This document shows positions 1-64,000 of a stretch of 64,000 nucleotides of DNA, in pieces; position 1 is the stretch's first letter; every line of letters begins with the position of its first letter. Below the pieces are notes generated by a model that was not told the origin of the DNA, did no database searches, and saw only the letters and a program-made list of their open reading frames with translations. The stretch lies in contig NZ_CP088247.1 of assembly GCF_021117295.1 (NCBI RefSeq), positions 792,501 through 856,500 on the forward strand, read 5' to 3'. The stretch comes from Methylorubrum sp. B1-46. Its GTDB lineage: Bacteria > Pseudomonadota > Alphaproteobacteria > Rhizobiales > Beijerinckiaceae. The position numbers and the translations under genes were made by a program.

Positions 1-2
1 AG

Positions 3-1589
3 ATCGGCTCTGAGCGCCAGCTCGTGGTGATGGTCGATGCCTGCTTCACCGGCGAGACCGGCCGCAAGGGCGAGAGCCTGCTCGCTGTCTCGGCACCCGG
101 CTTCGCGCCGGCCCGGCCGAAGGCGGAGAGCGGGATCGTGCGCCTCGTTGCCACCTCGGGCGCCACGCCCGCCAACTGGGACGAGCCGAACAAGCTCGGC
201 CTGCTGACGAGCCGCTTTCTGATGGGCGTCTCGGGCCTCGCCGACGCCAAGGACGGACAAGGCAACAGCAACGGCAACGGCGACGGGCTGATCCAGTGGC
301 CGGAGCTGAAGGGCTACCTGCGCCGCGAGGTCGAGGAGGCGGCGCGCCGCGCCTCGGGCCGGGAGCAGGTGCCGGAGATCGATGATGCGCCGATCGTGGT
401 GAAGGCCTCGCTCCCCGTCCCGGCAGTAGCCGGCGGCGTCGCGGCGATCCGCGACGAGGCGGCTTGGCGCCGGGCGGAAAACCTCGGCACGCGCGAGGCG
501 TTCGAGGCCTATGTCGGCACCTGCGGCGAGGCCTGTGCCTACCGCGCCCAGGCGATGGATCGCCTGCTCGCCGGCCGCAAGCGCGACGCGGCGGCGATCG
601 ACCAGGAGAACTGGGCGAAGTTCGGGGCGCAGCGGCAATACCAGGCCTATCTCGATTCCTGCGGCGAGACCTGCGCCTATCGCAGCCTCGCGGAGGGCTA
701 TCTCGGCGGCACGAACCCGAGCAGCGATCCGCGGGTGAAGCGCTGCGACGCGTTGGCCGCCGGCACCGATGATCCCGACCGGCCGAAAGGCGTGCCGGGG
801 GTGAAGCTCGGACGGATCGAGGCGTCAGCCGCCATCGAGGCCTGCCGCGGGGCGTCCGCCGCCTACCCGCAATTGCGCCGCCTCGCCTACCAACTCGGCC
901 GCGCCTACGACCGAGCCGACCGCTCCAAGGAGGCGTTCGCGGCCTACGACCGGGCGGCCAAGGCCGGCAGCGCCTCGGCGATGAACAATCTCGCCACGCT
1001 CTACGAGAACGGCCAGGGGGTGAAGCGCGGGCAGGCCGAGGCCTACCGCCTCTACCGGCAGGCCGGCGAGGCCGGGAACGTCGTGGCGCTCGCCAACGCC
1101 GCGCGGATGCTCGAATACGGCAACGGCATCCCCAAGAACGAGGCGGAGGCAGTCGCGCTCTACAAACGAGCGGTGGCGGGCGGCGACGTGCCCTCGATCT
1201 CGAAGCTGGTGCCGCACTACGCCACCGGCACCTACGGATTCCCGAAGGACCTGCGTCAGGGCTTCGACCTGTTCCGGCAGGCAGCGGACAAGGGCGATCC
1301 CGTCGCCATGGCGACGATGGCGACGCTGATCGACAACGGCTTCGGCCGCTACTTTCCCGGAACGCGCTCCGCCGACATGGTGCTGCGGGCGCTCAAGCGG
1401 GGCGAACTCGGCGCGGCCTCGGTCTCGGCGACCGACACGGCGGCGCAGAAGCTGAAGCCGGAGACGATCCGCACCGTGCAGCGGGCGGTCAAAGACGCGG
1501 ACTACTATTCGGGCGCCCTCGACGGTCGCTTCAACCCGGTCTTCGTCCGCGCCCTTGATCAATACGCCCGATCGAACGAGGCGGAATGA
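3..1589 (+). CDS. Caspase-like (peptidase C14) protein with Sel1 repeats, 5' end outside window
   Basis: The reading frame is already open at the window edge, so the N-terminus and the catalytic His are missing. The first visible residues contain the caspase-type nucleophile motif VVMVDACFTG, with Cys in the usual D-A-C-x-G setting. An EF-hand-like loop (NGNGDGLIQWPE) follows near the end of the protease domain, as is common in bacterial C14 proteins. Next come two similar segments, each with a CGExCAYR cysteine pair, and then about four Sel1-type helical repeats (for example AMNNLATLYENGQGV) likely to bind protein partners. Family knowledge: such proteins are usually exported, but the signal peptide cannot be seen here. 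The stop codon overlaps the next start by 4 bp (ATGA), suggesting translational coupling. Protease assignment is fairly sure; the substrate is unknown. Confidence 0.8.
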   Translation: MGSERQLVVMVDACFTGETGRKGESLLAVSAPGFAPARPKAESGIVRLVATSGATPANWDEPNKLGLLTSRFLMGVSGLADAKDGQGNSNGNGDGLIQWPELKGYLRREVEEAARRASGREQVPEIDDAPIVVKASLPVPAVAGGVAAIRDEAAWRRAENLGTREAFEAYVGTCGEACAYRAQAMDRLLAGRKRDAAAIDQENWAKFGAQRQYQAYLDSCGETCAYRSLAEGYLGGTNPSSDPRVKRCDALAAGTDDPDRPKGVPGVKLGRIEASAAIEACRGASAAYPQLRRLAYQLGRAYDRADRSKEAFAAYDRAAKAGSASAMNNLATLYENGQGVKRGQAEAYRLYRQAGEAGNVVALANAARMLEYGNGIPKNEAEAVALYKRAVAGGDVPSISKLVPHYATGTYGFPKDLRQGFDLFRQAADKGDPVAMATMATLIDNGFGRYFPGTRSADMVLRALKRGELGAASVSATDTAAQKLKPETIRTVQRAVKDADYYSGALDGRFNPVFVRALDQYARSNEAE

Positions 1590-2917
1590 GGCTCCTCCTC
1601 GCCGCCCTCCTGCTTCTCCCCGCGGTGGCCCGCGCCGATCCGACCACCGCCACGCTCAGCCCCTTCCTCGACGCGGTGGCGGCCTGCGCCGGTCGGCCCG
1701 ACCTGACGCTCGCCGTGATCGGCGTCGAACCGGGCCAGACGGCGCTCTCGCGCGAGCAGGCCGAGGAAGTGCGCCTCGCGGTCGAGAGCCGGCTTCAGGC
1801 CACCGGCCGCGTGCGGCTCGCCCCCGCTGCCGACGTGGTGCGGATCAAGGGCCTGCGCGAAGGCACGACCGGATTGTCGGGGGCGGAGGCCGAGGCGCAG
1901 ATCCGTGCAGCCTTCTCGGGCGATGCCAGCGTATTCCTGGTGGAACCGCGCCGGGCCGGCGAGACCGCGGCGCTGCGGCTCCAGGCGATCAGCCGCAATG
2001 CCGCCTGCAAGGCGACGAGCGAGCCCCTGATCCTGCCGATCCGCGTTGGGGCCGGCGTCGCCGACATCGACGCGGTGATGGAGGGTGCGGTGAAGGCCTT
2101 CGCGGGAGCGGCGCCGAACGCGGGCACCGTCGAGGTCTGCCCCTTCGTGGCCGAGGGCGGCCACTCGACCTGCGCCGGCGCGCTCACCGACCGCCTCGTC
2201 ATCGCGCTGGACGCCGAGGCCCGCTCGGCCAACCGCATCCTGAAGGGGGCGCGCCTCGACGTGCGCCGCACGCCGCCCGGCACCGCCTGCGCCGGGGCGC
2301 TCACCGCGCGCGGACGCTTCCGCACCGATCAGAACCGGCAATCCTTCATGGAGCTGGAGTTCCAGCGCGACGGGGCGGTGCTGGCTCCGACCGGGCGGCG
2401 GCGGATCGGGATCGAGGGTCTCGGCTGTGACCCGACCCCGCGGCCCTTCCTCGACCATCTGGCAGCGACCGCCCGCACCGATGCCGGGCGCCTGACAGTC
2501 GCGGCCACCGCCACGCCGTTCTCAGCCGGGCAGCGCCTGGAGATGCGCATCGAGGCGCGCGCCCGGCAGAACCTCTATTGCTGGGTCGTGGCTCCCGACG
2601 AGACCGCCTTCGTCGCCCTGCCGGTGCGCGGCAACGCCGCCTCCGCTACGCCGCTGAAGGCCGGCGAGGCGAAGCGCTACCCGCGCGGCTACGGCCTCGA
2701 CGAGATCGTGGCGGGTGAGCCGTTCGAGAACCTGTTCGCCTGTTTCGGCGTCGAGGGCGGCCTTCCGCCGGAACTCGCCGCGCGCTGGCTTGCGGCGGCG
2801 CCGGGCGCGGACGGCGAGGCGAAGCTGCTTCAGCCCCCCGATGTGCTCGATCTCCTGGACAAGATCCGCGCGACGCCCGGCGTGACCGAGGCCACCGCGC
2901 GGATCGTGGTGCGGTGA
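1586..2917 (+). CDS. Secreted protein with C-terminal DUF4384-like domain
   Basis: The 443-aa product starts with a clear signal peptide (hydrophobic run ending AVARA). Residues about 30-200 alternate strands and helices and include an LAVIGVE strand and a SVFLVEPRR strand; this resembles FlgO/CsgG/LpoB-type periplasmic domains, which is only an inference. Residues about 300-400 (around RIEARARQNLYCWVVAPDE and FVALPV) match the layout of DUF4384, a beta domain often fused to or encoded next to caspase-like proteases. Here it is a separate gene overlapping the caspase gene by 4 bp, which suggests it assists or regulates that protease outside the cytoplasm. Several cysteines fit an oxidising compartment. 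The ATG at 1586 is chosen because of the coupling and the signal peptide. Confidence 0.7.
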   Translation: MRLLLAALLLLPAVARADPTTATLSPFLDAVAACAGRPDLTLAVIGVEPGQTALSREQAEEVRLAVESRLQATGRVRLAPAADVVRIKGLREGTTGLSGAEAEAQIRAAFSGDASVFLVEPRRAGETAALRLQAISRNAACKATSEPLILPIRVGAGVADIDAVMEGAVKAFAGAAPNAGTVEVCPFVAEGGHSTCAGALTDRLVIALDAEARSANRILKGARLDVRRTPPGTACAGALTARGRFRTDQNRQSFMELEFQRDGAVLAPTGRRRIGIEGLGCDPTPRPFLDHLAATARTDAGRLTVAATATPFSAGQRLEMRIEARARQNLYCWVVAPDETAFVALPVRGNAASATPLKAGEAKRYPRGYGLDEIVAGEPFENLFACFGVEGGLPPELAARWLAAAPGADGEAKLLQPPDVLDLLDKIRATPGVTEATARIVVR

Positions 2918-4119
2918 TGCGGCATCACAGAAAAGGGGCCGGCATGGCGGATCATGCAAAGGGTCTGCATCGCACGGGAGCAGGATGGCCGCACCACCGT
3001 TCCGGACGCTACGGGATCTCCTTTTTGCGGCGGCGAGCCGGGGTCGTCGGTCTGATGATGGTCGGCCTCGTGACCGCCGCAACTTGTACGCCAGCCCTGA
3101 GCTGCGACCTCAACGCCCTCCGGCACTATCCGATGACCAAGGCGCTGGAGAACCGGGCGGTGCCGCTTCGGATGCCCGACCTGTTCTTCATGTCCGACAG
3201 GCGGCCGGATTTCGATCGCTTCTCCCTGGATGCGGCCGGGGCGGCCGAGATGCGAGCCGCCCTCGCGCGGGGATTGGCGACCTTCGCGCCCGCGGAGCGG
3301 CCCGTGCTGGTCCTGGCCGCGCTCGATCACTGGACAAGTGGCGCAACCGCCCTGAAAGGCTTTTTCGTCGGGTCCGACAGCGTCTTCCTCGAAGACGCTG
3401 TCCGGGCGCTCGATGCCGAGAGACTTCCCGCGCACGCCGCGCTGCTGCGCGAGGGCGCCGCCCTGTTCGGCCCGGATTACGGCGGCACCCAGGCCAAGCG
3501 TTACGCCCGCTGGAGCGACGGCCACGGCGAGATCCGCGACCCGGCGCTCGATGCCGCCCTGGACCGCCTGTCCGAGCGCTTCCGCGCCTTGCCGCGCCTC
3601 CTCGACGAGGCGGTGGCACGGATCGCCCGCGCACCGGACCTCACGGTGCTCTACGAGCCGCTGCGATCGGGCGCGGACGACGACGACCGCCTCGCCTACC
3701 TCACCGGTGGGCTCTGGACGTGCCTGAACCACTACGACGCGCCCGCTGCGGTCGCCGCCCGCCTCGCCGCGCTGCCGGCGGCCCATGCACGGATCATTGC
3801 GGTGCGCATTTTCGAGGCGGAGATGCTGAACGGCTCGGTGCACCAGGCCTTCTTCAACTCGTCGGGCGTCCTCGCCCCCGACATCGCCGCCGCCCTTCGC
3901 GCGATGAACCTGCCCAAGCACGCCGCCGCGGTCGAGCGCGGCATCGCACTGTTTCCGAAGCCGTATCCGCGCGACACCGAGGCCCGGCGGGCCTTCATGG
4001 CGCGGCAGAACGAGGCCTTCGATACGGCGCTCGGCGACCTGACCGGCGACGTGGATGACGGGGCGATGCACGCGGCGATGATCGCTACCGCCCGCGCGGC
4101 CGACATCCTGCCGAAGTGA
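2914..4119 (+). CDS. Exported DUF4375 (DMP19-like) domain protein
   Basis: The gene begins with GTG overlapping the previous stop (GTGA). An in-frame ATG directly follows, and another ATG pair at 3055 would place a hydrophobic leader closer to the N-terminus. The leader (GLMMVGLVTAATCTPALSC) could be a signal peptide or, with its cysteines, a lipoprotein signal. The C-terminal third has the DUF4375 pattern: an acidic helix, N-G-S-x-x-Q-x-F-F-N-S-S-G, an alternating-helix stretch, then FPKPYPRDTEARRAF. In the family the usual form is NGGFxQYFxNSxG; here the first Gly is replaced by Ser. DUF4375 includes the DNA-mimic protein DMP19, but an exported copy is unlikely to act that way. Role unknown; it belongs to the same coupled run as the caspase gene. 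Confidence 0.65.
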   Translation: MMRHHRKGAGMADHAKGLHRTGAGWPHHRSGRYGISFLRRRAGVVGLMMVGLVTAATCTPALSCDLNALRHYPMTKALENRAVPLRMPDLFFMSDRRPDFDRFSLDAAGAAEMRAALARGLATFAPAERPVLVLAALDHWTSGATALKGFFVGSDSVFLEDAVRALDAERLPAHAALLREGAALFGPDYGGTQAKRYARWSDGHGEIRDPALDAALDRLSERFRALPRLLDEAVARIARAPDLTVLYEPLRSGADDDDRLAYLTGGLWTCLNHYDAPAAVAARLAALPAAHARIIAVRIFEAEMLNGSVHQAFFNSSGVLAPDIAAALRAMNLPKHAAAVERGIALFPKPYPRDTEARRAFMARQNEAFDTALGDLTGDVDDGAMHAAMIATARAADILPK

Positions 4120-4352
4120 CAGCCGGAAGCGGCCGCCGCCGCTCGCGCCCCGTTCGTGCGCCGTGCAGCCCTGGCGTCGCGGGGCGCCGCGTGAATCTGC
4201 CACCGCGAGCCCGGATCGCGCTCTGGCCGGCCCATGCCGCAGGTGGGCCGCGCGCGGCAACCGGAGGGTGACGGATGGCCGGGCTCGGGATAACCATACG
4301 GCGAATCGAGGAATCGCAAGGGGTTGCAAGGCGCCCCGGCACCGGGAGGCGC

Positions 4353-5744
4353 ATGACCGGCGGATACGACGAGCGGTGCGCGGCCGATCTGGCCGCCGTG
4401 TGCGACGGACGCGACCTCTCGCGTGAGGATCGCGCCTGGCTCGCCCGGGTCGTCACCGGCGCCGTGCGCCCGAACCGCGACAAGCCGCTCTGGGACCTCG
4501 CCCACGCACTCGCCGCCCTGGCCGGCGCGACGGGCGCCGTCAGTGGACGCGACCTCGTCACCCTCGCGCTCGATCCTGGACTCGCGACCGGCCGCACCGT
4601 GGAGGCGCGCTTTTCCGGAACACGCGCCGCCGATGCCCGTGGCCCGGTGCTCGACGAGGCGTGGCGCACGAGTTGGGCCGGGCTCGCGCGGCTGCTGGCG
4701 CTCGCAGAGTTCGTACTGACGGCCGAGGATCTGGCGCAGTTTTCCGCCGTCACCGGCTGGCTCGACGATCTCGCATCCGCCCCCGATGCGGAGGGCGCCG
4801 CGTTTCTGGCAAAGCGCCTCGCCCGGCATCTGACCGTCTACCGCAACGCTCACCTGCCGCTGGCGCCGCTGGAGCGCCGCTTCCGCGCGATCCTCGGCTT
4901 CCTCAAAGGCCGCAAGGACTTCGGCGACGACGACATCCTCGCCTTCTGGCGCACCGAGATGGAGACGGGCGAGCGGCCGGGCTTCCGCACAATCGCCGAG
5001 CATTTCGTGACCTTCGAGGCGGGGGCCCATCTCGTCGGCGGGCTGGACGGGCTGTCCGCCCCCGTCTCCCTCGACGCGCATGCGGGCTGGGAGGAGCGGC
5101 TCGACGCCGCGCTCGGCGACCTCGCCGCCTCCGAACCGGCCGAGACGCTCGCGGCCCTGCTCGCCGACTGGCCGGAGGGCCCGAAAATCCTCACCGGCGC
5201 CGAGCGCGAAGACCTCACCGACTTCCTGCGCCTCGAACCCTTCCACCGCACCCGTCCGCTGACGACGCTTAGGGCCGCGAGCTTCGGGCGGGTGCAATCG
5301 GGCATCGCCAATCGCCTGCGCCGGGGCGGCGGCGGCGCCGAGGTCGCCGAGCGGGCGACCTGCACGGATGCCGAGAGCTACGCGACCCTGCAGGAGCGGG
5401 CTGTCGCGCTCGCGGCCCATCTCGCCCGGATGCTGCGCATCGCGGCGGCCCTGCGCATCGCCGAGCGCGACGGCCTCGCCCCCGAAACGCGCGCCGCTTT
5501 GGAGGCGGCGGAGGCGGATCTGCGCCGGGTGCGCCGGGCCGGCTTCGAGGATCGCACCGCCCTTGCCGCGGGTTTCGCCGCCGCGGAGACGGCGCTCCTG
5601 CGCCTCGCCGAGGAGGCCGGCCGGCTGGAACGGGCGCTCGCAGGCCTCGCCCGTCAACGTCCGCTCGATACGGCCTTCGCGGCCGATCGGTCCGTCTTCG
5701 CGGGCGCCTTCGCGGCGGCCTATGCCGGGGAGGCCGCCGCGTGA
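4353..5744 (+). CDS. Unknown helical cytoplasmic protein, first of a three-gene unit
   Basis: I do not recognise this family. The ATG at 4353 is preferred over 4275 because a GGGAGG ribosome-binding site lies just upstream; the longer N-terminus reads like non-coding arginine-rich sequence. The 463-aa product is rich in Ala, Arg, Glu and Leu, has no signal peptide or membrane span, and is predicted mostly helical. It has a conserved-looking core around FLKGRKDFGDDDILAFWRTE and a heptad-like C-terminal third (about residues 340-440) that could form a coiled coil. Its stop overlaps the next gene by 4 bp. Together with the two genes after it, it probably encodes subunits of one complex. A 233-bp gap separates it from the DUF4375 gene. 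Confidence 0.6.
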   Translation: MTGGYDERCAADLAAVCDGRDLSREDRAWLARVVTGAVRPNRDKPLWDLAHALAALAGATGAVSGRDLVTLALDPGLATGRTVEARFSGTRAADARGPVLDEAWRTSWAGLARLLALAEFVLTAEDLAQFSAVTGWLDDLASAPDAEGAAFLAKRLARHLTVYRNAHLPLAPLERRFRAILGFLKGRKDFGDDDILAFWRTEMETGERPGFRTIAEHFVTFEAGAHLVGGLDGLSAPVSLDAHAGWEERLDAALGDLAASEPAETLAALLADWPEGPKILTGAEREDLTDFLRLEPFHRTRPLTTLRAASFGRVQSGIANRLRRGGGGAEVAERATCTDAESYATLQERAVALAAHLARMLRIAAALRIAERDGLAPETRAALEAAEADLRRVRRAGFEDRTALAAGFAAAETALLRLAEEAGRLERALAGLARQRPLDTAFAADRSVFAGAFAAAYAGEAAA

Positions 5745-6256
5745 GCGACGAGGCCCGATTGCTCGCCGAGCTCCACGCCGCCCGCGCCCTGATGCGGGTG
5801 CCCGTTTCCCAACCCGGTCAGGCCGCCCGGCCGCGCCACGCGGCCCTCTGGGCGCATGCCAACCGGGAGCCTGGAAGCCCGGTCGATCTGACGGTCGTCC
5901 GGGCGATCCGCTCCGATCCCGAGACCGCCCGGCGCTACCGCACGCTGCTCGGCGCGCAATCGCTCGCCCACACACCGCTGGCGGCGGCAGCTTCGGACGG
6001 TGCGCTGACCCAGCGCCGGGTCGGCCCGTTCGAGCTGGAAATCTTGGAGGGCACGCCCCCGCTCCTGATCCTGCGCGGACCGGACGCGCCGATGCCTCGG
6101 CGGATCGAGGCTTGGCTCGGCGACGAGGCGGTGCGGCTCGAACTCGGCGCACCGGTCGACGGTGCGATCCTGCTCGCCCTCGATCCGGCCGTAGCCGAGG
6201 CCGACCGGCTCGGACGGATGCTGCGCGACCCCGCCTGCGCGGTGTTCCTGTTGTGA
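5741..6256 (+). CDS. Unknown small cytoplasmic protein, second of the three-gene unit
   Basis: The 171-aa product starts at a GTG that overlaps the preceding stop (GTGA), so it is almost certainly translationally coupled. The N-terminal 60 residues are helical and charged, with RHAALWAHANREPGSPVDLTV resembling the cytoplasmic helical part of anti-sigma-like proteins but lacking a zinc motif. The C-terminal half is beta-rich (FELEILEGTPPLLILRG, then AILLALDPAVAEADRLG). No membrane segment is present. I cannot assign a function. Its position between a helical protein and a membrane protein suggests an adaptor. Confidence 0.55.
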   Translation: MSDEARLLAELHAARALMRVPVSQPGQAARPRHAALWAHANREPGSPVDLTVVRAIRSDPETARRYRTLLGAQSLAHTPLAAAASDGALTQRRVGPFELEILEGTPPLLILRGPDAPMPRRIEAWLGDEAVRLELGAPVDGAILLALDPAVAEADRLGRMLRDPACAVFLL

Positions 6257-6290
6257 GAAAACGAACCGCGCCCCAGCGAAACACGCGCGC

Positions 6291-7490
6291 ATGACCGGGC
6301 CTTCGATCCTCGTCGTCATCCCGACCACAGGCGGGCCGCTCCGTCTGCGGTCGCTGAACCCGCGCCCCGGACTGCCGGCGTCGGCCGCCTTCGCCGACGG
6401 CGACTACCGCCCCCTGCCCTGGTCCGGCGACTATGCCCGGCTCTGCGCGCCCGGCGGGCCCGTCGCCCGGCTCGGCGGCGAGGCCGGTGCGCCGCACGAG
6501 CTGCGCCTGTCCGGTTCGTTCGATGCCGGCCGCTCCTGGGAGGTGCCGGTCTGCCTCGCCCACGGCCTCTCCGCGCGCGGCGCCCGCTTCGTCGGCGAGC
6601 CGGCGCAGGCCGACCTGATCCTCTGGGCGACCGGCGCGGTCGATCGCGATCTTACCCTGGTCCCCGGCGACTACGCGCTCCTCGACAAGATCGAGCGCTC
6701 CGGCGCCCTGCTCGCCGAGGCGCCGGATGTGCCGCTCGCGATTCTGCTGCCGGAAGGGCCAGAGCGAGGGGAGGCCGAGGCGGCCTTCCGCGCCCTCGGC
6801 CGATCCGGAGCCTTGCGGATCCTGCAGGCCGAAACTGTGCCGGCCGCCGTGGACGCGTTGACCCGGCCAAAAGGCGCGGATCGGCCGAAGCCGCACAGAC
6901 GTGGGCGGCGTCTCGTCCTGACGGCGGGCGCCGTCACAGCGGCCTGCCTCGTCGGCTTTATCGGATTCATAGCCCTAAACGCCCGGCAGCCCCCCGTCAT
7001 CGGCTCGGCGAGCGATCCCGCCACCGGCAGCGCCTCGGCCGAACCCGCACGCAGGGCGGAGACCGACCCGCCCGCCCCGCCTGCGGTGGACGAGCCGACG
7101 CCGAAAAAGCCGACCGCGATCCGCGTCGAGGAATTGCGGGCGCCGCCCGGCTCGTCCTGCCGCCGCGTGGCCTTCGGCGCCGACGCGCCCGAGCGCCGCC
7201 CCGTCGCGCCGGAGGGCGGCGACCGCCTTGCCCCGACCCGGCTCGGGCCCGACCTGTGCGGACTCGCCATCGCGGCGGCACCGGGCCTGCGGCTCGAGAT
7301 CGGGCCGGAGTTGCGCGCCGCCGCCCTGCCTCCGGTGCGGCTCGACGACGGGGCGCAGGGCTTCTTCCTCCGCGAGGGCGGCCGGCAGAACCTCGTCTAC
7401 GCGGTCCAAGCCCTACCGGAAGCCGCAGCCGGGCTGGAGGCGGGCGCGTCTCCGCCGGGCGCGCGGCTCATCCACGCCCTGACGCGCTGA
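6291..7490 (+). CDS. Single-pass membrane protein of unknown function, third of the three-gene unit
   Basis: The 399-aa product has a cytoplasmic N-terminal domain of about 200 residues (starting SILVVIPTTGGPLRLRSLNPR). One transmembrane helix follows near residues 206-227 (VLTAGAVTAACLVGFIGFIA), preceded by the basic stretch KPHRRGRRL that fits an inside orientation. A Pro/Ala-rich linker then leads to a periplasmic C-terminal domain with two cysteines that could form a disulfide. No family is recognised. The arrangement, with two soluble partners encoded just upstream, resembles a transmembrane sensor or anchor that links cytoplasm and periplasm. The secreted trypsin-like protease encoded next would be a candidate partner on the periplasmic side; this is inference. 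Confidence 0.6.
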   Translation: MTGPSILVVIPTTGGPLRLRSLNPRPGLPASAAFADGDYRPLPWSGDYARLCAPGGPVARLGGEAGAPHELRLSGSFDAGRSWEVPVCLAHGLSARGARFVGEPAQADLILWATGAVDRDLTLVPGDYALLDKIERSGALLAEAPDVPLAILLPEGPERGEAEAAFRALGRSGALRILQAETVPAAVDALTRPKGADRPKPHRRGRRLVLTAGAVTAACLVGFIGFIALNARQPPVIGSASDPATGSASAEPARRAETDPPAPPAVDEPTPKKPTAIRVEELRAPPGSSCRRVAFGADAPERRPVAPEGGDRLAPTRLGPDLCGLAIAAAPGLRLEIGPELRAAALPPVRLDDGAQGFFLREGGRQNLVYAVQALPEAAAGLEAGASPPGARLIHALTR

Positions 7491-7571
7491 TGGGCGCATA
7501 GTCCGCAGGTTGTGATTTTTGACCCAGCCATCCGGGCCGTGCATACGACCCGGACGGGAAGGAGGGAGACG

Positions 7572-8576
7572 ATGACCCCGATTCGCCGCAGATGCCGGCC
7601 CGCGAGGGTCGCCGCCTGCCTGCTGCTCAGCCCCTTTGCGGCCGACGCCGCGCGCGCGCAGAGCATCGGCTTCGACCCCGCCGATTACGGCCGGGCGCAG
7701 TTGCCTCTGCGCCAAACGACCGGCGACGCGGCGGCCTATGTCGATCAGAACAAGGGCGCCTTCGAGCCGATCAGCGAACTCGACCCGAAGGACGGGCTCG
7801 CCGCCCTGGCCCGGCCGATCGGCCGCGTCGACATCGTCCTGCGCAACGCCCGCACCGGCCAGCAGGTCGGCGCCTCCTGCACCGGCGCGCTGCTGCCTGG
7901 CGACTACGTGCTGACCAACCACCACTGTCTGCCGCAATCGGGCGATCTGACCCCGGTCAAGGCGTCGATCCTGATGGATTACCTGACGCTCGACGGCAAA
8001 GGCGCGCGCCGCTTCGAGATCGACCCGAAGCCGGTCGAGTTCGACGCCCGCCTCGATTACGCGCTCGCCCGCGTCGCCGGGAACCCGGGCGCCGCCTACG
8101 GCACCGTCCGCCTCTCGGGCGAGGCCGTGCCGGGCAACCGTTCGATGCTAGTGATCCACCACCCCCTCGGGCGGCCGAAGGTGATGAGCCGCTTCCGCTG
8201 CTTCGCGATGAAGGATCAGGCCGAGGGGCCGGATCTGCGCCACCGCTGCGATACGCTGGGCGGCTCCTCCGGCTCGCTGATGTTCGATGCCTCCGTGGCT
8301 GGCATCGCCCTGCACAAGGAGGGCGGGCTCGACCCTAAGGACCCATCGAGCTTCAACAAGGCCACGCGTCTCTCGGCGATCCTCGGCCGCAGCCGCATCC
8401 TGTCCGAGATTGCCGCCGCCCAGGGCCGCCCGGTCGCCGCCGCGGCACCCGCCGGGGATGCGCCGACGACGGTGGGGGCGGCGCCCTCCCCCACACCCGC
8501 CCGCTCGCCCGCCGCCTCGCCCGCTGGCGGACCACTCGACCCGGCCGGCATGAACGCGATCCTGCGTGGGCGCTGA
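7572..8576 (+). CDS. Secreted trypsin-like serine protease (peptidase S1 family)
   Basis: The ATG at 7572 is chosen because AAGGAGGGAG lies just upstream and a signal peptide follows directly (cut near ARAQ). The 334-aa product has the full S1 triad: His118 in TNHHC, Asp162 in LDYALARV, and Ser233 in GGSSGS. Cys119 after the His and a cysteine near the Ser site fit the usual disulfides of trypsin-like folds. The last 60 residues are a low-complexity Ala/Pro tail. It is expected to cut proteins in the periplasm or outside the cell. It comes shortly after the membrane protein gene and in the same run as a caspase-like protease, so this stretch carries two unrelated exported proteases. Confidence 0.85.
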   Translation: MTPIRRRCRPARVAACLLLSPFAADAARAQSIGFDPADYGRAQLPLRQTTGDAAAYVDQNKGAFEPISELDPKDGLAALARPIGRVDIVLRNARTGQQVGASCTGALLPGDYVLTNHHCLPQSGDLTPVKASILMDYLTLDGKGARRFEIDPKPVEFDARLDYALARVAGNPGAAYGTVRLSGEAVPGNRSMLVIHHPLGRPKVMSRFRCFAMKDQAEGPDLRHRCDTLGGSSGSLMFDASVAGIALHKEGGLDPKDPSSFNKATRLSAILGRSRILSEIAAAQGRPVAAAAPAGDAPTTVGAAPSPTPARSPAASPAGGPLDPAGMNAILRGR

Positions 8577-8602
8577 AGAGGCCACACGGTGAGGTTGCGA
8601 TA

Positions 8603-8632
8603 TGATGGCATTCGTCTAGACTGATGGCATTC
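8603..8632 (+). promoter_or_regulatory. Two 11-bp direct repeats upstream of the toxin-antitoxin pair
   Basis: TGATGGCATTC occurs at 8603-8613 and again at 8622-8632, 19 bp apart, which is nearly two turns of the helix. A possible promoter (TTGCGA at 8595, TAGACT at 8617) overlaps the repeats. Antitoxins of this class usually repress their own operon, so these repeats are good candidates for the binding site. Confidence 0.45.
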
Positions 8633-8654
8633 CAATCGTTCGAACGGAGTGCAG

Positions 8655-8912
8655 ATGGCGTCGATTACCATCCGCAACGTGCCCGACGAGGTGCATCGCG
8701 CCCTGCGCATCCGTGCCGCGCAGCACGGGCGCAGCACCGAAGCCGAAATCCGCGCCATCCTGGAACAGGCGGCCAAGCCGGCCGGCCGGATGAAGCTCGG
8801 CTCGCTCCTGTCCTCCATCGCCCGCGACGCCGGCGGCCTGACCGAGGCGGAAGCCGATGCCTTCGATCGGTTTCGCGACAGGGCGCCGGCCGAACCGATG
8901 CGGTTCGAGTGA
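8655..8912 (+). CDS. FitA/VapB-type antitoxin
   Basis: The 85-aa product begins MASITIRNVPDEVHRALRIRAA, the typical ribbon-helix-helix start of FitA-like antitoxins; the next segment (HGRSTEAEIRAILEQA) completes the fold. The C-terminal half would wrap around and block the toxin. The ATG at 8655 has a GGAG five bases upstream; a GTG two codons earlier is less likely. The stop overlaps the toxin start by 4 bp. The protein should neutralise the PIN toxin and, with it, repress the operon, probably through the direct repeats upstream. The pair sits as an insertion within the run of secreted-protein genes and may have been acquired independently. Confidence 0.85.
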   Translation: MASITIRNVPDEVHRALRIRAAQHGRSTEAEIRAILEQAAKPAGRMKLGSLLSSIARDAGGLTEAEADAFDRFRDRAPAEPMRFE

Positions 8913-9334
8913 TCGTCCTCGACACCAACGTCCTGTCCGAGCTGTGGCGGGCCACGCCCGATCCCGGCGTGCTGACCTGGGTCGATGCGCAGGCGGTCGA
9001 GACCCTCTACCTCACCGCCGTCACGGTCGCAGAACTCCGCTTCGGCTTGGCTACGATGCCGGCGGACAAACGGCGCGACATCTTTCGCGATCGGCTGGAG
9101 CGCGAAGTGCTTCCGGCCTTCGCGGGCCGCGTGCTGCCGTTCGATCTCGACGCGTCGCGCCACTACGCCGCCTTCATGGCGCGCGCCCGCGCCGCGGGGA
9201 AGGCCATCGGCATGGCGGACGGCACCATCGCCGCCACCGCCGCGGTTCGGGGCTTCATCGTCGCGACACGGGATACCGGTCCATTCGAAGCAACCGGGAT
9301 CGGCGTGATCAATCCCTGGCGAACCGCGGGTTGA
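8909..9334 (+). CDS. FitB/VapC-type PIN-domain toxin ribonuclease
   Basis: The 141-aa product starts at a GTG overlapping the antitoxin stop (GTGA). It has the four PIN-domain acidic residues in their usual places: Asp5 (VLDTNVLSEL), Glu42 (VAELRFGLA), Asp104 (GMADGTIAA) and Asp122 (TRDTGPFE). These bind the metal ions used to cut RNA. The spacing and the words around each residue fit the FitB subgroup well. All residues are intact, so the toxin is probably functional. The open frame continues upstream through the antitoxin gene, but that part is a shadow. A T-rich run near 9376 may help end transcription. Confidence 0.87.
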   Translation: MIVLDTNVLSELWRATPDPGVLTWVDAQAVETLYLTAVTVAELRFGLATMPADKRRDIFRDRLEREVLPAFAGRVLPFDLDASRHYAAFMARARAAGKAIGMADGTIAATAAVRGFIVATRDTGPFEATGIGVINPWRTAG

Positions 9335-9470
9335 AACGGGACGTCAGGGATCGGTCGCGCGGTCGCTGAACAACGTTTTTTCGTGAGCAGGCGGCGAAAG
9401 CCCGTCTGCGAGGTCCAGGGATGCGTGGGACGGGGCCGCGGCAAGGCCCATCAAACGGAGACGATCGGCC

Positions 9471-10310
9471 ATGGGGGCACTCGGAAGAGAACGCGAGCGG
9501 CGCGCACACAGAGCCGCCGGGATCGCATCGGCCCGGTCGTCGCGCCTGGGCCTCCTGCTGGCGGCGGGCCTCGTCCTCACCCTCGCGCCCGCCCGCGCCA
9601 ACCCGCTCACCCAAGTGCCGGGCACGCGCCCGCCCGCCGCCGAAGCGGAGGCGCCGCCGGCCCGCGACGAGGCGACGGAGCGGGCCGAGGCCGGGGCCGT
9701 GAACCCCTCGGCCAACGCGATCATCCGCTCGCTCGCCCCCTTCGCCGACGGCAATCCAGGCCGGCCCGCCGCACCGGTCGCGGTGTCCCCCGGCGACGGC
9801 GGTCCGAGCCTGCGGGTCGATCCCGCCCGCTCGGTCGATCTCACCGTGTTCTTCGCCTACGACAGCGCCCGCCTGACGCCCGAGGCGCAGGTTCAGCTCG
9901 AACCGCTGGGCAAGGCGTTGCAGGCCCGCGAACTCGCCGGCCACGGCTTCCTCATCGCCGGGCACACCGATGCCGCGGGCGGGCTCGGCTACAACCGGCG
10001 CCTGTCGCTCGCCCGCGCCCGCAGCCTGAAGGCCCATCTCGTCGAGACCTACGGCATCGATCCGCGCCGCCTGCGCATCCACGGCTGGGGGCCTGTCCGC
10101 CCCAAGGATCCGTCCCAGCCCTTCGCGCGGATCAACCGGCGGGTCGAGGTGAGCCTGATCGCGCCCGCGCCGAGCGGTGCCCTGCGCTTCGTTCTGCCGG
10201 CCTCCGAGCGAACTTGCGCGGCCGAGCCCCTCGGCGATCCCCGCCGGCAGGTGCCGCTCGACCTCGACGATTTCGGCGCAGCGCCGACGCCGCTGCCCTG
10301 CACCGACTGA
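9471..10310 (+). CDS. OmpA-family peptidoglycan-binding protein
   Basis: The 279-aa product has a long basic N-region and a hydrophobic signal segment (LGLLLAAGLVLTLAPARA), then a Pro/Ala-rich linker. Residues about 120-235 form an OmpA-like domain: FFAYDSARLTPEAQ, GHTDAAGGLGYNRRLSLARA, and INRRVEVSL. The Asp and Arg residues of the GHTD and NRR motifs are those that bind diaminopimelate in the peptidoglycan stem. The protein probably sits in the periplasm and tethers a complex to the cell wall. There is no lipobox or beta-barrel. It may anchor other products of this cluster; that link is inference from position only. Confidence 0.8.
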   Translation: MGALGRERERRAHRAAGIASARSSRLGLLLAAGLVLTLAPARANPLTQVPGTRPPAAEAEAPPARDEATERAEAGAVNPSANAIIRSLAPFADGNPGRPAAPVAVSPGDGGPSLRVDPARSVDLTVFFAYDSARLTPEAQVQLEPLGKALQARELAGHGFLIAGHTDAAGGLGYNRRLSLARARSLKAHLVETYGIDPRRLRIHGWGPVRPKDPSQPFARINRRVEVSLIAPAPSGALRFVLPASERTCAAEPLGDPRRQVPLDLDDFGAAPTPLPCTD

Positions 10311-10351
10311 ACCTCCCAACGCCCAATCCGGCCTACGAACCGACAGACAGG

Positions 10352-11335
10352 ATGTTTCCGATGCTGCGCGCCCGCACCCGAACAGGGGTTACGACTTTCG
10401 CCGCCCTCACCCTCATCGGCGGCGCGCTCCTCGGCCTCGCCGCGCCGGCGCAGGCCCAGACCCGGCCCAACATCGTGGTGATGGGCGAGGATGCCGACGA
10501 GGATTCCGTGCCCCGCGGCAACCGCATCTTCCAGCGGGTCATCGCCGAACTCTCGGAGACGATGAACCTGCGCGGCTACAACGTCTATGACGAGACGGCG
10601 GTGGCGATGGGGATCACCCAGGCCAACCGGGTCCGCCGCCGCGACGCCGAGTTGATCGAGGTCGCCCGCGCGGTTCAGAACCCGCCGCTCGACGTGGTGG
10701 CGGTGTTCCAAGTCTACGCCTCGGCCTCGAAATCGGCCTATTCCGACATCGTTCGGCCGGAGGTGCGCATCCCCGGTCGGCTCCTCAACGTGCGCACCGG
10801 GCAGTCGCTCGGCGCCTTCGAGGTGGCGGGGCTGCAGCTTCCCCCCCTGCCCCAGGGCTGCGACCGGGAATGCCTGCTGGAGCGGGTCGGCGCGGAGGCC
10901 AAGAGCATCGCCGCCGACGTGGCGGGCGCGCTCACATCCAAGCTCGACGGCGTGATCGCCCCCCGCCGCTCCGCCGATGCCAGCGCGCCCCCGGCCGCGT
11001 TGCCGAACGCCTTGTCCGGTGCCGAGCCTCCGCCCCCCGCCGCGGCCGGCGGAGAATCCTGCGGCGGCCTGCCGACGGCCTACGTCGTGCGCCTCACCGG
11101 CTTCTCGCCGCAGGAGGTGCAGGCGGCCGAGGAGTACATGGCCGCCTTCCGCTGCTACGAGCATCACCGCCCGGTGCGCTCGGGCGGGGCCACCGCCGAG
11201 TACTGGTACGAGACCCGCTCGGATTCCGCGCGGCTCGGCCGCAACTTGCGGCTGATGCTGGAGCATATGAGCGCGCCGGGGCAGGTCCAGTTCTCCGGCA
11301 ACACCTTCGTCGTCAGCCGCGTCGCCACCCGCTGA
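10352..11335 (+). CDS. Secreted protein with FlgO/CsgG-like N-terminal domain, function unknown
   Basis: An ATG at 10352 (another at 10361) is followed by a signal peptide ending APAQAQ. Residues about 40-190 contain an early helix (RIFQRVIAELSETMNLRGY), the strand DVVAVFQVYAS, and RLLNVRTGQSLGAFEV. This order (helix, a hydrophobic strand, then a 'set by tGe-lga' strand) recalls the CsgG/FlgO/LpoB superfamily of periplasmic proteins; this is inference. A Pro-rich linker and a separate C-terminal domain follow (YVVRLTGFSPQEVQAAEEYM onward), which includes a paired-cysteine candidate. The gene follows ompA-like by about 40 bp and precedes a small unknown gene by 6 bp, so an operon is likely. 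Confidence 0.6.
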   Translation: MFPMLRARTRTGVTTFAALTLIGGALLGLAAPAQAQTRPNIVVMGEDADEDSVPRGNRIFQRVIAELSETMNLRGYNVYDETAVAMGITQANRVRRRDAELIEVARAVQNPPLDVVAVFQVYASASKSAYSDIVRPEVRIPGRLLNVRTGQSLGAFEVAGLQLPPLPQGCDRECLLERVGAEAKSIAADVAGALTSKLDGVIAPRRSADASAPPAALPNALSGAEPPPPAAAGGESCGGLPTAYVVRLTGFSPQEVQAAEEYMAAFRCYEHHRPVRSGGATAEYWYETRSDSARLGRNLRLMLEHMSAPGQVQFSGNTFVVSRVATR

Positions 11336-11341
11336 GCCCCG

Positions 11342-11695
11342 GTGTCGGACACAGCCGACGCTGCCGCGCAGGTGGGCTGGGGGCGGGCCGGAGCCTTGGT
11401 CGATCGCGTCGCCACCGAGGCGGCGATCCCGGCGCGGACCGTTGCCCACGCTCGCAGCCTCATCTCCCACGCCACCGGGTGCTGGCCGGCGCCCGAGGCC
11501 GTCCAGCCCGGCTACTGGCCGACGCTCTGCCTGACCTGGCCGGCCCTCGAAATCGAAATCCACGACGACCGGTTCGAACTCTACCGATTCGGGCCGGGCG
11601 CGACGCAGATCCGCGAATGGCGCTGCGGCCCGGATGCCCCCGCAGCCGATACCCTCGACGCTCTTCTGCACGCCGCCTTCGGAGAGACCGCATGA
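11342..11695 (+). CDS. Small hypothetical protein
   Basis: The 117-aa product starts at GTG 6 bp after the preceding stop and ends in a 4-bp overlap (ATGA) with the next gene, so the three are probably one transcript. It has no signal peptide or membrane segment. The central part (GYWPTLCLTWPALEIEIHDDRFELYRF) forms beta strands around an acidic patch. I recognise no family. It would be a cytoplasmic member of a cluster otherwise made of exported proteins. No strong ribosome-binding site is visible, which fits coupling to upstream translation. Confidence 0.5.
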   Translation: MSDTADAAAQVGWGRAGALVDRVATEAAIPARTVAHARSLISHATGCWPAPEAVQPGYWPTLCLTWPALEIEIHDDRFELYRFGPGATQIREWRCGPDAPAADTLDALLHAAFGETA

Positions 11696-12693
11696 CCGAT
11701 CGCAACCCGCTGCGCCGCTTCCTCACCCGCCTCCGTCCCGGCCGATGGGCTCGGCAGGGCCTGCTCGCCGGGCTGATGTCGGCCGTGACGGCCAGTTCCG
11801 CGCCGGTCCTCGCGGCCGAACCGGTCTTTCCGCCCGCCGGCTCGCTCGGCCTCGCGCCGCCGCCCGGCATGACGCCGGCGGCGAGCTTTTCCGGCTTCGA
11901 GCACCGCTCCGGCGCCTCGATCGTCCTCGTCGAGATGCCGCCGGAAGCCTGGGACCAGATCAACGGGAAGTTCACGCCCGAGGCCCTGGCGCCGTCCGGC
12001 TTCCGGGTGAAGGGCGAGCGCGCGCCGTTGAGCACGGCGGGCGGGGACGGCTTCGTCCTGCGCGGAAAGCAGGACGCCAACGGCCTCACCTACACCAAGT
12101 GGGTCGCCGTGGTGCGCGGCGCCGCCGGCACCGGTCTCGTCACCGTCCAGGTGCCCGAGACGGCCGCCAAGCAGGTACCGGCCCCAACGGTCGAGGCGGC
12201 TCTGCGCACGATCGCGTTCCGGCCCAAGGCGAGTCTCGCCGATCAGGTCGCGGCCCTGCCCTTCACCGTCGGCGACACCGCCGGCTTCCGCCCGATGGGG
12301 GTGTTCGCCGGCAACGGCCTCATCCTGACCGAGGGGCCGAAGGACGTCGATCCCGAACGCGAGCAGCCGGTGGTGATCGTCACGCCCTCGCTCGGGCAGG
12401 CGCCGGTGCCGGCGGGGGCAGAAGCCGCTTATGCCCGACGGCTCTTTACGGCGCAGAAGGATCTGACGAACGTCGCGGTCACCGACGAGGCGCGCAGCAC
12501 CCGGGGCGACGCCGTCGTGGTCCGCCTGCGCGGGACCGGCACCGATACCAAGACCGGACGCACGCTCGGCATGACCCAGACGACGGTGTTCGACAGCGGA
12601 CGCACCCTGCGGGTGATCGGCTTCGCCGATGCCGGGCGCGCCGACGCCCTGGCCCGCGCCGAGCGCGTCGCCGCCTCGGTCGCCCTGCGCTGA
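11692..12693 (+). CDS. Secreted hypothetical protein
   Basis: The 333-aa product begins with a basic N-region and a long hydrophobic signal sequence ending VLAAEP. The mature part is a repeated alpha/beta protein: GFEHRSGASIVLVEMPPEAW and, later, QPVVIVTPSLGQAPVP. A DSGRTLRVIGFADAG strand pair and a final helix follow. The two halves look related to each other, each with a strand and a following helix carrying Arg/Ala, which suggests an internal duplication. No cysteines or catalytic motif stand out. It is probably periplasmic. The start is fixed by the ATGA overlap with the previous gene. Function unknown. Confidence 0.55.
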   Translation: MTDRNPLRRFLTRLRPGRWARQGLLAGLMSAVTASSAPVLAAEPVFPPAGSLGLAPPPGMTPAASFSGFEHRSGASIVLVEMPPEAWDQINGKFTPEALAPSGFRVKGERAPLSTAGGDGFVLRGKQDANGLTYTKWVAVVRGAAGTGLVTVQVPETAAKQVPAPTVEAALRTIAFRPKASLADQVAALPFTVGDTAGFRPMGVFAGNGLILTEGPKDVDPEREQPVVIVTPSLGQAPVPAGAEAAYARRLFTAQKDLTNVAVTDEARSTRGDAVVVRLRGTGTDTKTGRTLGMTQTTVFDSGRTLRVIGFADAGRADALARAERVAASVALR

Positions 12694-12717
12694 GCCTTCG
12701 ATCCGAGCCCGTCGCCG

Positions 12718-12861
12718 TCAGTGCCGGCAGGCGCCGTCCCGCCACGCCCCGCCGGCATCGAGGCAGGCATCCTGCGCCAGCACATCCCACAGGTGCCAGC
12801 CGGCCGCCGCCGAGAGAACGGCCAGCGCCGCCACGATCCACCCCATGATCCCCGTTCGCAT
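12718..12861 (-). CDS. 47-aa single-pass membrane microprotein with Cys-rich tail
   Basis: The minus strand encodes 47 residues, starting MRTGIMGWIVAALAVLSAA and ending DACLDAGGAWRDGACRH. It has one transmembrane or signal-anchor helix followed by the motif C-x3-GG-x-W-x4-C. That motif is typical of many small alphaproteobacterial envelope proteins of unknown function, where the two cysteines probably form a disulfide in the periplasm. It lies between two plus-strand genes and is convergent with the upstream one. A second Met at codon 6 could also start translation. It is below normal gene-calling length but has protein-like composition along its full length. Confidence 0.6.
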   Translation of the reverse strand: MRTGIMGWIVAALAVLSAAAGWHLWDVLAQDACLDAGGAWRDGACRH

Positions 12862-12883
12862 TGTCCGGACCGAGAGCGCTCCC

Positions 12884-13648
12884 GTGACCCATCCTCACTC
12901 TATGCCCCGACTGGGCCGCCGGTCACCCGGCCTGATCCTGTTGGCGCTTCTCGCCGCCACCGCAACCGTGCGGGCGCAGGATCGGGGACCGCCCGCCAAG
13001 AACGAGTGCCGGCGCACGCCCTCGTTCTCGGAGGGGCCAGAGCTCGGCTTCGGGCGGGTCGTTGCGGCGGGCCGCACCGCCTTCGTCAAGGACGGGCTGG
13101 CGCAGGACGGCTGCCCCGATGGTACCACCGAATGCCGCGAGCGGGCCTATCTGGTGGCCGGGGATCCCGTGATCCTGGGAGAGCGGCGCGGCGGCTACGT
13201 CTGCGCCAGCTATCGCGGCGCCAAGGGCGATCTGGCGCGGACCGGCTGGCTTCCGGCTGAGGCGGTGGCGAGCGAAGCGACGGCCCCCGTCGCCCTCGAC
13301 GACTGGCTCGGCACCTGGACCCAGGCGGAGGGGCGCATCCAGGTGAAGCGAGGCGACAAGCCCGGCACGCTCTCCGTCGCCGGCGACGCGACCTGGGGCA
13401 TCGGCGATCCCGAGCGGGTAAAGCGCGGCGGCGTCCATCTCGGCGAGATCTCCGGCACGGTCACGCCCACGGGCGACGGCGCCAGCTTCGCCATGGGCGA
13501 GAACGCCACCCTGCCGGTCGCGAAGGGCGGCGCGGACGATTGCAAGGTCTGGCTCCGGCGCCTCGGCCCCTGGCTCGTGGTGGAGGACAACCTCGCCTGC
13601 GGTGGCATGAACGTCACCTTTCGCGGCGTCTACCGGCGCGAGCCGTGA
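12884..13648 (+). CDS. Secreted SH3-like domain protein
   Basis: A GTG at 12884 has GAGAG seven bases upstream; the ATG at 12902 is an alternative that leaves a very clean signal peptide (LILLALLAATATVRAQ). The N-terminal mature domain (TAFVKDGLAQDGCPDGTTECRERAYLV, shown in part, then GDPVILGERRGGYVCASYRG) looks like a bacterial SH3 fold with several cysteines. The C-terminal domain begins DWLGTWTQAEGRI and is a beta sandwich or lipocalin-like sheet that ends CGGMNVTFRGVYRR. Such proteins are typically periplasmic and bind cell-wall material or protect other proteins. No enzyme motif is seen. Confidence 0.6.
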   Translation: MTHPHSMPRLGRRSPGLILLALLAATATVRAQDRGPPAKNECRRTPSFSEGPELGFGRVVAAGRTAFVKDGLAQDGCPDGTTECRERAYLVAGDPVILGERRGGYVCASYRGAKGDLARTGWLPAEAVASEATAPVALDDWLGTWTQAEGRIQVKRGDKPGTLSVAGDATWGIGDPERVKRGGVHLGEISGTVTPTGDGASFAMGENATLPVAKGGADDCKVWLRRLGPWLVVEDNLACGGMNVTFRGVYRREP

Positions 13649-13730
13649 CGGTGACGCGGGACATGATGGGGTACGCGCGCGGGGCGCTCCGCCACCCCGG
13701 CTGCCGGTCACGGCGGGAGGAGGACTTCTC

Positions 13731-14156
13731 ATGATCGGACGCGCGCACGCCGCTGCGCTCGCCGTGCTGTCGGCCCTCGCCGCCTGCACCCCGGCGTCGA
13801 CGACGATGACCCCAGCGGCGGTCGAGGCCTTTCTCGAAGCGCCCCTGCCGCCCGGCCGCCGCGACCTGAAGACCTACACCGAGGCGGGAATCGACCGCTT
13901 GCTGCTGCTGCACCTCGACGCGCCGGTGGCGGAGGCCGACGCCTTCGCCGCGCGCCTCGTGCCAGGAGGCCTCGAAGCCGGAGCCGATCCGGGACTCGGC
14001 CCCCTCGGCACGGCCTTCGACGGTTGGATCGCGGCGCCCCCGGAGGGAAGCGTCGGCGGCGAAACCCTGGTCGATGGTCGGCGGGCGGTGAAGGTCATCG
14101 TCGCCCCGGCCGCGCCCGGCTGGCGGCGGGTCTGGGTCGCGAGCTTCACCCTGTGA
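13731..14156 (+). CDS. Small predicted lipoprotein
   Basis: The 141-aa product has a good ribosome-binding site (GGAGGAGG) and a lipoprotein signal: an alanine-rich hydrophobic stretch ending LAAC, with Cys18-19 as the lipid attachment residue. The mature part is about 120 residues. A helix-strand unit (GIDRLLLLHLDAP) is followed by GTAFDGWIAAPPEGSVGG and a strand pair at the C-terminus (VKVIVAPAAPGWRRVWVASF). It is probably attached to the inner face of the outer membrane. No family is recognised. It lies between two secreted-protein genes in the same direction. Confidence 0.6.
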   Translation: MIGRAHAAALAVLSALAACTPASTTMTPAAVEAFLEAPLPPGRRDLKTYTEAGIDRLLLLHLDAPVAEADAFAARLVPGGLEAGADPGLGPLGTAFDGWIAAPPEGSVGGETLVDGRRAVKVIVAPAAPGWRRVWVASFTL

Positions 14157-14241
14157 GCCGCAACCGCTGCCACTCGCGCAACGGCAGACGCCGGTCCGAG
14201 GACGGCCGGACGGGCAACGAGATCGGGTGCAAGAGCGCATC

Positions 14242-14553
14242 ATGGATGGACATGGACAAATACCGGACCGGCCGCGACGGAGCCGGCGCATGATGCTCGC
14301 CGGGACCGTCCTCGTCTGGACCCCGGCCCTGCTGTTCGCGCTCGGCTTCGCGCTGGCCCACCTCACCGGCTGCCGGGTGGATGAGGGAAGCGCCCATCCC
14401 TGCCTTGTCGCGGGCATCGATATCGGCCGCCTGCTCTACACCCTCATGATGATGGGATGGTTCGTCATCCTAATGCTGCCCTTCATGCTGCTGACGCTAG
14501 TGATCTGGCTCGGCATCGGCCTGCGGGCGCTTGTCGGCGCGTGGTTCCCATGA
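14242..14553 (+). CDS. Small two-helix membrane protein
   Basis: The ATG at 14242 is preferred because AAGAG lies 6 bp upstream; a GTG at 14227 is the alternative. The 103-aa product has two clear transmembrane helices. The first is LAGTVLVWTPALLFALGFAL and the second runs through YTLMMMGWFVILMLPFMLL and on to the C-terminus. They are joined by a short loop with two cysteines (HLTGCRVDEGSAHPCL) that is expected in the periplasm and likely disulfide bonded. The stop overlaps the next start by 4 bp. Function unknown. Confidence 0.6.
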   Translation: MDGHGQIPDRPRRSRRMMLAGTVLVWTPALLFALGFALAHLTGCRVDEGSAHPCLVAGIDIGRLLYTLMMMGWFVILMLPFMLLTLVIWLGIGLRALVGAWFP

Positions 14554-15212
14554 GGCGGATGCCGCACCCTCGCTTCGAGAGACGATCGACCGTGACGCGT
14601 CGCAGGCGGTCGATCTTGGGCCTTGCCCGCCGCCTCCTCGCGCTTCCCGCGTTCCTTCCCCTCTGCCTTCTCGTTTGTCTTGGCGGCGCTCGGGCGCAGG
14701 GGATCGGCTTTGCCGCCGAGCGCGCCTTCCCCGTGGCGGGCGCCTGCTACGGCCGAAGCTACGACGCGGATCATCTCGCCCGCCATCCGGGGCAGGTGGT
14801 GAGCGCGATCCATCTCTCGGGCTCGTCCCGCGGCCTGATCGGGCTGCGGCCGGAGGCCGGGCGGATCGATCCGGAGCTCGGTCTGACGCTGCGCATCGCC
14901 TTCACCGACGGCGGACGGGCCGAGGGCGCGGTCGGCTGCGTCGAGTTCGGCGGACGCTTCCGCCGCTGCGGACGCGGCGCGAGCTGCGCCGGCAGCTTCG
15001 CCGTTGATCGCCTGCCCGACGGCAGGCTCAGGATCGTCAACGACGACGCGGATTCGCGCATCTCCCAGCCCGTGGTGGGCGAGCCCGGCTTCAGCCCGGA
15101 TGCGGTGTGCCGGGGCAAGGGCCGGTTCGTGCCGCCGGATGCGCAGAACCGCATCTTTCTGCTCACCCGCCTGCCCCTCTCCGCCTGCGGGCCCGAGCGG
15201 ACCGGAGATTGA
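14550..15212 (+). CDS. Secreted Cys-rich hypothetical protein
   Basis: The 220-aa product starts at an ATG overlapping the membrane-protein stop (ATGA). An Arg-rich N-region (RRSTVTRRRRS) precedes a strong hydrophobic signal ending GGARAQG. The mature part carries at least six cysteines (around VAGACYGRSY, VGCVEF, RRCGRGASCAGSF, AVCRGKG, SACGPE), so several disulfides are likely and a periplasmic or outer location fits. Strands around LTLRIAFTDGG and GRLRIVNDDAD suggest a beta-rich fold. It is the second last of the series of exported proteins. I do not recognise it. Confidence 0.6.
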   Translation: MRRMPHPRFERRSTVTRRRRSILGLARRLLALPAFLPLCLLVCLGGARAQGIGFAAERAFPVAGACYGRSYDADHLARHPGQVVSAIHLSGSSRGLIGLRPEAGRIDPELGLTLRIAFTDGGRAEGAVGCVEFGGRFRRCGRGASCAGSFAVDRLPDGRLRIVNDDADSRISQPVVGEPGFSPDAVCRGKGRFVPPDAQNRIFLLTRLPLSACGPERTGD

Positions 15213-15214
15213 CC

Positions 15215-16951
15215 ATGCGCCTCAGGCCTCGCGACGTATCCCCCACTGCCTTCGTGTTGCCGCGGCTGCTGACGTCCCGGTCCCGAGAGGCAGAACCATG
15301 GATCCGAGAGCTGTGCCGCGGCGCCCGTGGCGCAATGGCAGCGGCACGTGCCGCTGGTTTCCCCACGCGAGGGTGGCACCCTTGCCCGGCCACGCGGACG
15401 AGCCTGCGCGCCGCCAGGGCAACGATCGTCCATTCCGGCGCAAGAACCGCGTCGAGCAGCGCCGCCTGGGCCGCCATCTCTGCACGGTCTGGGACGAGGA
15501 AGACTCTCGTCGCCGGCCTCATCCTGATGGCCGCGCCCGCCCTCGCTCAGAATGCCGGTGCGGGTGTCCGCGGAGAGTTCGAGCAGGTTCGCACGCGCAG
15601 CGCCGAGATCGATGTGCGCTCGCTGGGCGAGACGGCACCGGGTGAGCCCGATGCCGGGCAGCCGGACCCGCGCTTGCCCTTCGCCTCCACGCCCGATCTG
15701 CGGCAGGCGACCGTGGATCGGCATCTGCGCACCGTGCGCGCGACCAATCCGATTGCGGCGGCCGAGGCCGGCCGGGAACTGGCAAAGTACGATTACGACA
15801 CCATCTTCCGCAGCTTCCTCGACGGTACCGGCCTCGACCCGGCGGATGCGGGCGACGTGCTCACCGCCTTCGTCGTCCTGCAATGGATGGTCGCCAACGA
15901 TGCGACCATGGAGCCGAGCCCGCCGGCGCTCCGGGCGATCCGCCGCCGCTTCGTGCTGCCGATGGCGGCCAGGCCGCCGCTGTCGCAGCCCGCGAACCGG
16001 GCCGCCTTCGCCGAGCAGATCAAGCTGCGCTCGGTGCTGCACCATGCGGGCTGGAAGGCGGCGCGGCAGCTCGGCGTCATGCCCCGTTTCCTCGCCACCC
16101 TCTCGAACGAGTTCATTCCCGCCGCCAAGCTGCAGGCGCTGGCGCTGACCGAGGACGGGCTGGTGCCCAAGGTGCGGAGGGCGGGGCCGGCGGGCACCCG
16201 GCTTTCGCGCGACCCGCAAGCGCCATCCCCGCCGAAGGCCTCGACGGACGTTGCCACGCCTGCCGATCCTCGGACGGCAACGCCGCCCTCTCCCGCAGCG
16301 ATGGCGGACGCTTCGTCTCCATCACGCCACGCCGCGAACTGGGACGCGGTTGAGGGGGTGTATTTCCGCTCCACCACCGGTATCGGCGTCGGCGGCATGG
16401 TAACGATCGATTTCGAGCCGCTGATCTTCCTGCAGGACGGCACATTCTACGAAATCGGCGACACCGCGCTCGAAGACGTCGATCTCGCCACCGAGCGGGC
16501 AGCAAAGCCGCGGCGCTTCGGCCGCTGGACCCGCAAGGGTCAAGAATTCGTGCTGACGGATTGGCGGGGCAACGCGAACGACTACAAGCTCGGCGACGGC
16601 AGCTTCTTTCGGGCCTTCCCGGCCGAAGCGGGCGAGCGCGTAACGCGTTCCTACCGGCGCCTGTCGGGGGGCGGCAACAGCGCCATGGGCGGCGACGTCG
16701 CGGTCGCGGTCGAGAGCCGCTATGATTTCAAGGCCGATGGGCGCTACGGGCGCGGCGGCTCGGTCGGCGCGATCAATTCCGGGGCGAGCACCGGCGTCGG
16801 CACCGCACTCGGCCGGCGCCGCGCGCCCGAGGGCGGTCAGTACCGCCTCGATCGCCACACCCTCACCCTGACCGGTGCGGACGGGCACAGCCGGCGCCTG
16901 TTCTTCGCCTTCAGCGCGCAGAAGGACCCGCCGAGATCGACCGCGACATGA
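15215..16951 (+). CDS. Large secreted hypothetical protein; uncertain N-terminus and shifted C-terminus
   Basis: The ATG at 15215 has GGAG seven bases upstream. The first ~95 codons nevertheless read poorly as protein, and a signal-like sequence (TLVAGLILMAAPALAQ) appears only near 15505. The true start is therefore doubtful. The middle part (YDTIFRSFLDGTGLDPADAG, then LTAFVVLQWMVAND) is a helical domain resembling DUF6683. The C-terminal third (VEGVYFRSTTGIGVGGMV, FGRWTRKGQEFVLTDW) is a beta-rich, lipocalin-like domain. The frame ends at 16951, but one base frame away the sequence continues as EIDRDMIFIGDSVFSSDD up to a stop at 16987-16989. That looks like the original C-terminus, lost by an indel near 16925-16935. 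Confidence 0.55.
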   Translation: MRLRPRDVSPTAFVLPRLLTSRSREAEPWIRELCRGARGAMAAARAAGFPTRGWHPCPATRTSLRAARATIVHSGARTASSSAAWAAISARSGTRKTLVAGLILMAAPALAQNAGAGVRGEFEQVRTRSAEIDVRSLGETAPGEPDAGQPDPRLPFASTPDLRQATVDRHLRTVRATNPIAAAEAGRELAKYDYDTIFRSFLDGTGLDPADAGDVLTAFVVLQWMVANDATMEPSPPALRAIRRRFVLPMAARPPLSQPANRAAFAEQIKLRSVLHHAGWKAARQLGVMPRFLATLSNEFIPAAKLQALALTEDGLVPKVRRAGPAGTRLSRDPQAPSPPKASTDVATPADPRTATPPSPAAMADASSPSRHAANWDAVEGVYFRSTTGIGVGGMVTIDFEPLIFLQDGTFYEIGDTALEDVDLATERAAKPRRFGRWTRKGQEFVLTDWRGNANDYKLGDGSFFRAFPAEAGERVTRSYRRLSGGGNSAMGGDVAVAVESRYDFKADGRYGRGGSVGAINSGASTGVGTALGRRRAPEGGQYRLDRHTLTLTGADGHSRRLFFAFSAQKDPPRSTAT

Positions 16952-17089
16952 TCTTCATCGGCGACAGCGTGTTCTCCTCCGACGACTGAGCAACGCTCCG
17001 AAGCGCGGGCACCGCTTGCGCCGCCTCGCCCGATCGGAGAAGGACGGCCGCTCCGATCTTCCCCGCCACCGCGACCGAGGCCCGATCCC

Positions 17090-19405
<2,316 letters not shown>

Positions 19406-19684
19406 TCGACGCGCGAAGGAAATGCACACGCGCGCGCGGACGTCTCCGCGGAGGCGCTCCAGGCCCGTCGTCAACCGATCAGGCGAGCGCGGGGGCGCCC
19501 CGTCCGCGCGGGTGAAAGCGGCCGTCCCCAGATTCGCCGCTTTTTCACGCTTCCTGCCGTGCCATCATGCGGAAGCCGCCCGCGACCGAGCGCCGACCCT
19601 TGCCGGTCATGCGGAGGACAATCGGCGCGCATATCCCCTGCAGCGGGCCGGCCCGCATCGTCGGCCGGCGGAGCTTATCGAACC

Positions 19685-20338
19685 GTGATCCGCTTCGAGA
19701 ACGTCACCAAGGTCTATTCCACCTACGGGCGGCGGCGCACCATCCTCGACCGGGTGAACTTCACCCTGAAGCCCGGCATCAGCTACGGCATCATGGGGAT
19801 CAACGGGGCCGGCAAATCGACCACGATGAAGCTCATCGCCGGCGTCGAAGAGCCGACCCGAGGCCGCATTTCCCGCGGCCTTCGCGTCTCGTGGCCGCTC
19901 GGCTTCGCCGGCGGCTTCAACTACAAGATGACGGGCCGGGATAACGTCATCTTCGTCGCCCGCATTTACGGGGAAGATCCGCGCCGCGTGCTCGAATTCG
20001 TGGAGGATTTCTCCGAACTCGGCAGCTATCTGAACATGCCGGTCAGCACCTATTCCTCCGGCATGGGCTCCCGCCTCGCCTTCGGGATGAGCATGGCGAT
20101 CCCGTTCGACACCTACCTCATCGACGAAACGCTGTCGGTGGGCGACGCGCGCTTTCAGAAGCGCTGCGCCGACGTGTTCAACAAAAGGCGCGAGACCGCC
20201 GACGTGATCCTGATCTCCCACAGCATGGAGCAGATCCGCGAGTATTGCAGCCAAGCCCTGATCCTGATCAACGGGCAGGCCGTGGTCTACGACGACGTCG
20301 ACGAGGCGATCACGGCCTATCGCCGCCTGAACAGTTGA
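19685..20338 (+). CDS. kpsT: Capsular polysaccharide export ABC transporter ATPase (KpsT-like)
   Basis: The GTG at 19685 gives MIRFENVTKVY, the usual start of KpsT/CtrD ATPases; 217 aa matches the family length. Walker A is GINGAGKST (about 38-46), the signature is YSSGMGSRLAFG, and Walker B ends TYLIDETLSVGD, all intact. The WPLGFAGGFNYKMTGRDN segment is specific for the polysaccharide-export subfamily. It powers export of a capsule-type polysaccharide through an inner-membrane permease (KpsM), which is not in this window. The next gene encodes the matching KpsE-like protein, so the pair probably forms one operon. There is a 279-bp gene-free stretch upstream that should hold the promoter. 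Confidence 0.88.
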   Translation: MIRFENVTKVYSTYGRRRTILDRVNFTLKPGISYGIMGINGAGKSTTMKLIAGVEEPTRGRISRGLRVSWPLGFAGGFNYKMTGRDNVIFVARIYGEDPRRVLEFVEDFSELGSYLNMPVSTYSSGMGSRLAFGMSMAIPFDTYLIDETLSVGDARFQKRCADVFNKRRETADVILISHSMEQIREYCSQALILINGQAVVYDDVDEAITAYRRLNS

Positions 20339-20482
20339 GGAATCGCTCGGCCTCGCCTCGGCCGGTCTCGTTGGCTCGGACACGCTTTCGCCGCGAGGGC
20401 AGGCCAGAGACCGATGCGTGCGAACTGCCGCGGCGCCCTGCCGCCGCGCAGCGGATCGCTGGGGCGTGCGAGCACCGACACC

Positions 20483-21727
20483 ATGAGCACCGAGATCACC
20501 AATCCGGGCAGCGCCCCGCTGACCACCGCCGATCGCTCGACCGCTGTCGCGGAATCGCTCAAGCGCTTCGCCCGCATCGCGCGGCAGTCGGACCACAAGA
20601 AGGGCATTCGCGCCTACCAGACGCATATCCGGCGCGATCCCTGGATCCCCGCCCTCTTCCTGGCCCTGTTCCTGCTGCCGACGCTCGTCACCGCCGGCTA
20701 CTTCTATCTCATCGCCTCGGACCGCTTCGTCACCGAGGCGCGCTTCGCTCTGCGGCCGGCGCTCGGCAACGTCGACAAGGTGCAGAACGAAGAGACCGGC
20801 AACAACAGCTCGATGTCCAAGCAGATGGTCGCTCAGGACACGCTCATCACGACGAGCTACATCGCCAGTCGGCAGATGGTCGAGGCCATGGAGCGGCAGA
20901 TGCCGCTGCGGGAAATGTTCTCGCGCGACGGCATCGACTACTTCTCGCGCTTCGATGCAGACGAGCCGATCGAGAAGTTCATGCGCTACTGGCATAAGCG
21001 CGTGTCGACCAAGGTCGAATCCAATGGTGGCATCATCACCCTGTATGTCGCCGCCTTCGACCCGGAGGAATCCTACCGGCTCGCCCGCGCCCTGATGGAC
21101 GAGAGCGAGCGCACGGTGAACGAACTCAGCGTGAGGGCCCGCAATGCCGCCCTGGCCGAGAGCACGCGCGAACTCAAGAATGCCGAGGCGCGCCTGCACG
21201 CCGTGCAGCGCGCCATGCGTGACCTGCGCAACCGCGCCGGTGTGCTGGATGCGCAGGCGGTCAGCAAAAACAATCTCACGGTCATCGCGGAGCTACGCAA
21301 GAAGCGCATCGATCTCTCGATTCAGCTCAACCAGAGCCTGCGCGATCTCGCGCCCGAGCGGCGCCAGATCCAGGACCTGAAGGCGCAGATCCAGGACCTC
21401 GACGACAACATCGAGAAGATCGAACGGCAGATGACCAGCACCGATCCGGAGCAGCGGCGCCTGCTGTCGGAGGCGATGACGGAGTTCGAGGGGCTGGAGA
21501 ACGAGCGCAAGAATGCGCTGCTCTATTACAACAAGGTGCTCGCCGCGAGCGAGCAGGCGCGCATCATCGCCAACCGCCAGATCGAGTTCTTCACGCCGGT
21601 GGTGAACCCGGTGGTCCCGGTCTCGGCGATCGAGCCGCGCCGGCACCTCATCACCAGCATCGTCGCGCTGGTGGCGATGGCGGTGTTCGGCCTCAGCGTT
21701 TTGATCCGGAAATATCTCTACAGCTGA
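20483..21727 (+). CDS. kpsE: Capsule polysaccharide export inner-membrane protein (KpsE/CtrB-like)
   Basis: The 414-aa product from ATG 20483 has two transmembrane helices, one at about 60-80 (WIPALFLALFLLPTLVTAGY) and one at the C-terminus (LITSIVALVAMAVFGLSVL). A large periplasmic part lies between them, with a long coiled coil (ELKNAEARLHAVQRAMRDL, then LKAQIQDLDDNIEKIERQM). This layout and FVTEARFALRP near the first helix match the KpsE/CtrB/VexD family, which bridges the ABC transporter and the outer-membrane export channel. A longer start at 20414 is possible. It follows kpsT by about 140 bp. No kpsM, kpsD or synthesis genes are nearby. Confidence 0.87.
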   Translation: MSTEITNPGSAPLTTADRSTAVAESLKRFARIARQSDHKKGIRAYQTHIRRDPWIPALFLALFLLPTLVTAGYFYLIASDRFVTEARFALRPALGNVDKVQNEETGNNSSMSKQMVAQDTLITTSYIASRQMVEAMERQMPLREMFSRDGIDYFSRFDADEPIEKFMRYWHKRVSTKVESNGGIITLYVAAFDPEESYRLARALMDESERTVNELSVRARNAALAESTRELKNAEARLHAVQRAMRDLRNRAGVLDAQAVSKNNLTVIAELRKKRIDLSIQLNQSLRDLAPERRQIQDLKAQIQDLDDNIEKIERQMTSTDPEQRRLLSEAMTEFEGLENERKNALLYYNKVLAASEQARIIANRQIEFFTPVVNPVVPVSAIEPRRHLITSIVALVAMAVFGLSVLIRKYLYS

Positions 21728-21739
21728 TCGCCCCGCTTC

Positions 21740-21820
21740 AGAGTGCCTCACAAAACTCCCGCTCACTGACCGTTCTCACTCTGGCGAGGACAGCGCGGCG
21801 GGAGTTTTGTGAGAGACACT
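21740..21820 (+). repeat. 81-bp palindromic repeat, copy 1
   Basis: This copy starts AGAGTGCCTCACAAAACTCC and ends GGAGTTTTGTGAGAGACACT, so the ends form an inverted repeat of about 20 bp around a variable centre. It lies between the converging kpsE and the stress-protein gene. Its last base is the first base of the stop codon of the minus-strand gene. Copies 2 and 3 are at 22575 and 35087, in the same orientation. Confidence 0.9.
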
Positions 21821-22524
21821 CAGGCGATCTCGCTCGGCGGACGCCGGGTCGGGTGCGGCGCCGTGGGATCGGCCGGCGTGGCCCGCTCCGGCATCAGGGC
21901 CGGCTCGGGCTCCGGTGCGGGCGTTCCGGTCGCGGCGGGCGCCCCCGCGGTGCCGCCGGTCCATCCTTGCGCCCGCCAGCCCTCGGCGCGCTCATCGAGA
22001 TCGATGGCCCCGCCGCGCTGCATCAGTGCGATGACACGGTCGGCAATCTCGCCATCCGCTCGCACGGTGACCAAAGTCCCGCCACGGCGGATCCCTTCGG
22101 CGTAGGTCTCGGCATCGGCCCCGCTCAGGCCCGCGCCGGTCAGGGCACCGATCAGCCCGCCCGCGGCCGCTCCGACACCGGCCCCCGACAGGGTCGCGAC
22201 GAGCCATCCCGCCGCGATTACCGGACCGGCTCCGGGAATCGCGAGGAGGCCGAGGCTCGCAAGCAGCCCGGTGCCGCCGCCGAGCACGGTGCCGACGGTG
22301 GCACCCGCGCCCGCCCCTTCCGCCGCCGAACTCTCGTGCCCGCCGGATACGGCCGTCGGCTCACCAGTCGACGGGGTCGATACCGCGCCCGCCGTCCGAT
22401 CGGCGGCGTTTAGGGACACGATGCCGATATCCGTCTGCGGCACGCCCGCCGCCTCGATGCGGTCGATGACGCGGGCGGCGTCTTCCTGGCTGTCGAACAG
22501 GGCGGTGACGGCGCGTGCGGCCAT
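21820..22524 (-). CDS. YflT/general stress protein 17M-like domain protein with glycine-rich hydrophobic core
   Basis: The 234-aa product starts MAARAVTALFDSQEDAARVI, then IDRIEAAGVPQTDIGIVSLN. This matches the small alpha/beta domain found in YflT/Gsp17M-type stress proteins. A Ser/Ala/Gly-rich stretch and a long glycine-zipper-like hydrophobic segment follow (about residues 75-145, including LLASLGLLAIPGAGPVIAAG). A second short alpha/beta unit with YAEGIRRGGTLVTVRADGE completes the protein before a Pro/Ala tail. The glycine-rich part may insert in or lie on membranes. In relatives such proteins are induced by general stress. The gene ends exactly at repeat copy 1 and begins near repeat copy 2. 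Confidence 0.7.
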   Translation of the reverse strand: MAARAVTALFDSQEDAARVIDRIEAAGVPQTDIGIVSLNAADRTAGAVSTPSTGEPTAVSGGHESSAAEGAGAGATVGTVLGGGTGLLASLGLLAIPGAGPVIAAGWLVATLSGAGVGAAAGGLIGALTGAGLSGADAETYAEGIRRGGTLVTVRADGEIADRVIALMQRGGAIDLDERAEGWRAQGWTGGTAGAPAATGTPAPEPEPALMPERATPADPTAPHPTRRPPSEIA

Positions 22525-22574
22525 GATCGTTCCTCTCGTTTGTCTCTAGCGTCGGCCGTTGCAACCGGCGCTTT

Positions 22575-22654
22575 AGAGTGCCTCACAAAACTCCCGATCA
22601 CCGTCCGTTCTCGCTCTGTAGACGACTGAGCAGCGGGGGTTTTGTGAGAGACAC
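22575..22654 (+). repeat. 80-bp palindromic repeat, copy 2
   Basis: It starts AGAGTGCCTCACAAAACTCC and ends GGGTTTTGTGAGAGACAC, directly before the TAG stop (22655-22657, minus strand) of the next gene. The right arm has a GGGGG variant and the centre differs most. It sits between two minus-strand genes, so it may end transcription of the PepSY-like gene. Confidence 0.9.
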
Positions 22655-22963
22655 CTACTCAGCGGCGACTTCGCCGCGATAATCCATGCCGACGCTCAGC
22701 GTGCGACCGGCATGCTGGGCCCGCCCGCGCCAGATGCCCTGACCGTCGAGATGCAGGTCGGCGACTTCGGGAAATCCCATCTCGGCAAGTCGGGCCCGCA
22801 CCTGCGCGGCGGTGAAGCTGTTGGCACCGGGCTCGAGCCGCTGGCCCACCGCTCCGTGCGCCCGCTCCGCCGGGGCGAGCGCCGGAGAAACGGGCTCCGA
22901 TGCCGCCAGGGCCGAGCCCGGCACCGCGAGGGCGAGGAAGAGAAGCGGAAGGGCGCGCATCAT
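22655..22963 (-). CDS. Small secreted PepSY-like protein
   Basis: The 102-aa product has a signal peptide (LPLLFLALAVPGSALAA). A single small domain follows: SFTAAQVRARLAEMGFPEV is a helix leading into DLHLDGQGIWRGRAQHAGR and a final strand (LSVGMDYRGEV). This is the helix plus beta-hairpin layout of PepSY domains, which are thought to inhibit or bind periplasmic proteases or to sense the envelope. The protein should be in the periplasm. The gene is transcribed away from flhA, and the region upstream is shared with the flhA promoter. Its stop touches the palindromic repeat copy 2. Confidence 0.65.
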   Translation of the reverse strand: MMRALPLLFLALAVPGSALAASEPVSPALAPAERAHGAVGQRLEPGANSFTAAQVRARLAEMGFPEVADLHLDGQGIWRGRAQHAGRTLSVGMDYRGEVAAE

Positions 22964-23064
22964 CAGGACGGGTCACCGGGCTCGTCGGCGGGGTCCGGAG
23001 CCGAGCGCCGGACCGATTGCCTGACCAAACCCCGTGGCCGATCGAGGTTCCGCGCGCTCCGGCG

Positions 23065-23080
23065 TTAACGCCTCGCTAAC
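23065..23080 (+). promoter_or_regulatory. CtrA-type binding box upstream of flhA
   Basis: The sequence TTAA, seven bases, CTAAC lies 75-90 bp before flhA. The known CtrA consensus is TTAA-N7-TTAA(C), so there is one mismatch. Flagellar class II genes are classic CtrA targets in Caulobacter and relatives, and ctrA itself is in this window. Confidence 0.5.
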
Positions 23081-23154
23081 CCTGAACCCGGCAAATCCTG
23101 CCGGGTGCGGTCGCGCGGGTGGGCCGCGCGATTCGTCTTCGGGGATTCGGCGCG

Positions 23155-25299
23155 ATGAGCGAAGCGGCCAAGGCCGTTCCAGCGGGAGCAGGCGGGCTCG
23201 GCGGCTTCGCGGCGCTGCGTATGCCGGACCGGTCGAGCCTGCAGGCTCTGTCGAAGCGCTCGGACCTGTTCTTCGCCACCGCGGTGATGGGCATCCTCGT
23301 GGTGCTGATCTTCCCGCTGCCGGCGTTCCTGCTCGACCTGCTGCTCGCCGTCTCGATCATCCTCTCCGTGCTGATCATGATGACGGGGCTGTTCATCGAC
23401 AACCCGCTCGAATTCACGGTCTTCCCGACGCTCCTCTTGGTCGCGACGCTGCTGCGGCTGGCGCTCAACCTCGCCTCGACCCGGCTGATCCTCGGCCATG
23501 GCCACGAGGGCACGGCGGCGGCCGGCCACGTCATCGAGGCCTTCGGGCACTTCGTGATGGGCGGCAACTTCGTGATCGGGATCATCGTCTTCGCGATCCT
23601 GATCATCGTGAACTTCGTCGTCATCACCAAGGGCTCGGGCCGCATCGCCGAAGTGGCGGCCCGCTTCACCCTCGACGCCATGCCCGGCAAGCAGATGGCC
23701 ATCGACGCCGACCTCTCGGCCGGGCTCATCGACGAGAAGGTGGCCAAGGCCCGGCGCTCGGCGTTGGAGGAGGAATCCTCGTTCTTCGGCGCCATGGACG
23801 GCGCCTCGAAATTCGTGCGCGGCGACGCGGTGGCCGCGCTCCTCATCACCTTCATCAACGTGGTCGGCGGCATCATCATCGGCGTCGCCCAACAGGGGCT
23901 CGGCTTCGCCGAGGCCGCCAAGACCTACACCCTGCTCACCATCGGCGACGGGTTGGCCTCTCAGGTCCCGGCCCTGATCGTCTCGACGGCCGCCGGCATC
24001 CTCGTCTCGAAGGCCGGTGTGAAGGGCTCGGCCGACAAGGCCCTCGGCAAGCAGATGGCGAACTACCCCAAGGCCCTCGGCATGTCGGCCGGCGTCATGT
24101 TCCTGATCGCCCTCCTGCCCGGCATGCCGATGTTGCCCTTCCTCGCGCTCGGCGGTGCCTCCGGCTACGCCGCGTGGCGCATCGCCAAGACGCAGCGCGA
24201 GAACCCGCCCACGCCGGCCGAGGGCACGCCCGGCGCCGCTGCCGCCGCCGGCGCGGTGCCTGCGGAGGAGACCGTCACCGACCTGCTCAAGCTCGACGAC
24301 CTCAAGCTGGAGATGGGCTACGCGTTGCTGGCCCTCGTCAACGGCGAGGGCCAGGACCGGCTCACGGACCAGATCAAGGCCCTGCGCCGGCAGCTCGCCT
24401 CGGAGCTCGGCATCGTGATGCCCTCGGTGCGCATCCTCGACAACGTGAGCCTCGAAGCCAACACCTACGTGGTGCGAGTGAAGGAAATCGAGGCAGGCAC
24501 CGGCCAAGTCTTCCCCGGCCAGTTCATGGCGATGGACCCGATGGGCGGGCAGGTGCAGCTTCCCGGCCAGCACCTCTTGGAGCCGACCTTCGGCCTGCCG
24601 GCGACCTGGGTCGATGCGGGCCTGCGGGATCAGGCCCAGCTCAAGGGCTACACCGTGGTCGATGCGGCCACCGTGATCTCGACCCACCTGACCGAACTGA
24701 TCAAGGCTCACGTCTCGGAACTGCTCAACCACGTCGAGGTGCAGAAGCTCCTGCGCGAACTGCCCAAGGAGCACACCGAACTCCTCAAGGAAGTGGTGCC
24801 CGCGCAGATCGCCACCACCGGCATCCAGCGGGTGCTGCAATTGCTGTTGGCGGAACGAGTCTCGGTGCGCGACCTCGGCTCCATCGTCGAGGGCATCGCC
24901 GAGGTCGCGGGCCACCTGAAGAATCCGCGCGACATCGTCGAGCATGTCCGCGCCCGCCTCGGCCGGCAGATCTGCGCACAGTACCAGGGACCGGACGGAA
25001 CGCTGCCGATCATCACCCTGTCGCCGGCCTGGGAGCAGGCCTTCCTCGAATCGATCGTCGGCGAGCGCGAGGAACGCTACCTCGCGATGCAACCCTCGAA
25101 GCTCACCGAATTCGTCAACACGGTGCGCGACCGCTTCGAGCAGGCGGCGCGGATGGGCGAGATGCCGGTACTCGTCACCTCGGTCCAGGCCCGACCGTTC
25201 GTTCGCTCGATCATTGAGCGATTCCGCCGCGAGACCCCGGTGATGAGCCAGGCGGAGATTCATTCCCGCGCCCGCTTGCGGACGGTCGGCTCCGTGTGA
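23155..25299 (+). CDS. flhA: Flagellar export apparatus membrane protein FlhA
   Basis: The 714-aa product is a full-length FlhA, the export-gate subunit that binds late flagellar substrates and their chaperones. The N-terminal half holds about eight membrane helices, beginning LFFATAVMGILVVLIFPLPA. The family signature is present in order: RLALNLASTRLIL, GNFVIGIIVFAILI and FTLDAMPGKQMAIDADLSAG. The cytoplasmic domain contains VRDLGSIVEGIAEVAGHLKN. The ATG at 23155 is selected since the product then starts as in relatives and the CtrA-type box lies just upstream. The gene stands apart from the fliI-fliJ pair 2.6 kb away. A strong hairpin follows at 25372. Confidence 0.96.
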   Translation: MSEAAKAVPAGAGGLGGFAALRMPDRSSLQALSKRSDLFFATAVMGILVVLIFPLPAFLLDLLLAVSIILSVLIMMTGLFIDNPLEFTVFPTLLLVATLLRLALNLASTRLILGHGHEGTAAAGHVIEAFGHFVMGGNFVIGIIVFAILIIVNFVVITKGSGRIAEVAARFTLDAMPGKQMAIDADLSAGLIDEKVAKARRSALEEESSFFGAMDGASKFVRGDAVAALLITFINVVGGIIIGVAQQGLGFAEAAKTYTLLTIGDGLASQVPALIVSTAAGILVSKAGVKGSADKALGKQMANYPKALGMSAGVMFLIALLPGMPMLPFLALGGASGYAAWRIAKTQRENPPTPAEGTPGAAAAAGAVPAEETVTDLLKLDDLKLEMGYALLALVNGEGQDRLTDQIKALRRQLASELGIVMPSVRILDNVSLEANTYVVRVKEIEAGTGQVFPGQFMAMDPMGGQVQLPGQHLLEPTFGLPATWVDAGLRDQAQLKGYTVVDAATVISTHLTELIKAHVSELLNHVEVQKLLRELPKEHTELLKEVVPAQIATTGIQRVLQLLLAERVSVRDLGSIVEGIAEVAGHLKNPRDIVEHVRARLGRQICAQYQGPDGTLPIITLSPAWEQAFLESIVGEREERYLAMQPSKLTEFVNTVRDRFEQAARMGEMPVLVTSVQARPFVRSIIERFRRETPVMSQAEIHSRARLRTVGSV

Positions 25300-25371
25300 C
25301 GGCGTGAGGTCGGACTGAACGCCGGCTCCAAATCGGGAGATGACGAAAGCCGTCTCGAGGTGGTGCCGCAT

Positions 25372-25422
25372 GCAAAAGAGCCGAGCCCACCCTTCAGCAA
25401 AGGGCGGGCTCGGCTCTTTTGC
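25372..25422. terminator. Strong bidirectional hairpin terminator after flhA
   Basis: Arms GCAAAAGAGCCGAGCCC and GGGCTCGGCTCTTTTGC pair perfectly around a short centre. An A-run precedes the stem and a T-run ends it, so it can stop transcription from both flhA (plus strand) and the small minus-strand gene at 25501. Confidence 0.85.
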
Positions 25423-25500
25423 GTTGATTTGTTCTCGGAGAGCGGGATCGAGCATCCTGCCTTCGAACGCAGCGAAGGTTCGCCTTCGCTCAACGGCAGG

Positions 25501-25641
25501 TCAAGCGTGCCCCTCGATAGCACGCAGAACGGCAACCATCTCGTCGGCCTGCGAACGCGTGAGCCCGCGGCTGATGATCGTGCCGTTGCGGCAGATCGAG
25601 CAGGTGCCGTCCTCGGCAACCCGTATCTTGATCGAGGCCAT
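25501..25641 (-). CDS. Small hypothetical protein (46 aa)
   Basis: The product reads MASIKIRVAEDGTCSICRNG followed by TIISRGLTRSQADEMVAVL and a short tail. It has a beta strand, a CxxC pair and a C-terminal helix, a compact layout that could bind metal or be a regulatory microprotein. The ATG at 25641 is chosen over 25650 because GGATGG lies a few bases upstream. It lies between two terminator-like hairpins (25372 and 25812), so it has its own transcription unit. The family is not recognised, but composition and codon use along its length look coding. Confidence 0.55.
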   Translation of the reverse strand: MASIKIRVAEDGTCSICRNGTIISRGLTRSQADEMVAVLRAIEGHA

Positions 25642-25811
25642 GATATCCATCCGGGGGCAAGACGCCCCCAATCCGGCGAAGCTTAACCGTTCCTGAAAGG
25701 GCGGCAAGCCCGCGTGTCCCGCTCATCCACTGAGGCGGCGTGACGTAGGGATTCGCCCTTCGTACGTCACTGCGACAAAGTGCGCATGGAAGTCGGACCT
25801 ATGAAACGCGA

Positions 25812-25841
25812 ACGGCGACCGCCCCGAAAGGCGATCGCCGT
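25812..25841 (-). terminator. Hairpin downstream of the YbhN-like gene
   Basis: ACGGCGACCGCC and GGCGATCGCCGT form an imperfect stem around CCGAAA, 24 bp past the stop of the minus-strand gene that ends at 25865. No clear T-run follows, so it may be a weak or Rho-assisted terminator. Confidence 0.45.
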
Positions 25842-25864
25842 CCACATCTGTCGAGAAGGGTCGA

Positions 25865-26917
25865 TCAGACCGCCTTCTTCTCCAGCCGCTCCTCGATGAC
25901 GTGGTTGTCGAGGCCCGGCGCCACCAGCGGCGGCTCCGGTGGCGTCTTGGCATCCTTGCCGAGCGCGTTCGAGAGGCGCGAGCGCTCGAACAAAAGCACC
26001 ACGACGATCGCCACGGCAAAGGGGATGAGCAGGTAGAAAAGGCGGAAGATCAGCACCGCGGCCAGCACCGGGGCCTTCTCGGCATCGGTCTGGAGCTGCA
26101 TGGCGGTGAAGAACACGAGTTCGAACACACCGAGGCCGCCCGGCGCATGCGAGGCCAGAGCGACCGAGAACGAGGCGAGGAAGATGCCGAGCACCGCGAT
26201 GAAGCCGGGATTCAGGGCATCCGGCAGGGCGAAGTAGATGATGCCGGCGGCACCGAGCAGCTCGAGCGGCGCCGCGATGAGCTGGCGCACCATGATGCCG
26301 GGGCGGGGATACTCGACCTTGAAGTTGCGGATCGTCAGCGGTCGGAAGCGCAGCACCGAACCGATGACGTAGAGCGCGACGAAGGCGAGCAGACCGAAGC
26401 CGACGAGCCGGGAGGTCGCGGGGTTGGTGAGCGCGGCGGGCAGAAGGTTGTCGAGCCGGGACAGCAGGCCCGGATCGTAGACCAGCACGAAGCCACCGAG
26501 CAGGATCGTGCCGAGACCGAAGGTGAAGGAGCAGAGCGCCACCAGCACGGCGACCTGCGCCGCCGAAAGCCCCTTCGAGGTGTAGGCCCGGTAACGAACC
26601 AGGGCGCCGGAGAAGACCGAGGCGCCGATATTGTGGGACAGCGCGTAGGTCGTGAACGAGCACACCGAAACGAACAGCCACGAGATGTGGCGTACGCCCA
26701 GATGCAGCAGCGCGATCCGGTCGTACCAAGCGAGCGCGGCGTAGGCGACGAGCGTGGAGATGGCCGCAAGCAGGAAGTGGTGGAGCGGGATGGCGGCGAA
26801 GGCTGCCTCGATGCTCGCCCAGGATAGGGTCTTCAACTCACCCCAGAGCAGGTAGCAGGATACCGCCACCGCGGCGAGGCCGACCAGGCCCCAGACGATT
26901 TCACTGACTTTTTTCAT
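25865..26917 (-). CDS. YbhN/lysylphosphatidylglycerol synthase-type transmembrane protein
   Basis: The 350-aa product has about eight transmembrane helices, including VWGLVGLAAVAVSCYLLW and VAVLVALCSFTFGLGTILLG. It also has motifs of the UPF0104/AglD-MprF flippase domain: HNIGASVFSGALVRYRAY near residue 100 and SHAPGGLGVFELVFF near residue 258. It has only the membrane domain and lacks the MprF catalytic domain, so it is more likely a lipid-handling or flippase-like protein than a synthase. Its ATG is followed by MKKVSEIVWG. It is a single gene with an imperfect hairpin downstream. No linked lipid genes help define the substrate. Confidence 0.82.
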   Translation of the reverse strand: MKKVSEIVWGLVGLAAVAVSCYLLWGELKTLSWASIEAAFAAIPLHHFLLAAISTLVAYAALAWYDRIALLHLGVRHISWLFVSVCSFTTYALSHNIGASVFSGALVRYRAYTSKGLSAAQVAVLVALCSFTFGLGTILLGGFVLVYDPGLLSRLDNLLPAALTNPATSRLVGFGLLAFVALYVIGSVLRFRPLTIRNFKVEYPRPGIMVRQLIAAPLELLGAAGIIYFALPDALNPGFIAVLGIFLASFSVALASHAPGGLGVFELVFFTAMQLQTDAEKAPVLAAVLIFRLFYLLIPFAVAIVVVLLFERSRLSNALGKDAKTPPEPPLVAPGLDNHVIEERLEKKAV

Positions 26918-27154
26918 GGATGCCGGCCGCCTCTCTCGGGAGCGGTCTCTCCTGCGCTACGACCGCGCGCGCCGCAAGCGGAACCGGAGCCACCGTCTCG
27001 ATGGGACCGGGTCTTGCCGGCCGATCATGACGGTTTCATGCCGAAGAAAGCGGGCGGATGCGGATTCCGTGCGGCCGGCAGGGGCGAGGCGCACGCTGCT
27101 CATTTTCGCATCGTCTTCTTCCGAAAGCCGATGAGCAGCCTTCGAGACGATGCG

Positions 27155-27691
27155 CTAGCGCGGCCGCGTGACCTGATCGATGTAGGCGGCATCGGATCGG
27201 CTCGGCTCGGGAACACTCACACGGTCCCGGTTGCTGCCGGGCCGGCCTTTGATCGAGCCGGGAATGGGGCCCGCGGCATCGATGAGACTTTCGTCGGTAA
27301 TCAGGCCCGGCCGCAGTGCGCCGCTCCGCGGCCCCGGTGCCAAGCGCTGTCCCTCGTAGAGATTGATGCAGTCGCGAAGGGCGATCGGATCCCGGATGAA
27401 GGTGCAGTCATTCACGTTCGGAACGGGTGCCGCGCCGTTGGGAGTGATGAGGTTCTGCGCAACCACGACACGCGAACCAGGCGATGCGCCGAACACATCG
27501 ACCCGATAGCCCATTCCGTCCGGCGTGATCACGTTCCGGGTCGCTGCCGTTGGTGACGCGTCACCCGCAGCGGACACGATCGCCTGAGAGCCGCTGCCAT
27601 CCAGAGCGATCACGTTCTGCGCCGACGCAGCCGTGGGCGCGAGGCCGGCGACGAGTGCCACGAGCAAGATCTTGGTTCCGGACTGCAGCAT
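27155..27691 (-). CDS. Secreted hypothetical protein
   Basis: The 178-aa product starts with a signal peptide (KILLVALVAGLAPTAASAQ). The mature part contains three similar short motifs: QNVIALDGSGSQ, RNVITPDGMGY and QNLITPNGAAP. These spaced (R/Q)N(V/L)I-x-x-(D/N)G units suggest a small repeat. A disulfide candidate is formed by NDCTFIRDP and LRDCINLYEGQ. The C-terminal part is Pro/Gly/Arg-rich and probably disordered. A short AGG lies near the start as a ribosome-binding site. Probably periplasmic; function unknown. Confidence 0.6.
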   Translation of the reverse strand: MLQSGTKILLVALVAGLAPTAASAQNVIALDGSGSQAIVSAAGDASPTAATRNVITPDGMGYRVDVFGASPGSRVVVAQNLITPNGAAPVPNVNDCTFIRDPIALRDCINLYEGQRLAPGPRSGALRPGLITDESLIDAAGPIPGSIKGRPGSNRDRVSVPEPSRSDAAYIDQVTRPR

Positions 27692-27910
27692 CTCGCACCT
27701 ATGAAGAAGCGGAGCGCGCGAGATCGCGGCCCAATGCCAGCTACATAGGTTAGAACTTTACTTCCGCTTCCCGGTTCCCCATGCCTCGACACCGTCAGGA
27801 GTCGGCCGGCATGCCGACTCACTCCCAGGGGCGTCCGCGGGGTTGCGAACAGGTGCCGCGGCGGCGGCGTCATGGGCCGCCGACGCTGTCACCGAACCGG
27901 CCGGCGACGG

Positions 27911-28315
27911 TCAGGCCCGCGCCCGCAGTCCGATCGCGTCCATCTCCGCTTGCTCGCGGGCGGCCTCGGCCGCGCGCTCGGCGGAGCGCTCACGATCCTC
28001 CAGAATCTCGACCTTCTTCAATTCCTCGAACGCCTCGCCGAGCTCGGCCTTGGCCTCGGCGAGCTGACCCTCCAGGGCGGCGGCCGACTGGCGCATGTTG
28101 TCCCGGCGGCCTGTCGCGGCGCGGGCATAGGTCGGGTAGGCGAAATGGGCCGGGTCGGAGATGCCGGCGCGGGCCTCCTCCTGGGCGACCTCGCGGTCGA
28201 GCTCGGCCGCCATGCGGTTGAAGTCGGCCATCATCATCTCGATCTGGGCGACCCGGCGGCGCTTCTCGTCCACCTGGAACCGACGCAGCCGGATCAGCGT
28301 GTCACGCGATTTCAT
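27911..28315 (-). CDS. fliJ: Flagellar export protein FliJ
   Basis: The 134-aa product begins MKSRDTLIRLRRFQVDEKRR, the usual start for alphaproteobacterial FliJ. It is one long antiparallel coiled coil (EMMMADFNRMAAELDREVAQE, shown in part, and later AAREQAEMDAIGLRARA). FliJ forms the stalk inside the FliI ATPase ring and connects to FlhA, which is also encoded in this window. The ATG at 28315 is chosen because the longer upstream frame is not protein-like. It lies 92 bp downstream of fliI, so the two are probably one transcript. Confidence 0.85.
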   Translation of the reverse strand: MKSRDTLIRLRRFQVDEKRRRVAQIEMMMADFNRMAAELDREVAQEEARAGISDPAHFAYPTYARAATGRRDNMRQSAAALEGQLAEAKAELGEAFEELKKVEILEDRERSAERAAEAAREQAEMDAIGLRARA

Positions 28316-28407
28316 GTCGGGCCATCCACTCCACGCTACGCTGGAAAGCGGCCCGATCGGTGACGTGGTCCTTCCGGACCACGACCCGACGCGCTTTCGA
28401 AGCCGCC

Positions 28408-29763
28408 TCACCCGCCGCCGACGATGGCGGCCAACCGAGCGTAACCCTCGCCGATGGAGGTTGCTTCTTCCTTACCCTGCCCCAGAAAAGCCGTCAGATC
28501 CGGCATGAGGGCCACCGCCTCGTCCACCTCCGGCGACGACCCGGCCCGGTAGGCGCCGAGCCGGATCAGCTCCTCCATGTCGGCATAGGTCGCGAGCACC
28601 TTTCGCGCCCGGCGGACGGTGGGAAGATGCGCGGGGTCGCAGGCCCGCGGCATGGTACGCGAGACCGAGCGCAGCACGTTGATCGCCGGATAGCGCCCCT
28701 GCTCGGCAACGCGTCGCTCCATGACGATATGGCCGTCGAGGATGCCGCGCACCGCGTCCGCCACCGGCTCGTTATGGTCGTCGCCCTCGACGAGCACGGT
28801 GAACAGGCCGGAGATCGCCCCCTCCCCCACCCCTGGCCCCGCCCGTTCGAGCAGGCGCGGCAATTCGGAAAAGACGGTCGGCGTGTAGCCCTTGGCGGTG
28901 GGCGGCTCGCCGCCGGCCAAGCCGATATCGCGCTGGGCCATGGCGAAGCGCGTGATCGAGTCGATCATGCACAGGACCTGCGCGCCCTGATCGCGGAAAT
29001 ATTCGGCGATGGCGAGCGTCACGTAAGCCGCGTTGCGGCGCATCAGCACCGGCTCGTCAGAGGTCGCCACCACCACGACGGAGCGCGCGAGCCCCGCCGC
29101 GCCGAGATCGTCCTGCAGGAATTCCTGCACCTCGCGTCCGCGCTCGCCGACGAGGCCGATCACCGCCACGTCGGCGGCGGTGTAGCGCGCGAGCATCGAC
29201 AACAGCACCGACTTGCCGACGCCGGAACCGGCGAAGATGCCCATGCGCTGCCCGCGGCACATGGTGAGAAAGGTGTTGATGCAGCGCACGCCGAGATCGA
29301 GCGGCGGCCCGACCCGCCTCCGGCCGTGCGCGGGGGGAGGATCGGCTCGCAGGGAATAGATCGCGGGCCCCTGCGCCAGCGGCCCGAGACCGTCGATGGG
29401 CCGCCCGAGGGCATCGACCGTGCGTCCGAGCCACGCGTTCGAAGGACGGATCGCGCCCGCCGCCTCGTCGCGCACCAGGGCCGGACAGCCGCGGCGCACC
29501 CCTTCCAGGGAGCCGAAGGGCATGGCGAGCGCGCGGTCTCCGGCAAAGCCGATCACCTCGCACGGCACGGTCGCCGCCGAGGCTCCGCCACTCTCCACCA
29601 CCACGTCGATGCGGCCGCCGAGCCGCATGGCGGAGACCGGCCCGGCCACCTCGACCAGGAGGCCGCGGATCGCCGTCACTCGGCCGAAGGTTTCCAGAGT
29701 CTCGACGGTCGAGAGCGCGGCGAGCGCCGCCGCCAGCCCCCCGGAGCCGCGCTCCTGCGTCAT
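28408..29763 (-). CDS. fliI: Flagellum-specific ATPase FliI
   Basis: The 451-aa product is a full-length FliI, the ATPase of the flagellar export machine. The Walker A motif [11 protein letters not shown] lies near residue 180. [15 protein letters not shown] follows and [20 protein letters not shown] carries the Walker B Asp and the arginine region. The C-terminal helical domain includes [13 protein letters not shown]. All key residues are intact. The gene is divergent from ctrA, with 437 bp of shared upstream sequence that contains TTAAC half-sites at 29778 and 29812; these could serve CtrA control. fliJ follows on the same strand. Confidence 0.96.
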
Positions 29764-30023
29764 TTGCCCTGACCTCGTTAACCGCTGTCCGCCACCGATC
29801 CGGCCGATGTCTTAACACCGCCGGGTCGCTCGCCAAGGTTCTCCGCCACTGTTCCAGAGGCCGGATCGCCGATCACGGAAAATGGAAAGGCGACGAAACG
29901 CCTCCGTCTCCTTTCGGCAACAGGATCGTCAACCCTTGGGAAAAGAAGGGGTTAGCCGGGAGCGCTCATGCGCCGCCTCGAGAAAGCCGGTGGGGAGGGA
30001 GAACAGATCGCCAACCCCGACGA

Positions 30024-30069
30024 GAATCGGTCTCGGACTCGAAAGAGACAGTGCTTGCAAGCGGGATTC
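30024..30069. promoter_or_regulatory. Cluster of three GANTC (CcrM) methylation sites before ctrA
   Basis: GAATC at 30024-30028, GACTC at 30036-30040 and GATTC at 30065-30069 fall within 46 bp. GANTC is the target of the cell-cycle methylase CcrM. In Caulobacter a GANTC site in a ctrA promoter makes transcription depend on DNA methylation state, so a similar replication-linked switch is plausible here. Confidence 0.55.
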
Positions 30070-30077
30070 GGCTTTTG

Positions 30078-30088
30078 TTAACGGTTAA
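30078..30088 (+). promoter_or_regulatory. TTAACGGTTAA element in the ctrA promoter
   Basis: Two TTAA half-sites are separated by 3 bp, not the 7 bp of a full CtrA box, and overlap the proposed -10 region. It may be a CtrA autoregulatory half-site pair. Confidence 0.4.
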
Positions 30089-30200
30089 GGAATAGCGTTT
30101 CGAAAGTGGGAATGAGGGAGCGTCCGCCGGGGCCGTCGGCGGACGACCGGCGGCAGCTTGTCTCAAGCGCCCCGAAACGGCCTGTCCGGTGGGGATCACG

Positions 30201-30902
30201 ATGCGCGTACTTCTGATCGAGGACGACAGCGCGACGGCGCAGAGCATCGAGTTGATGCTGAAGTCCGAGAACTTCAACACCTACACGACCGACCTCGGCG
30301 AAGAGGGCGTCGATCTCGGAAAACTCTACGATTACGACATCATCCTTCTGGATCTGAACCTGCCTGACATGTCGGGCTACGAGGTGCTGCGCTCCTTGCG
30401 CGTCGCCAAGGTGAAGACCCCGATCCTGATCCTGTCGGGCATGGCCGGCATCGAGGACAAGGTGAAGGGCCTCGGCTTCGGCGCCGACGACTACCTCACC
30501 AAGCCGTTCCACAAGGACGAGCTGGTGGCCCGCATCCATGCCATCGTGCGCCGCTCGAAGGGTCATGCCCAGTCGGTCATCACCACCGGCGACCTGATCG
30601 TGAACCTCGACCAGAAGACCGTCGAGGTCTCCGGCTCGCGGGTGCACCTCACCGGCAAGGAGTACCAGATGCTGGAACTCCTCTCGCTCCGGAAGGGCAC
30701 GACGCTCACCAAGGAGATGTTCCTGAACCATCTCTACGGCGGCATGGACGAGCCGGAACTGAAGATCATCGACGTGTTCATCTGCAAGCTGCGCAAGAAG
30801 CTCGCCAATGCCTCCGAGGGCAAGAACTACATCGAGACCGTTTGGGGCCGCGGCTACGTGCTGCGCGAGCCGATGGAAGGCGAGGACCGCATGGCGGTCT
30901 GA
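30201..30902 (+). CDS. ctrA: Cell-cycle response regulator CtrA
   Basis: The 233-aa product starts [20 protein letters not shown] as in CtrA of other alphaproteobacteria. The receiver domain has Asp8-Asp9, phosphorylation site Asp51 ([18 protein letters not shown]) and the conserved Lys in [12 protein letters not shown]. The C-terminal OmpR-type winged helix contains [19 protein letters not shown] and [17 protein letters not shown]. CtrA controls replication start, division and flagellar genes. The ATG at 30201 follows a GGGG stretch; the extra upstream Met codon is unlikely. The protein ends in Ala-Val, whereas Caulobacter CtrA ends in two alanines that serve ClpXP degradation. A clear hairpin terminator follows. 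Confidence 0.97.
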
Positions 30903-30925
30903 TCCGCCCGACCTCGAACGCGTGC

Positions 30926-30955
30926 GAACCCCGCTCCGGCGGGGTTCTTTCGTTT
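30926..30955 (+). terminator. Rho-independent terminator of ctrA
   Basis: GAACCCCG and CGGGGTTC form a perfect 8-bp stem around CTCCGG, followed by TTTCGTTT. It lies 24 bp after the ctrA stop and touches the 3' end of the convergent gene at 30955. Confidence 0.85.
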
Positions 30956-31491
30956 CAAGGTCCGACGATCCGCGGAGCGAGCGTTTCGACGAGGATCCGT
31001 GCGTTGCGGGAGGCCGTAGCGGCGTCGCCGGCCAGGGAGCGGATCGTCAGGAGATCGCCGTCGCGCAGGACGATCGCGGTCGCGCCCGCCATCGCTCCCG
31101 TGCGGTAGAGGCTGATCCATCCGACCGCCGGAGCCACCGACAGGCCGGTAAGCCGGCATTCCGGATTGCGCTGCCGGCAGAGCGCCTCCAGGCGGGCGAC
31201 CGGCGTCTGCCCCGAGCGGACGCGCTCCTCCGTGCCGTCAGTCTGCCGCCCGAGCAGCACGTCGATCATCGGAGCCCCCTCGCATTCGCTGCAAAGGAGT
31301 GTCAGCCGAGCCGCCTCGGCGCGCGTTGCGTAACGGCCTCCCAGCACCGCCTTCGCTTCGGCGGCAACCGAGGTGAGGTCGCGGACGGCAAAACCCTCGG
31401 CCATGACCGGGAACGGAAGCAGGCCGATCAGGACGGCCAAGCCGAATCGCTGCTTCCTGCAGCGTCCGTCACGTCCCGCCGGCATCGACAC
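30955..31491 (-). CDS. Secreted hypothetical protein
   Basis: The 178-aa product has a basic N-region and a signal sequence (LAVLIGLLPFPVMAEG). The mature part has cysteine pairs (TLLCSECEG; ALCRQRNPECRLTG) that suggest disulfides. The final section alternates strands (VGWISLYRTGAMAGATAIVL) and a helix (ASRNARILVETLAPR). It lies 8 bp downstream of the DUF3297 gene, so the two are likely one transcript. The start could be the GTG at 31491 or the ATG two codons later. It is convergent with ctrA and shares its terminator region. Function unknown. Confidence 0.6.
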   Translation of the reverse strand: MSMPAGRDGRCRKQRFGLAVLIGLLPFPVMAEGFAVRDLTSVAAEAKAVLGGRYATRAEAARLTLLCSECEGAPMIDVLLGRQTDGTEERVRSGQTPVARLEALCRQRNPECRLTGLSVAPAVGWISLYRTGAMAGATAIVLRDGDLLTIRSLAGDAATASRNARILVETLAPRIVGP

Positions 31492-31498
31492 CGTCGAA

Positions 31499-31750
31499 TC
31501 AGGCCTCGCCCGGCTCCTCGCGGAAATACGGCTCGACCGGACCCTTGAGCTTCACCGTCATCGGGTTTCCGGCCCGGTCGAGGGCCTTGCCGGCCGACAG
31601 CCGCACCCAGCCCTCGCTGACGCAGTATTCCTCGACATTGGTCTTCTCGACGCCCTTGAAGCGAATGCCGACGCCGCGGGCGAGGACCGCCTCGTCGTAA
31701 TAGGGGCTGTTCGGGTTCACCGAGAGGCGGTCGGGGAGCGTATCGGACAT
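31499..31750 (-). CDS. DUF3297 family protein
   Basis: The 83-aa product starts MSDTLPDRLSVNPNSPYYDE, continues with GVGIRFKGVEKTNVEEYCVS and EGWVRLSAGKALDRAGNPMT, and ends near VEPYF. This is the complete pattern of the small DUF3297 family found in many proteobacteria. The protein is soluble, beta-rich and cytoplasmic. Its function is not known. It lies 43 bp after the acetyltransferase gene on the same strand and 8 bp before the secreted-protein gene, so all three may be co-transcribed. Confidence 0.88.
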   Translation of the reverse strand: MSDTLPDRLSVNPNSPYYDEAVLARGVGIRFKGVEKTNVEEYCVSEGWVRLSAGKALDRAGNPMTVKLKGPVEPYFREEPGEA

Positions 31751-31792
31751 GAGTCGTGGCTTCCTGGAAATCGAGCCGGCCGGTTACGGCAA

Positions 31793-32422
31793 TCAGGGCG
31801 GTCCCGCAACGGCGCGCTCGGACCTGACCGCCGCGATCAGTTCCTCCACCCGGCCGCTCTGCAGGAGCGGAATCCAGCGCATCACCGTCGCATGCGGAAA
31901 ATCCCACCACGCGGTCTCGACCAGCGCGGCGCTCGTCGCCTCGTCGAAGCGGCGCCGCACGATCCGAGCCGGGTTGCCGGCGACGACGGCGTAGGGCGGA
32001 ACATCGCGCGTGACGACGGCGTGGGCGGCCACCACGGCGCCGTGGCCGACGGTGATCCCCGACAAGATCATGCAGCCCGAGCCGAGCCAGACGTCGTGCC
32101 CGATGGTCACGTCGCCGCGCGAGGCGTGGTAATCCTCAGGCGCCTCGGCCCCCGGCCACAGCCCGGACATCGCCGCGAACGGATAGGTCGAGACCCAATC
32201 CAGACGGTGATCGCCGCCGAGCAGGATCTCGACCCGATCCGCGATGGAACAATACCGGCCGATCGTCAGCCGCCGCCCGGATTCGGGGAAGCGCACCTTG
32301 GGCCTGCCGTAAGAGTATGCGCCGATTGTGAAATTCCAGCGCCGGGCCAGCTTTTCGAGGTGGAGCCGGGTCTCGTTGTGCGGGTTGCGCCCCCGCTTCA
32401 GCCGTTGCAACAGATGCCTCAA
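31793..32422 (-). CDS. Hexapeptide-repeat O-acetyltransferase (CatB/XAT-like)
   Basis: The 209-aa product is a left-handed beta-helix transferase. Hexapeptide turns are seen around [30 protein letters not shown] and [20 protein letters not shown]. The C-terminal [20 protein letters not shown] is the standard end of the family. The [11 protein letters not shown] segment with its His is the loop that holds the catalytic His of xenobiotic and polysaccharide acetyltransferases. It may modify a surface sugar or a small molecule using acetyl-CoA. The start is taken as a TTG with AGGGGG just upstream, as no ATG or GTG fits. It is divergent from the malic enzyme gene, with 63 bp between starts. Confidence 0.83.
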
Positions 32423-32485
32423 CAGCGCCCCCTGGAAGACGAGGGTGCGGGCGCGCAAGAACGAGCGGAAGAGGACGGCATCGCC

Positions 32486-34819
32486 ATGGCCGACAATATG
32501 TCCGAGGATCTGAAGTCCGGGGCGCTCGTCTACCATCGACTGCCGAAACCCGGAAAGCTCGAGATCCAGGCGACCAAACCGCTCGGCAACCAGCGCGACC
32601 TCGCGCTGGCCTACTCCCCCGGCGTCGCCGCCGCCTGCATGGCGATCCACGACGACCCGCAGGAAGCCGCCACCCTCACCATCCGCCAGAACCTCGTCGC
32701 GGTGCTCTCGAACGGGACCGCGGTGCTCGGCCTCGGCGATATCGGCCCGCTCGCCTCGAAGCCGGTGATGGAGGGCAAGGCGGTCCTGTTCAAGAAGTTC
32801 GCCGGGATCGACGTCTTCGACATTGAGGTCGATCAGAAGGACGTCGACAAACTCGTCGACGTCGTCTGCTCCCTGGAGCCGACCTTCGGCGGCATCAACC
32901 TCGAAGACATCAAGGCGCCCGAGTGCTTCGAGGTCGAGGAGCGTTGCCGGGAGCGGATGAACATTCCGGTCTTCCACGACGACCAGCACGGCACGGCGAT
33001 CATCGTCGCGGCGGCTGTCCTCAACGCGCTGGAACTCGCCGGCAAGCAGCTTTCCGACGCCAAGATCGTCACCTCCGGCGCGGGCGCGGCGGCGCTGGCC
33101 TGCCTCAACCTCCTGGTCTCCCTCGGCGCGGCCCGCGAGAACATCACCGTCACCGACATCAAGGGCGTGGTCTACAAGGGCCGCGCCGAACTGATGGACC
33201 GCTGGAAGGACGTCTACGCCCAAGACACCGAGGCGCGGACGCTGGCCGAGGTGATTCCCGGCGCCGACGTGTTCATCGGCCTCTCGGCGGGCGGCGTGCT
33301 GAAGCCCGAATATCTCGAGAAAATGGCCGAGAAGCCGCTCATCATGGCGCTCGCCAACCCCTACCCGGAGATCATGCCGGATCTCGCCGAGCAGGCGCGA
33401 CCGGACGCGATGATCTGCACCGGGCGCTCGGACTTCCCCAATCAGGTCAACAACGTCCTCTGCTTCCCCTACATCTTCCGCGGTGCGCTGGACGTCGGCG
33501 CCCACAAGATCAACGAGGAGATGAAGAAGGCTGCGGTGAAGGCGATCGCGGCGCTGGCCCGCGAGGCGCCCTCCGATGTGGTGGCGCGTGCCTATGGCGG
33601 CGAGGCCCGCCCGTTCGGGCCGCGCTCGCTGATCCCGAGCCCGTTCGATCCGCGCCTGATCCTGCGCATCGCGCCTGCCGTTGCCAAGGCGGCGATGGAT
33701 TCCGGCGTCGCCGGGCGTCCGGTCGAGGACATCCAAGCCTACACCGAATCGCTCGACCGCTTCGTGCACCGCTCCGGCTTCATCATGAAGCCGCTCTTCT
33801 CGAAGGCGAAGGCCGCCCCGAAACGCGTCATCTACGCCGAGGGCGAGGACGAGCGAGTGCTGCGGGCGGCCCAAGCCGTCGTCGAGGACCAGGTGGCACG
33901 ACCGATCCTGGTTGGGCGCCCGCGGGTGATCGAGACCCGCATCAAGCGTTTCGGCCTCGACCTCAGGCACGGCGAGCATTTCGACCTGATCGATCCCGAG
34001 GACGATCCGCGCTACCGCGATTACGTCGCCACCTATCTCGAAGTGGCCGGGCGGCGCGGCATCACGCCCGATCTCGCCCGGACGCTGGTGCGCACCAACA
34101 ACACGGTGATCGCGGCCCTGGCGGTCCGCCGTGGCGAGGCGGATGCGCTGATCTGCGGCCTGGAAGGCCGGTTCGAGACGCGCCTGCGGGTAATCCGCGA
34201 CGTGATCGGGCTCTCGCCCGATTCCATCGACTTCGCCGCGATGAGCCTCATCGTCACGAAGAAGGGCGCCTACTTCTTGGCCGACACCCATGTCCGGCAG
34301 AACCCGAGCGCGGAGGAGATCGCCGACGTGGCCATCGCCTGCGCGAACCATGTCGGCCGCTTCGGCCTGACCCCGAAGATCGCGCTGCTGAGCCACTCCG
34401 ATTTCGGTCAGTCGGATTCGGAATCGTCGATGAAGATGCGTCGCGCGCTCGGACTGATCCGGAGCCGCGCGCCCGAGCTTCAGGCCGATGGCGAGATGCA
34501 GGCGGATTCGGCGCTGTCCGAGCTCATCCGCGACCGCGTGCTGCCGAGTTCGAATTGGAAGGGTGCAGCCAACATCCTCGTTTTCCCGAACCTGGATGCC
34601 GCCAACATCGCCTTCCAGTTCGCCAAGGTGCTCGCCGACGCGCTTCCGGTCGGTCCCCTGCTGATCGGCCCGGCCAAGCCCGCGCACATCCTCACGCCTT
34701 CGGTCACGGCCCGCGGCATCGTCAACGTCACCGCGGCGGCGGTCGTGGAGGCGCAGGCCGGAGAATCGGACGCGGCTGCAGCCGAAGCCGAGCCCGGCAC
34801 CGGACCGCTCTCGGAATAG
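32486..34819 (+). CDS. maeB: NADP-type malic enzyme with phosphotransacetylase-like domain (MaeB)
   Basis: The 777-aa product has an N-terminal malic enzyme part: [40 protein letters not shown], then FHDDQHGTA for metal binding and a Rossmann segment around [15 protein letters not shown]. From about residue 435 a phosphate acetyltransferase-like domain follows ([18 protein letters not shown] onward). This fusion is the standard MaeB form; the second domain is usually regulatory and responds to acetyl-CoA. The enzyme turns malate into pyruvate with NADP reduction. The ATG at 32486 is used; upstream frame, although open for over 1 kb, is antisense to the acetyltransferase gene. The GTG/ATG-rich start region also offers MSEDLK four codons later. 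Confidence 0.95.
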
Positions 34820-34970
34820 CCTGATCCGCTCTCCGTTTGATCCGAGCGGGAGCGTACCGCTCAGCCCGCGCGAGGCTTGCGCGACGGCCAAATCCGTCCT
34901 CCCGAGGGGGATCAACCGGATTTGGTCTGAGGCTGAGACCACAACGCGAAACCCTTCGGCCGTCGCGCTG

Positions 34971-35052
34971 CCGGATTGCTTCGCTGATGCTCGCAATGAC
35001 GGTTTGGGTCTTCCTCGCCGTCATTGCGAGGCGGAGCCGCAGCAATCCAGGC
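34971..35052. repeat. Alphaproteobacterial REP-type inverted repeat
   Basis: GGATTGCTTCGCT...GCTCGCAATGACGG is followed by CCGTCATTGCGAGGCGGAGC and CAGCAATCCAG, giving a large imperfect hairpin. The CGTCATTGCGAG / AGCAATCCAG words are a familiar intergenic repeat in Hyphomicrobiales. It lies 150 bp after maeB in a 346-bp gene-free stretch that also holds palindromic repeat copy 3; a smaller inverted repeat (CCAAATCC / GGATTTGG) lies near 34889-34925. Confidence 0.75.
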
Positions 35053-35086
35053 CGCGACATCACGGAATCGCTTTGCACGGAGGCTA

Positions 35087-35167
35087 AGAGTGCCTCACAA
35101 AACTCCCGGTCACCGACCGTTTTCGCTCCGGCGACGACAGCGCGGCGGGAGTTTTGCGAGAGACACT
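35087..35167 (+). repeat. 81-bp palindromic repeat, copy 3
   Basis: It starts AGAGTGCCTCACAAAACTCC and ends GGAGTTTTGCGAGAGACACT, overlapping the TAG stop (35166-35168) of the next minus-strand gene. The centre is closest to that of copy 1 (both contain GACGACAGCGCGGC or GAGGACAGCGCGGC). Confidence 0.9.
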
Positions 35168-35345
35168 AAAGCGCCCGGATCTTCTCCTCGATCCGCTTGG
35201 CCTCGGCCTCGTCGACCCGCACCGGCTGCCCGCTATCGTCGGGGATGCCCTCGCCGGTCTGGCCGATGGTGGTGTCGCGCGGCCGGGCGTTGGGGCCGGT
35301 CGAGTCGGGGCGCTCCTCGCGCGGTTGATGGTCATCGATGCTCAT
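35166..35345 (-). CDS. Small hydrophilic hypothetical protein (59 aa)
   Basis: The product starts MSIDDHQPREERPDSTGPNA and ends with a charged helix (EAEAKRIEEKIRAL). It is acidic, rich in Asp, Arg and Pro and probably disordered except for the last 18 residues. A good ribosome-binding site (AGGGA) lies 8-9 bp before the ATG at 35345. Its TAG stop is formed where the gene meets the palindromic repeat. It is transcribed in the same direction as the glycosyltransferase operon, 70 bp after its last gene. No family is recognised. Confidence 0.6.
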   Translation of the reverse strand: MSIDDHQPREERPDSTGPNARPRDTTIGQTGEGIPDDSGQPVRVDEAEAKRIEEKIRAL

Positions 35346-35415
35346 GGTGGCGATCCCTGCTCGCGTTCTTCGGCTGAGGAACCCGTGTCGCCGCCGCCGT
35401 TTCCCGAAATCCGCC

Positions 35416-36300
35416 TCAGGGAATGGGCCACCCCTCCCCCGTCGCGAGCGACCGAGCGGAAAAATGGCCGCCGGAAAACACGGCCGCCACACCGGGGCGC
35501 TTGAGGCGCAGGTCCCAGGCCCGCAACTCGGCGTAGCGCAGGCCCAGCACCCGGCCGTCGCCCGAGCGCGCGATGAAGCAGCGCTCGAAGGCGAGAAGTT
35601 GGGTCGGCATCGGCGGGTGCGGGCCGGCGCCTGTGTCGATCTCCAGAGCGAGCGCGGCCTGCGAACCGGCCTCGAAAGCGCGGAAGGCGTCGAGCAGGGC
35701 GTCGTACTCGACGCCGTCGACGCAGAGCTGGAGGCAGAAGCGCGGTGCGAACTCCGCCCCACGATCGAGGGGGCTGTCCCGCAGCAGCGTCAGAACGAAG
35801 CGCCCGCCCCCGGCTTCGGGCAGGGTGCGGGTGTGATCCTCCGCCACGCCGTTGAGCGCCCGCAGGCGGTCGGGCTCGATCGGTGAGGGTGCCGCCTCGC
35901 GGCCCTCCCGTTGGCCGTCGGTGCGGAAATGCAGAAGTGGGTTGATCCCCGCCGCGACCACGTCGGGGTAGCGGGCGAGATAGAGGCTGGTGCTGAAGCC
36001 GGGGCTCGGGTCGAGGCCCTGCGCCGCGCCGATCTGCCCATAATGGCGGACCGGATCGAGTCGGGTCCGGCCGCTCTGGCGGCGGTAGAAGGCGGTGTCG
36101 AAATCCGCGCTCGGATTGCGGTCCCGGCGGGCGCCGAACCACGCGTAATGCAGGAAGGGGTCGAGGCCGCTGCGCGCCACGCCCGGATTGCGCTCACGAT
36201 AATAGTCGGCATCAAACAGCTTCGGCACGCGGCCGATCACGGCGCGGCGCAAGGCACCGGTGGCGAGGCCGACGAGGCGGGCGAGGGGCGACGCGCTCAT
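35416..36300 (-). CDS. Glycan-cluster protein with DxxxYxxxNPDVA-type repeats
   Basis: The 294-aa product starts at an ATG overlapping the preceding gene's stop (ATGA). Its first half holds three copies of a motif found in rhizobial glycosyltransferases: FDADYYRERNPGVARSGLDP, then DFDTAFYRRQSGRTRLDPVR and STSLYLARYPDVVAAGINPL, each followed by LHYxxxG or LHFxxDG. These repeats probably help place the protein in a glycan-assembly complex. The second half is a beta-rich domain (CLQLCVDGVEYDALLDAF, then ELRAWDLRLKRPGVAAVF) of unknown role. No transferase catalytic motif is seen. It is the last gene of a four-gene overlapping operon. Confidence 0.65.
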   Translation of the reverse strand: MSASPLARLVGLATGALRRAVIGRVPKLFDADYYRERNPGVARSGLDPFLHYAWFGARRDRNPSADFDTAFYRRQSGRTRLDPVRHYGQIGAAQGLDPSPGFSTSLYLARYPDVVAAGINPLLHFRTDGQREGREAAPSPIEPDRLRALNGVAEDHTRTLPEAGGGRFVLTLLRDSPLDRGAEFAPRFCLQLCVDGVEYDALLDAFRAFEAGSQAALALEIDTGAGPHPPMPTQLLAFERCFIARSGDGRVLGLRYAELRAWDLRLKRPGVAAVFSGGHFSARSLATGEGWPIP

Positions 36301-38372
36301 GCCACCACCTGCGCCTCGCAGAGCGAGCGGATCGACGCGGTAAAGGCGCCGGCGTCGCAATCCGCGGCGATGGTTTCGAACCCCGTCGCTTGGACCGAGT
36401 CCCACAACGCGGCGTCCTCGTGCAGCGCCACCAGCGCCGCGGCGAAGGGTTTCGGGTCGCGCCAGTCACGCACGAGGAAGCCGGTTCCGTCCGTCCAGCC
36501 GACCTGATCGGCGAGAATCGGCGTGACGACGCAGGGGAGCCCCCGTGCCACCGCCTCGTGAACCTTGTGCGGAATGCCGGCGGCGAAGCGCGTCGGGGCC
36601 AGGAAGACGCGGGCGGCGTCGAGGAAGGGCTCGGTCTGCGGCACTCGGCCGGTCACCTCCACGCCCGGCTCGCGCGCGTAGCGCTCCCGGATCTCCGGCG
36701 CGATGCCGCCGACGATCGTCAGTGCCGCCCCCGGCAGCGCCGCGCGCACGAGCGACCAGACCTGCTCGAAAAACCAGTCGAGGGAATCGACGTTGGGCTG
36801 GCCCTCGCGGGCGAGCGCGCCGACGAAGACGAAGCCCGCGCGCTGGGAAAAATCCGGCGTCGGTGCCTCCGGCGGGGTCAGGGCGTGGCCGAGGACGGTG
36901 GCGTTGCAGGCGCTGTAGCGGGCGAGCACCCGCGCCTCGGCGGGCGAGACGCAGACCACCGCGTCGGCGAGCCCGAACAGGCGTGTCTCGCGCTCCGCCT
37001 GCCATGCCAGATCCGCGGCAGTCGCGCTGCCCGTGCTCGCGGCCTCGGTCACGAAGTCGCGCAGCGCGAACAGGGCCTCCGAATCGAAGATCACCCGCGA
37101 GCGCACGAAGCCGCGCGGATCGAGCCCGGCGGCGTGCAGCGCCTGGGTGACGAACAGGATGTTGTGCGGGCGGCTCACCCAGAGCACGTCGTAATGGTCG
37201 CGCCGTTCGGCGATCAGGCGGGCAAAGCCGTCGTCGCCGCTGGCGTAAGAAATCTCGATGCGCTCATCGAGGTCGCGGTAGCGCTGCGCCTCCTCGGCAT
37301 CCGCCTCGTAATTCGGGAAGAAGGTCACGGCGTAGCCGAGCTCTGCCATGGCGTTGAGGATGGCGTTGGCCCGCGGCAGGCCGGCGCCGAGATCGAGATG
37401 CGGCACCCGGTCGTCGACGTAGAGCACCCGTAGGCGCCAGGGATCGTGGTCGAGGAGGCCGGAGCCGCGCGGCTGCGGCCCCTGCGCGAACAGGCTTGAG
37501 CGGTGGCGATCGAGGAAGCGGGCGCGGTTGCGGTCGAGCAGCGCCTCCACGTCCTCGCGGCGGGCGCTGGTGGCGTTCTCGTAGTGGATCGCGACCGCCC
37601 GCGGCTGCACGATGACGCGACGCCCGGCCTGATGGCAGCGCAGGCAGAGATCCGTGTCCTCGAAATAGGCCGGCGCGAAGAGCGGATCGAAGCCGCCGAG
37701 CGCCTTGAACAGGGCCCGGTCGATCATCAGTACGGCGCCCGAGACGTAGCCGACATCGCGGGTGGCGGCGTGCTTCGGGGCGAAGGGGTCGGCGTTGCCG
37801 CGACCGTGGGGGTGAGTGAGCCCCGCGTCGTCGCGAAACCCCGCGCCGGATTCCTGCAGCACGCCGCCTGGGAAGACGAGGCGGGCGCCGACGATGCCGG
37901 TGCCCTCGTGATCGCGGAAGGCCGCGACCATCGCCGCCAAGGCACCGGGCAGGAGGTCGACATCGGGGTTGAGGAACAGGATGAAGCGCCCCCGCGCCCG
38001 CGCCGCGCCGGCATTGCAGGCGGGGCCGAAGCCGGTGTTGGTGGCGTTCTCGATCAGCGTCACCCCGTCGAGATGCGCGTAGAGGGCGCGGGTCTCCGGT
38101 GCCGAGGCATTGTCGACCAGCACCACCTCGAAGCGGACGCCCGCCAGCTTTTGGCCCGCGCAGAGGCGGTAGAGGGTGAGCGCCAGGAGGTGGCGGGCAT
38201 CGCGGGCGACGATGACGATGGAGATTTCGGGATCGGGCTCAGGCGCGAAGACGAGACGCACGCCATTGCGGTGGATCGCGTCCCAGATCAGCGCCGCTTC
38301 GGCCAGCGCCGCGCGGCGGCCGGTGCCGGGATCGACCGTGTCGAGCTGGGGGACGGCGGGAGTCTCGCTCAT
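36297..38372 (-). CDS. Two-domain glycosyltransferase (GT2 + GT4)
   Basis: The 691-aa product has an N-terminal GT2 domain (about 50-290): ISIVIVARDARHLLALTLY, FEVVLVDNASAPETRALY, FILFLNPDVDLLPGALAAMV with the DxD-like Asp pair, and LGGFDPLFAPAYFEDTDLCL. A GT4-like domain follows (about 300-690): VLYVDDRVPHLDLGAGLPRA, FVFVGALAREGQPNVDSLDW, and a C-terminal HKVHEAVARGLPCVVTP with the nucleotide-binding Glu. Two transferase domains on one chain suggest that it adds two sugars in a row to a surface polysaccharide. Starts overlap by 4 bp with the upstream gene (ATGA at 38372); a GTG at 38381 with GGAGG close by is an alternative. Confidence 0.88.
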   Translation of the reverse strand: MSETPAVPQLDTVDPGTGRRAALAEAALIWDAIHRNGVRLVFAPEPDPEISIVIVARDARHLLALTLYRLCAGQKLAGVRFEVVLVDNASAPETRALYAHLDGVTLIENATNTGFGPACNAGAARARGRFILFLNPDVDLLPGALAAMVAAFRDHEGTGIVGARLVFPGGVLQESGAGFRDDAGLTHPHGRGNADPFAPKHAATRDVGYVSGAVLMIDRALFKALGGFDPLFAPAYFEDTDLCLRCHQAGRRVIVQPRAVAIHYENATSARREDVEALLDRNRARFLDRHRSSLFAQGPQPRGSGLLDHDPWRLRVLYVDDRVPHLDLGAGLPRANAILNAMAELGYAVTFFPNYEADAEEAQRYRDLDERIEISYASGDDGFARLIAERRDHYDVLWVSRPHNILFVTQALHAAGLDPRGFVRSRVIFDSEALFALRDFVTEAASTGSATAADLAWQAERETRLFGLADAVVCVSPAEARVLARYSACNATVLGHALTPPEAPTPDFSQRAGFVFVGALAREGQPNVDSLDWFFEQVWSLVRAALPGAALTIVGGIAPEIRERYAREPGVEVTGRVPQTEPFLDAARVFLAPTRFAAGIPHKVHEAVARGLPCVVTPILADQVGWTDGTGFLVRDWRDPKPFAAALVALHEDAALWDSVQATGFETIAADCDAGAFTASIRSLCEAQVVA

Positions 38373-40243
38373 GAGAGGCACGCTTCCTCCGGCAGGGTGA
38401 TCCGGCCGATGCCGTCATCGGTGAGGAACAGGAGGCACCCTTCGCCCGCAGGCGCCGTCCCGCGCAGCGACAGGCTCACCGGCAGCGGCGCGGGCAGGCG
38501 CCCCGTTCGGTCGGCATAGGCGTGGATCTCGCGCCGATGAAGCGGCGTGACCCGCTCCAGGCGCAGTTCGGAAGCCCCCTCCCCCGTGATCAGGAAGATT
38601 GCGGCCGGATGGGTGCCGCCGACGAGCACGCCGGGCAGCAGGGTCGCGATCTCGAGGCGGTCCCCCGCGCATCCGACGATGCGGCCTTCCGTTTCCCAAT
38701 CCGCCTGCATCCGGGCAAAGGCGCGGGCGAGCGCCGTGCGGGCAGCCGGCGGCAGGGTTCGGTCACGCACCCATTCGGGCGAGAGGGCGACGTCGAGTGC
38801 GCCGAGATCCGGCGGATCGCCAGCGGCCGATGCCTCGGCGCGGGTGAACCAGCGGTGCCGCAACGGCGTGTAGACCGCCGCCGTCCCGTGTCCGGGTCGC
38901 CGTTCGGTGGCGACCAGCACGCCGAGGTCGGGGTCGGCGGCCGGTAGGGAGCGGGCAGACGTCTCGCAGGTCAGGACGAGGCCGCCTCCGACGATCGAGG
39001 TCGAATCCGGTTGAGCATCCCGCTCTCCTCGTGGGCGGGGAGAGCGGGATGTGCGTTCACGTTCGTGCGCTTCCAGAAGCGCGATCAACTGCGCCTCCGC
39101 CGCCAAGGCCGTCTCGGCGTAGCGTGTGAACAGCCGCTCGCTCGCCCGCGTCAGCCGAGTCAGGGCTTCGGCATTCTCGGCCACGGCCAGCACCGCCTGC
39201 TTCACCGCCTCCGCGTCCCGGCAGCGATGGGCCGGCTCGACCGGCGCGAAACCCTCCAGGCCGATCTCCGTGCCGATGACCGGACGGCCGAAGGAAAGCG
39301 CCTCGCCGACCTTCATCTTGAGCCCGGACCCCATCAGCATCGGTGCCACGACGAGGTCGGCCTGCGCGTAGAAATCCTCCAGCCGGTCGAGATAGCCGAG
39401 GAGGCGCACGCCCGGCCCCTCGACGCCGGACAGGCTGCGGCAGATCTCGCCGGCGATGACGAGTTCGGGATTGTCCGGCGTCCAGCCATCGCGCCAAGCG
39501 CGGATAAAACGGCCGATGGAAAAGAGATTCGGGTCGTTGCCGTGGCCGAGGAAGCCGATGCGCACCACCCGCTCCGGCCCTGCGAAGGGCTTCTGCGCCG
39601 GGAAATGCGGCGGCAGCAGCAGGACGCGGCGGTCGGTCAGGTTCGCGAAATAGTCGGCTTCCGCCGCCTGGATCGCCAGCACGATGTCGGCGCGGGTGAG
39701 CCCCGCCGCCTCGCCGGCCGCGTCGGTGTAGAAGAAGTTCGGCTCGGCCCGGAACGGCCGGTACTGGTTCTGGCGGCCGGCGAAGCGGTCGTGCGTATCG
39801 ATGAGCTTGAGCACGCCCGGCGGCACTCGTTCCAGGGCGCGCGAGAGGAAGACGTAGTTCACCAGCGCGGCGCCGGTGCCGGGATAGGCCGAAAAATACC
39901 ACGCGACGAAGTCACCGACCTCGTCGGGGCACCATTCGTCGATCCCGAACGCCTTCGAACGCGTCTTGAGCGGGATGACGGTGCGGGCCTCGATCAGGAA
40001 GACGTTCCGAAACGCCGCTTCCATACCCAGAAGATCGGTCGGCGGGTGCTGGCCGAAGCGGCGGTAGATCTGATCCTCGTGGGCGTAATAGGCGAGGTCG
40101 ATGGCGAAACCGCCGCGGGTCAGCGCCTCGCAGGTGGCGGCGAGCCGGCGCCGGTTGCCGGCGCTCACAGGCGCCGCCGGCATCGGCGCGAGGACGAGGA
40201 TTGCGGGCCTCTCCGCGCTTTCAAGCGGCATCAGGAGGCCCAT
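38369..40243 (-). CDS. Glycosyltransferase (GT4-like) with extra C-terminal domain
   Basis: The 624-aa product starts MGLLMPLESAERPAILVLAP at 40243; a Met four codons later overlaps the upstream stop and may be the real start. The GT4-like part (about 1-395) has an AGNRRRLAATCEALTRGGF nucleotide-site helix, RIGFLGHGNDPNLFSIGRFI, and a C-terminal KMKVGEALSFGRPVIGTEIG with its catalytic Glu. A linker near residues 395-412 is encoded by a perfect 13-bp palindrome (39016-39051). The C-terminal domain (about 420-624) is beta-rich, with strands such as PAAIFLITGEGASELRLERV, and is unassigned. It belongs to the four-gene glycan operon. Confidence 0.8.
   Translation of the reverse strand: MGLLMPLESAERPAILVLAPMPAAPVSAGNRRRLAATCEALTRGGFAIDLAYYAHEDQIYRRFGQHPPTDLLGMEAAFRNVFLIEARTVIPLKTRSKAFGIDEWCPDEVGDFVAWYFSAYPGTGAALVNYVFLSRALERVPPGVLKLIDTHDRFAGRQNQYRPFRAEPNFFYTDAAGEAAGLTRADIVLAIQAAEADYFANLTDRRVLLLPPHFPAQKPFAGPERVVRIGFLGHGNDPNLFSIGRFIRAWRDGWTPDNPELVIAGEICRSLSGVEGPGVRLLGYLDRLEDFYAQADLVVAPMLMGSGLKMKVGEALSFGRPVIGTEIGLEGFAPVEPAHRCRDAEAVKQAVLAVAENAEALTRLTRASERLFTRYAETALAAEAQLIALLEAHERERTSRSPRPRGERDAQPDSTSIVGGGLVLTCETSARSLPAADPDLGVLVATERRPGHGTAAVYTPLRHRWFTRAEASAAGDPPDLGALDVALSPEWVRDRTLPPAARTALARAFARMQADWETEGRIVGCAGDRLEIATLLPGVLVGGTHPAAIFLITGEGASELRLERVTPLHRREIHAYADRTGRLPAPLPVSLSLRGTAPAGEGCLLFLTDDGIGRITLPEEACLS
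39016..39051. repeat. Palindrome inside a glycosyltransferase coding sequence
   Basis: CATCCCGCTCTCC and GGAGAGCGGGATG are perfect 13-bp arms around a 10-bp centre. The element is read through in frame as a Ser/Arg/Pro-rich linker between two domains. Its core (CTCTCC..GGGGAGAG) is like the intergenic CCCTCTCC / GGGAGAGG elements near gcvP, suggesting insertion of a mobile palindrome that was tolerated. Confidence 0.7.
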
Positions 40244-40920
40244 GTCGTCAATGCCGTGAAGCCGTGGGCGTGGAGCGCGAAGGAGCGCTCGGGCAGTCCC
40301 TCGGGCGCCGCGCCCCAGAGGGTTTCGAGCGTCAGGTGCTGGCGCGGGTGCCGGCCGAAGCGCAGGCGCGCCTGCGCGACCCGGGCGCATCCCCAGCCCG
40401 CGCGGACGCGATACAGCAGGCCGTGCGGCACCGCGGTGCCGCCGAGCGACCAGCCACCCTCTCCCTCGGCGAGGTCCGGGGCATCCTCGGCGACCGGCAG
40501 CGCGGTCACAGCCGGCTCGAGGAGGCCGAATAGGCATCCGAGCGGCGCGAGCCCGGCCGTACCCGCCGAGAGCAGCGCCCCCGCAAGCAGCGTCCGTTCG
40601 GCCGGAGACAGGGCATCACCCGAGGCCGGCTCGGGCCGTACCACGAGGTCGCGGAAGTGGGTGGCCAGGGTCACGCCCCCGCGCAGGGCGGCGCTCTCCG
40701 CTTCGAGCACGAGCAAACAGACAGGCCCGTCCGGCGCCCCCGCCTCTAGGCCGGAAAAGACCCAGGTCACCAGCCGCACCTTCTCCGGCGCCGCGATGTG
40801 CAGCGGAATCGGCAGCGAAGGCGGCAGGGGGAAACGCAGCACGCAGGCGCCGGGCGCAGCCTCGACAAGCCGACCGGGGACGGGCTTCTCCATCGGCGGC
40901 GACAGTGCAGCCGCGCTCAT
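40231..40920 (-). CDS. Unknown protein, first gene of the glycan operon
   Basis: The 229-aa product starts MSAAALSPPMEKPVPGRLVE at 40920 and has no signal peptide or membrane span. It is beta-rich, with strands such as ACVLRFPLPPSLPIPLHIAA, VRLVTWVFSGLEAGAPDGPV and PVCLLVLEAESAALRGGVTL. It looks like a jelly-roll or sugar-binding sandwich. The C-terminal domain of the following glycosyltransferase and the second half of the 35416 gene have a similar feel, so these may share a module; this is inference. Its stop overlaps the next start region, so it is probably translated with the glycosyltransferases. No enzyme motif is visible. Confidence 0.55.
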   Translation of the reverse strand: MSAAALSPPMEKPVPGRLVEAAPGACVLRFPLPPSLPIPLHIAAPEKVRLVTWVFSGLEAGAPDGPVCLLVLEAESAALRGGVTLATHFRDLVVRPEPASGDALSPAERTLLAGALLSAGTAGLAPLGCLFGLLEPAVTALPVAEDAPDLAEGEGGWSLGGTAVPHGLLYRVRAGWGCARVAQARLRFGRHPRQHLTLETLWGAAPEGLPERSFALHAHGFTALTTWAS

Positions 40921-40967
40921 GCCTTCGCGCCGCGGGTCGATGAGACCACCGAGCCTCCCACCCAAAG

Positions 40968-41073
40968 CCTCACCCTGAGGTGCCACACAGCGGCCACGAA
41001 GAATTGTCCAGGGACCGCGCGCCTTCTGGAGGATCCTTCGAGGCCCGCTGGCACGGGCCCCTCGGGATGAGGG
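40968..41073. repeat. Intergenic inverted-repeat element
   Basis: It opens with CCTCACCCTGAGG and ends with CCCTCGGGATGAGGGG, with GGAGGATCCTTCGAGG inside. These words (CCTCACCCTGAGGTGC, GATCCTTCGAGGC) belong to an intergenic repeat common in alphaproteobacteria. It separates the glycan operon from the dipeptidase gene. Confidence 0.6.
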
Positions 41074-41108
41074 GAGCGGGTGGGATTTTCCGCCTTCATC
41101 GCAGCCGC

Positions 41109-42494
41109 TTATGCCTGCGCCAGTGCCGAGAGAATCCGCGCCCAGGAGCGGGTGCCCTTGTGGAAGCTCGTCAGCTCGTACTTCTCGTTGGGCGAGTGGA
41201 TGCGATCGTCGTCGAGGCCGAAGCCGATCAGCAGGGTGTCGAGGCCGAGGATGCGCTTGAAATCGCCGACGATCGGGATCGATCCGCCGGCCCCCACCGC
41301 CACGGCCGCGCGGCCCCACTCCGCCGAGAGAGCGGCCTGCGCCGCGGCGAGCTGCGGCATGTCGTAGGGCAGCGCCACCGCCCGCGAGCCCTTGTAGCAG
41401 ATCACCTCGACCGAGCAGTCGGCGGGCACGCGCGCGCGCACGAAGGCCTCGAAGGTCTTCGAGAGCTGCTCCGGGTCTTGCTCGTCCACGAGGCGGAACG
41501 AGACCTTCGCCGAGGCTTGGCTCGCGATGACGGTCTTGGTACCCTCGCCGGTATAGCCGCCGATGATGCCGTTGGCGTCGCAGGCCGGACGCGACTGGAT
41601 CAGCTCGATCGGCAGGCGCCCGCGCTCGCCCGCCGGCTCCCTGAGACCGATCGGCCCCAGGAACTTCTCGGGCGTCAGGCCGAGCCCGCGCCACTGCTCC
41701 AGCAACTCGGGCGGCGGCTCGCGCACGCCGTCGTAGAAGCCCGGCAGGGTGACGCGCCCCTCTGTATCGTGCAGGTCGGCGATGATCCGCGACAGCACGT
41801 GGATCGGGTTCGCCGCGGCGCCGCCGAAGAAGCCGGAATGGAGGTCGCGGTCGGCGCAGGTCACCTTCACTTCGTAATAGGCAAGCCCGCGCAGCGAGGT
41901 GGTGATCTGCGGCGTCTCGCGGTCCCACATGCCGGTGTCGCAGACGAGCGCCACGTCGGCCTTGAGCCGGTCGCGGTTGGCCTCGACCCATTCGGGCAGG
42001 CCCTGCGAGCCGTTCTCCTCGGCCCCCTCGATCAGGATGGTGACGCCGACCGGCAGATCGCCGTTCATGGCGAGATGCGCCCGGCAGGCCTCGACGAAGG
42101 TCATCACCTGACCCTTGTCATCGGATGCGCCGCGGGCGACGATCCGCTTCGTGCCGTCCATCTCATCGATGCGCGGCTCGAAGGGCGGCGTCGTCCAGAG
42201 GTTCAGCGGATCGACCGGCTGCACGTCGTAATGGCCGTAGAACAGCACGTGCGGCGCCCCCGGCTTCGGGCGATGCGCGAGCACGACGGGATGGAGCGAG
42301 GTCTCCTCGACGCTGGTCTCGAAGCCGAGCGCCGTCAGGTTTCCTTCGAGCCACTGCGCCGCCTCGCGGCAATGGCCGGCGTAGGCGGAATCCGTCGAGA
42401 TCGAGGGGATACGCAGCCACGCGAACAGCCGTTCCAGGCTGTTGTCCAGATCGCGGTCGATGTCGTTGAGGACGGGGTCGAGTGCGTCGGCCAT
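41109..42494 (-). CDS. M20-family metallodipeptidase
   Basis: The 461-aa product is a full-length M20 peptidase. Metal and catalytic motifs are in order: LFYGHYDVQP (first metal His and catalytic Asp), GASDDKGQ (bridging Asp), EGAEENGSQG (catalytic Glu and metal Glu), ALVCDTGMW (Asp) and GLDDDRIHSPNE (His). The lid domain contains LHSGFFGGAAANPIHVLSRI. It has no signal peptide, so it cuts dipeptides or removes acyl groups in the cytoplasm. The ATG at 42494 follows GAGGAG. Upstream, an inverted repeat (GCGAAGC, 9 bp, GCTTCGC at 42519-42541) may be a control site. The gene is divergent from the oxidoreductase operon. Confidence 0.9.
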   Translation of the reverse strand: MADALDPVLNDIDRDLDNSLERLFAWLRIPSISTDSAYAGHCREAAQWLEGNLTALGFETSVEETSLHPVVLAHRPKPGAPHVLFYGHYDVQPVDPLNLWTTPPFEPRIDEMDGTKRIVARGASDDKGQVMTFVEACRAHLAMNGDLPVGVTILIEGAEENGSQGLPEWVEANRDRLKADVALVCDTGMWDRETPQITTSLRGLAYYEVKVTCADRDLHSGFFGGAAANPIHVLSRIIADLHDTEGRVTLPGFYDGVREPPPELLEQWRGLGLTPEKFLGPIGLREPAGERGRLPIELIQSRPACDANGIIGGYTGEGTKTVIASQASAKVSFRLVDEQDPEQLSKTFEAFVRARVPADCSVEVICYKGSRAVALPYDMPQLAAAQAALSAEWGRAAVAVGAGGSIPIVGDFKRILGLDTLLIGFGLDDDRIHSPNEKYELTSFHKGTRSWARILSALAQA

Positions 42495-42788
42495 GGCGGC
42501 TCCTCGAAGTCGGCGTGCGCGAAGCGTTAGCCGAGCTTCGCGTTCCACGTAACCCCGCCGCCGAATGCCACCCGGCCGGGAAGCGTCCTCGCATGCCTCG
42601 CCGGTCCGTGATCGGAGTGCACCGCCCCTCCCAAGAGGGAAGCGGAACAGGGCCACCTTGGAATGGTTATCGACACGACCCGGTGCGGGCCCCGAGCCCG
42701 CGCCCTTCCAAGACGCGCTTTCCGCACAGCCACCGCGAAGCCTCGCGTGTCGTCCGTGCGGGCACCGCGCCTCATCACGGATGTCACC

Positions 42789-43313
42789 ATGCTCATCGAC
42801 AGCGGTTCGCCCGGGGCCGTCGGGACAATCGGCATCACGCTCACCATCAACGGCGAACGGCGCGCGCTTCAGGTGGCACCCTGGACCACGCTGCTCGACC
42901 TCCTGCGCGAGCGCCTCGATCTCACCGGCACCAAGAAGGGCTGCGACCACGGCCAGTGCGGCGCCTGCACCGTGCTCGTGAACGGCACGCGCATCAATTC
43001 CTGCCTCACGCTCGCGGTGATGAAGGACGGCGCCGAGATCACCACCGTCGAGGGGCTCGCCGGCCTCGCCCAGCGCGAGGGCAAGAACAGCCTCCACCCG
43101 ATCCAGGAAGCCTTCGTCGAGCACGACGCTTTCCAGTGCGGCTACTGCACGCCGGGCCAGCTCTGCTCCTCGGTCGGCCTGATGAACGAGGGCCATGCCA
43201 AGACCCGAGACGAGATTCGCGAGGCGATGAGCGGCAACATCTGCCGCTGCGGCGCCTACACCAACATCGTCGATGCCATCGAAGAGGTCATGCACCAGGG
43301 AGACGCCCGATGA
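42789..43313 (+). CDS. paoA: Aldehyde/xanthine oxidoreductase 2Fe-2S subunit (PaoA-like)
   Basis: The 174-aa product binds two [2Fe-2S] clusters. The plant-ferredoxin type cluster uses GCDHGQCGACTVLVNG plus a later Cys, and the second cluster uses FQCGYCTPGQLCS and NICRCGAY. The N-terminal MLIDSGSPGAVGTIGITLTI has no twin-arginine signal, unlike the periplasmic E. coli PaoA. The longer frame from 42663 contains Arg-rich sequence but no clear RR signal either. It passes electrons from the molybdenum site to the FAD subunit. The gene overlaps the FAD subunit by 4 bp. The operon order small-FAD-large equals paoABC. Confidence 0.88.
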   Translation: MLIDSGSPGAVGTIGITLTINGERRALQVAPWTTLLDLLRERLDLTGTKKGCDHGQCGACTVLVNGTRINSCLTLAVMKDGAEITTVEGLAGLAQREGKNSLHPIQEAFVEHDAFQCGYCTPGQLCSSVGLMNEGHAKTRDEIREAMSGNICRCGAYTNIVDAIEEVMHQGDAR

Positions 43314-44326
43314 ACCGCTTCGATTACGTCCGCCCCAGCACGGTGGCGGAGGCGGTGCAGGCTTTGGGCAGCGACCCGGCGGCCCGCTTCATCGCGGGGG
43401 GCACCAACCTCATCGACCTGATGAAGTACGACGTCGAGCGGCCGGGCAAGCTCATCGACATCACCCGCCTGCCGCTGGACAAGATCGAGGAGAGCGACGG
43501 CGGCCTTCGCATCGGTGCGCTCGTGACCAACGCGACGCTGGCCTACGATGCGCGGATCCGCGAGCGCTACCCGCTGCTGTCGGACGCGATCCTGGCCGGC
43601 GCCTCGGCGCAGCTGCGCAACGCGGCCTCCACCGGCGGAAACCTGCTGCAGCGCACTCGCTGTTACTACTTCTACGATACGGCCACGCCCTGCAACAAGC
43701 GCGAGCCCGGCACCGGCTGCTCGGCGATCGGCGGCGTCGACCGCATCCACGCGATCCTCGGCACCAGCGAGCACTGCATCGCCACCCACCCCTCCGACAT
43801 GTGCGTGGCGCTGGCGGCTCTCGAGGCGACGGTGCAGGTGAGCGGGCCGCAGGGCGACCGCGCGATCCCGTTCGCCGAGTTCCATCGCCTGCCGGGCGAC
43901 GAGCCCTCCCGAGACACCAACCTCGCACCCGGCGAGATCATCGTCGCCATCGATCTGCCGGCCAACGGCTTTGCCGGCACGCACCACACCTACTTGAAGT
44001 TGCGAGACCGCCTCTCCTACGCCTTCGCGCTGGTCTCGGTCGCCGCCGCGCTCGAACTCGACGGGCAAACGATCCGCACCGCGCGCCTCGCGCTCGGCGG
44101 CGTCGCCCACAAGCCCTGGCGCAACACCGAGGCCGAGGCGCTGCTGCAGGGCAAACCTGCCACCCGCGAGACGTTCAAGGCGGCCGCCGACCTGATCCTG
44201 CGCGAGGCCAAGCCGCAGGCGACCAACGGCTTCAAGATCGAGCTGGCGCGCCGCGCCATCGTCCGCGGCCTGGAACAGGCCTCCGCCGGTACGCCCCAGT
44301 CCCAGTCCGACAAGCGCATCCAGTAA
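43310..44326 (+). CDS. paoB: Aldehyde/xanthine oxidoreductase FAD-binding subunit (PaoB-like)
   Basis: The 338-aa product has the FAD motifs of the molybdenum hydroxylase medium subunit (RFIAGGTNLIDLMKYDVERP, then AQLRNAASTGGNLLQRTRC). It also has the extra Cys set that gives PaoB a [4Fe-4S] cluster: RCYYFYDTATPCNKREPGTG followed by CSAIGG, with another Cys in EHCIATHPSDM. That cluster is a mark of the PaoABC type over plain xanthine dehydrogenase. The C-terminal domain is CO-dehydrogenase flavoprotein-like. It starts at an ATG overlapping paoA and ends 9 bp before the large subunit. Confidence 0.9.
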   Translation: MNRFDYVRPSTVAEAVQALGSDPAARFIAGGTNLIDLMKYDVERPGKLIDITRLPLDKIEESDGGLRIGALVTNATLAYDARIRERYPLLSDAILAGASAQLRNAASTGGNLLQRTRCYYFYDTATPCNKREPGTGCSAIGGVDRIHAILGTSEHCIATHPSDMCVALAALEATVQVSGPQGDRAIPFAEFHRLPGDEPSRDTNLAPGEIIVAIDLPANGFAGTHHTYLKLRDRLSYAFALVSVAAALELDGQTIRTARLALGGVAHKPWRNTEAEALLQGKPATRETFKAAADLILREAKPQATNGFKIELARRAIVRGLEQASAGTPQSQSDKRIQ

Positions 44327-44335
44327 GGAGCAGCC

Positions 44336-46597
44336 ATGACCGTTCAGATCAGCACGGCGGCTGGCCGCGACCGTTTCGTCGGCAGCGCCGTCAGCCGCGT
44401 CGACGGCCCGGCCAAGGTCACCGGCCTCGCCAAGTACGCCGGCGAGTTCGCCGCCCCCGATCTCGCCTACGGCGTGGTGGTATCGAGCGCCATCGCCAAG
44501 GGCAGCATCCGGAGCATCGACGCCTCGGCCGCGGAGGCCGTGCCCGGCGTCATCAAGGTGATCACCCACGAGAACCGCCCAGCCACCTCCGACAACCCGG
44601 AGGATTACCAGGACGCGGTGGCGCCCCCCGGTGCACCGTTCCAGGCGCTGGCGACCAACCGCATCGTCTTCTCCGGCCAGCCGGTGGCCCTCGTCGTCGC
44701 CGAGGATTTCGAGACGGCGCGCTATGCCGCCTCCCTGGTGCGGGTCGATTACGGAGTCGTGGCGCCGCGCACCGACCTCTCGGCGCAGGCACCCGAGGCC
44801 TACGATCCGCCGATGAAGCGGGCCGGCATCAAGCCGCCGCCGGAGCCGTGGGGCAACGCCGAGACGGTGTTCGACGCGGCCGAGATCCGCGTCAACGGCC
44901 AGTACCGGATGGCCGACGAGCACCACAACCCGATGGAGCCGCATGCCTCCACGGTCGTCGTGGAGAAGGACGGCACCTACACCGTCTACGACAAGATCCA
45001 GGGCGTCTCGAACACCCACGACTACATCGCCAGCGCCTTCGGCCTGAAGCCGGAGCAGGTGCGGGTGCTGAACCCCTATCTCGGCGGCGGCTTCGGCTCG
45101 GGCTTGCGCCCGCAATACCAGCTCTTCCTGGCGATGCTGGCCGCAAAAGATCTCGGCCGTTCGGTGCGGGTGACGCTGACCCGCGACCAGATGTGGTCCT
45201 TCACCTACCGCTCGGAGGCGCTCCAGACCGTGTCGCTGGGTGCCGACCGCTCGGGCAAGCTCACCGCGCTCAAGCATGACGCGGTGCAGGGCACCTCAGC
45301 TTACGAGGATTATCAGGAGGTCGTCGTCAACTGGTCGGGCGTGCTCTACGACTGCGACAACGTCAAACTGACCTATAGCCTGGCCAAGCTCGACACCCCG
45401 ACGCCCGGCGACATGCGCGCGCCCGGCGCCGTGACCGGCGTCTACGCCATCGAGACGGCGATGGACGAACTGGCCTATGCCACCGGCCAGGATCCGATCC
45501 AGCTTCGCCTGAAGAACTACACCGAGAGCGACCCGACCGAGGAGAAGCCATTCGGCTCCAAGGCGCTCAAGGACTGCTTCCGCCAGGGCGCCGAGCGCTT
45601 CGGCTGGAGCCGCCGCACGCCGGAGCCGCGCTCCATGCGCGAGGGCCGGGAACTGGTCGGCTGGGGCATGGCGACCGGCATCTGGGAATCGATGATGATG
45701 CAGTCGAGCGCGCATGCCGTGCTCACCGCGGACGGCCGGCTCGAAGTCGGCAACCAGACGGGCGACCTCGGCACCGGCACCTACACGATCCTGACCCAGA
45801 TCGCCGCCGACACGCTGGGGCTGCCGCTCGACCACGTCACGACCAAGCTCGGCGACACCACGCTCGCCAAGGCGCCCGTGGCAGGCGGCTCGTGGACGGC
45901 GGCCTCCTCCGGCACCGCCGTGATGAAGGCCTGCCGCGACATCGCCGAGCAGGCCTTCAAGCTTGCCCGCGGCATGGAGAACTCACCGCTCGCCAACGCC
46001 GATTTCGAGCGCGTGGTGTTTTCGAACGGCCGCATCGAGGTGGCGGGCGATCCGTCCAAGAGCGTGGCACTCACCGACGTCCTGAAGGCGACCGGCACGC
46101 AGAAGCTTGAGGCGACGGGTGAGGCCTCTCCGGACAAGGACTTCGCCCAACAATACGAGGCCTATACCCACTCGGCGATCTTCGCGGAGGTGAAGATCGA
46201 CGAGGAACTCGGCCAAGTGCGCTGCACCCGCGTGGTCTCGGCCATCGCGGCGGGCAAGATCATCAACCTCAAGACGGCCCGCAGCCAGATCCTCGGTGGC
46301 GTCGTCATGGGTATCGGCTCGGCCCTGCACGAGGAATCGATGCTCGACCACCGCATCGGCCGGTTCATGAACCACAATCTCGGCGAGTACCACGTGCCGG
46401 TGCATGCCGATATCCACGACATCGACGTGATCTTCGTCGACGAGGAGGACAAGGCGAACCCCCTCGGCGTGAAGGGCCTCGGCGAGATCGGCATCGTCGG
46501 TGTGGCCGCCGCGATCGCGAACGCGGTCTTCCACGCCACCGGCAAGCGCATCCGCCACCTGCCGATCACGCCGGACAAGATCATCGGCGAGGCTTGA
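44336..46597 (+). CDS. paoC: Aldehyde/xanthine oxidoreductase molybdenum-binding subunit (PaoC-like)
   Basis: The 753-aa product carries the molybdenum cofactor of the xanthine oxidase family. VSRVDGPAKVTGLAKYAGEF opens the first domain, LNPYLGGGFGSGL and MRAPGAVTGVYAIE hold cofactor-binding loops, and GVKGLGEIGIVG has the catalytic Glu (about residue 717). It has a good AAGGAG site. The enzyme probably oxidises aldehydes or aromatic heterocycles. The chaperone PaoD/XdhC, usually encoded next in the operon, is absent; a strong terminator follows, so the chaperone must be supplied elsewhere. Confidence 0.92.
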   Translation: MTVQISTAAGRDRFVGSAVSRVDGPAKVTGLAKYAGEFAAPDLAYGVVVSSAIAKGSIRSIDASAAEAVPGVIKVITHENRPATSDNPEDYQDAVAPPGAPFQALATNRIVFSGQPVALVVAEDFETARYAASLVRVDYGVVAPRTDLSAQAPEAYDPPMKRAGIKPPPEPWGNAETVFDAAEIRVNGQYRMADEHHNPMEPHASTVVVEKDGTYTVYDKIQGVSNTHDYIASAFGLKPEQVRVLNPYLGGGFGSGLRPQYQLFLAMLAAKDLGRSVRVTLTRDQMWSFTYRSEALQTVSLGADRSGKLTALKHDAVQGTSAYEDYQEVVVNWSGVLYDCDNVKLTYSLAKLDTPTPGDMRAPGAVTGVYAIETAMDELAYATGQDPIQLRLKNYTESDPTEEKPFGSKALKDCFRQGAERFGWSRRTPEPRSMREGRELVGWGMATGIWESMMMQSSAHAVLTADGRLEVGNQTGDLGTGTYTILTQIAADTLGLPLDHVTTKLGDTTLAKAPVAGGSWTAASSGTAVMKACRDIAEQAFKLARGMENSPLANADFERVVFSNGRIEVAGDPSKSVALTDVLKATGTQKLEATGEASPDKDFAQQYEAYTHSAIFAEVKIDEELGQVRCTRVVSAIAAGKIINLKTARSQILGGVVMGIGSALHEESMLDHRIGRFMNHNLGEYHVPVHADIHDIDVIFVDEEDKANPLGVKGLGEIGIVGVAAAIANAVFHATGKRIRHLPITPDKIIGEA

Positions 46598-46622
46598 GGC
46601 CCATCGTTGCCGAGAACCCTAC

Positions 46623-46659
46623 GAAGCCCGCCGGCTGCGAAGCCGGCGGGCTTCTTTTT
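46623..46659 (+). terminator. Rho-independent terminator after paoC-like gene
   Basis: GAAGCCCGCCGGCT and AGCCGGCGGGCTTC form a perfect 14-bp stem with a GCGA loop, followed by TTTTT. Confidence 0.95.
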
Positions 46660-46750
46660 GTATCTGCCCCTTGTCCACACCGATGCGCTAGACCTGCACG
46701 CGCCTTGCACGCCGGCGTCCCAACTGCGCCTCCATCCCCGAGCCTTCGCC

Positions 46751-47119
46751 TTGAACAGCCTCCTCGTTTTCCTCGGTGCCGGCCTCGGCGGTGTGATGCG
46801 CCACGGGATCAACCTCTGGGCCGTGCGGCTCGGGGCAGGTTTCCCGTGGGGAACGCTCGGCATCAACGTCGTCGGCTCGGTGCTGATGGGGGTCGTTACC
46901 GGCTGGATGGCACTACGCGGTGGGCCGCCCCAGGCGCGGCTGTTCGTGGCCACCGGGATCCTGGGTGGCTTCACCACCTTCTCGACCTTTTCCCTCGAAG
47001 CCGTCACCCTGATGGAGCGGGGCGACTGGATGGCGGCGCTCGCCTACGTGCTCGTCTCGGTTCTGGCGGGCATCGGCGGGCTCGCCCTGGCGCTGATCGT
47101 GATGCGCCACGCCCTTTAG
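46751..47119 (+). CDS. crcB: Fluoride exporter CrcB
   Basis: The 122-aa product has four transmembrane helices and the Fluc/CrcB signatures: FLGAGLGGVMRHGINLW, WGTLGINVVGSVLMGVVTG and GILGGFTTFSTFSLE. These form the fluoride channel, which works as a dimer. The start is taken at TTG 46751, which gives LNSLLVFLGAG as in relatives; no ATG or GTG gives a better N-terminus. I see no fluoride riboswitch upstream. It is followed by a short EamA gene 11 bp away, and the two with the dipeptidase gene appear to form one operon. Confidence 0.9.
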   Translation: MNSLLVFLGAGLGGVMRHGINLWAVRLGAGFPWGTLGINVVGSVLMGVVTGWMALRGGPPQARLFVATGILGGFTTFSTFSLEAVTLMERGDWMAALAYVLVSVLAGIGGLALALIVMRHAL

Positions 47120-47130
47120 GGAGGCTTTCG

Positions 47131-47568
47131 TTGAGCGACCTGCTCTCGTCGTGGCGCTTCTGGGCCCTGCTGTCGGCCGGGTTCGCCGCCGCCACCGCGA
47201 TCCTCGCCAAGGTCGGGATCGACGGCGTCGCGCCGGATGTGGCGACCTTCATCCGAACCATCGTGATCCTGATGCTGACGGGCGCCATCGTCGCCGTCGC
47301 CGGGCAGATGCCGGATCTCGCCCGCGTCTCCACCAGAAATCTTGTCTTCCTGATCCTGTCGGGGCTTGCCACCGGTGCGTCTTGGCTCTGCTACTTCCGG
47401 GCGCTGGCGCTGGGGGATGCCGGCCGCGTCGCGCCGCTGGACAAGCTGAGCGTCGTGCTGGTGGCTTTGTTCGGCGTCCTCTTCCTCGGCGAGCGCCTCG
47501 CGCCGCATCACTGGGCCGGCGTCGGGCTGATCGCCGCCGGGGCGGGGCTGCTAGCATGGCGCGCCTGA
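47131..47568 (+). CDS. Short EamA-family transporter (single EamA unit)
   Basis: The 145-aa product has four to five transmembrane helices: FWALLSAGFAAATAILAKVG, FIRTIVILMLTGAIVAVAG, LVFLILSGLATGASWLCYF and VVLVALFGVLFLGERL, plus a last helix. It is half the length of a usual EamA transporter (10 helices), so it probably works as a dimer. The start is TTG with AGGGAGG seven bases upstream, the strongest ribosome-binding site nearby. It overlaps the following dipeptidase gene by 13 bp. The transported compound is unknown. Confidence 0.82.
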   Translation: MSDLLSSWRFWALLSAGFAAATAILAKVGIDGVAPDVATFIRTIVILMLTGAIVAVAGQMPDLARVSTRNLVFLILSGLATGASWLCYFRALALGDAGRVAPLDKLSVVLVALFGVLFLGERLAPHHWAGVGLIAAGAGLLAWRA

Positions 47569-48230
47569 TGCGCACCCTTGTGACGGGGCTCGCCCTCGCT
47601 GCCGCTCAGCCCGCCGCGGCGGAGGCCGGCCCCTTCGTCGATGCGAGCGGCGTCGTGGCGGGTCTCGTCCTCGACATGCGCTATGCCGGGTCCAACAATT
47701 TCATCGGCCGGCCTGTGGCCGGCTACGAGGCGCCGCGCTGCCTGCTGACGCCGCAGGCGGCCCGTGCGCTGGCGGCGGTCCAGGTCTCGCTGGCGCCGGA
47801 AGGGCTCGGCCTGAAGGTGTTCGACTGCTACCGCCCGCGCCGGGCGGTGGCCGACTTCGCCGCCTGGGCGCGCGACCCCGCCGACACGCGCATGAAGGCC
47901 GCCTACTACCCGCGGACCGACAAGGCGGACCTGTTCCGCCTCGGCTACATCGCCGAGCGCTCCTCTCATTCCCGCGGCTCGACGGTGGATCTGACGCTGA
48001 TACGCCGCACCGACGGCATCGAACTCGACATGGGCACGCCCTTCGACCTCTTCGACGAGGCCTCCGCGACCGAGTTTACGGGCCTCGCCCCGGAGCAGGC
48101 CCGCAACCGCCGCCGTCTGCGCGACGCGATGATTCGCGCCGGCTTCGCCCCCTACGCGCAGGAATGGTGGCACTTCACCCTCAGGGGCGAGCCTTATCCC
48201 GCCACGTCCTTCGATCAACCGGTCCGCTGA
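47556..48230 (+). CDS. Periplasmic D-Ala-D-Ala dipeptidase (VanX/DdpX family)
   Basis: The 224-aa product has a signal peptide (LVTGLALAAAQPAAAEA). The zinc site is intact: SHSRGSTVDLTL gives the first His and Asp (SxHxxGxAxD pattern), and EWWHF near the C-terminus gives the catalytic Glu and second His. DCYRPRRAV includes the Arg that stabilises the reaction. The enzyme should split D-Ala-D-Ala in the periplasm, for recycling of cell-wall peptides; van cluster partners are absent, so resistance is not implied. It overlaps the EamA gene by 13 bp, a link not usual for crcB. Confidence 0.88.
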   Translation: MARLMRTLVTGLALAAAQPAAAEAGPFVDASGVVAGLVLDMRYAGSNNFIGRPVAGYEAPRCLLTPQAARALAAVQVSLAPEGLGLKVFDCYRPRRAVADFAAWARDPADTRMKAAYYPRTDKADLFRLGYIAERSSHSRGSTVDLTLIRRTDGIELDMGTPFDLFDEASATEFTGLAPEQARNRRRLRDAMIRAGFAPYAQEWWHFTLRGEPYPATSFDQPVR

Positions 48231-48359
48231 CCGGGCGGGCCAAGCCGAGACGCGACAGGCTCTTTTTTCGACCGATTGAATTGTTCTAAATCTATATTTC
48301 AGCGGATCAAAACAGAACTCATTTAAAGCATTTCCAATGTTTTGAAGATCACTTGCGTC

Positions 48360-48377
48360 GGATCTACAGTTAGATCC
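48360..48377. promoter_or_regulatory. 7-4-7 palindrome next to the start of a two-gene unit
   Basis: GGATCTA and TAGATCC are perfect arms around CAGT, directly before an out-of-frame ATG and 11 bp before the start at 48389. The 130 bp upstream is unusually A+T-rich for this genome (TTGAATTGTTCTAAATCTAT), so this looks like a promoter with an operator. Confidence 0.4.
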
Positions 48378-48388
48378 ATGGTGAACGC

Positions 48389-48676
48389 ATGGCACACATC
48401 CTCCCGTTCCCGAACGCTTCCCACGGCACACCGTGGCTCCCGCGTGGCGATACGCTGCCCGCTTCCCACAGCCCGTCCGCTTGGCTCAGCGCCCTCGACG
48501 CCCTGCTCGAATCGGTGCGTCTCGCGTGGTGGGACGGTTCCGCCCTCGGCCTGAGCCGGGGCGGCCTCGAAGCCTTGGTGGGGCTGGAGCCCGGCGACGC
48601 GACAAAGCCGCGGATGGTGCCAGTCGAAGCCCGCGCACGGGTGCGGGCCGAGGCGCGGGCGGGAGGGCAGGCATGA
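48389..48676 (+). CDS. Small hypothetical protein
   Basis: The 95-aa product reads MAHILPFPNASHGTPWLPRG at the start. A helix (SAWLSALDALLESVRLAWWD) and a second helix (LSRGGLEALVGLEPGD) follow, then a basic Arg/Ala tail. The mix of a short Pro-rich head and two helices could be a small regulatory or adaptor protein. It is cytoplasmic. Its stop overlaps the next gene by 4 bp. The upstream region is A+T-rich with a palindrome at 48360. No family recognised. Confidence 0.5.
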   Translation: MAHILPFPNASHGTPWLPRGDTLPASHSPSAWLSALDALLESVRLAWWDGSALGLSRGGLEALVGLEPGDATKPRMVPVEARARVRAEARAGGQA

Positions 48677-48999
48677 GCGCCGGCCTCGTCACCTCACCGC
48701 CCGACGCGGCAGAGCGGCATGCGCAGGGAACGCTGGAGCGAGCGCTCACGGTCGCCTTCTGGCAGGCGCTCCAGCGCGAGCCGATGCACGTCATGGCCGC
48801 GCTCGAGGCGGCGGCGCGCACCGTCGGCACGCTCTACCGGCAGGTGGCCGCCGCACACGGCCCCGAGGGACATTGCACCTGCGGGTGGGAGCCCGACCCG
48901 GAAACCGACCTCATCGTCCTGGAAGCAATGCTGGCCGCCGCCCTCACCCGCCCCGCACGGCGCGAACTCGCCGACATGGTGCCGGTCGGCCGGGCCTGA
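48673..48999 (+). CDS. Small hypothetical protein coupled to the previous gene
   Basis: The 108-aa product from ATG 48673 (GGGAGGGCAGGC just upstream) begins MSAGLVTSPPDAAERHAQGT. It is mainly helical (ERALTVAFWQALQREPMHVM, then AALEAAARTVGTLYRQVAAA). A HCTCGW segment gives two close cysteines, and the helix IVLEAMLAAALTRPARRELA follows. The pair of small proteins is likely co-made and may form a complex. Function unknown. Confidence 0.55.
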   Translation: MSAGLVTSPPDAAERHAQGTLERALTVAFWQALQREPMHVMAALEAAARTVGTLYRQVAAAHGPEGHCTCGWEPDPETDLIVLEAMLAAALTRPARRELADMVPVGRA

Positions 49000-49062
49000 A
49001 TCGTCGGGCCGGGATCGACCGATCCTGTGACGGGCGGAAGGAGCGCTGCGGACCGGCGGATC

Positions 49063-49701
49063 CTACGACTGCGCCACGGCGTCGGAGGCCGCCGGCCCCA
49101 GCAGGGCCTCGTCCTCGTCGTCGCCGTCGATTTCTTGGTCGGCTTCCTCGTGGCCGCTCACGCCGGCGGCCTCCGCGAGGTTGCGGGCGACGCGGCGCAG
49201 GAGCTTGCGCAGGCGGCGGCGCTCCTTGTTGTCGAAATCTTCGAGCAGTTCAGCCTCGACCTCGTCCCAGATCCGCTCGATCGCGGCGGCCTTGGCCATC
49301 CCGGTCTCGGTCAGGCGCACGCGCACGATGCGGCCGTCCCCCGCCTCGGCCCGGCGCTCGACGAAGCCCAGGGCGGCGAGCCGGGAGATCGTCTTGGAGG
49401 CGGTCGGCGGGCGCACCCGCAGGGTGGCGGCAAGATCGCCCATGGTCATGCTGCCGGCGGCGGCGAGCGCCTGCACCACCTGCTCCTGACCGGCGAACAG
49501 GTCGAGTTCGGCGAGCCGGTCACCGACCCGGGCGCGATGCAACCGCGCCGCCTGGACCAGCGCCCAGCCGACGCTCTTGGCGGCCGGGGGGCGCAGCCGC
49601 TTGACGGTCTTGCCCACCTTGTCCTTCGCGCCGCGACCGCTCGGCTGACCGGGGGCTTCGCCCTGCGCCGCCACGGCGAGCGCTTCGTTTGCCGCCGACA
49701 T
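49063..49701 (-). CDS. MarR-family transcriptional regulator
   Basis: The 212-aa product has a winged-helix MarR domain at about 55-160: ALVQAARLHRARVGDRLAEL, MTMGDLAATLRVRPPTASKT (recognition helix), ISRLAALGFVERRAEAGDGR for the wing, and RVRLTETGMAKAAAIERIW. The N-terminal 50 residues are low-complexity and the tail is very acidic (EEADQEIDGDDEDEALL), both beyond the core. The ATG at 49701 is chosen over earlier frame sequence, which is not protein-like. It is divergent from the sugar operon at 49944, with 242 bp between, so it may regulate that operon; this is a hypothesis. Confidence 0.88.
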   Translation of the reverse strand: MSAANEALAVAAQGEAPGQPSGRGAKDKVGKTVKRLRPPAAKSVGWALVQAARLHRARVGDRLAELDLFAGQEQVVQALAAAGSMTMGDLAATLRVRPPTASKTISRLAALGFVERRAEAGDGRIVRVRLTETGMAKAAAIERIWDEVEAELLEDFDNKERRRLRKLLRRVARNLAEAAGVSGHEEADQEIDGDDEDEALLGPAASDAVAQS

Positions 49702-49943
49702 GATCCGGTTTCCCTTCGCGGACGCGCGGGCTCGAACGCTGCCCGAGAGGATGCCCTCGGGCGGCCCGCGCGCCAAGCATCTGCCGACGGGCGATGAAAC
49801 TTCGATGACAGAATTGTTTCGCTTTGCCGCGTCCGAGGCGGCAAGACACAACTCATTCGAGAAATCACTTCACGGCGCGGCCGATTTCATGGATTCCGGC
49901 GCCGCATGAGCGACCACCGCAACCGAGACAACGGGCCGATCCG

Positions 49944-52127
49944 ATGAGGCGTCGCGAGGCGCTCGGCCTCTATCCCCTGCGCGACCTGCACCGCGCCGCC
50001 GATGACGGGGCCTGGACCGCGACCGGCCCCGATCCGACCTTCGCCTTCGGCCCGGCGGCGGTGGTGGCGGCGCTGTCCGGCGGGCGCATCCGCGTTCGCT
50101 GCCGCCCGGAGGCGGTGGGGCCGATGCTTGTCGTCGAGACCGTGGGCGAAGCGGAGCCGCGCCGCTACCGACTCACCCGGCGGGAGGGCGGCACCGACGA
50201 CCTGATCCGCCTGCCGCCCGGCACCCGCGCCCTCCGCCTGGAAGCCGCCGAGGCCGGCCCGCGCTTCCGCCTCGACGCCGTGCGGGTCGAGCCGGTGGGC
50301 CGGATCACGGCGGCGGTCCTGTCGGCGCAAAAGGTCATCGAACGGCTGCCGCCTCAGGAGCGCCGGCCGCTGTGCCTCCTGCGGCGCGCCTTCGGGCTGG
50401 CGCGCAGCGTCCCACCGCGGGAGATCTGGCGCCGCCTCACCCGCGCCGCGCAGACCCGGCGCCCGCCCGCGACCTACGCCGCCTGGCTTCAGGCCGTCGA
50501 AGCGAGCGCCCTGCCCTCGGCCGAGGCTCTGCGCAGGCAGGTCGTGGCCCTGTCGGAGCGCCCGCTGATCTCGCTTCTGATGGCGGCGGGCGACGCTGCT
50601 CCCGATCACCTCACGGAGGCGGTCGCGAGCCTGCGGGCACAGATCTACCCGGATTGGGAGTTGTGCCTCGCCGCCGTGCCATCGGCCGCCCTCCGAGCGC
50701 TGGCGGCGGAGGACGACCGCATCCGTCTGCTACCGGCCGCCGAGAGCACCGCCGCCTCCCTCGATGCAGCGCTGGCGCTGGCGCGCGGCCCGTTTCTCGC
50801 CACGATGGAGCCCGGCGACCGGCTGGCGCCGCACGCGCTCCTCGCCCTGGTCCGGCGGATCTCCCGCGAGCCCGATCTCGACCTGCTCTACTCGGACGAA
50901 GACCGGATCGGACCGGACGGCGCCCGCTGCGAACCGTTCTTCAAGCCGGATTGGTCGCCCGAGACGCTGGAGGGCAGCTTCTATATCGGCAGCCTCGCCC
51001 TCTGCCGGACCGCCCTGGCGCGGGCGGTCGGCGGTTTTCCGGCCGCGAGCGAGGGCGCACCCACGTACGACCTCGCGCTCCGCCTGACCGAGCGAAGCGA
51101 CCGCGTCGGCCACGTCGCGCAGGTGCTGTGCCATCGTTGCGCCGCCGTGCCGGACCCGGAGGCCGCGGCCCGCGCACTCGCCGGGCGCGCCCGGCGCACC
51201 GGCGGATTCGACACAATCCGCACTCTGGCGCCCGAGCATTTCGCCCTGCGGCGCACAGTGTCGGCACGCCCGCTCGTATCGATCGTGATCCCGAGCGCTG
51301 GGCGCGACAGCCTCATCGGCGGGCGCAGCGTCGATCTGCTCGCCGCCTGCCTCGCCAGCATCCGCGAGACCAGCACCTACGACACCATCGAGATCGTCGC
51401 GGTCGACAACGGCGACCTGCGTCCCCCGACACGCGCGGCGATCGACCGGTTCGATGCCCGCTCCGTCACCTGGGACAAGCCGATCTTCAACGTGGCCGCC
51501 AAGATGAACCTCGGCGCCCGCGCGGCGAACGGCACGGTGCTGGTCTTCCTCAACGACGACATCAGCGTCATCACCCCGGACTGGATCGAGGCGATGCTGG
51601 CGCTGCTCGCCATCCCCGGCGTCGGCGCGGTCGGCCCGAAGCTCCTGTTCGAGGATGGCAGCCTGCAGCATGCCGGCGTGGTTTTCGGCGAGGGCCTGCC
51701 GGACCATGTCCGCCGCGGATATCCCGGCGACGATGCGGGCTATCACGGCTCCAGCCTCGCCAACCGCAACGTTCTCGCCGTAACCGGCGCCTGCGTGATG
51801 GTGGACCGTGCCGACTTCGAAGCCATCGGAGGCTTCGATGAGGGTTACGCCATCAACTACAACGACATCGACCTCTGCCTGCGGCTGCGCGAGCACCGTT
51901 TGCGCACGGTCTATTGCGCCGAGGCCCGGCTGTACCACTACGAGGGCCGAAACCGCATCCCCGTCGTCGATCCCGCCGAGCAGGCCCGCTTCCACAAGCG
52001 CTGGGGGGCGCAACTCGCCCGCGATCCGTACTACCCGGACCCGTTCGGCATTCGCCCGCCCGCCTTCGAACTCGACGCCGAGCGGTTTCCGCTAGCCGCG
52101 CAGCACATGGTAGAGGCGTGGCGATGA
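49944..52127 (+). CDS. Two-domain GT2 glycosyltransferase (rhamnosyltransferase-like)
   Basis: The 727-aa product has about 200 N-terminal residues without a clear family, then two GT2 domains. The first, degenerate one is around RPLISLLMAAGDAAPDHLTE and LYSDEDRIGPDG. The second is around RPLVSIVIPSAGRDSLIGG, IEIVAVDNGDL, TVLVFLNDDISVITPDWIEA (DxD-like) and FDEGYAINYNDIDLCLRL. This layout matches the O-antigen/rhamnan-type transferases that extend a glycan. It is 31 bp before rfbF, so it probably transfers the sugar made by this operon. The ATG at 49944 is used; the upstream frame overlaps the MarR control region. Confidence 0.87.
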   Translation: MRRREALGLYPLRDLHRAADDGAWTATGPDPTFAFGPAAVVAALSGGRIRVRCRPEAVGPMLVVETVGEAEPRRYRLTRREGGTDDLIRLPPGTRALRLEAAEAGPRFRLDAVRVEPVGRITAAVLSAQKVIERLPPQERRPLCLLRRAFGLARSVPPREIWRRLTRAAQTRRPPATYAAWLQAVEASALPSAEALRRQVVALSERPLISLLMAAGDAAPDHLTEAVASLRAQIYPDWELCLAAVPSAALRALAAEDDRIRLLPAAESTAASLDAALALARGPFLATMEPGDRLAPHALLALVRRISREPDLDLLYSDEDRIGPDGARCEPFFKPDWSPETLEGSFYIGSLALCRTALARAVGGFPAASEGAPTYDLALRLTERSDRVGHVAQVLCHRCAAVPDPEAAARALAGRARRTGGFDTIRTLAPEHFALRRTVSARPLVSIVIPSAGRDSLIGGRSVDLLAACLASIRETSTYDTIEIVAVDNGDLRPPTRAAIDRFDARSVTWDKPIFNVAAKMNLGARAANGTVLVFLNDDISVITPDWIEAMLALLAIPGVGAVGPKLLFEDGSLQHAGVVFGEGLPDHVRRGYPGDDAGYHGSSLANRNVLAVTGACVMVDRADFEAIGGFDEGYAINYNDIDLCLRLREHRLRTVYCAEARLYHYEGRNRIPVVDPAEQARFHKRWGAQLARDPYYPDPFGIRPPAFELDAERFPLAAQHMVEAWR

Positions 52128-52158
52128 TGGCGACGACACACAACCTCGGAGACCAGCC

Positions 52159-52926
52159 GTGAAGGCCGTGATCCTTGCGGGCGGGCTCGGCACGCGGCTC
52201 TCGGAAGAGACCGTGGTGCGCCCCAAGCCGATGCTGGAGATCGGCGGACGGCCGATCCTCTGGCACATCATGCAGATCTTCGCCGCCCATGGCGTGACCG
52301 AGTTCGTCATCTGCCTCGGCTACAAGGGCTACGTCATCAAGGAGTTCTTCCTCAATTACCGCCTGCACCTGAGCGATGTGACGCTCGACCTGGGCCGGGG
52401 CGACGTGCAGTTCCACCGCTCGGCCGCCGAGGATTGGAAGGTGTCGCTGATCGAGACGGGCGACGCCACCATGACCGGTGGGCGCCTGAAGCGGGTGCGC
52501 GACTATCTCGGCGACGATGATTTCTTCATGACCTACGGCGACGGCGTCGCCGACATCGACCTGACCGCACTCGCTGCCTTCCATCGGGCGCATGGGCGGC
52601 TGGCGACGCTCACGGCCGTGGTACCGCCGGGCCGCTTCGGCGCCCTCGACCTCGCTGGCGATGCGGTCCGCAGTTTTCGCGAGAAGCCGGCGGGCGACGG
52701 GGCCACCATCAACGGCGGCTTCTTCGTGCTCTCGCCGCGTGTGCTCGACCGGATCGCGGGCGATGCCACCGTGTGGGAGAGCGAGCCGCTGGAGAGCCTC
52801 GCCCGCGACGGGCAGCTCCACGCCTACCACCATACCGGCTTCTGGCAGGCGATGGACACGCTGCGCGACAAGAAGCACCTCGAAGAACTCTGGGCCCGCG
52901 GCGACGCGCCCTGGAAGGTGTGGTGA
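52159..52926 (+). CDS. rfbF: Glucose-1-phosphate cytidylyltransferase
   Basis: The 255-aa product joins CTP and glucose-1-phosphate to CDP-glucose. The N-terminal nucleotide motif is ILAGGLGTRLSEETVVRPKP, followed by FVICLGYKGYVIKEFF, FMTYGDGVADIDLTALAAFH and INGGFFVLSPRVLDRI. The TGGRLKRVRDYL segment is a family hallmark. The length fits. Start is GTG with GGAG nearby. It overlaps rfbG by 3 bp (TGATG). It catalyses the first step of the CDP-deoxysugar route in this operon. Confidence 0.95.
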   Translation: MKAVILAGGLGTRLSEETVVRPKPMLEIGGRPILWHIMQIFAAHGVTEFVICLGYKGYVIKEFFLNYRLHLSDVTLDLGRGDVQFHRSAAEDWKVSLIETGDATMTGGRLKRVRDYLGDDDFFMTYGDGVADIDLTALAAFHRAHGRLATLTAVVPPGRFGALDLAGDAVRSFREKPAGDGATINGGFFVLSPRVLDRIAGDATVWESEPLESLARDGQLHAYHHTGFWQAMDTLRDKKHLEELWARGDAPWKVW

Positions 52927-54032
52927 TGGCGGCCCTCAACCCCGATCCCGCCTTCTGGGCGGGCCGGCGCGTTCTTCTCACCGGCCATACCGGGTTCAAG
53001 GGCGCGTGGCTGAGCTTGTGGCTCGCCCGGCTCGGCGCCCAGGTCACCGGTTTCGCCCTTCCGCCCGAGACGCGGCCGAACCTGTTCGAGGCGATCGGGT
53101 TCCCGCCCCAGCACTCGCGCATCGGCGACATCCGCGACTTGGCGGCGCTCACGAAGGCCATGACGGCGGCCGAGCCCGAGATCGTAATCCACATGGCGGC
53201 GCAGGCCCTGGTGCGGCCCTCCTACGCCGACCCGGTCGGCACCTTTGCGGTCAACACGATGGGCACCGTCCACCTGCTGGAGGCGGCGCGGGCGGTGCCG
53301 GACCTGCGCGCCGTCGTCGTCGTGACGAGCGACAAGGCCTACGAGAACCGGGAATGGCCCTACGCCTATCGCGAGACCGAGGCGATGGGCGGGCGCGACC
53401 CCTACAGCGCCTCGAAAGGCTGCGCCGAACTCGTGACGAGCGCCTATCGCGCCTCGTTCTTCGGGGCTGGCGGCCACCCGGCGCGGATCGCCAGCGCGCG
53501 GGCGGGCAACGTCATCGGCGGCGGCGATTACTCGCTTGACCGGCTGATCCCCGACATCGTCCGCGCCTTCGGGGCGGGCGAGTCCGTCGAGATCCGCGCG
53601 CCCCATGCCATCCGTCCCTGGCAGCATGTGCTGGAGCCGCTGGCCGGCTACCTGCGGCTGGCCGAATGCCTCGCGGGCACCGACGGCGACCGCTTCGCCG
53701 AGGGCTGGAATCTCGGGCCGGCGGACGAGGATTGCCGACCCGTCTCGGATCTCGTCGAGCGGCTGGCGAAGGGCTGGGGTGAGGGCGCCGGCTGGCATCT
53801 CTCGCAGAAGACCCACCCGCACGAGGCGGCCTATCTCAAGGTCGATGCCTCCAAGGCCCGCGCCCGGCTCGGTTGGGACCGGCGCCTGACCCTCGACACC
53901 GCGCTCGACTGGACCGCCGCGTGGTACCGCGCGGCTGCCGCCGGCGCCGATCCCCGCTCTCTGGCCGAGGCCGAGATCGCGCGCTACGAGGCGCTGGGCC
54001 AGCCTGGCGCCCCCATCGGAGTCCGAGCGTGA
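52926..54032 (+). CDS. rfbG: CDP-glucose 4,6-dehydratase
   Basis: The 368-aa product is an extended short-chain dehydrogenase. The NAD-binding motif is VLLTGHTGFKGAWLSLWL, the catalytic Tyr160-x3-Lys164 pair is in DPYSASKGCAEL, and TSDKAYENREW with the Asp-Lys pair and GNVIGGGDYSLDRLIPD are specific for RfbG. It removes water from CDP-glucose to give CDP-4-keto-6-deoxyglucose. The start overlaps rfbF, and its stop overlaps the methyltransferase (GTGA), so the genes are tightly coupled. Absence of an RfbH-type 3-dehydrase means the product is not a 3,6-dideoxyhexose made here. Confidence 0.95.
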   Translation: MAALNPDPAFWAGRRVLLTGHTGFKGAWLSLWLARLGAQVTGFALPPETRPNLFEAIGFPPQHSRIGDIRDLAALTKAMTAAEPEIVIHMAAQALVRPSYADPVGTFAVNTMGTVHLLEAARAVPDLRAVVVVTSDKAYENREWPYAYRETEAMGGRDPYSASKGCAELVTSAYRASFFGAGGHPARIASARAGNVIGGGDYSLDRLIPDIVRAFGAGESVEIRAPHAIRPWQHVLEPLAGYLRLAECLAGTDGDRFAEGWNLGPADEDCRPVSDLVERLAKGWGEGAGWHLSQKTHPHEAAYLKVDASKARARLGWDRRLTLDTALDWTAAWYRAAAAGADPRSLAEAEIARYEALGQPGAPIGVRA

Positions 54033-55258
54033 CCACTCCGTCCTGCCGCGCCTGCGGCGCCGCCCTGACCCGCACCTTCTGCGATCTCGGGCTGTCGCCG
54101 CTCGCCAACTCCTACGTGACGCCCGAGCGGCGCCACCGGGGCGAGATCTTCCACCCGCTCCACGCCTATGTCTGCGACGCCTGCTGGCTGGTGCAGCTCG
54201 AAGCCTTCGAGAGCCCCGAGGCGATCTTCTCGGATTATGCCTACTTCTCCGGCTTCTCCGCCGGCTGGCTGCGGCACGCGGAAAGCTACGTCGACGCGAT
54301 GATCGCGCGCTTCGGCCTCGGGCCGGAGAGCAAGGTCGTGGAGGTCGCGAGCAACGACGGCTACCTGCTGCAATACTTCGTCAGACGCGGCGTGCCGGTG
54401 CTCGGGGTCGAGCCGGCGGCCAACGTCGCCCGCGTGGCGGTGAAGCGCGGCGTGCCCACGGACGTCGCCTTCTTCGGCCGCGACACAGCCCGCCGGCTCG
54501 CCGCAGCGGGTCACAAGGCGGACCTGACGGCGGCCAACAACGTCCTCGCCCACGTGCCCGACATTCTCGATTTCACCGCGGGCTTCGCCGAGATCCTGAA
54601 GCCGGAGGGGGTCGCGACCTTCGAGTTCCCGCACCTGCTGCAGATGATCGAGCATCGGCAGTTCGACACGATCTACCACGAGCACTTCTCCTACCTCTCG
54701 CTGTGCGTCGTGATGGGCATTCTCCAGCGGCAGGGCCTGCGGGTGTTCGATGTCGAGGAGTTGCCGACCCATGGCGGCTCGCTGCGTGTCTTCGCCTGCC
54801 ACGAGGGTGGCGTGCATCAACCGACTGCGGCACTGGAACGGGTGGTGCTCTCTGAGTGGAGTGCGAACCTGTTCGACCCCTCCGGCTACGCCGGTTTCGG
54901 ACCGGCGGCGGCCGACATCAAATGCGAGGCCCTGCGCTTCCTGATCGAGGAGCGGGCGGCGGGCCGCACGGTCTGCGCCTACGGCGCGGCAGCCAAGGGC
55001 AACACCTTCCTCAACTATTGCGGCATCGGTCCGGAGCTGATCCGGGCGGTGGCCGACCGTTCGCCGCACAAGCAGGGCACATGGCTGCCCGGCAGCCGCA
55101 TCCCCGTGGTCTCGCCCGACGAACTTTTGGCGATGCGCCCCGACACGGTGCTGATCCTGCCCTGGAACCTCAAGGATGAGATCGCCGGAGAGATGGCCGC
55201 GATCCGCGAATGGGGCGGGCGCTTCGCTGTCGCGATCCCCGAACTGACAGTGTTCTGA
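54029..55258 (+). CDS. Sugar C-methyltransferase (TylC3-like, SAM-dependent)
   Basis: The 409-aa product has the three-part layout of NDP-4-keto sugar C-3 methyltransferases. An N-terminal zinc domain has PSCRACGAALTRTFCDLGLS and VCDACWLVQLE. The SAM-binding Rossmann domain has VVEVASNDGYLLQYF. The C-terminal Rossmann-like domain has VCAYGAAAKGNTFLNYC. It is expected to add a methyl group to C-3 of the CDP-4-keto-6-deoxy sugar made by RfbG. It starts with GTG overlapping rfbG. With the epimerase and reductase that follow, the operon should make a branched 3-C-methyl-6-deoxyhexose. Confidence 0.87.
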   Translation: MTTPSCRACGAALTRTFCDLGLSPLANSYVTPERRHRGEIFHPLHAYVCDACWLVQLEAFESPEAIFSDYAYFSGFSAGWLRHAESYVDAMIARFGLGPESKVVEVASNDGYLLQYFVRRGVPVLGVEPAANVARVAVKRGVPTDVAFFGRDTARRLAAAGHKADLTAANNVLAHVPDILDFTAGFAEILKPEGVATFEFPHLLQMIEHRQFDTIYHEHFSYLSLCVVMGILQRQGLRVFDVEELPTHGGSLRVFACHEGGVHQPTAALERVVLSEWSANLFDPSGYAGFGPAAADIKCEALRFLIEERAAGRTVCAYGAAAKGNTFLNYCGIGPELIRAVADRSPHKQGTWLPGSRIPVVSPDELLAMRPDTVLILPWNLKDEIAGEMAAIREWGGRFAVAIPELTVF

Positions 55259-55264
55259 AGCGCG

Positions 55265-55798
55265 ATGATCTTCGAGGAACTCGAACTCCCCGGCCTGTTC
55301 CGGGTCCGGCCCGAGCCGCACCCGGACGAGCGTGGCTTCTTCGCCCGCACCCATTGCGAGAGCGACTTCACGGAGCGCGGGCTGGTCGGGCGCTTCGCGC
55401 AATCGAGCGTCTCGTTCAACCACCGCCGCGGCACCGTGCGCGGGATGCACTTCTCCAAGCCGCCCCACGCCGAGACCAAGCTCGTGCGTTGCACGGCCGG
55501 CGCGATCCACGACGCGGTGATCGACCTGCGGCCGGGCTCGCCGACCTATCGGTGCACCGCCTCCGTCACGCTCTCGGCCGCGAACCGCCACGCCCTCTAC
55601 ATCCCGGCCGGTCTCGCCCACGGCTTCCAGACGCTCAGCGACGACACGGAAATCCTCTATATGATCGACCGGCCCTTCGTGGCCTCCGCCGCCGACGGGG
55701 TGCGCTGGGACGATCCGGCCTTCGGTCTCGCATGGCCCGAGCCGGTCACCGTCATCGCACCGCGCGATCTCGCTTTTCCCGATTGGGCGGGGCGGTGA
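55265..55798 (+). CDS. rfbC: dTDP-4-dehydrorhamnose 3,5-epimerase-like protein (RmlC fold)
   Basis: The 177-aa product is a cupin epimerase. Conserved parts are HPDERGFFARTHCESDF, SSVSFNHRRGTVRGMHF with the catalytic His, KLVRCTAGAIHDAVIDLRPG and YIPAGLAHGFQTLSDD. Residues match the RmlC pattern in which the His of RGMHF and a Tyr act in catalysis. Here it should invert C-3 and/or C-5 of the CDP-4-keto-sugar after methylation. Start ATG 55265 lies 6 bp after the methyltransferase stop, and the end overlaps the reductase start by 4 bp. Confidence 0.85.
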   Translation: MIFEELELPGLFRVRPEPHPDERGFFARTHCESDFTERGLVGRFAQSSVSFNHRRGTVRGMHFSKPPHAETKLVRCTAGAIHDAVIDLRPGSPTYRCTASVTLSAANRHALYIPAGLAHGFQTLSDDTEILYMIDRPFVASAADGVRWDDPAFGLAWPEPVTVIAPRDLAFPDWAGR

Positions 55799-56787
55799 AG
55801 CGGGTTCTCGTCACCGGAGGCGCCGGCTTCGTCGGGCGCCACGCGGTCGCCGCTTTGGCCACTCGTGGTTTTGAGGTCCACGCCCTCGGCCGGACCGCGC
55901 CGGAGGGTATCCAAGCCTTCCACGCCGCAGACCTGCTCGATCCGTCTCAGCGACGCGCCGCCGTGCAGGCCGCCTCGGCGAGCCATCTGCTCCACCTCGC
56001 CTGGGTCACCACGCCCGGCCGCTACTGGCAGGCGCCGGACAATCTCGATTGGACCGCCGCGAGCCTCGACCTCGTGCGGACCTTTCGCGAGGCCGGCGGC
56101 ATCCGTGCGGTCGTGGCCGGGACGTGTGCCGAGTACGATTGGACGGAGATCGACCGGCTGCCGCGCGCAGAACTGGAATCCCCCTCTCCCCCCCTGCGAA
56201 GCGAGGGGGATGAAGCGGCGATCCAGTCGGGTCATCTTGTCGAATCCGCCCTCTGCCGCCCTGCCACGCTCTACGGTGCCGCCAAGGACGGCCTGCGCCG
56301 CATCCTACACGCATACGCGGCCACCACCGGCCTCTCCTTCGGCTGGGGGCGGCTGTTCTACCTCTACGGTCCCGGCGAGACGCCGGGCCGGCTCGTCGGC
56401 GATGCGGCGCGGGCGCTGCTCGCGGGCGAGCGCCTCGCCACCAGCGAGGGCCGGCAGCGCCGCGACTTTCTCCACGTCGCCGACGCGGGCGCCGCCTTCG
56501 CGGCCCTGCTCGACTCGGGCGTGGAAGGCCCCGTCAATATCGGCTCGGGCGATGCGGTGCCGGTGCGGACCATCCTGGAGTCGATCGGTACGCTGACCGC
56601 GCGGCCGGACCTGATCAATTTCGGCGCGCGCCCGCTCGGCCCGACGGAGCCGGCCTGCATCGAGGCCGACATCCGGCGCTTGGCGGACGAGGTCGGTTTT
56701 TCCCCGCGCTACCGCCTCGGTCCGGGCCTGGCGGAAACGGTGGCGGGCTGGCGCGAAGCGCTCAGCAGCTCGGCATCAAGCCCTTGA
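55795..56787 (+). CDS. NAD-dependent epimerase/4-ketoreductase with in-frame palindrome insertion
   Basis: The 330-aa product starts VKRVLVTGGAGFVGRHAVAA (GTG start, overlapping the epimerase by 4 bp). The catalytic YxxxK pair is in TLYGAAKDGL, and the RDFLHVADAGAAFAAL segment is typical of NAD sugar reductases. It is expected to reduce the C-4 ketone as the last step. Between EYDWTEIDRL and RPATLYGAAK there is an extra stretch (ESPSPPLRSEGDE...) encoded by a palindrome at 56176-56209; relatives usually have only a few residues there. Catalytic residues are intact, so the gene may still work. Its 3' end overlaps the convergent receiver gene by 26 bp. Confidence 0.82.
   Translation: MKRVLVTGGAGFVGRHAVAALATRGFEVHALGRTAPEGIQAFHAADLLDPSQRRAAVQAASASHLLHLAWVTTPGRYWQAPDNLDWTAASLDLVRTFREAGGIRAVVAGTCAEYDWTEIDRLPRAELESPSPPLRSEGDEAAIQSGHLVESALCRPATLYGAAKDGLRRILHAYAATTGLSFGWGRLFYLYGPGETPGRLVGDAARALLAGERLATSEGRQRRDFLHVADAGAAFAALLDSGVEGPVNIGSGDAVPVRTILESIGTLTARPDLINFGARPLGPTEPACIEADIRRLADEVGFSPRYRLGPGLAETVAGWREALSSSASSP
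56176..56209. repeat. Palindrome inserted in frame in the epimerase gene
   Basis: ATCCCCCTC and GAGGGGGAT are perfect 9-bp arms around a 16-bp centre. The sequence resembles the CCCTCTCC / GAGGGGG intergenic repeats near gcvP. It codes for about residues 128-139. Confidence 0.7.
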
Positions 56788-57160
56788 GACGGGCCAGGAT
56801 GTCTTCGCCCGCGCAGGGCCGGGCAAGGAACTGTGCGCCGGCCGGCATGCGCTCGGGATCGGGCGAGGCGCGGCCGGAGACGATCAGGATCGGCAGGTTC
56901 GGCCGGGCCTGGGCGACGGAGTTCGCCAGTTCGAACCCGTCGACCCGCCCCGAGAGCTGCACGTCGGTCACGAGACCGCAGATGTCCGGTCGCGCCTGAA
57001 GGATGGACAGCGCGCGCTCGGCGGACGCGCATTGCACGGTGTCGTAGCCGCCCTCCTCCAGCACGTCGCCAAGGTCCATGATGGTCAGGGCCTCGTCCTC
57101 GACGATGAGGATGACGGGACGGTCGGCTTCCGGATTCGTCGTCTCGGTCTGGCTCGCCAC
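56762..57160 (-). CDS. Single-domain response regulator receiver protein
   Basis: The 132-aa product is a receiver domain alone: ILIVEDEALTIMDLGDVLEE with acidic pocket, GLVTDVQLSGRVDGFELA with the phosphorylated Asp (about residue 74) and LPILIVSGRASPDPE with the conserved Ser. The last signature, normally K-P, reads FLARPCAGEDIL, so the usual Lys is Arg. That may change signalling. Start GTG 57160 follows a GGAGAG. There is no output domain, so it would act by protein contacts. Upstream on this strand is a stretch of short degenerate repeats (GTCTGCGAACAA-like, 57190-57240). The 3' end overlaps the convergent sugar epimerase gene. Confidence 0.83.
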   Translation of the reverse strand: MASQTETTNPEADRPVILIVEDEALTIMDLGDVLEEGGYDTVQCASAERALSILQARPDICGLVTDVQLSGRVDGFELANSVAQARPNLPILIVSGRASPDPERMPAGAQFLARPCAGEDILARLKGLMPSC

Positions 57161-57391
57161 CTTACGCTCTCCCCGATTTGCTCCAGCGACCCGAATTGTT
57201 CGCAGACTTGTTGTTCGCGGACCCACCGCTCGCAGACATCGCTCGCCGACTTGGCCGTTTCCCGTGGCGGGCGCCGCTGCGCTGCGGTGGTCCAACGAGT
57301 AACCCCGCTGCGGGTTGCAGGGTCCCGAAGGGTGTCCGTCGCTTATCCCGCGAACAAGCCTGCGAGCCCTGCGCCGGAGGACCGGCCCGCC

Positions 57392-58642
57392 TCAGGCAGT
57401 GGCCTCCGTCACGGCCGTCACCGCCGCGATCAGGCGGTCGAGATCGTCCGAATCGATGCTCAGAGCGGGGGTGAGGTAGACGATGTTCCCGAACGGCCGC
57501 ACCCAGACGCCGCGCTCGACGAAGCGCCGCTTCAGGTCGGCGAGATCGGGGGCGTTCGCGAACTGCACCGCGCCGATGGCGCCGAGCACCCGCACGTCTC
57601 GCACGCCGGACAGCCGGCGGAGCGGCGCGAGGCCCGCCTCCAGGCGCGCGGCGATGGCGCGGGCTTGGGTCAAGCGGGGCTCGAGCTCGAACAGGTCGAG
57701 GCTGGCATTGGCCGCCGCGCAGGCGAGTGGGTTCGCCATGAAGGTCGGGCCGTGCATCAGGGCCGCCGCGGGATCGTCCGACCAGAAGGCGGAGAAGATC
57801 TCGGTGGTGGTCACCGTCGCCGCGAGCGCCATCGTGCCGCCGGTCAGCGCCTTCGATAGGCAGAGGATGTCGGGCACGATGCCTGCCTGCTCGCAGGCGA
57901 ACATCGTCCCCGTTCGGCCGAAGCCGGTGAAGATCTCGTCGGCGATGAGCGGCAGGCCGTGGCGGCGGGCGAGGCGCGCGACGGTGGCCAACACCTCCGG
58001 CGGATGCGTTAGCATCCCGCCCGCGCCCTGCACCAGGGGCTCGACGATCACCGCCGCGAGTTCGTGGCGGTGGTGGGCGAGCGCCGCGTCGAGGGCGGCT
58101 TCCTGGCCTGCGTCGCCCGGAAGCTCGCAAAAGACCTGGCTCGGCAGGTAGGCGCCGAAGCGGCGGTGCATTCCCTCCTCGGGGTCGCAGGCCGACATCG
58201 CGCCCATGGTATCGCCGTGATAGCCGCCGCGGAAGGCCAGCACGCGGGTGCGGCCGGTCTCGCCGCGGTTGAGCCAGAGCTGCACCGCCATCTTCAGCGC
58301 CACCTCGACGGCGACCGAGCCGGAATCGGTGAAGAAGACGTGGTTGAGTTCACCCGGCAGCATCGCGGCGAGGCGCGTGCCCAGCCGCTCGGCCGGGGCA
58401 TGGGTGAGGCCGCCGAACATCACGTGCGGCATGCGCAATAGCTGATCTGCCATCGCCGCGGCGATATAGGGATGGTTGTAGCCGTGAACGGCGGTCCACC
58501 ACGAGGCGATGCCGTCGATCAGTTCCCGCCCACCCTTGAGCGTGATGCGCGTGCCCCGCGTCGCGATCGCCTCCAGCGGCGGCGCGGCCGTCTTCATCTG
58601 GGTGTAGGGCCGCCAGAGGTGGTGCTGATTGAGCGCGGTCAT
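57392..58642 (-). CDS. bioA: Adenosylmethionine-8-amino-7-oxononanoate aminotransferase
   Basis: The 416-aa product makes 7,8-diaminopelargonate in biotin synthesis, using S-adenosylmethionine as amino donor. The family start HHLWRPYTQMKTA is present, with VFFTDSGSVAVEVALKMA, IADEIFTGFGRTGTMFACE (Asp for PLP) and CLSKALTGGTMALAATVT holding PLP Lys264. WWTAVHGYNHPYIAAAM also fits BioA rather than other class III enzymes. Other bio genes are not adjacent in this window. The gene is transcribed away from gcvP, with a repeat element between them. Confidence 0.94.
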   Translation of the reverse strand: MTALNQHHLWRPYTQMKTAAPPLEAIATRGTRITLKGGRELIDGIASWWTAVHGYNHPYIAAAMADQLLRMPHVMFGGLTHAPAERLGTRLAAMLPGELNHVFFTDSGSVAVEVALKMAVQLWLNRGETGRTRVLAFRGGYHGDTMGAMSACDPEEGMHRRFGAYLPSQVFCELPGDAGQEAALDAALAHHRHELAAVIVEPLVQGAGGMLTHPPEVLATVARLARRHGLPLIADEIFTGFGRTGTMFACEQAGIVPDILCLSKALTGGTMALAATVTTTEIFSAFWSDDPAAALMHGPTFMANPLACAAANASLDLFELEPRLTQARAIAARLEAGLAPLRRLSGVRDVRVLGAIGAVQFANAPDLADLKRRFVERGVWVRPFGNIVYLTPALSIDSDDLDRLIAAVTAVTEATA

Positions 58643-58703
58643 GGGCGGGGGATGAGGGGTGGGGGCCGCCGAGTCAAACGCACAGCCGACCCCCTGTGCG
58701 GGC

Positions 58704-58820
58704 GAGGGTAGCCCCCGAGAGCGGCCGCGTGAGGGGAGCGCCGCTTCCGGACGGGCCCGTGCCAGCCTTCGCCTCCTGCTTCGCAGACCCCCTCCCCCCC
58801 GGCAGAGGGGGGCGGGGTTC
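58704..58820. repeat. Intergenic repeat downstream of gcvP, copy A
   Basis: It shares GAGGGGAGCG, TTCCGGA and GCC-rich words with copy B at 61729-61840 in the same order and spacing, and ends in CCCCCTCCCCCC..GAGGGGGG, a GC-rich hairpin. It lies 12 bp past the gcvP stop. Confidence 0.7.
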
Positions 58821-58831
58821 AGGCGCGCGAT

Positions 58832-61678
<2,847 letters not shown>

Positions 61679-61728
61679 GAGGTGCCTCTCGGGCGAATGG
61701 GCTGAGCACCCCTCTCCCCTCCGCGAGA

Positions 61729-61840
61729 GAGGGTGGCCGCCGAGGGGGTCGGGAGAGGGGAGCGACCTTTCCGGAGGGACCTGAGCCGGCCCCTCACCCG
61801 CCTGCTCCGCCGGCACCCTCTCCCGCAGAGGGAAGAGGGC
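61729..61840. repeat. Intergenic repeat between gcvH and gcvP, copy B
   Basis: It begins GAGGGTGGCCGCCGAGG and shares GAGGGGAGCG, TTTCCGGAGGGACC and CCCTCTCCCGCAGAGGG with copy A. Its GC-rich hairpins fall right after the gcvH stop and may stabilise or reduce downstream gcvP mRNA. Confidence 0.7.
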
Positions 61841-61852
61841 TCACCAACTGCG

Positions 61853-62215
61853 CTACTTCGCGAACTCCGCGTAGGCGGCCTCGTCCATCAGCCCGTCCAT
61901 GGCCGACGGATCGTCGAGCTTGAGCCGGTAGAGCCAGCCGCCGCCCTGCGGGTCGGCACCGACCGAAGCCGGATCGGAGACCGCCGCCTCGTTGACCTCG
62001 GTGACCTCGCCGGAGAGCGGGGCGTAGACGTCGGAGGCCGCCTTGACGGACTCGACCACGGCGGCCGCCTCGCCCTTGGTGAGCTTCGCGCCGACCTTCG
62101 GCAACTCGACGAAGACGAGGTCGCCGAGCTGTTCGGCGGCATGCGCCGTGATGCCGACCGTGGCGACGTCGCCGTCGAGGCGCAGCCATTCGTGCTCGTC
62201 GGTGAAACGCAGCAT
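61853..62215 (-). CDS. gcvH: Glycine cleavage H protein
   Basis: The 120-aa product carries the lipoyl arm: Lys58 in [19 protein letters not shown] is the modified residue. [20 protein letters not shown] at the start and [12 protein letters not shown] near the end are family words. It shuttles the aminomethyl group between the P, T and L proteins. ATG 62215 follows AGGAG at good spacing. It lies 26 bp after gcvT in the same operon. Confidence 0.97.
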
Positions 62216-62241
62216 GGTTCGAACTCCTGTCACGAGTAGGA

Positions 62242-63420
62242 TCAGCCGCGCTTGAAGCCGGCCGGGACGAAGGGAAGCGGGGCGACGACGAGCGGCAGCC
62301 GCTGGCCGCGCAGTTCCGCGAACACACGGGTGCCGGGGGCGGCGAGCGCCGCCGGCAGGATGACCATGGCGACGGGCGCGCCGACGCTCGGCCCGAAGCC
62401 GCCCGAAGTGACGCGGCCGATCGAATCGCCGCCGGACTCCGCGGCAAAAAGCGGCGCATGCGCCCGCACCGGCGCGCGGCCTTCCGGGCTCAGGCCGACG
62501 CGGCGGCGGGCAGGGCCCGCCTCCATCTCCGCCAGGATGCGGTCCGCGCCGGGAAAGCCGCCCGCGCGGGCGCCGCCGCGGCGGCGGGCGGGGGAGATCG
62601 CCCAAGCGAGACTGGCCTCGATCGGGCTGGTGCCAGCGTCGATATCGGCACCGTGGAGAGGGAGACCGGCTTCGAGACGCAGGGAATCGCGGGCACCGAG
62701 GCCCACCGGCATGACCTCGGGCGCGGCGAGCAACGCCTCGGCCACCGCCTCGGCTTGCTCGGCCGGCACGGCGATCTCGAACCCGTCCTCGCCGGTATAG
62801 CCGGAGCGGCTGACGAGACAGGGTGCGCCGAGGATCTCGACCGCGCGCACGTCCATGAACCGCATCGCCGCGATGTCGGGGGTGAGGCGGGCGAGCACGT
62901 CCGCCGCCTTCGGCCCCTGGAGCGCGATCAGCGCATCCGGCAGCAGCGTCGCCTCGATGCCGTCGGGCAGGTGCGCCCGGATCCGGGCGAGATCGGCCGC
63001 CTTGTTGGCGGCGTTGACGACGACGTGCAGCCGATCGGCCAAGCGCGCGACCATCAAGTCGTCGAGGATGCCGCCAGCCTCGTCCGTCAGGAAACCGTAG
63101 CGCTGGCGCCCGATGCCGAGCCCGAGGATGTCGATCGGGACCAGTGCTTCGAGGGCGCGGGCCGCCTCCGCGACATCGCCCGAGCGGGGCGTCAGCGCGA
63201 TCTGGCCCATATGCGAGACGTCGAAAAAACCGGCGGCCGCCCGCGTATGCAGGTGCTCCTTGAGCAGCCCGGCGGGGTACTGCACCGGCATCGCGTAGCC
63301 CGCGAACGGCACCATCTTGGCGCCGAGACGCAAATGGAGCGCGTGCAGCGGCGTCTGCGCGAGGGGGTCAGCGGAAAGGGGGGCTGCAGGGCTCACGGCC
63401 CCGGCGGCTTGCAGGCTCAT
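62242..63420 (-). CDS. gcvT: Aminomethyltransferase, glycine cleavage T protein
   Basis: The 392-aa product transfers the methylene group from the H protein to tetrahydrofolate. Family words are [58 protein letters not shown] and [20 protein letters not shown]. Folate-site Asp and Glu residues are intact. The chosen ATG at 63420 has GGAG six bases upstream. The N-terminal 30 residues are Ala/Pro-rich and longer than in most T proteins. It is the first gene of the operon and follows the tandem glycine riboswitch. Confidence 0.96.
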
Positions 63421-63486
63421 CGGGCACTCCACGACAGACGGATCTTGCCCGCCGGCCGGCTGGCAAGTTGCCCCCATCTGTCGCGC

Positions 63487-63662
63487 TTACCTGAGAGCTT
63501 CCCTCACTCCGCAGAGCGAGGTTTCTCCTTCGGTGGACGCCGGTCGGCGCCTCTCTCCAGATTGTCCAACGATACGGTGATTGTGCCTGAGAGTTTCCGG
63601 GGGTCGTTGCTCCGTCGGCGCCATAACCCCTCTTTACGAGCGGTCTGGGCTCTCCCGTATCG
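63487..63662 (-). promoter_or_regulatory. Tandem glycine riboswitch upstream of gcvT
   Basis: Read on the minus strand, two gcvT-type aptamers follow each other. Aptamer 1 (63662-63571) has GGAGAGCCC, GGCGCCGACGGAGCAA and GGAAACTCTCAGGCA, closed by GATACGG / CCGTATC. Aptamer 2 (63558-63487) has GGAGAGAGGCGCCGACC, CACCGAAGGAGAAA and GGAAGCTCTCAGGTA. These are the conserved core words of the glycine riboswitch. About 65 bp separates it from the gcvT start. It probably turns on the gcv genes when glycine is high. Confidence 0.93.
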
Positions 63663-63725
63663 TCTGTATCGGACGGCTGGAGGCTCGCACGGTGCGAACC
63701 GCGCGGCAACCCGCCGGCGTGACGA

Positions 63726-63947
63726 TCACCGTTGCATGTTGCGGAAGCGGCAATAGCCGCGAAAGCTTTGGTAGCCCGCCGGGCAGCGGCGGACGCAGGC
63801 CCCGTCCGCGTATTTCAGCGGCGGGCGGCAGGCGTTGCGGAAGCGCTGCTCGCCGAACAGGTAGTCCTGAGCGGGGCCGGCCAGGACCGGTGCCGGGGCG
63901 GTGGAAGCCCCCGCCAGCATAACAAGGGCAAGGAGGGCGCGCATCAT
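63726..63947 (-). CDS. Small secreted Cys-rich protein
   Basis: The 73-aa product has a signal peptide (LLALVMLAGASTAPAPVLAG). The mature part is short with four cysteines (RNACRPPLKYADGACVRRCP then GYCRFRNM), likely in two disulfides, and basic residues that give a positive charge. The AGYQSFRGYCRFR end recalls small secreted proteins common in Methylobacterium and relatives, whose roles are unknown. Two adjacent ATG codons (63947, 63944) can start it. It is transcribed towards the riboswitch and gcvT on the same strand but is probably separate. Confidence 0.65.
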   Translation of the reverse strand: MMRALLALVMLAGASTAPAPVLAGPAQDYLFGEQRFRNACRPPLKYADGACVRRCPAGYQSFRGYCRFRNMQR

Positions 63948-64000
63948 GGCCGTGTGTTCCGAGAGAGCAGGGGCAACGCGCCGCCCTGCGCCGGGTTCGC

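Follow-up and report, generated by a model that had tools for sequence, protein, structure and literature searches.

A 79-bp MITE family with a TNA target duplication, frequently placed at stop codons in Methylorubrum and likely mobilised by an IS1031-type transposase

Introduction

Why should a palindromic repeat end exactly where genes end? In a 64,000-nucleotide stretch of the Methylorubrum sp. B1-46 genome (the window), three near-palindromes each adjoin a minus-strand gene at its stop codon, and a preliminary description of this DNA offered two explanations, namely insertion at gene ends or a role as a terminator or mRNA 3'-end stabiliser. The analysis reported here favours the former. 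With a probability of roughly 80%, we propose that the repeat is a 79-bp MITE inserted between copies of TNA, itself embedded in CTNAG, and that a transposase of the IS1031 type (IS5 family) likely moves it in trans.

Results

Three copies of a 79-bp element adjoin stop codons in the window

The three near-palindromes were found where they had been described, with an exact repeat unit of 79 bp rather than 81 bp, and all three lie in one orientation with their right ends against minus-strand stop codons, as had been proposed (Table 1). The inner arms (columns 7-21 against 59-73) match at 15/15, 14/15 and 14/15 positions in copies 1, 2 and 3, respectively. The further proposal that the repeat itself supplies part of the stop codon in copies 1 and 3 held for copy 3, whose last C belongs to the CTA, and failed for copy 1, where the TCA lies wholly outside the element; at copy 2 the stop codon is also outside. 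Among the adjoining genes, the 234-aa product scored 25 bits against the YflT domain, below the curated threshold of 26.2, and a Pfam search gave no match for the 102-aa or the 59-aa product. An Rfam search of the window matched the element to no family at the gathering score. The sole Rfam match, located elsewhere in the window, was a glycine riboswitch.

Table 1. Element copies, flanking triplets and adjoining genes (positions within the window).
Feature	Positions	Strand	Remark
Element copy 1	21741-21819	+	79 bp; 104.7 bits, top-scoring match of the genome
Copy 1 left target triplet	21738-21740		TCA
Copy 1 right target triplet	21820-21822	-	TCA, the TGA stop of the 234-aa gene
234-aa gene	21820-22524	-	3' end at copy 1
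Element copy 2	22576-22654	+	79 bp
Copy 2 left triplet	22573-22575		TTA; right side CTA, a duplication with one mismatch
Copy 2 right triplet	22655-22657	-	CTA, the TAG stop of the 102-aa gene
102-aa gene	22655-22963	-	3' end at copy 2
Element copy 3	35088-35166	+	79 bp
Copy 3 left target triplet	35085-35087		TAA
Copy 3 right target triplet	35167-35169		TAA
Stop of the 59-aa gene	35166-35168	-	CTA (TAG stop): last C of copy 3 plus TA of the duplicated TAA
59-aa gene	35166-35345	-	3' end at copy 3

Genome-wide copies prefer stop codons without being confined to them

A model was built from a seed alignment of 26 of 30 loci (L013, L017, L021 and L030 were left out because of indels or failed end detection). 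It gave 114 matches, 26 of which were the opposite strand of another match, leaving 88 distinct copies in the genome; as a control, a reversed pattern had 3 matches compared with 103 for the true pattern, both at up to 3 mismatches. The ends of the element (GAGTGCCTCACAAAAC and GTGTCTCTCACAAAAC) are more conserved than its middle and form terminal inverted repeats, reading G[A/T]GT[G/C][C/T]CTCACAAAACTCCCG in inverted orientation. The first base of the element is G and the last base is C.

Copies across the genome favoured stop codons, as judged from genes called with an in-house script rather than from curated annotation: 40 of the 88 copies lay at a stop codon, 46 were intergenic and away from stops, and 2 overlapped a called gene, though 66% of YTNAR sites are coding. 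Thus, placement at stop codons is a preference and not a rule. The shared orientation, always with the right end at the stop, did not generalise beyond the window, since the right end was at the stop in 26 cases and the left end in 15 (p=0.12).

The element was present in 21 of 25 genomes of the genus that were searched (two of these through weak matches alone), and each of the 9 named genomes that were examined also carried it. In a second genome (G016), 8 of the 20 copies examined were at stops, 8 had equal flanking triplets and 1 overlapped a called gene.

The element is flanked by duplicated 3-bp TNA targets, and several of its sites lack it in relatives

Copies are flanked by 3-bp TNA direct repeats in a CTNAG context. 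Left and right triplets were equal in 29 of 88 copies, compared with 10.6 expected (maximum of 24 in 10,000 shuffles), while equality at three shifted offsets was seen in 1 of 88 copies each; the remaining 59 copies lacked equal triplets. TNA was found on both sides of 41 copies and had the same centre in 28 of them, with 12 expected (0 of 20,000 shuffles). When the copies were ordered by falling similarity to their nearest copy, equal triplets dropped from 12 to 9, 7 and 1 per 22 copies, as expected of decaying duplications. The target centre was also biased with respect to the orientation of the element (A or C in 23 cases, T or G in 5; p=0.0009).

Comparison with relatives revealed the corresponding sites without the element. 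At the site of copy 1, 7 of 7 relatives lacked the element and kept the TCA stop; the copy is present in Methylorubrum aminovorans, with TCA on each side, whereas a search of 8 other named relatives did not find it. The copy 2 site likewise had no element in 6 of 6 relatives read, and all six had a stop there, either TCA or CTA. At copy 3, three relatives with a long right-flank match have the same gene-end codon (TCA); no left flank could be aligned in relatives, and the comparison at this site covers the right flank. The clean example is position 2037426 of this genome (G000), which reads CTTTC-TTA-element-TTA here and CTTTC-TTA in relative G009; at this site and at 2030007, 7 of 7 relatives read lacked the element and had a stop triplet in the same position. 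At the sites examined, the sequence itself shows that the stop stays in place after insertion.

The proposed insertion at gene ends is borne out by the target duplications, by the sites found empty in relatives and by the 40 copies at stops. Because the palindrome is short, dispersed and without a transposase gene, and has terminal inverted repeats, a target duplication and empty sites, we conclude that it is a new MITE family. Among the papers listed in searches of a largely open-access collection, none described it in the title or the opening lines of the abstract.

IS5-type elements share the target, and no IS with the same ends was found

We compared the element with full-length IS5-type ISs of the genus. 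From 30 loci, 7 of which gave no entry, we obtained 25 entries and kept 22, dropping two that were seemingly spurious and one that repeated an insertion already represented. Identical TNA triplets flanked 18 of these 22 ISs, which had been selected by criteria that included a TNA next to one end or both and GA as the first two bases of the ends; 6 of the 22 had also been chosen by triplet identity, and among the other 16 the triplets were identical in 12. The two ISs that were checked (L209 and L337) encode IS5-family transposases with DUF4096 and DDE_Tnp_1 domains, in a single frame in L209 (NF033580, 206.8 bits) and in two frames in L337 (104.1 bits, just under the cut-off of 110, and 131.3 bits). 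Members of IS1031 are reported to choose TNA as target and to make exclusively a 3-bp repeat (PMC12016507). The shared target footprint suggests that the element is likely mobilised by an IS1031-type transposase.

We also searched for a parent by scanning, for ends of this kind, 60 of the loci that matched the IS5-type profiles PF13340 and PF01609 in 7 genomes, and by searching 111 genomes of the genus and 397 genomes of the family with end patterns. No autonomous IS with the ends of the element was found in the 111 genus genomes, with a pattern that required departure from the element at base 18 and would miss a parent with C at that base, or in 352 genomes of other genera (of the 397 searched), from which the exact 16-bp end was absent. 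An autonomous IS with matching ends is usual for a MITE and is not known to be required. The closest IS end seen (L225) was alike at 13 of 16 bases. The base-18 pattern gave 25 matches in the genus genomes, and in 21 of them the opposite end followed at the spacing of the element, roughly 60 bp. Three matches were rejected as parents, L266 being a decayed 79-bp copy and L267 and L273 lone left ends next to a lipase-like gene rather than a transposase gene; L269 was likewise a lone left end. In five genomes whose listed matches in the search of the 397 genomes were all right-end motifs (G056, G081, G082, G106 and G109), 6 of 8 loci read had the variant left end GTGCACCTCAC, and the left ends of the other two were more diverged.

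Stop codons carry about twice the share of copies expected from the available targets

We compared the placement of the 86 non-coding copies with the supply of target sites. Stops account for 15.7% of non-coding YTNAR sites, or 20.9% when sites are weighted by target preference in a pentamer model, compared with 40 of 86 copies (p=2e-11 and p=9e-8, respectively). Against the weighted share, the use of stops is approximately doubled. The excess was seen again in G016, where the stop share was 8 of 20 against 17% expected (p=0.013). Some contact with stops is expected from the 15.7% share, in an AT-poor genome with TNA rare outside stops, but that all of it arose by chance is scarcely credible given these p-values and the second genome, and we regard this explanation as refuted within the limits of the in-house gene caller.

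Insertion per available YTNAR site was 0.286 at stops (a class of 42 copies that includes two short gene-end overlaps), 0.128 at 1-15 nt downstream, 0.080 at 16-50, 0.062 at 51-150 and 0.061 beyond 150, compared with 0.034 in divergent regions and 0.001 inside genes. We conclude that target preference together with avoidance of genes does not fully account for the excess at stops.

One explanation for the excess is that the transposase prefers stop-codon DNA, through either an extended feature beyond YTNAR or the state of transcription or translation termination. The excess is already present in the copies closest to another copy (13 of 22) and persists over the weighted pentamer model. However, only 4 of the 22 full-length ISs with the same target footprint were at stops, fewer than for the element (p=0.027), and rapid purifying selection would give the same picture, and so we consider such targeting rather unlikely. 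Nearby stems were rejected as the target, since stems of at least 8 pairs were not commoner downstream of hit stops (3 of 40) than of unhit stops (14 of 158).

A bolder and tentative reading, which we hold to be doubtful, is that the element is a stop-homing mobile element, the TNA duplication and its terminal G and C permitting a silent landing and its use of stops running at about twice what the target rule predicts, unlike ISs with the same rule. If this were true, dozens of genes would have received a ready hairpin immediately after their coding sequence, and transposition would in effect have distributed a portable 3' untranslated region.

The hairpin is strong, with few compensatory changes

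A different explanation for the excess is that copies of a mobile element are retained at stops as bidirectional terminators or as hairpins that stabilise mRNA 3' ends. In keeping with this idea, copies per available YTNAR site fell from convergent (31 of 147) to tandem (45 of 478) to divergent regions (10 of 296), and the stop share itself exceeds expectation. The RNA folded better than all 200 shuffles in 5 of 6 strand and copy combinations (z of -3.3 to -7.2), the exception being the minus strand of copy 2 (z of -1.96; 10 of 200 shuffles equally stable), and the layout AAAA-CTCCCG...CGGGAG-TTTT on both strands is that of a bidirectional terminator. A terminator pattern scan, for which the loop of this layout is too long, gave no match for copies 1 or 2; for copy 3 it gave a weak match with a 5-pair stem.

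Pairing was examined in 49 of the 54 copies of exactly 79 bp, the other five being set aside because their interiors were rearranged or divergent. Pairing measures were marginally above those of shuffles: 90.0% of cells were paired compared with 89.1% (6 of 500 shuffles), the covariation score was 0.090 compared with 0.082 (32 of 500), and cells with both sides changed numbered 8 compared with 5.2 (61 of 500). However, pairs with both sides changed were as few as in shuffles (3 compared with 3.2). Nor did the stop share rise with age, being 13, 6, 11 and 10 of 22 across quartiles of divergence; relatives without the element have, at 2037426, a hairpin followed by a few T; and copy 1 is missing from its site in 7 of 7 relatives. 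Thus, few compensatory changes and a weak terminator match give the terminator or stabiliser role in the preliminary description little support, and we view retention for this function as fairly improbable.

Discussion

In the mechanism that we favour, the element would lie between copies of its 3-bp target, the TNA within CTNAG. Insertion on a stop leaves the stop intact for two reasons: on either strand, TNA covers both TGA and TAA, and the element begins with G and ends with C. Insertions within genes would be removed by selection, so that copies would pile up at stops and in other 3' flanks of genes; placement at stops is in good part explained by a target that spells stop codons. The long hairpin may then be a by-product of the paired terminal inverted repeats, with an additional role as an RNA 3'-end structure possible.

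These results provide a simple, checkable reason for some bacterial repeats appearing welded to stop codons: the target triplet that spells the stop is copied on insertion and the gene can still be read. Gene finders and comparative genomics across Methylobacterium and Methylorubrum will encounter the element, and its twofold excess at stops makes the choice between silent safe havens and active targeting of 3' ends directly testable.

Several known systems resemble the element in part. The IS1031 group (IS5 family) shares its TNA target, 3-bp direct repeat and GAG/GAA-type ends (PMC12016507), and ISs of this kind occur in the same genomes. Unlike them, the element is 79 bp long, carries no gene, has ends matching no IS found and is more often at stops. 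RUP of Streptococcus pneumoniae, a MITE of IS630-Spn1 with 107 bp and 108 copies whose transposase is thought to act in trans, differs in its TA target and in having a known matching parent IS (PMC2229807). YPAL / RU-2 of Yersinia is likewise an intergenic palindrome with target duplications and with empty and filled sites between species, but is 168 bp long, makes duplications of 3 to 26 bp and has targets at or beside dyads (PMC2229807), whereas the element has a fixed 3-bp TNA and no stem enrichment downstream of the stops it hits.

GTAG-tagged REPs are described as having ends that often give flanking ORFs a TAG stop, with convergent and 3'-proximal placement (PMC3733652). The element could accordingly be taken for a REP or REPIN moved by a RAYT tyrosine transposase, being a short palindrome in many copies with convergent and tandem intergenic placement, but it has a 3-bp target duplication, consensus ends without a GTAG or CGTC tag, and a single 79-bp hairpin whose two conserved ends differ from each other, which makes this origin highly improbable. 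Finally, MITEs are known from the same bacterial group: in Methylobacterium extorquens, 4 and 8 MITEs are reported in the two genomes, and MiniMdi3 of this species is about 400 bp long and related to ISMdi3 (PMC2680597).

The element and its distribution

The three palindromes that the preliminary description had placed in the window in a single orientation are copies of one 79-bp unit (consensus GAGTGCCTCACAAAACTCCCGGTCACCGACCGTTCTCGCTCTGGCGANGACAGCGCAGCGGGAGTTTTGTGAGAGACAC), which we read as a MITE with a TNA target. The ends of this element are inverted copies of each other without being identical (left GAGTGCC..., right GTGTCTC...), and this difference is kept in most of 49 aligned copies. 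A long hairpin is predicted for each window copy, with five of the six foldings better than all shuffles and the sixth, the minus strand of copy 2, marginal against shuffles. In the tandem pair listed in the table, the first copy is degenerate and the second is intact and adjoins a stop codon.

Using a covariance model derived from 26 copies, we obtained 114 matches in the 5.5-Mb genome (E<=0.01); 26 of these are the opposite strand of another match, leaving 88 distinct copies. Element matches occurred in 21 of 25 genus genomes (own genome counted; two with weak matches alone), and the model found none in 16 genomes from other families. The exact 16-bp element end was present in 25 of 45 sampled genus genomes and in none of 352 genomes of the family's other genera. 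Nine named Methylobacterium/Methylorubrum genomes held 8 to 64 raw matches each (E<=1e-4). One relative (G042, contig G042:C1) has at least several dozen copies and many equally scoring IS5-type ISs, and may have seen recent activity. Two relatives (L267, L273) carry lone left ends of ∼27 bp adjoining a lipase-like gene at its 3′ end, with no right end within 1.5 kb, which we take as element remnants at a gene end.

Coordinates of the element and of neighboring or related features (G000, the window's own genome; L-numbers, individual extracted loci)
Feature	Location	Strand	Remark
Element copy 1	window 21741-21819	+	
Element copy 2	window 22576-22654	+	
Element copy 3	window 35088-35166	+	
Tandem pair of copies	G000:1983382-1983541 (L093)		3 bp between copies
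Variant family, left end GTGCACCTCAC	L374, L399, L402, L390, L378, L403 (other genus genomes)		right end as in element; TNA flanks in places
Elements adjoining IS5-type ends GAGCGCCTAACAGAAC	L399; L091:5340-5418		TNA triplet in common
Two inverted stretches, putative CGTC-type REPs	window 34960-35060		CGTCATTGCGAG...GCAATCC
∼115-bp repeat	window 34818-34933		straight after stop of gene at 32414-34819
∼116-bp repeat	G000:2029865-2029981 (L095:3866-3982)		adjoins element copy; many copies in relatives G016, G061
Glycine riboswitch aptamer	window 63565-63667	minus	Rfam RF00504, 61.3 bits

The putative REPs, so labeled after the portions consulted of PMC3733652, lie a few dozen bp from copy 3. Further copies of the ∼115-bp repeat, 77-82% identical, occur at other places in several genus genomes; judged by sequence, it is another 3′-end repeat family.

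Insertion at TNA with target duplication

Equal left and right flanking triplets were found at 29 of the 88 copies (10.6 expected; maximum 24 in 10,000 shuffles); at three shifted offsets the count was 1 of 88 each time. TNA stands on the left of 60 copies and on the right of 56; in the 41 copies flanked by TNA on both sides, the two centre bases are identical 28 times, against an expectation of 12. C is preferred before and G after the triplet, giving CTNAG, and because the element starts with G and ends with C, this pentamer is rebuilt at both junctions. Equal triplets drop with copy divergence (12, 9, 7 and 1 per 22 copies).

The corresponding sites were compared in relatives. At copy 1, the element is absent from all seven relatives, and the TCA stop of the neighboring minus-strand gene is in place in each; among nine named relatives, which may overlap with those seven, the element was found only in M. 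aminovorans, between two TCA triplets. M. aminovorans is also closest (96%) among the relatives listed for the 437-aa gene at 20414-21727, which suggests a Methylorubrum-like host, although that list may omit records of the window's own genome. At copy 2, the element is absent from 6 of 6 relatives, all with a stop at the same place. At copy 3, three relatives align at length over the right flank only, and the gene ends at the same codon in all three. At G000:2030007 and 2037426, the element is absent from 7 of 7 relatives, each with a stop triplet at the junction. The latter provides a clean pair, CTTTC-TTA in relative G009 versus CTTTC-TTA-element-TTA in the window's genome; a hairpin with a short T tail lies beside this empty site.

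IS5-type ISs are common in genomes carrying the element. Of the 22 IS insertions analyzed, 18 lie between identical TNA triplets with the same surrounding bases; 6 of the 22 were preselected for this property, which holds in 12 of the other 16. In two that were checked, the transposase belongs to the IS5 family and has DUF4096 and DDE domains. According to the parts consulted of a 2025 paper (PMC12016507), TNA is the target chosen by IS1031 members, whose repeat is exclusively 3 bp long. On this basis, the element is likely moved by an IS1031-type enzyme. End patterns run against genus and family genomes revealed no IS sharing the element's ends (locus L269 left aside); the closest end encountered agrees at 13 of 16 bases (L225). 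Copies also lie directly against IS5-type ends, at 1304339 in the window's genome and at L399 in G056. IS ends thus appear to serve as element targets, with the IS end itself rebuilding the target at these contacts.

Placement at stop codons

The preliminary description held that the right end of every window copy lies at a stop codon. With genes called by a purpose-written codon-usage script trained on the window, the association with stops held for 40 of 88 copies, and the restriction to the right end did not (26 right end, 15 left end, one both). Only 2 of 88 copies overlap a called gene. In 670 kb sampled around element copies, 66% of available target sites (YTNAR, with TNA as core) are coding; stops make up 15.7% of the remainder, or 20.9% with preferred-pentamer weights, whereas they received 40 of 86 non-coding insertions (p=2e-11 and 9e-8, respectively). 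Insertion rate decreases with distance from gene 3′ ends and reaches its minimum in divergent regions and gene interiors. Among the best 20 of 61 matches in a second genome, 8 lie at stops, 8 have equal flanking triplets and 1 overlaps a called gene; some of these sites may be common to the first genome by descent. We infer that purifying selection underlies the avoidance of genes.

Because ISs with the element's footprint lie at stops in just 4 of 22 cases, versus 40 of 88 for the element (p=0.027), the stop excess is tied to the element and not to the common target. We therefore read the preference as TNA targeting plus one further factor. This factor could be a transposase other than that of the ISs, or the harmlessness of a small hairpin. 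It could also be a useful hairpin. AAAA-CTCCCG...CGGGAG-TTTT on both strands has the layout of a bidirectional terminator, yet the case for such a role is slight: a terminator pattern scan of the copies gave no or weak matches, and copies at stops are no more frequent among the more diverged copies. Compensatory change was not in excess (3 pairs versus 3.2 in shuffles), and slight excesses were seen for paired cells (90.0% versus 89.1%; 6/500 shuffles), cells changed on both sides (8 versus 5.2; 61/500) and covariation score (32/500).

Relation to known repeats

We found no description of the 79-bp family in the literature searched; the 2009 Methylobacterium genome paper (PMC2680597), in the parts consulted, describes a single type of MITE, ∼400 bp long. 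MITEs, RUP, YPAL and REPs contributing TAG stop codons are known repeat types, as the portions consulted of PMC2229807 and PMC3733652 indicate. We rate the 79-bp element as a new family among known MITE-like repeats, with one unusual property.
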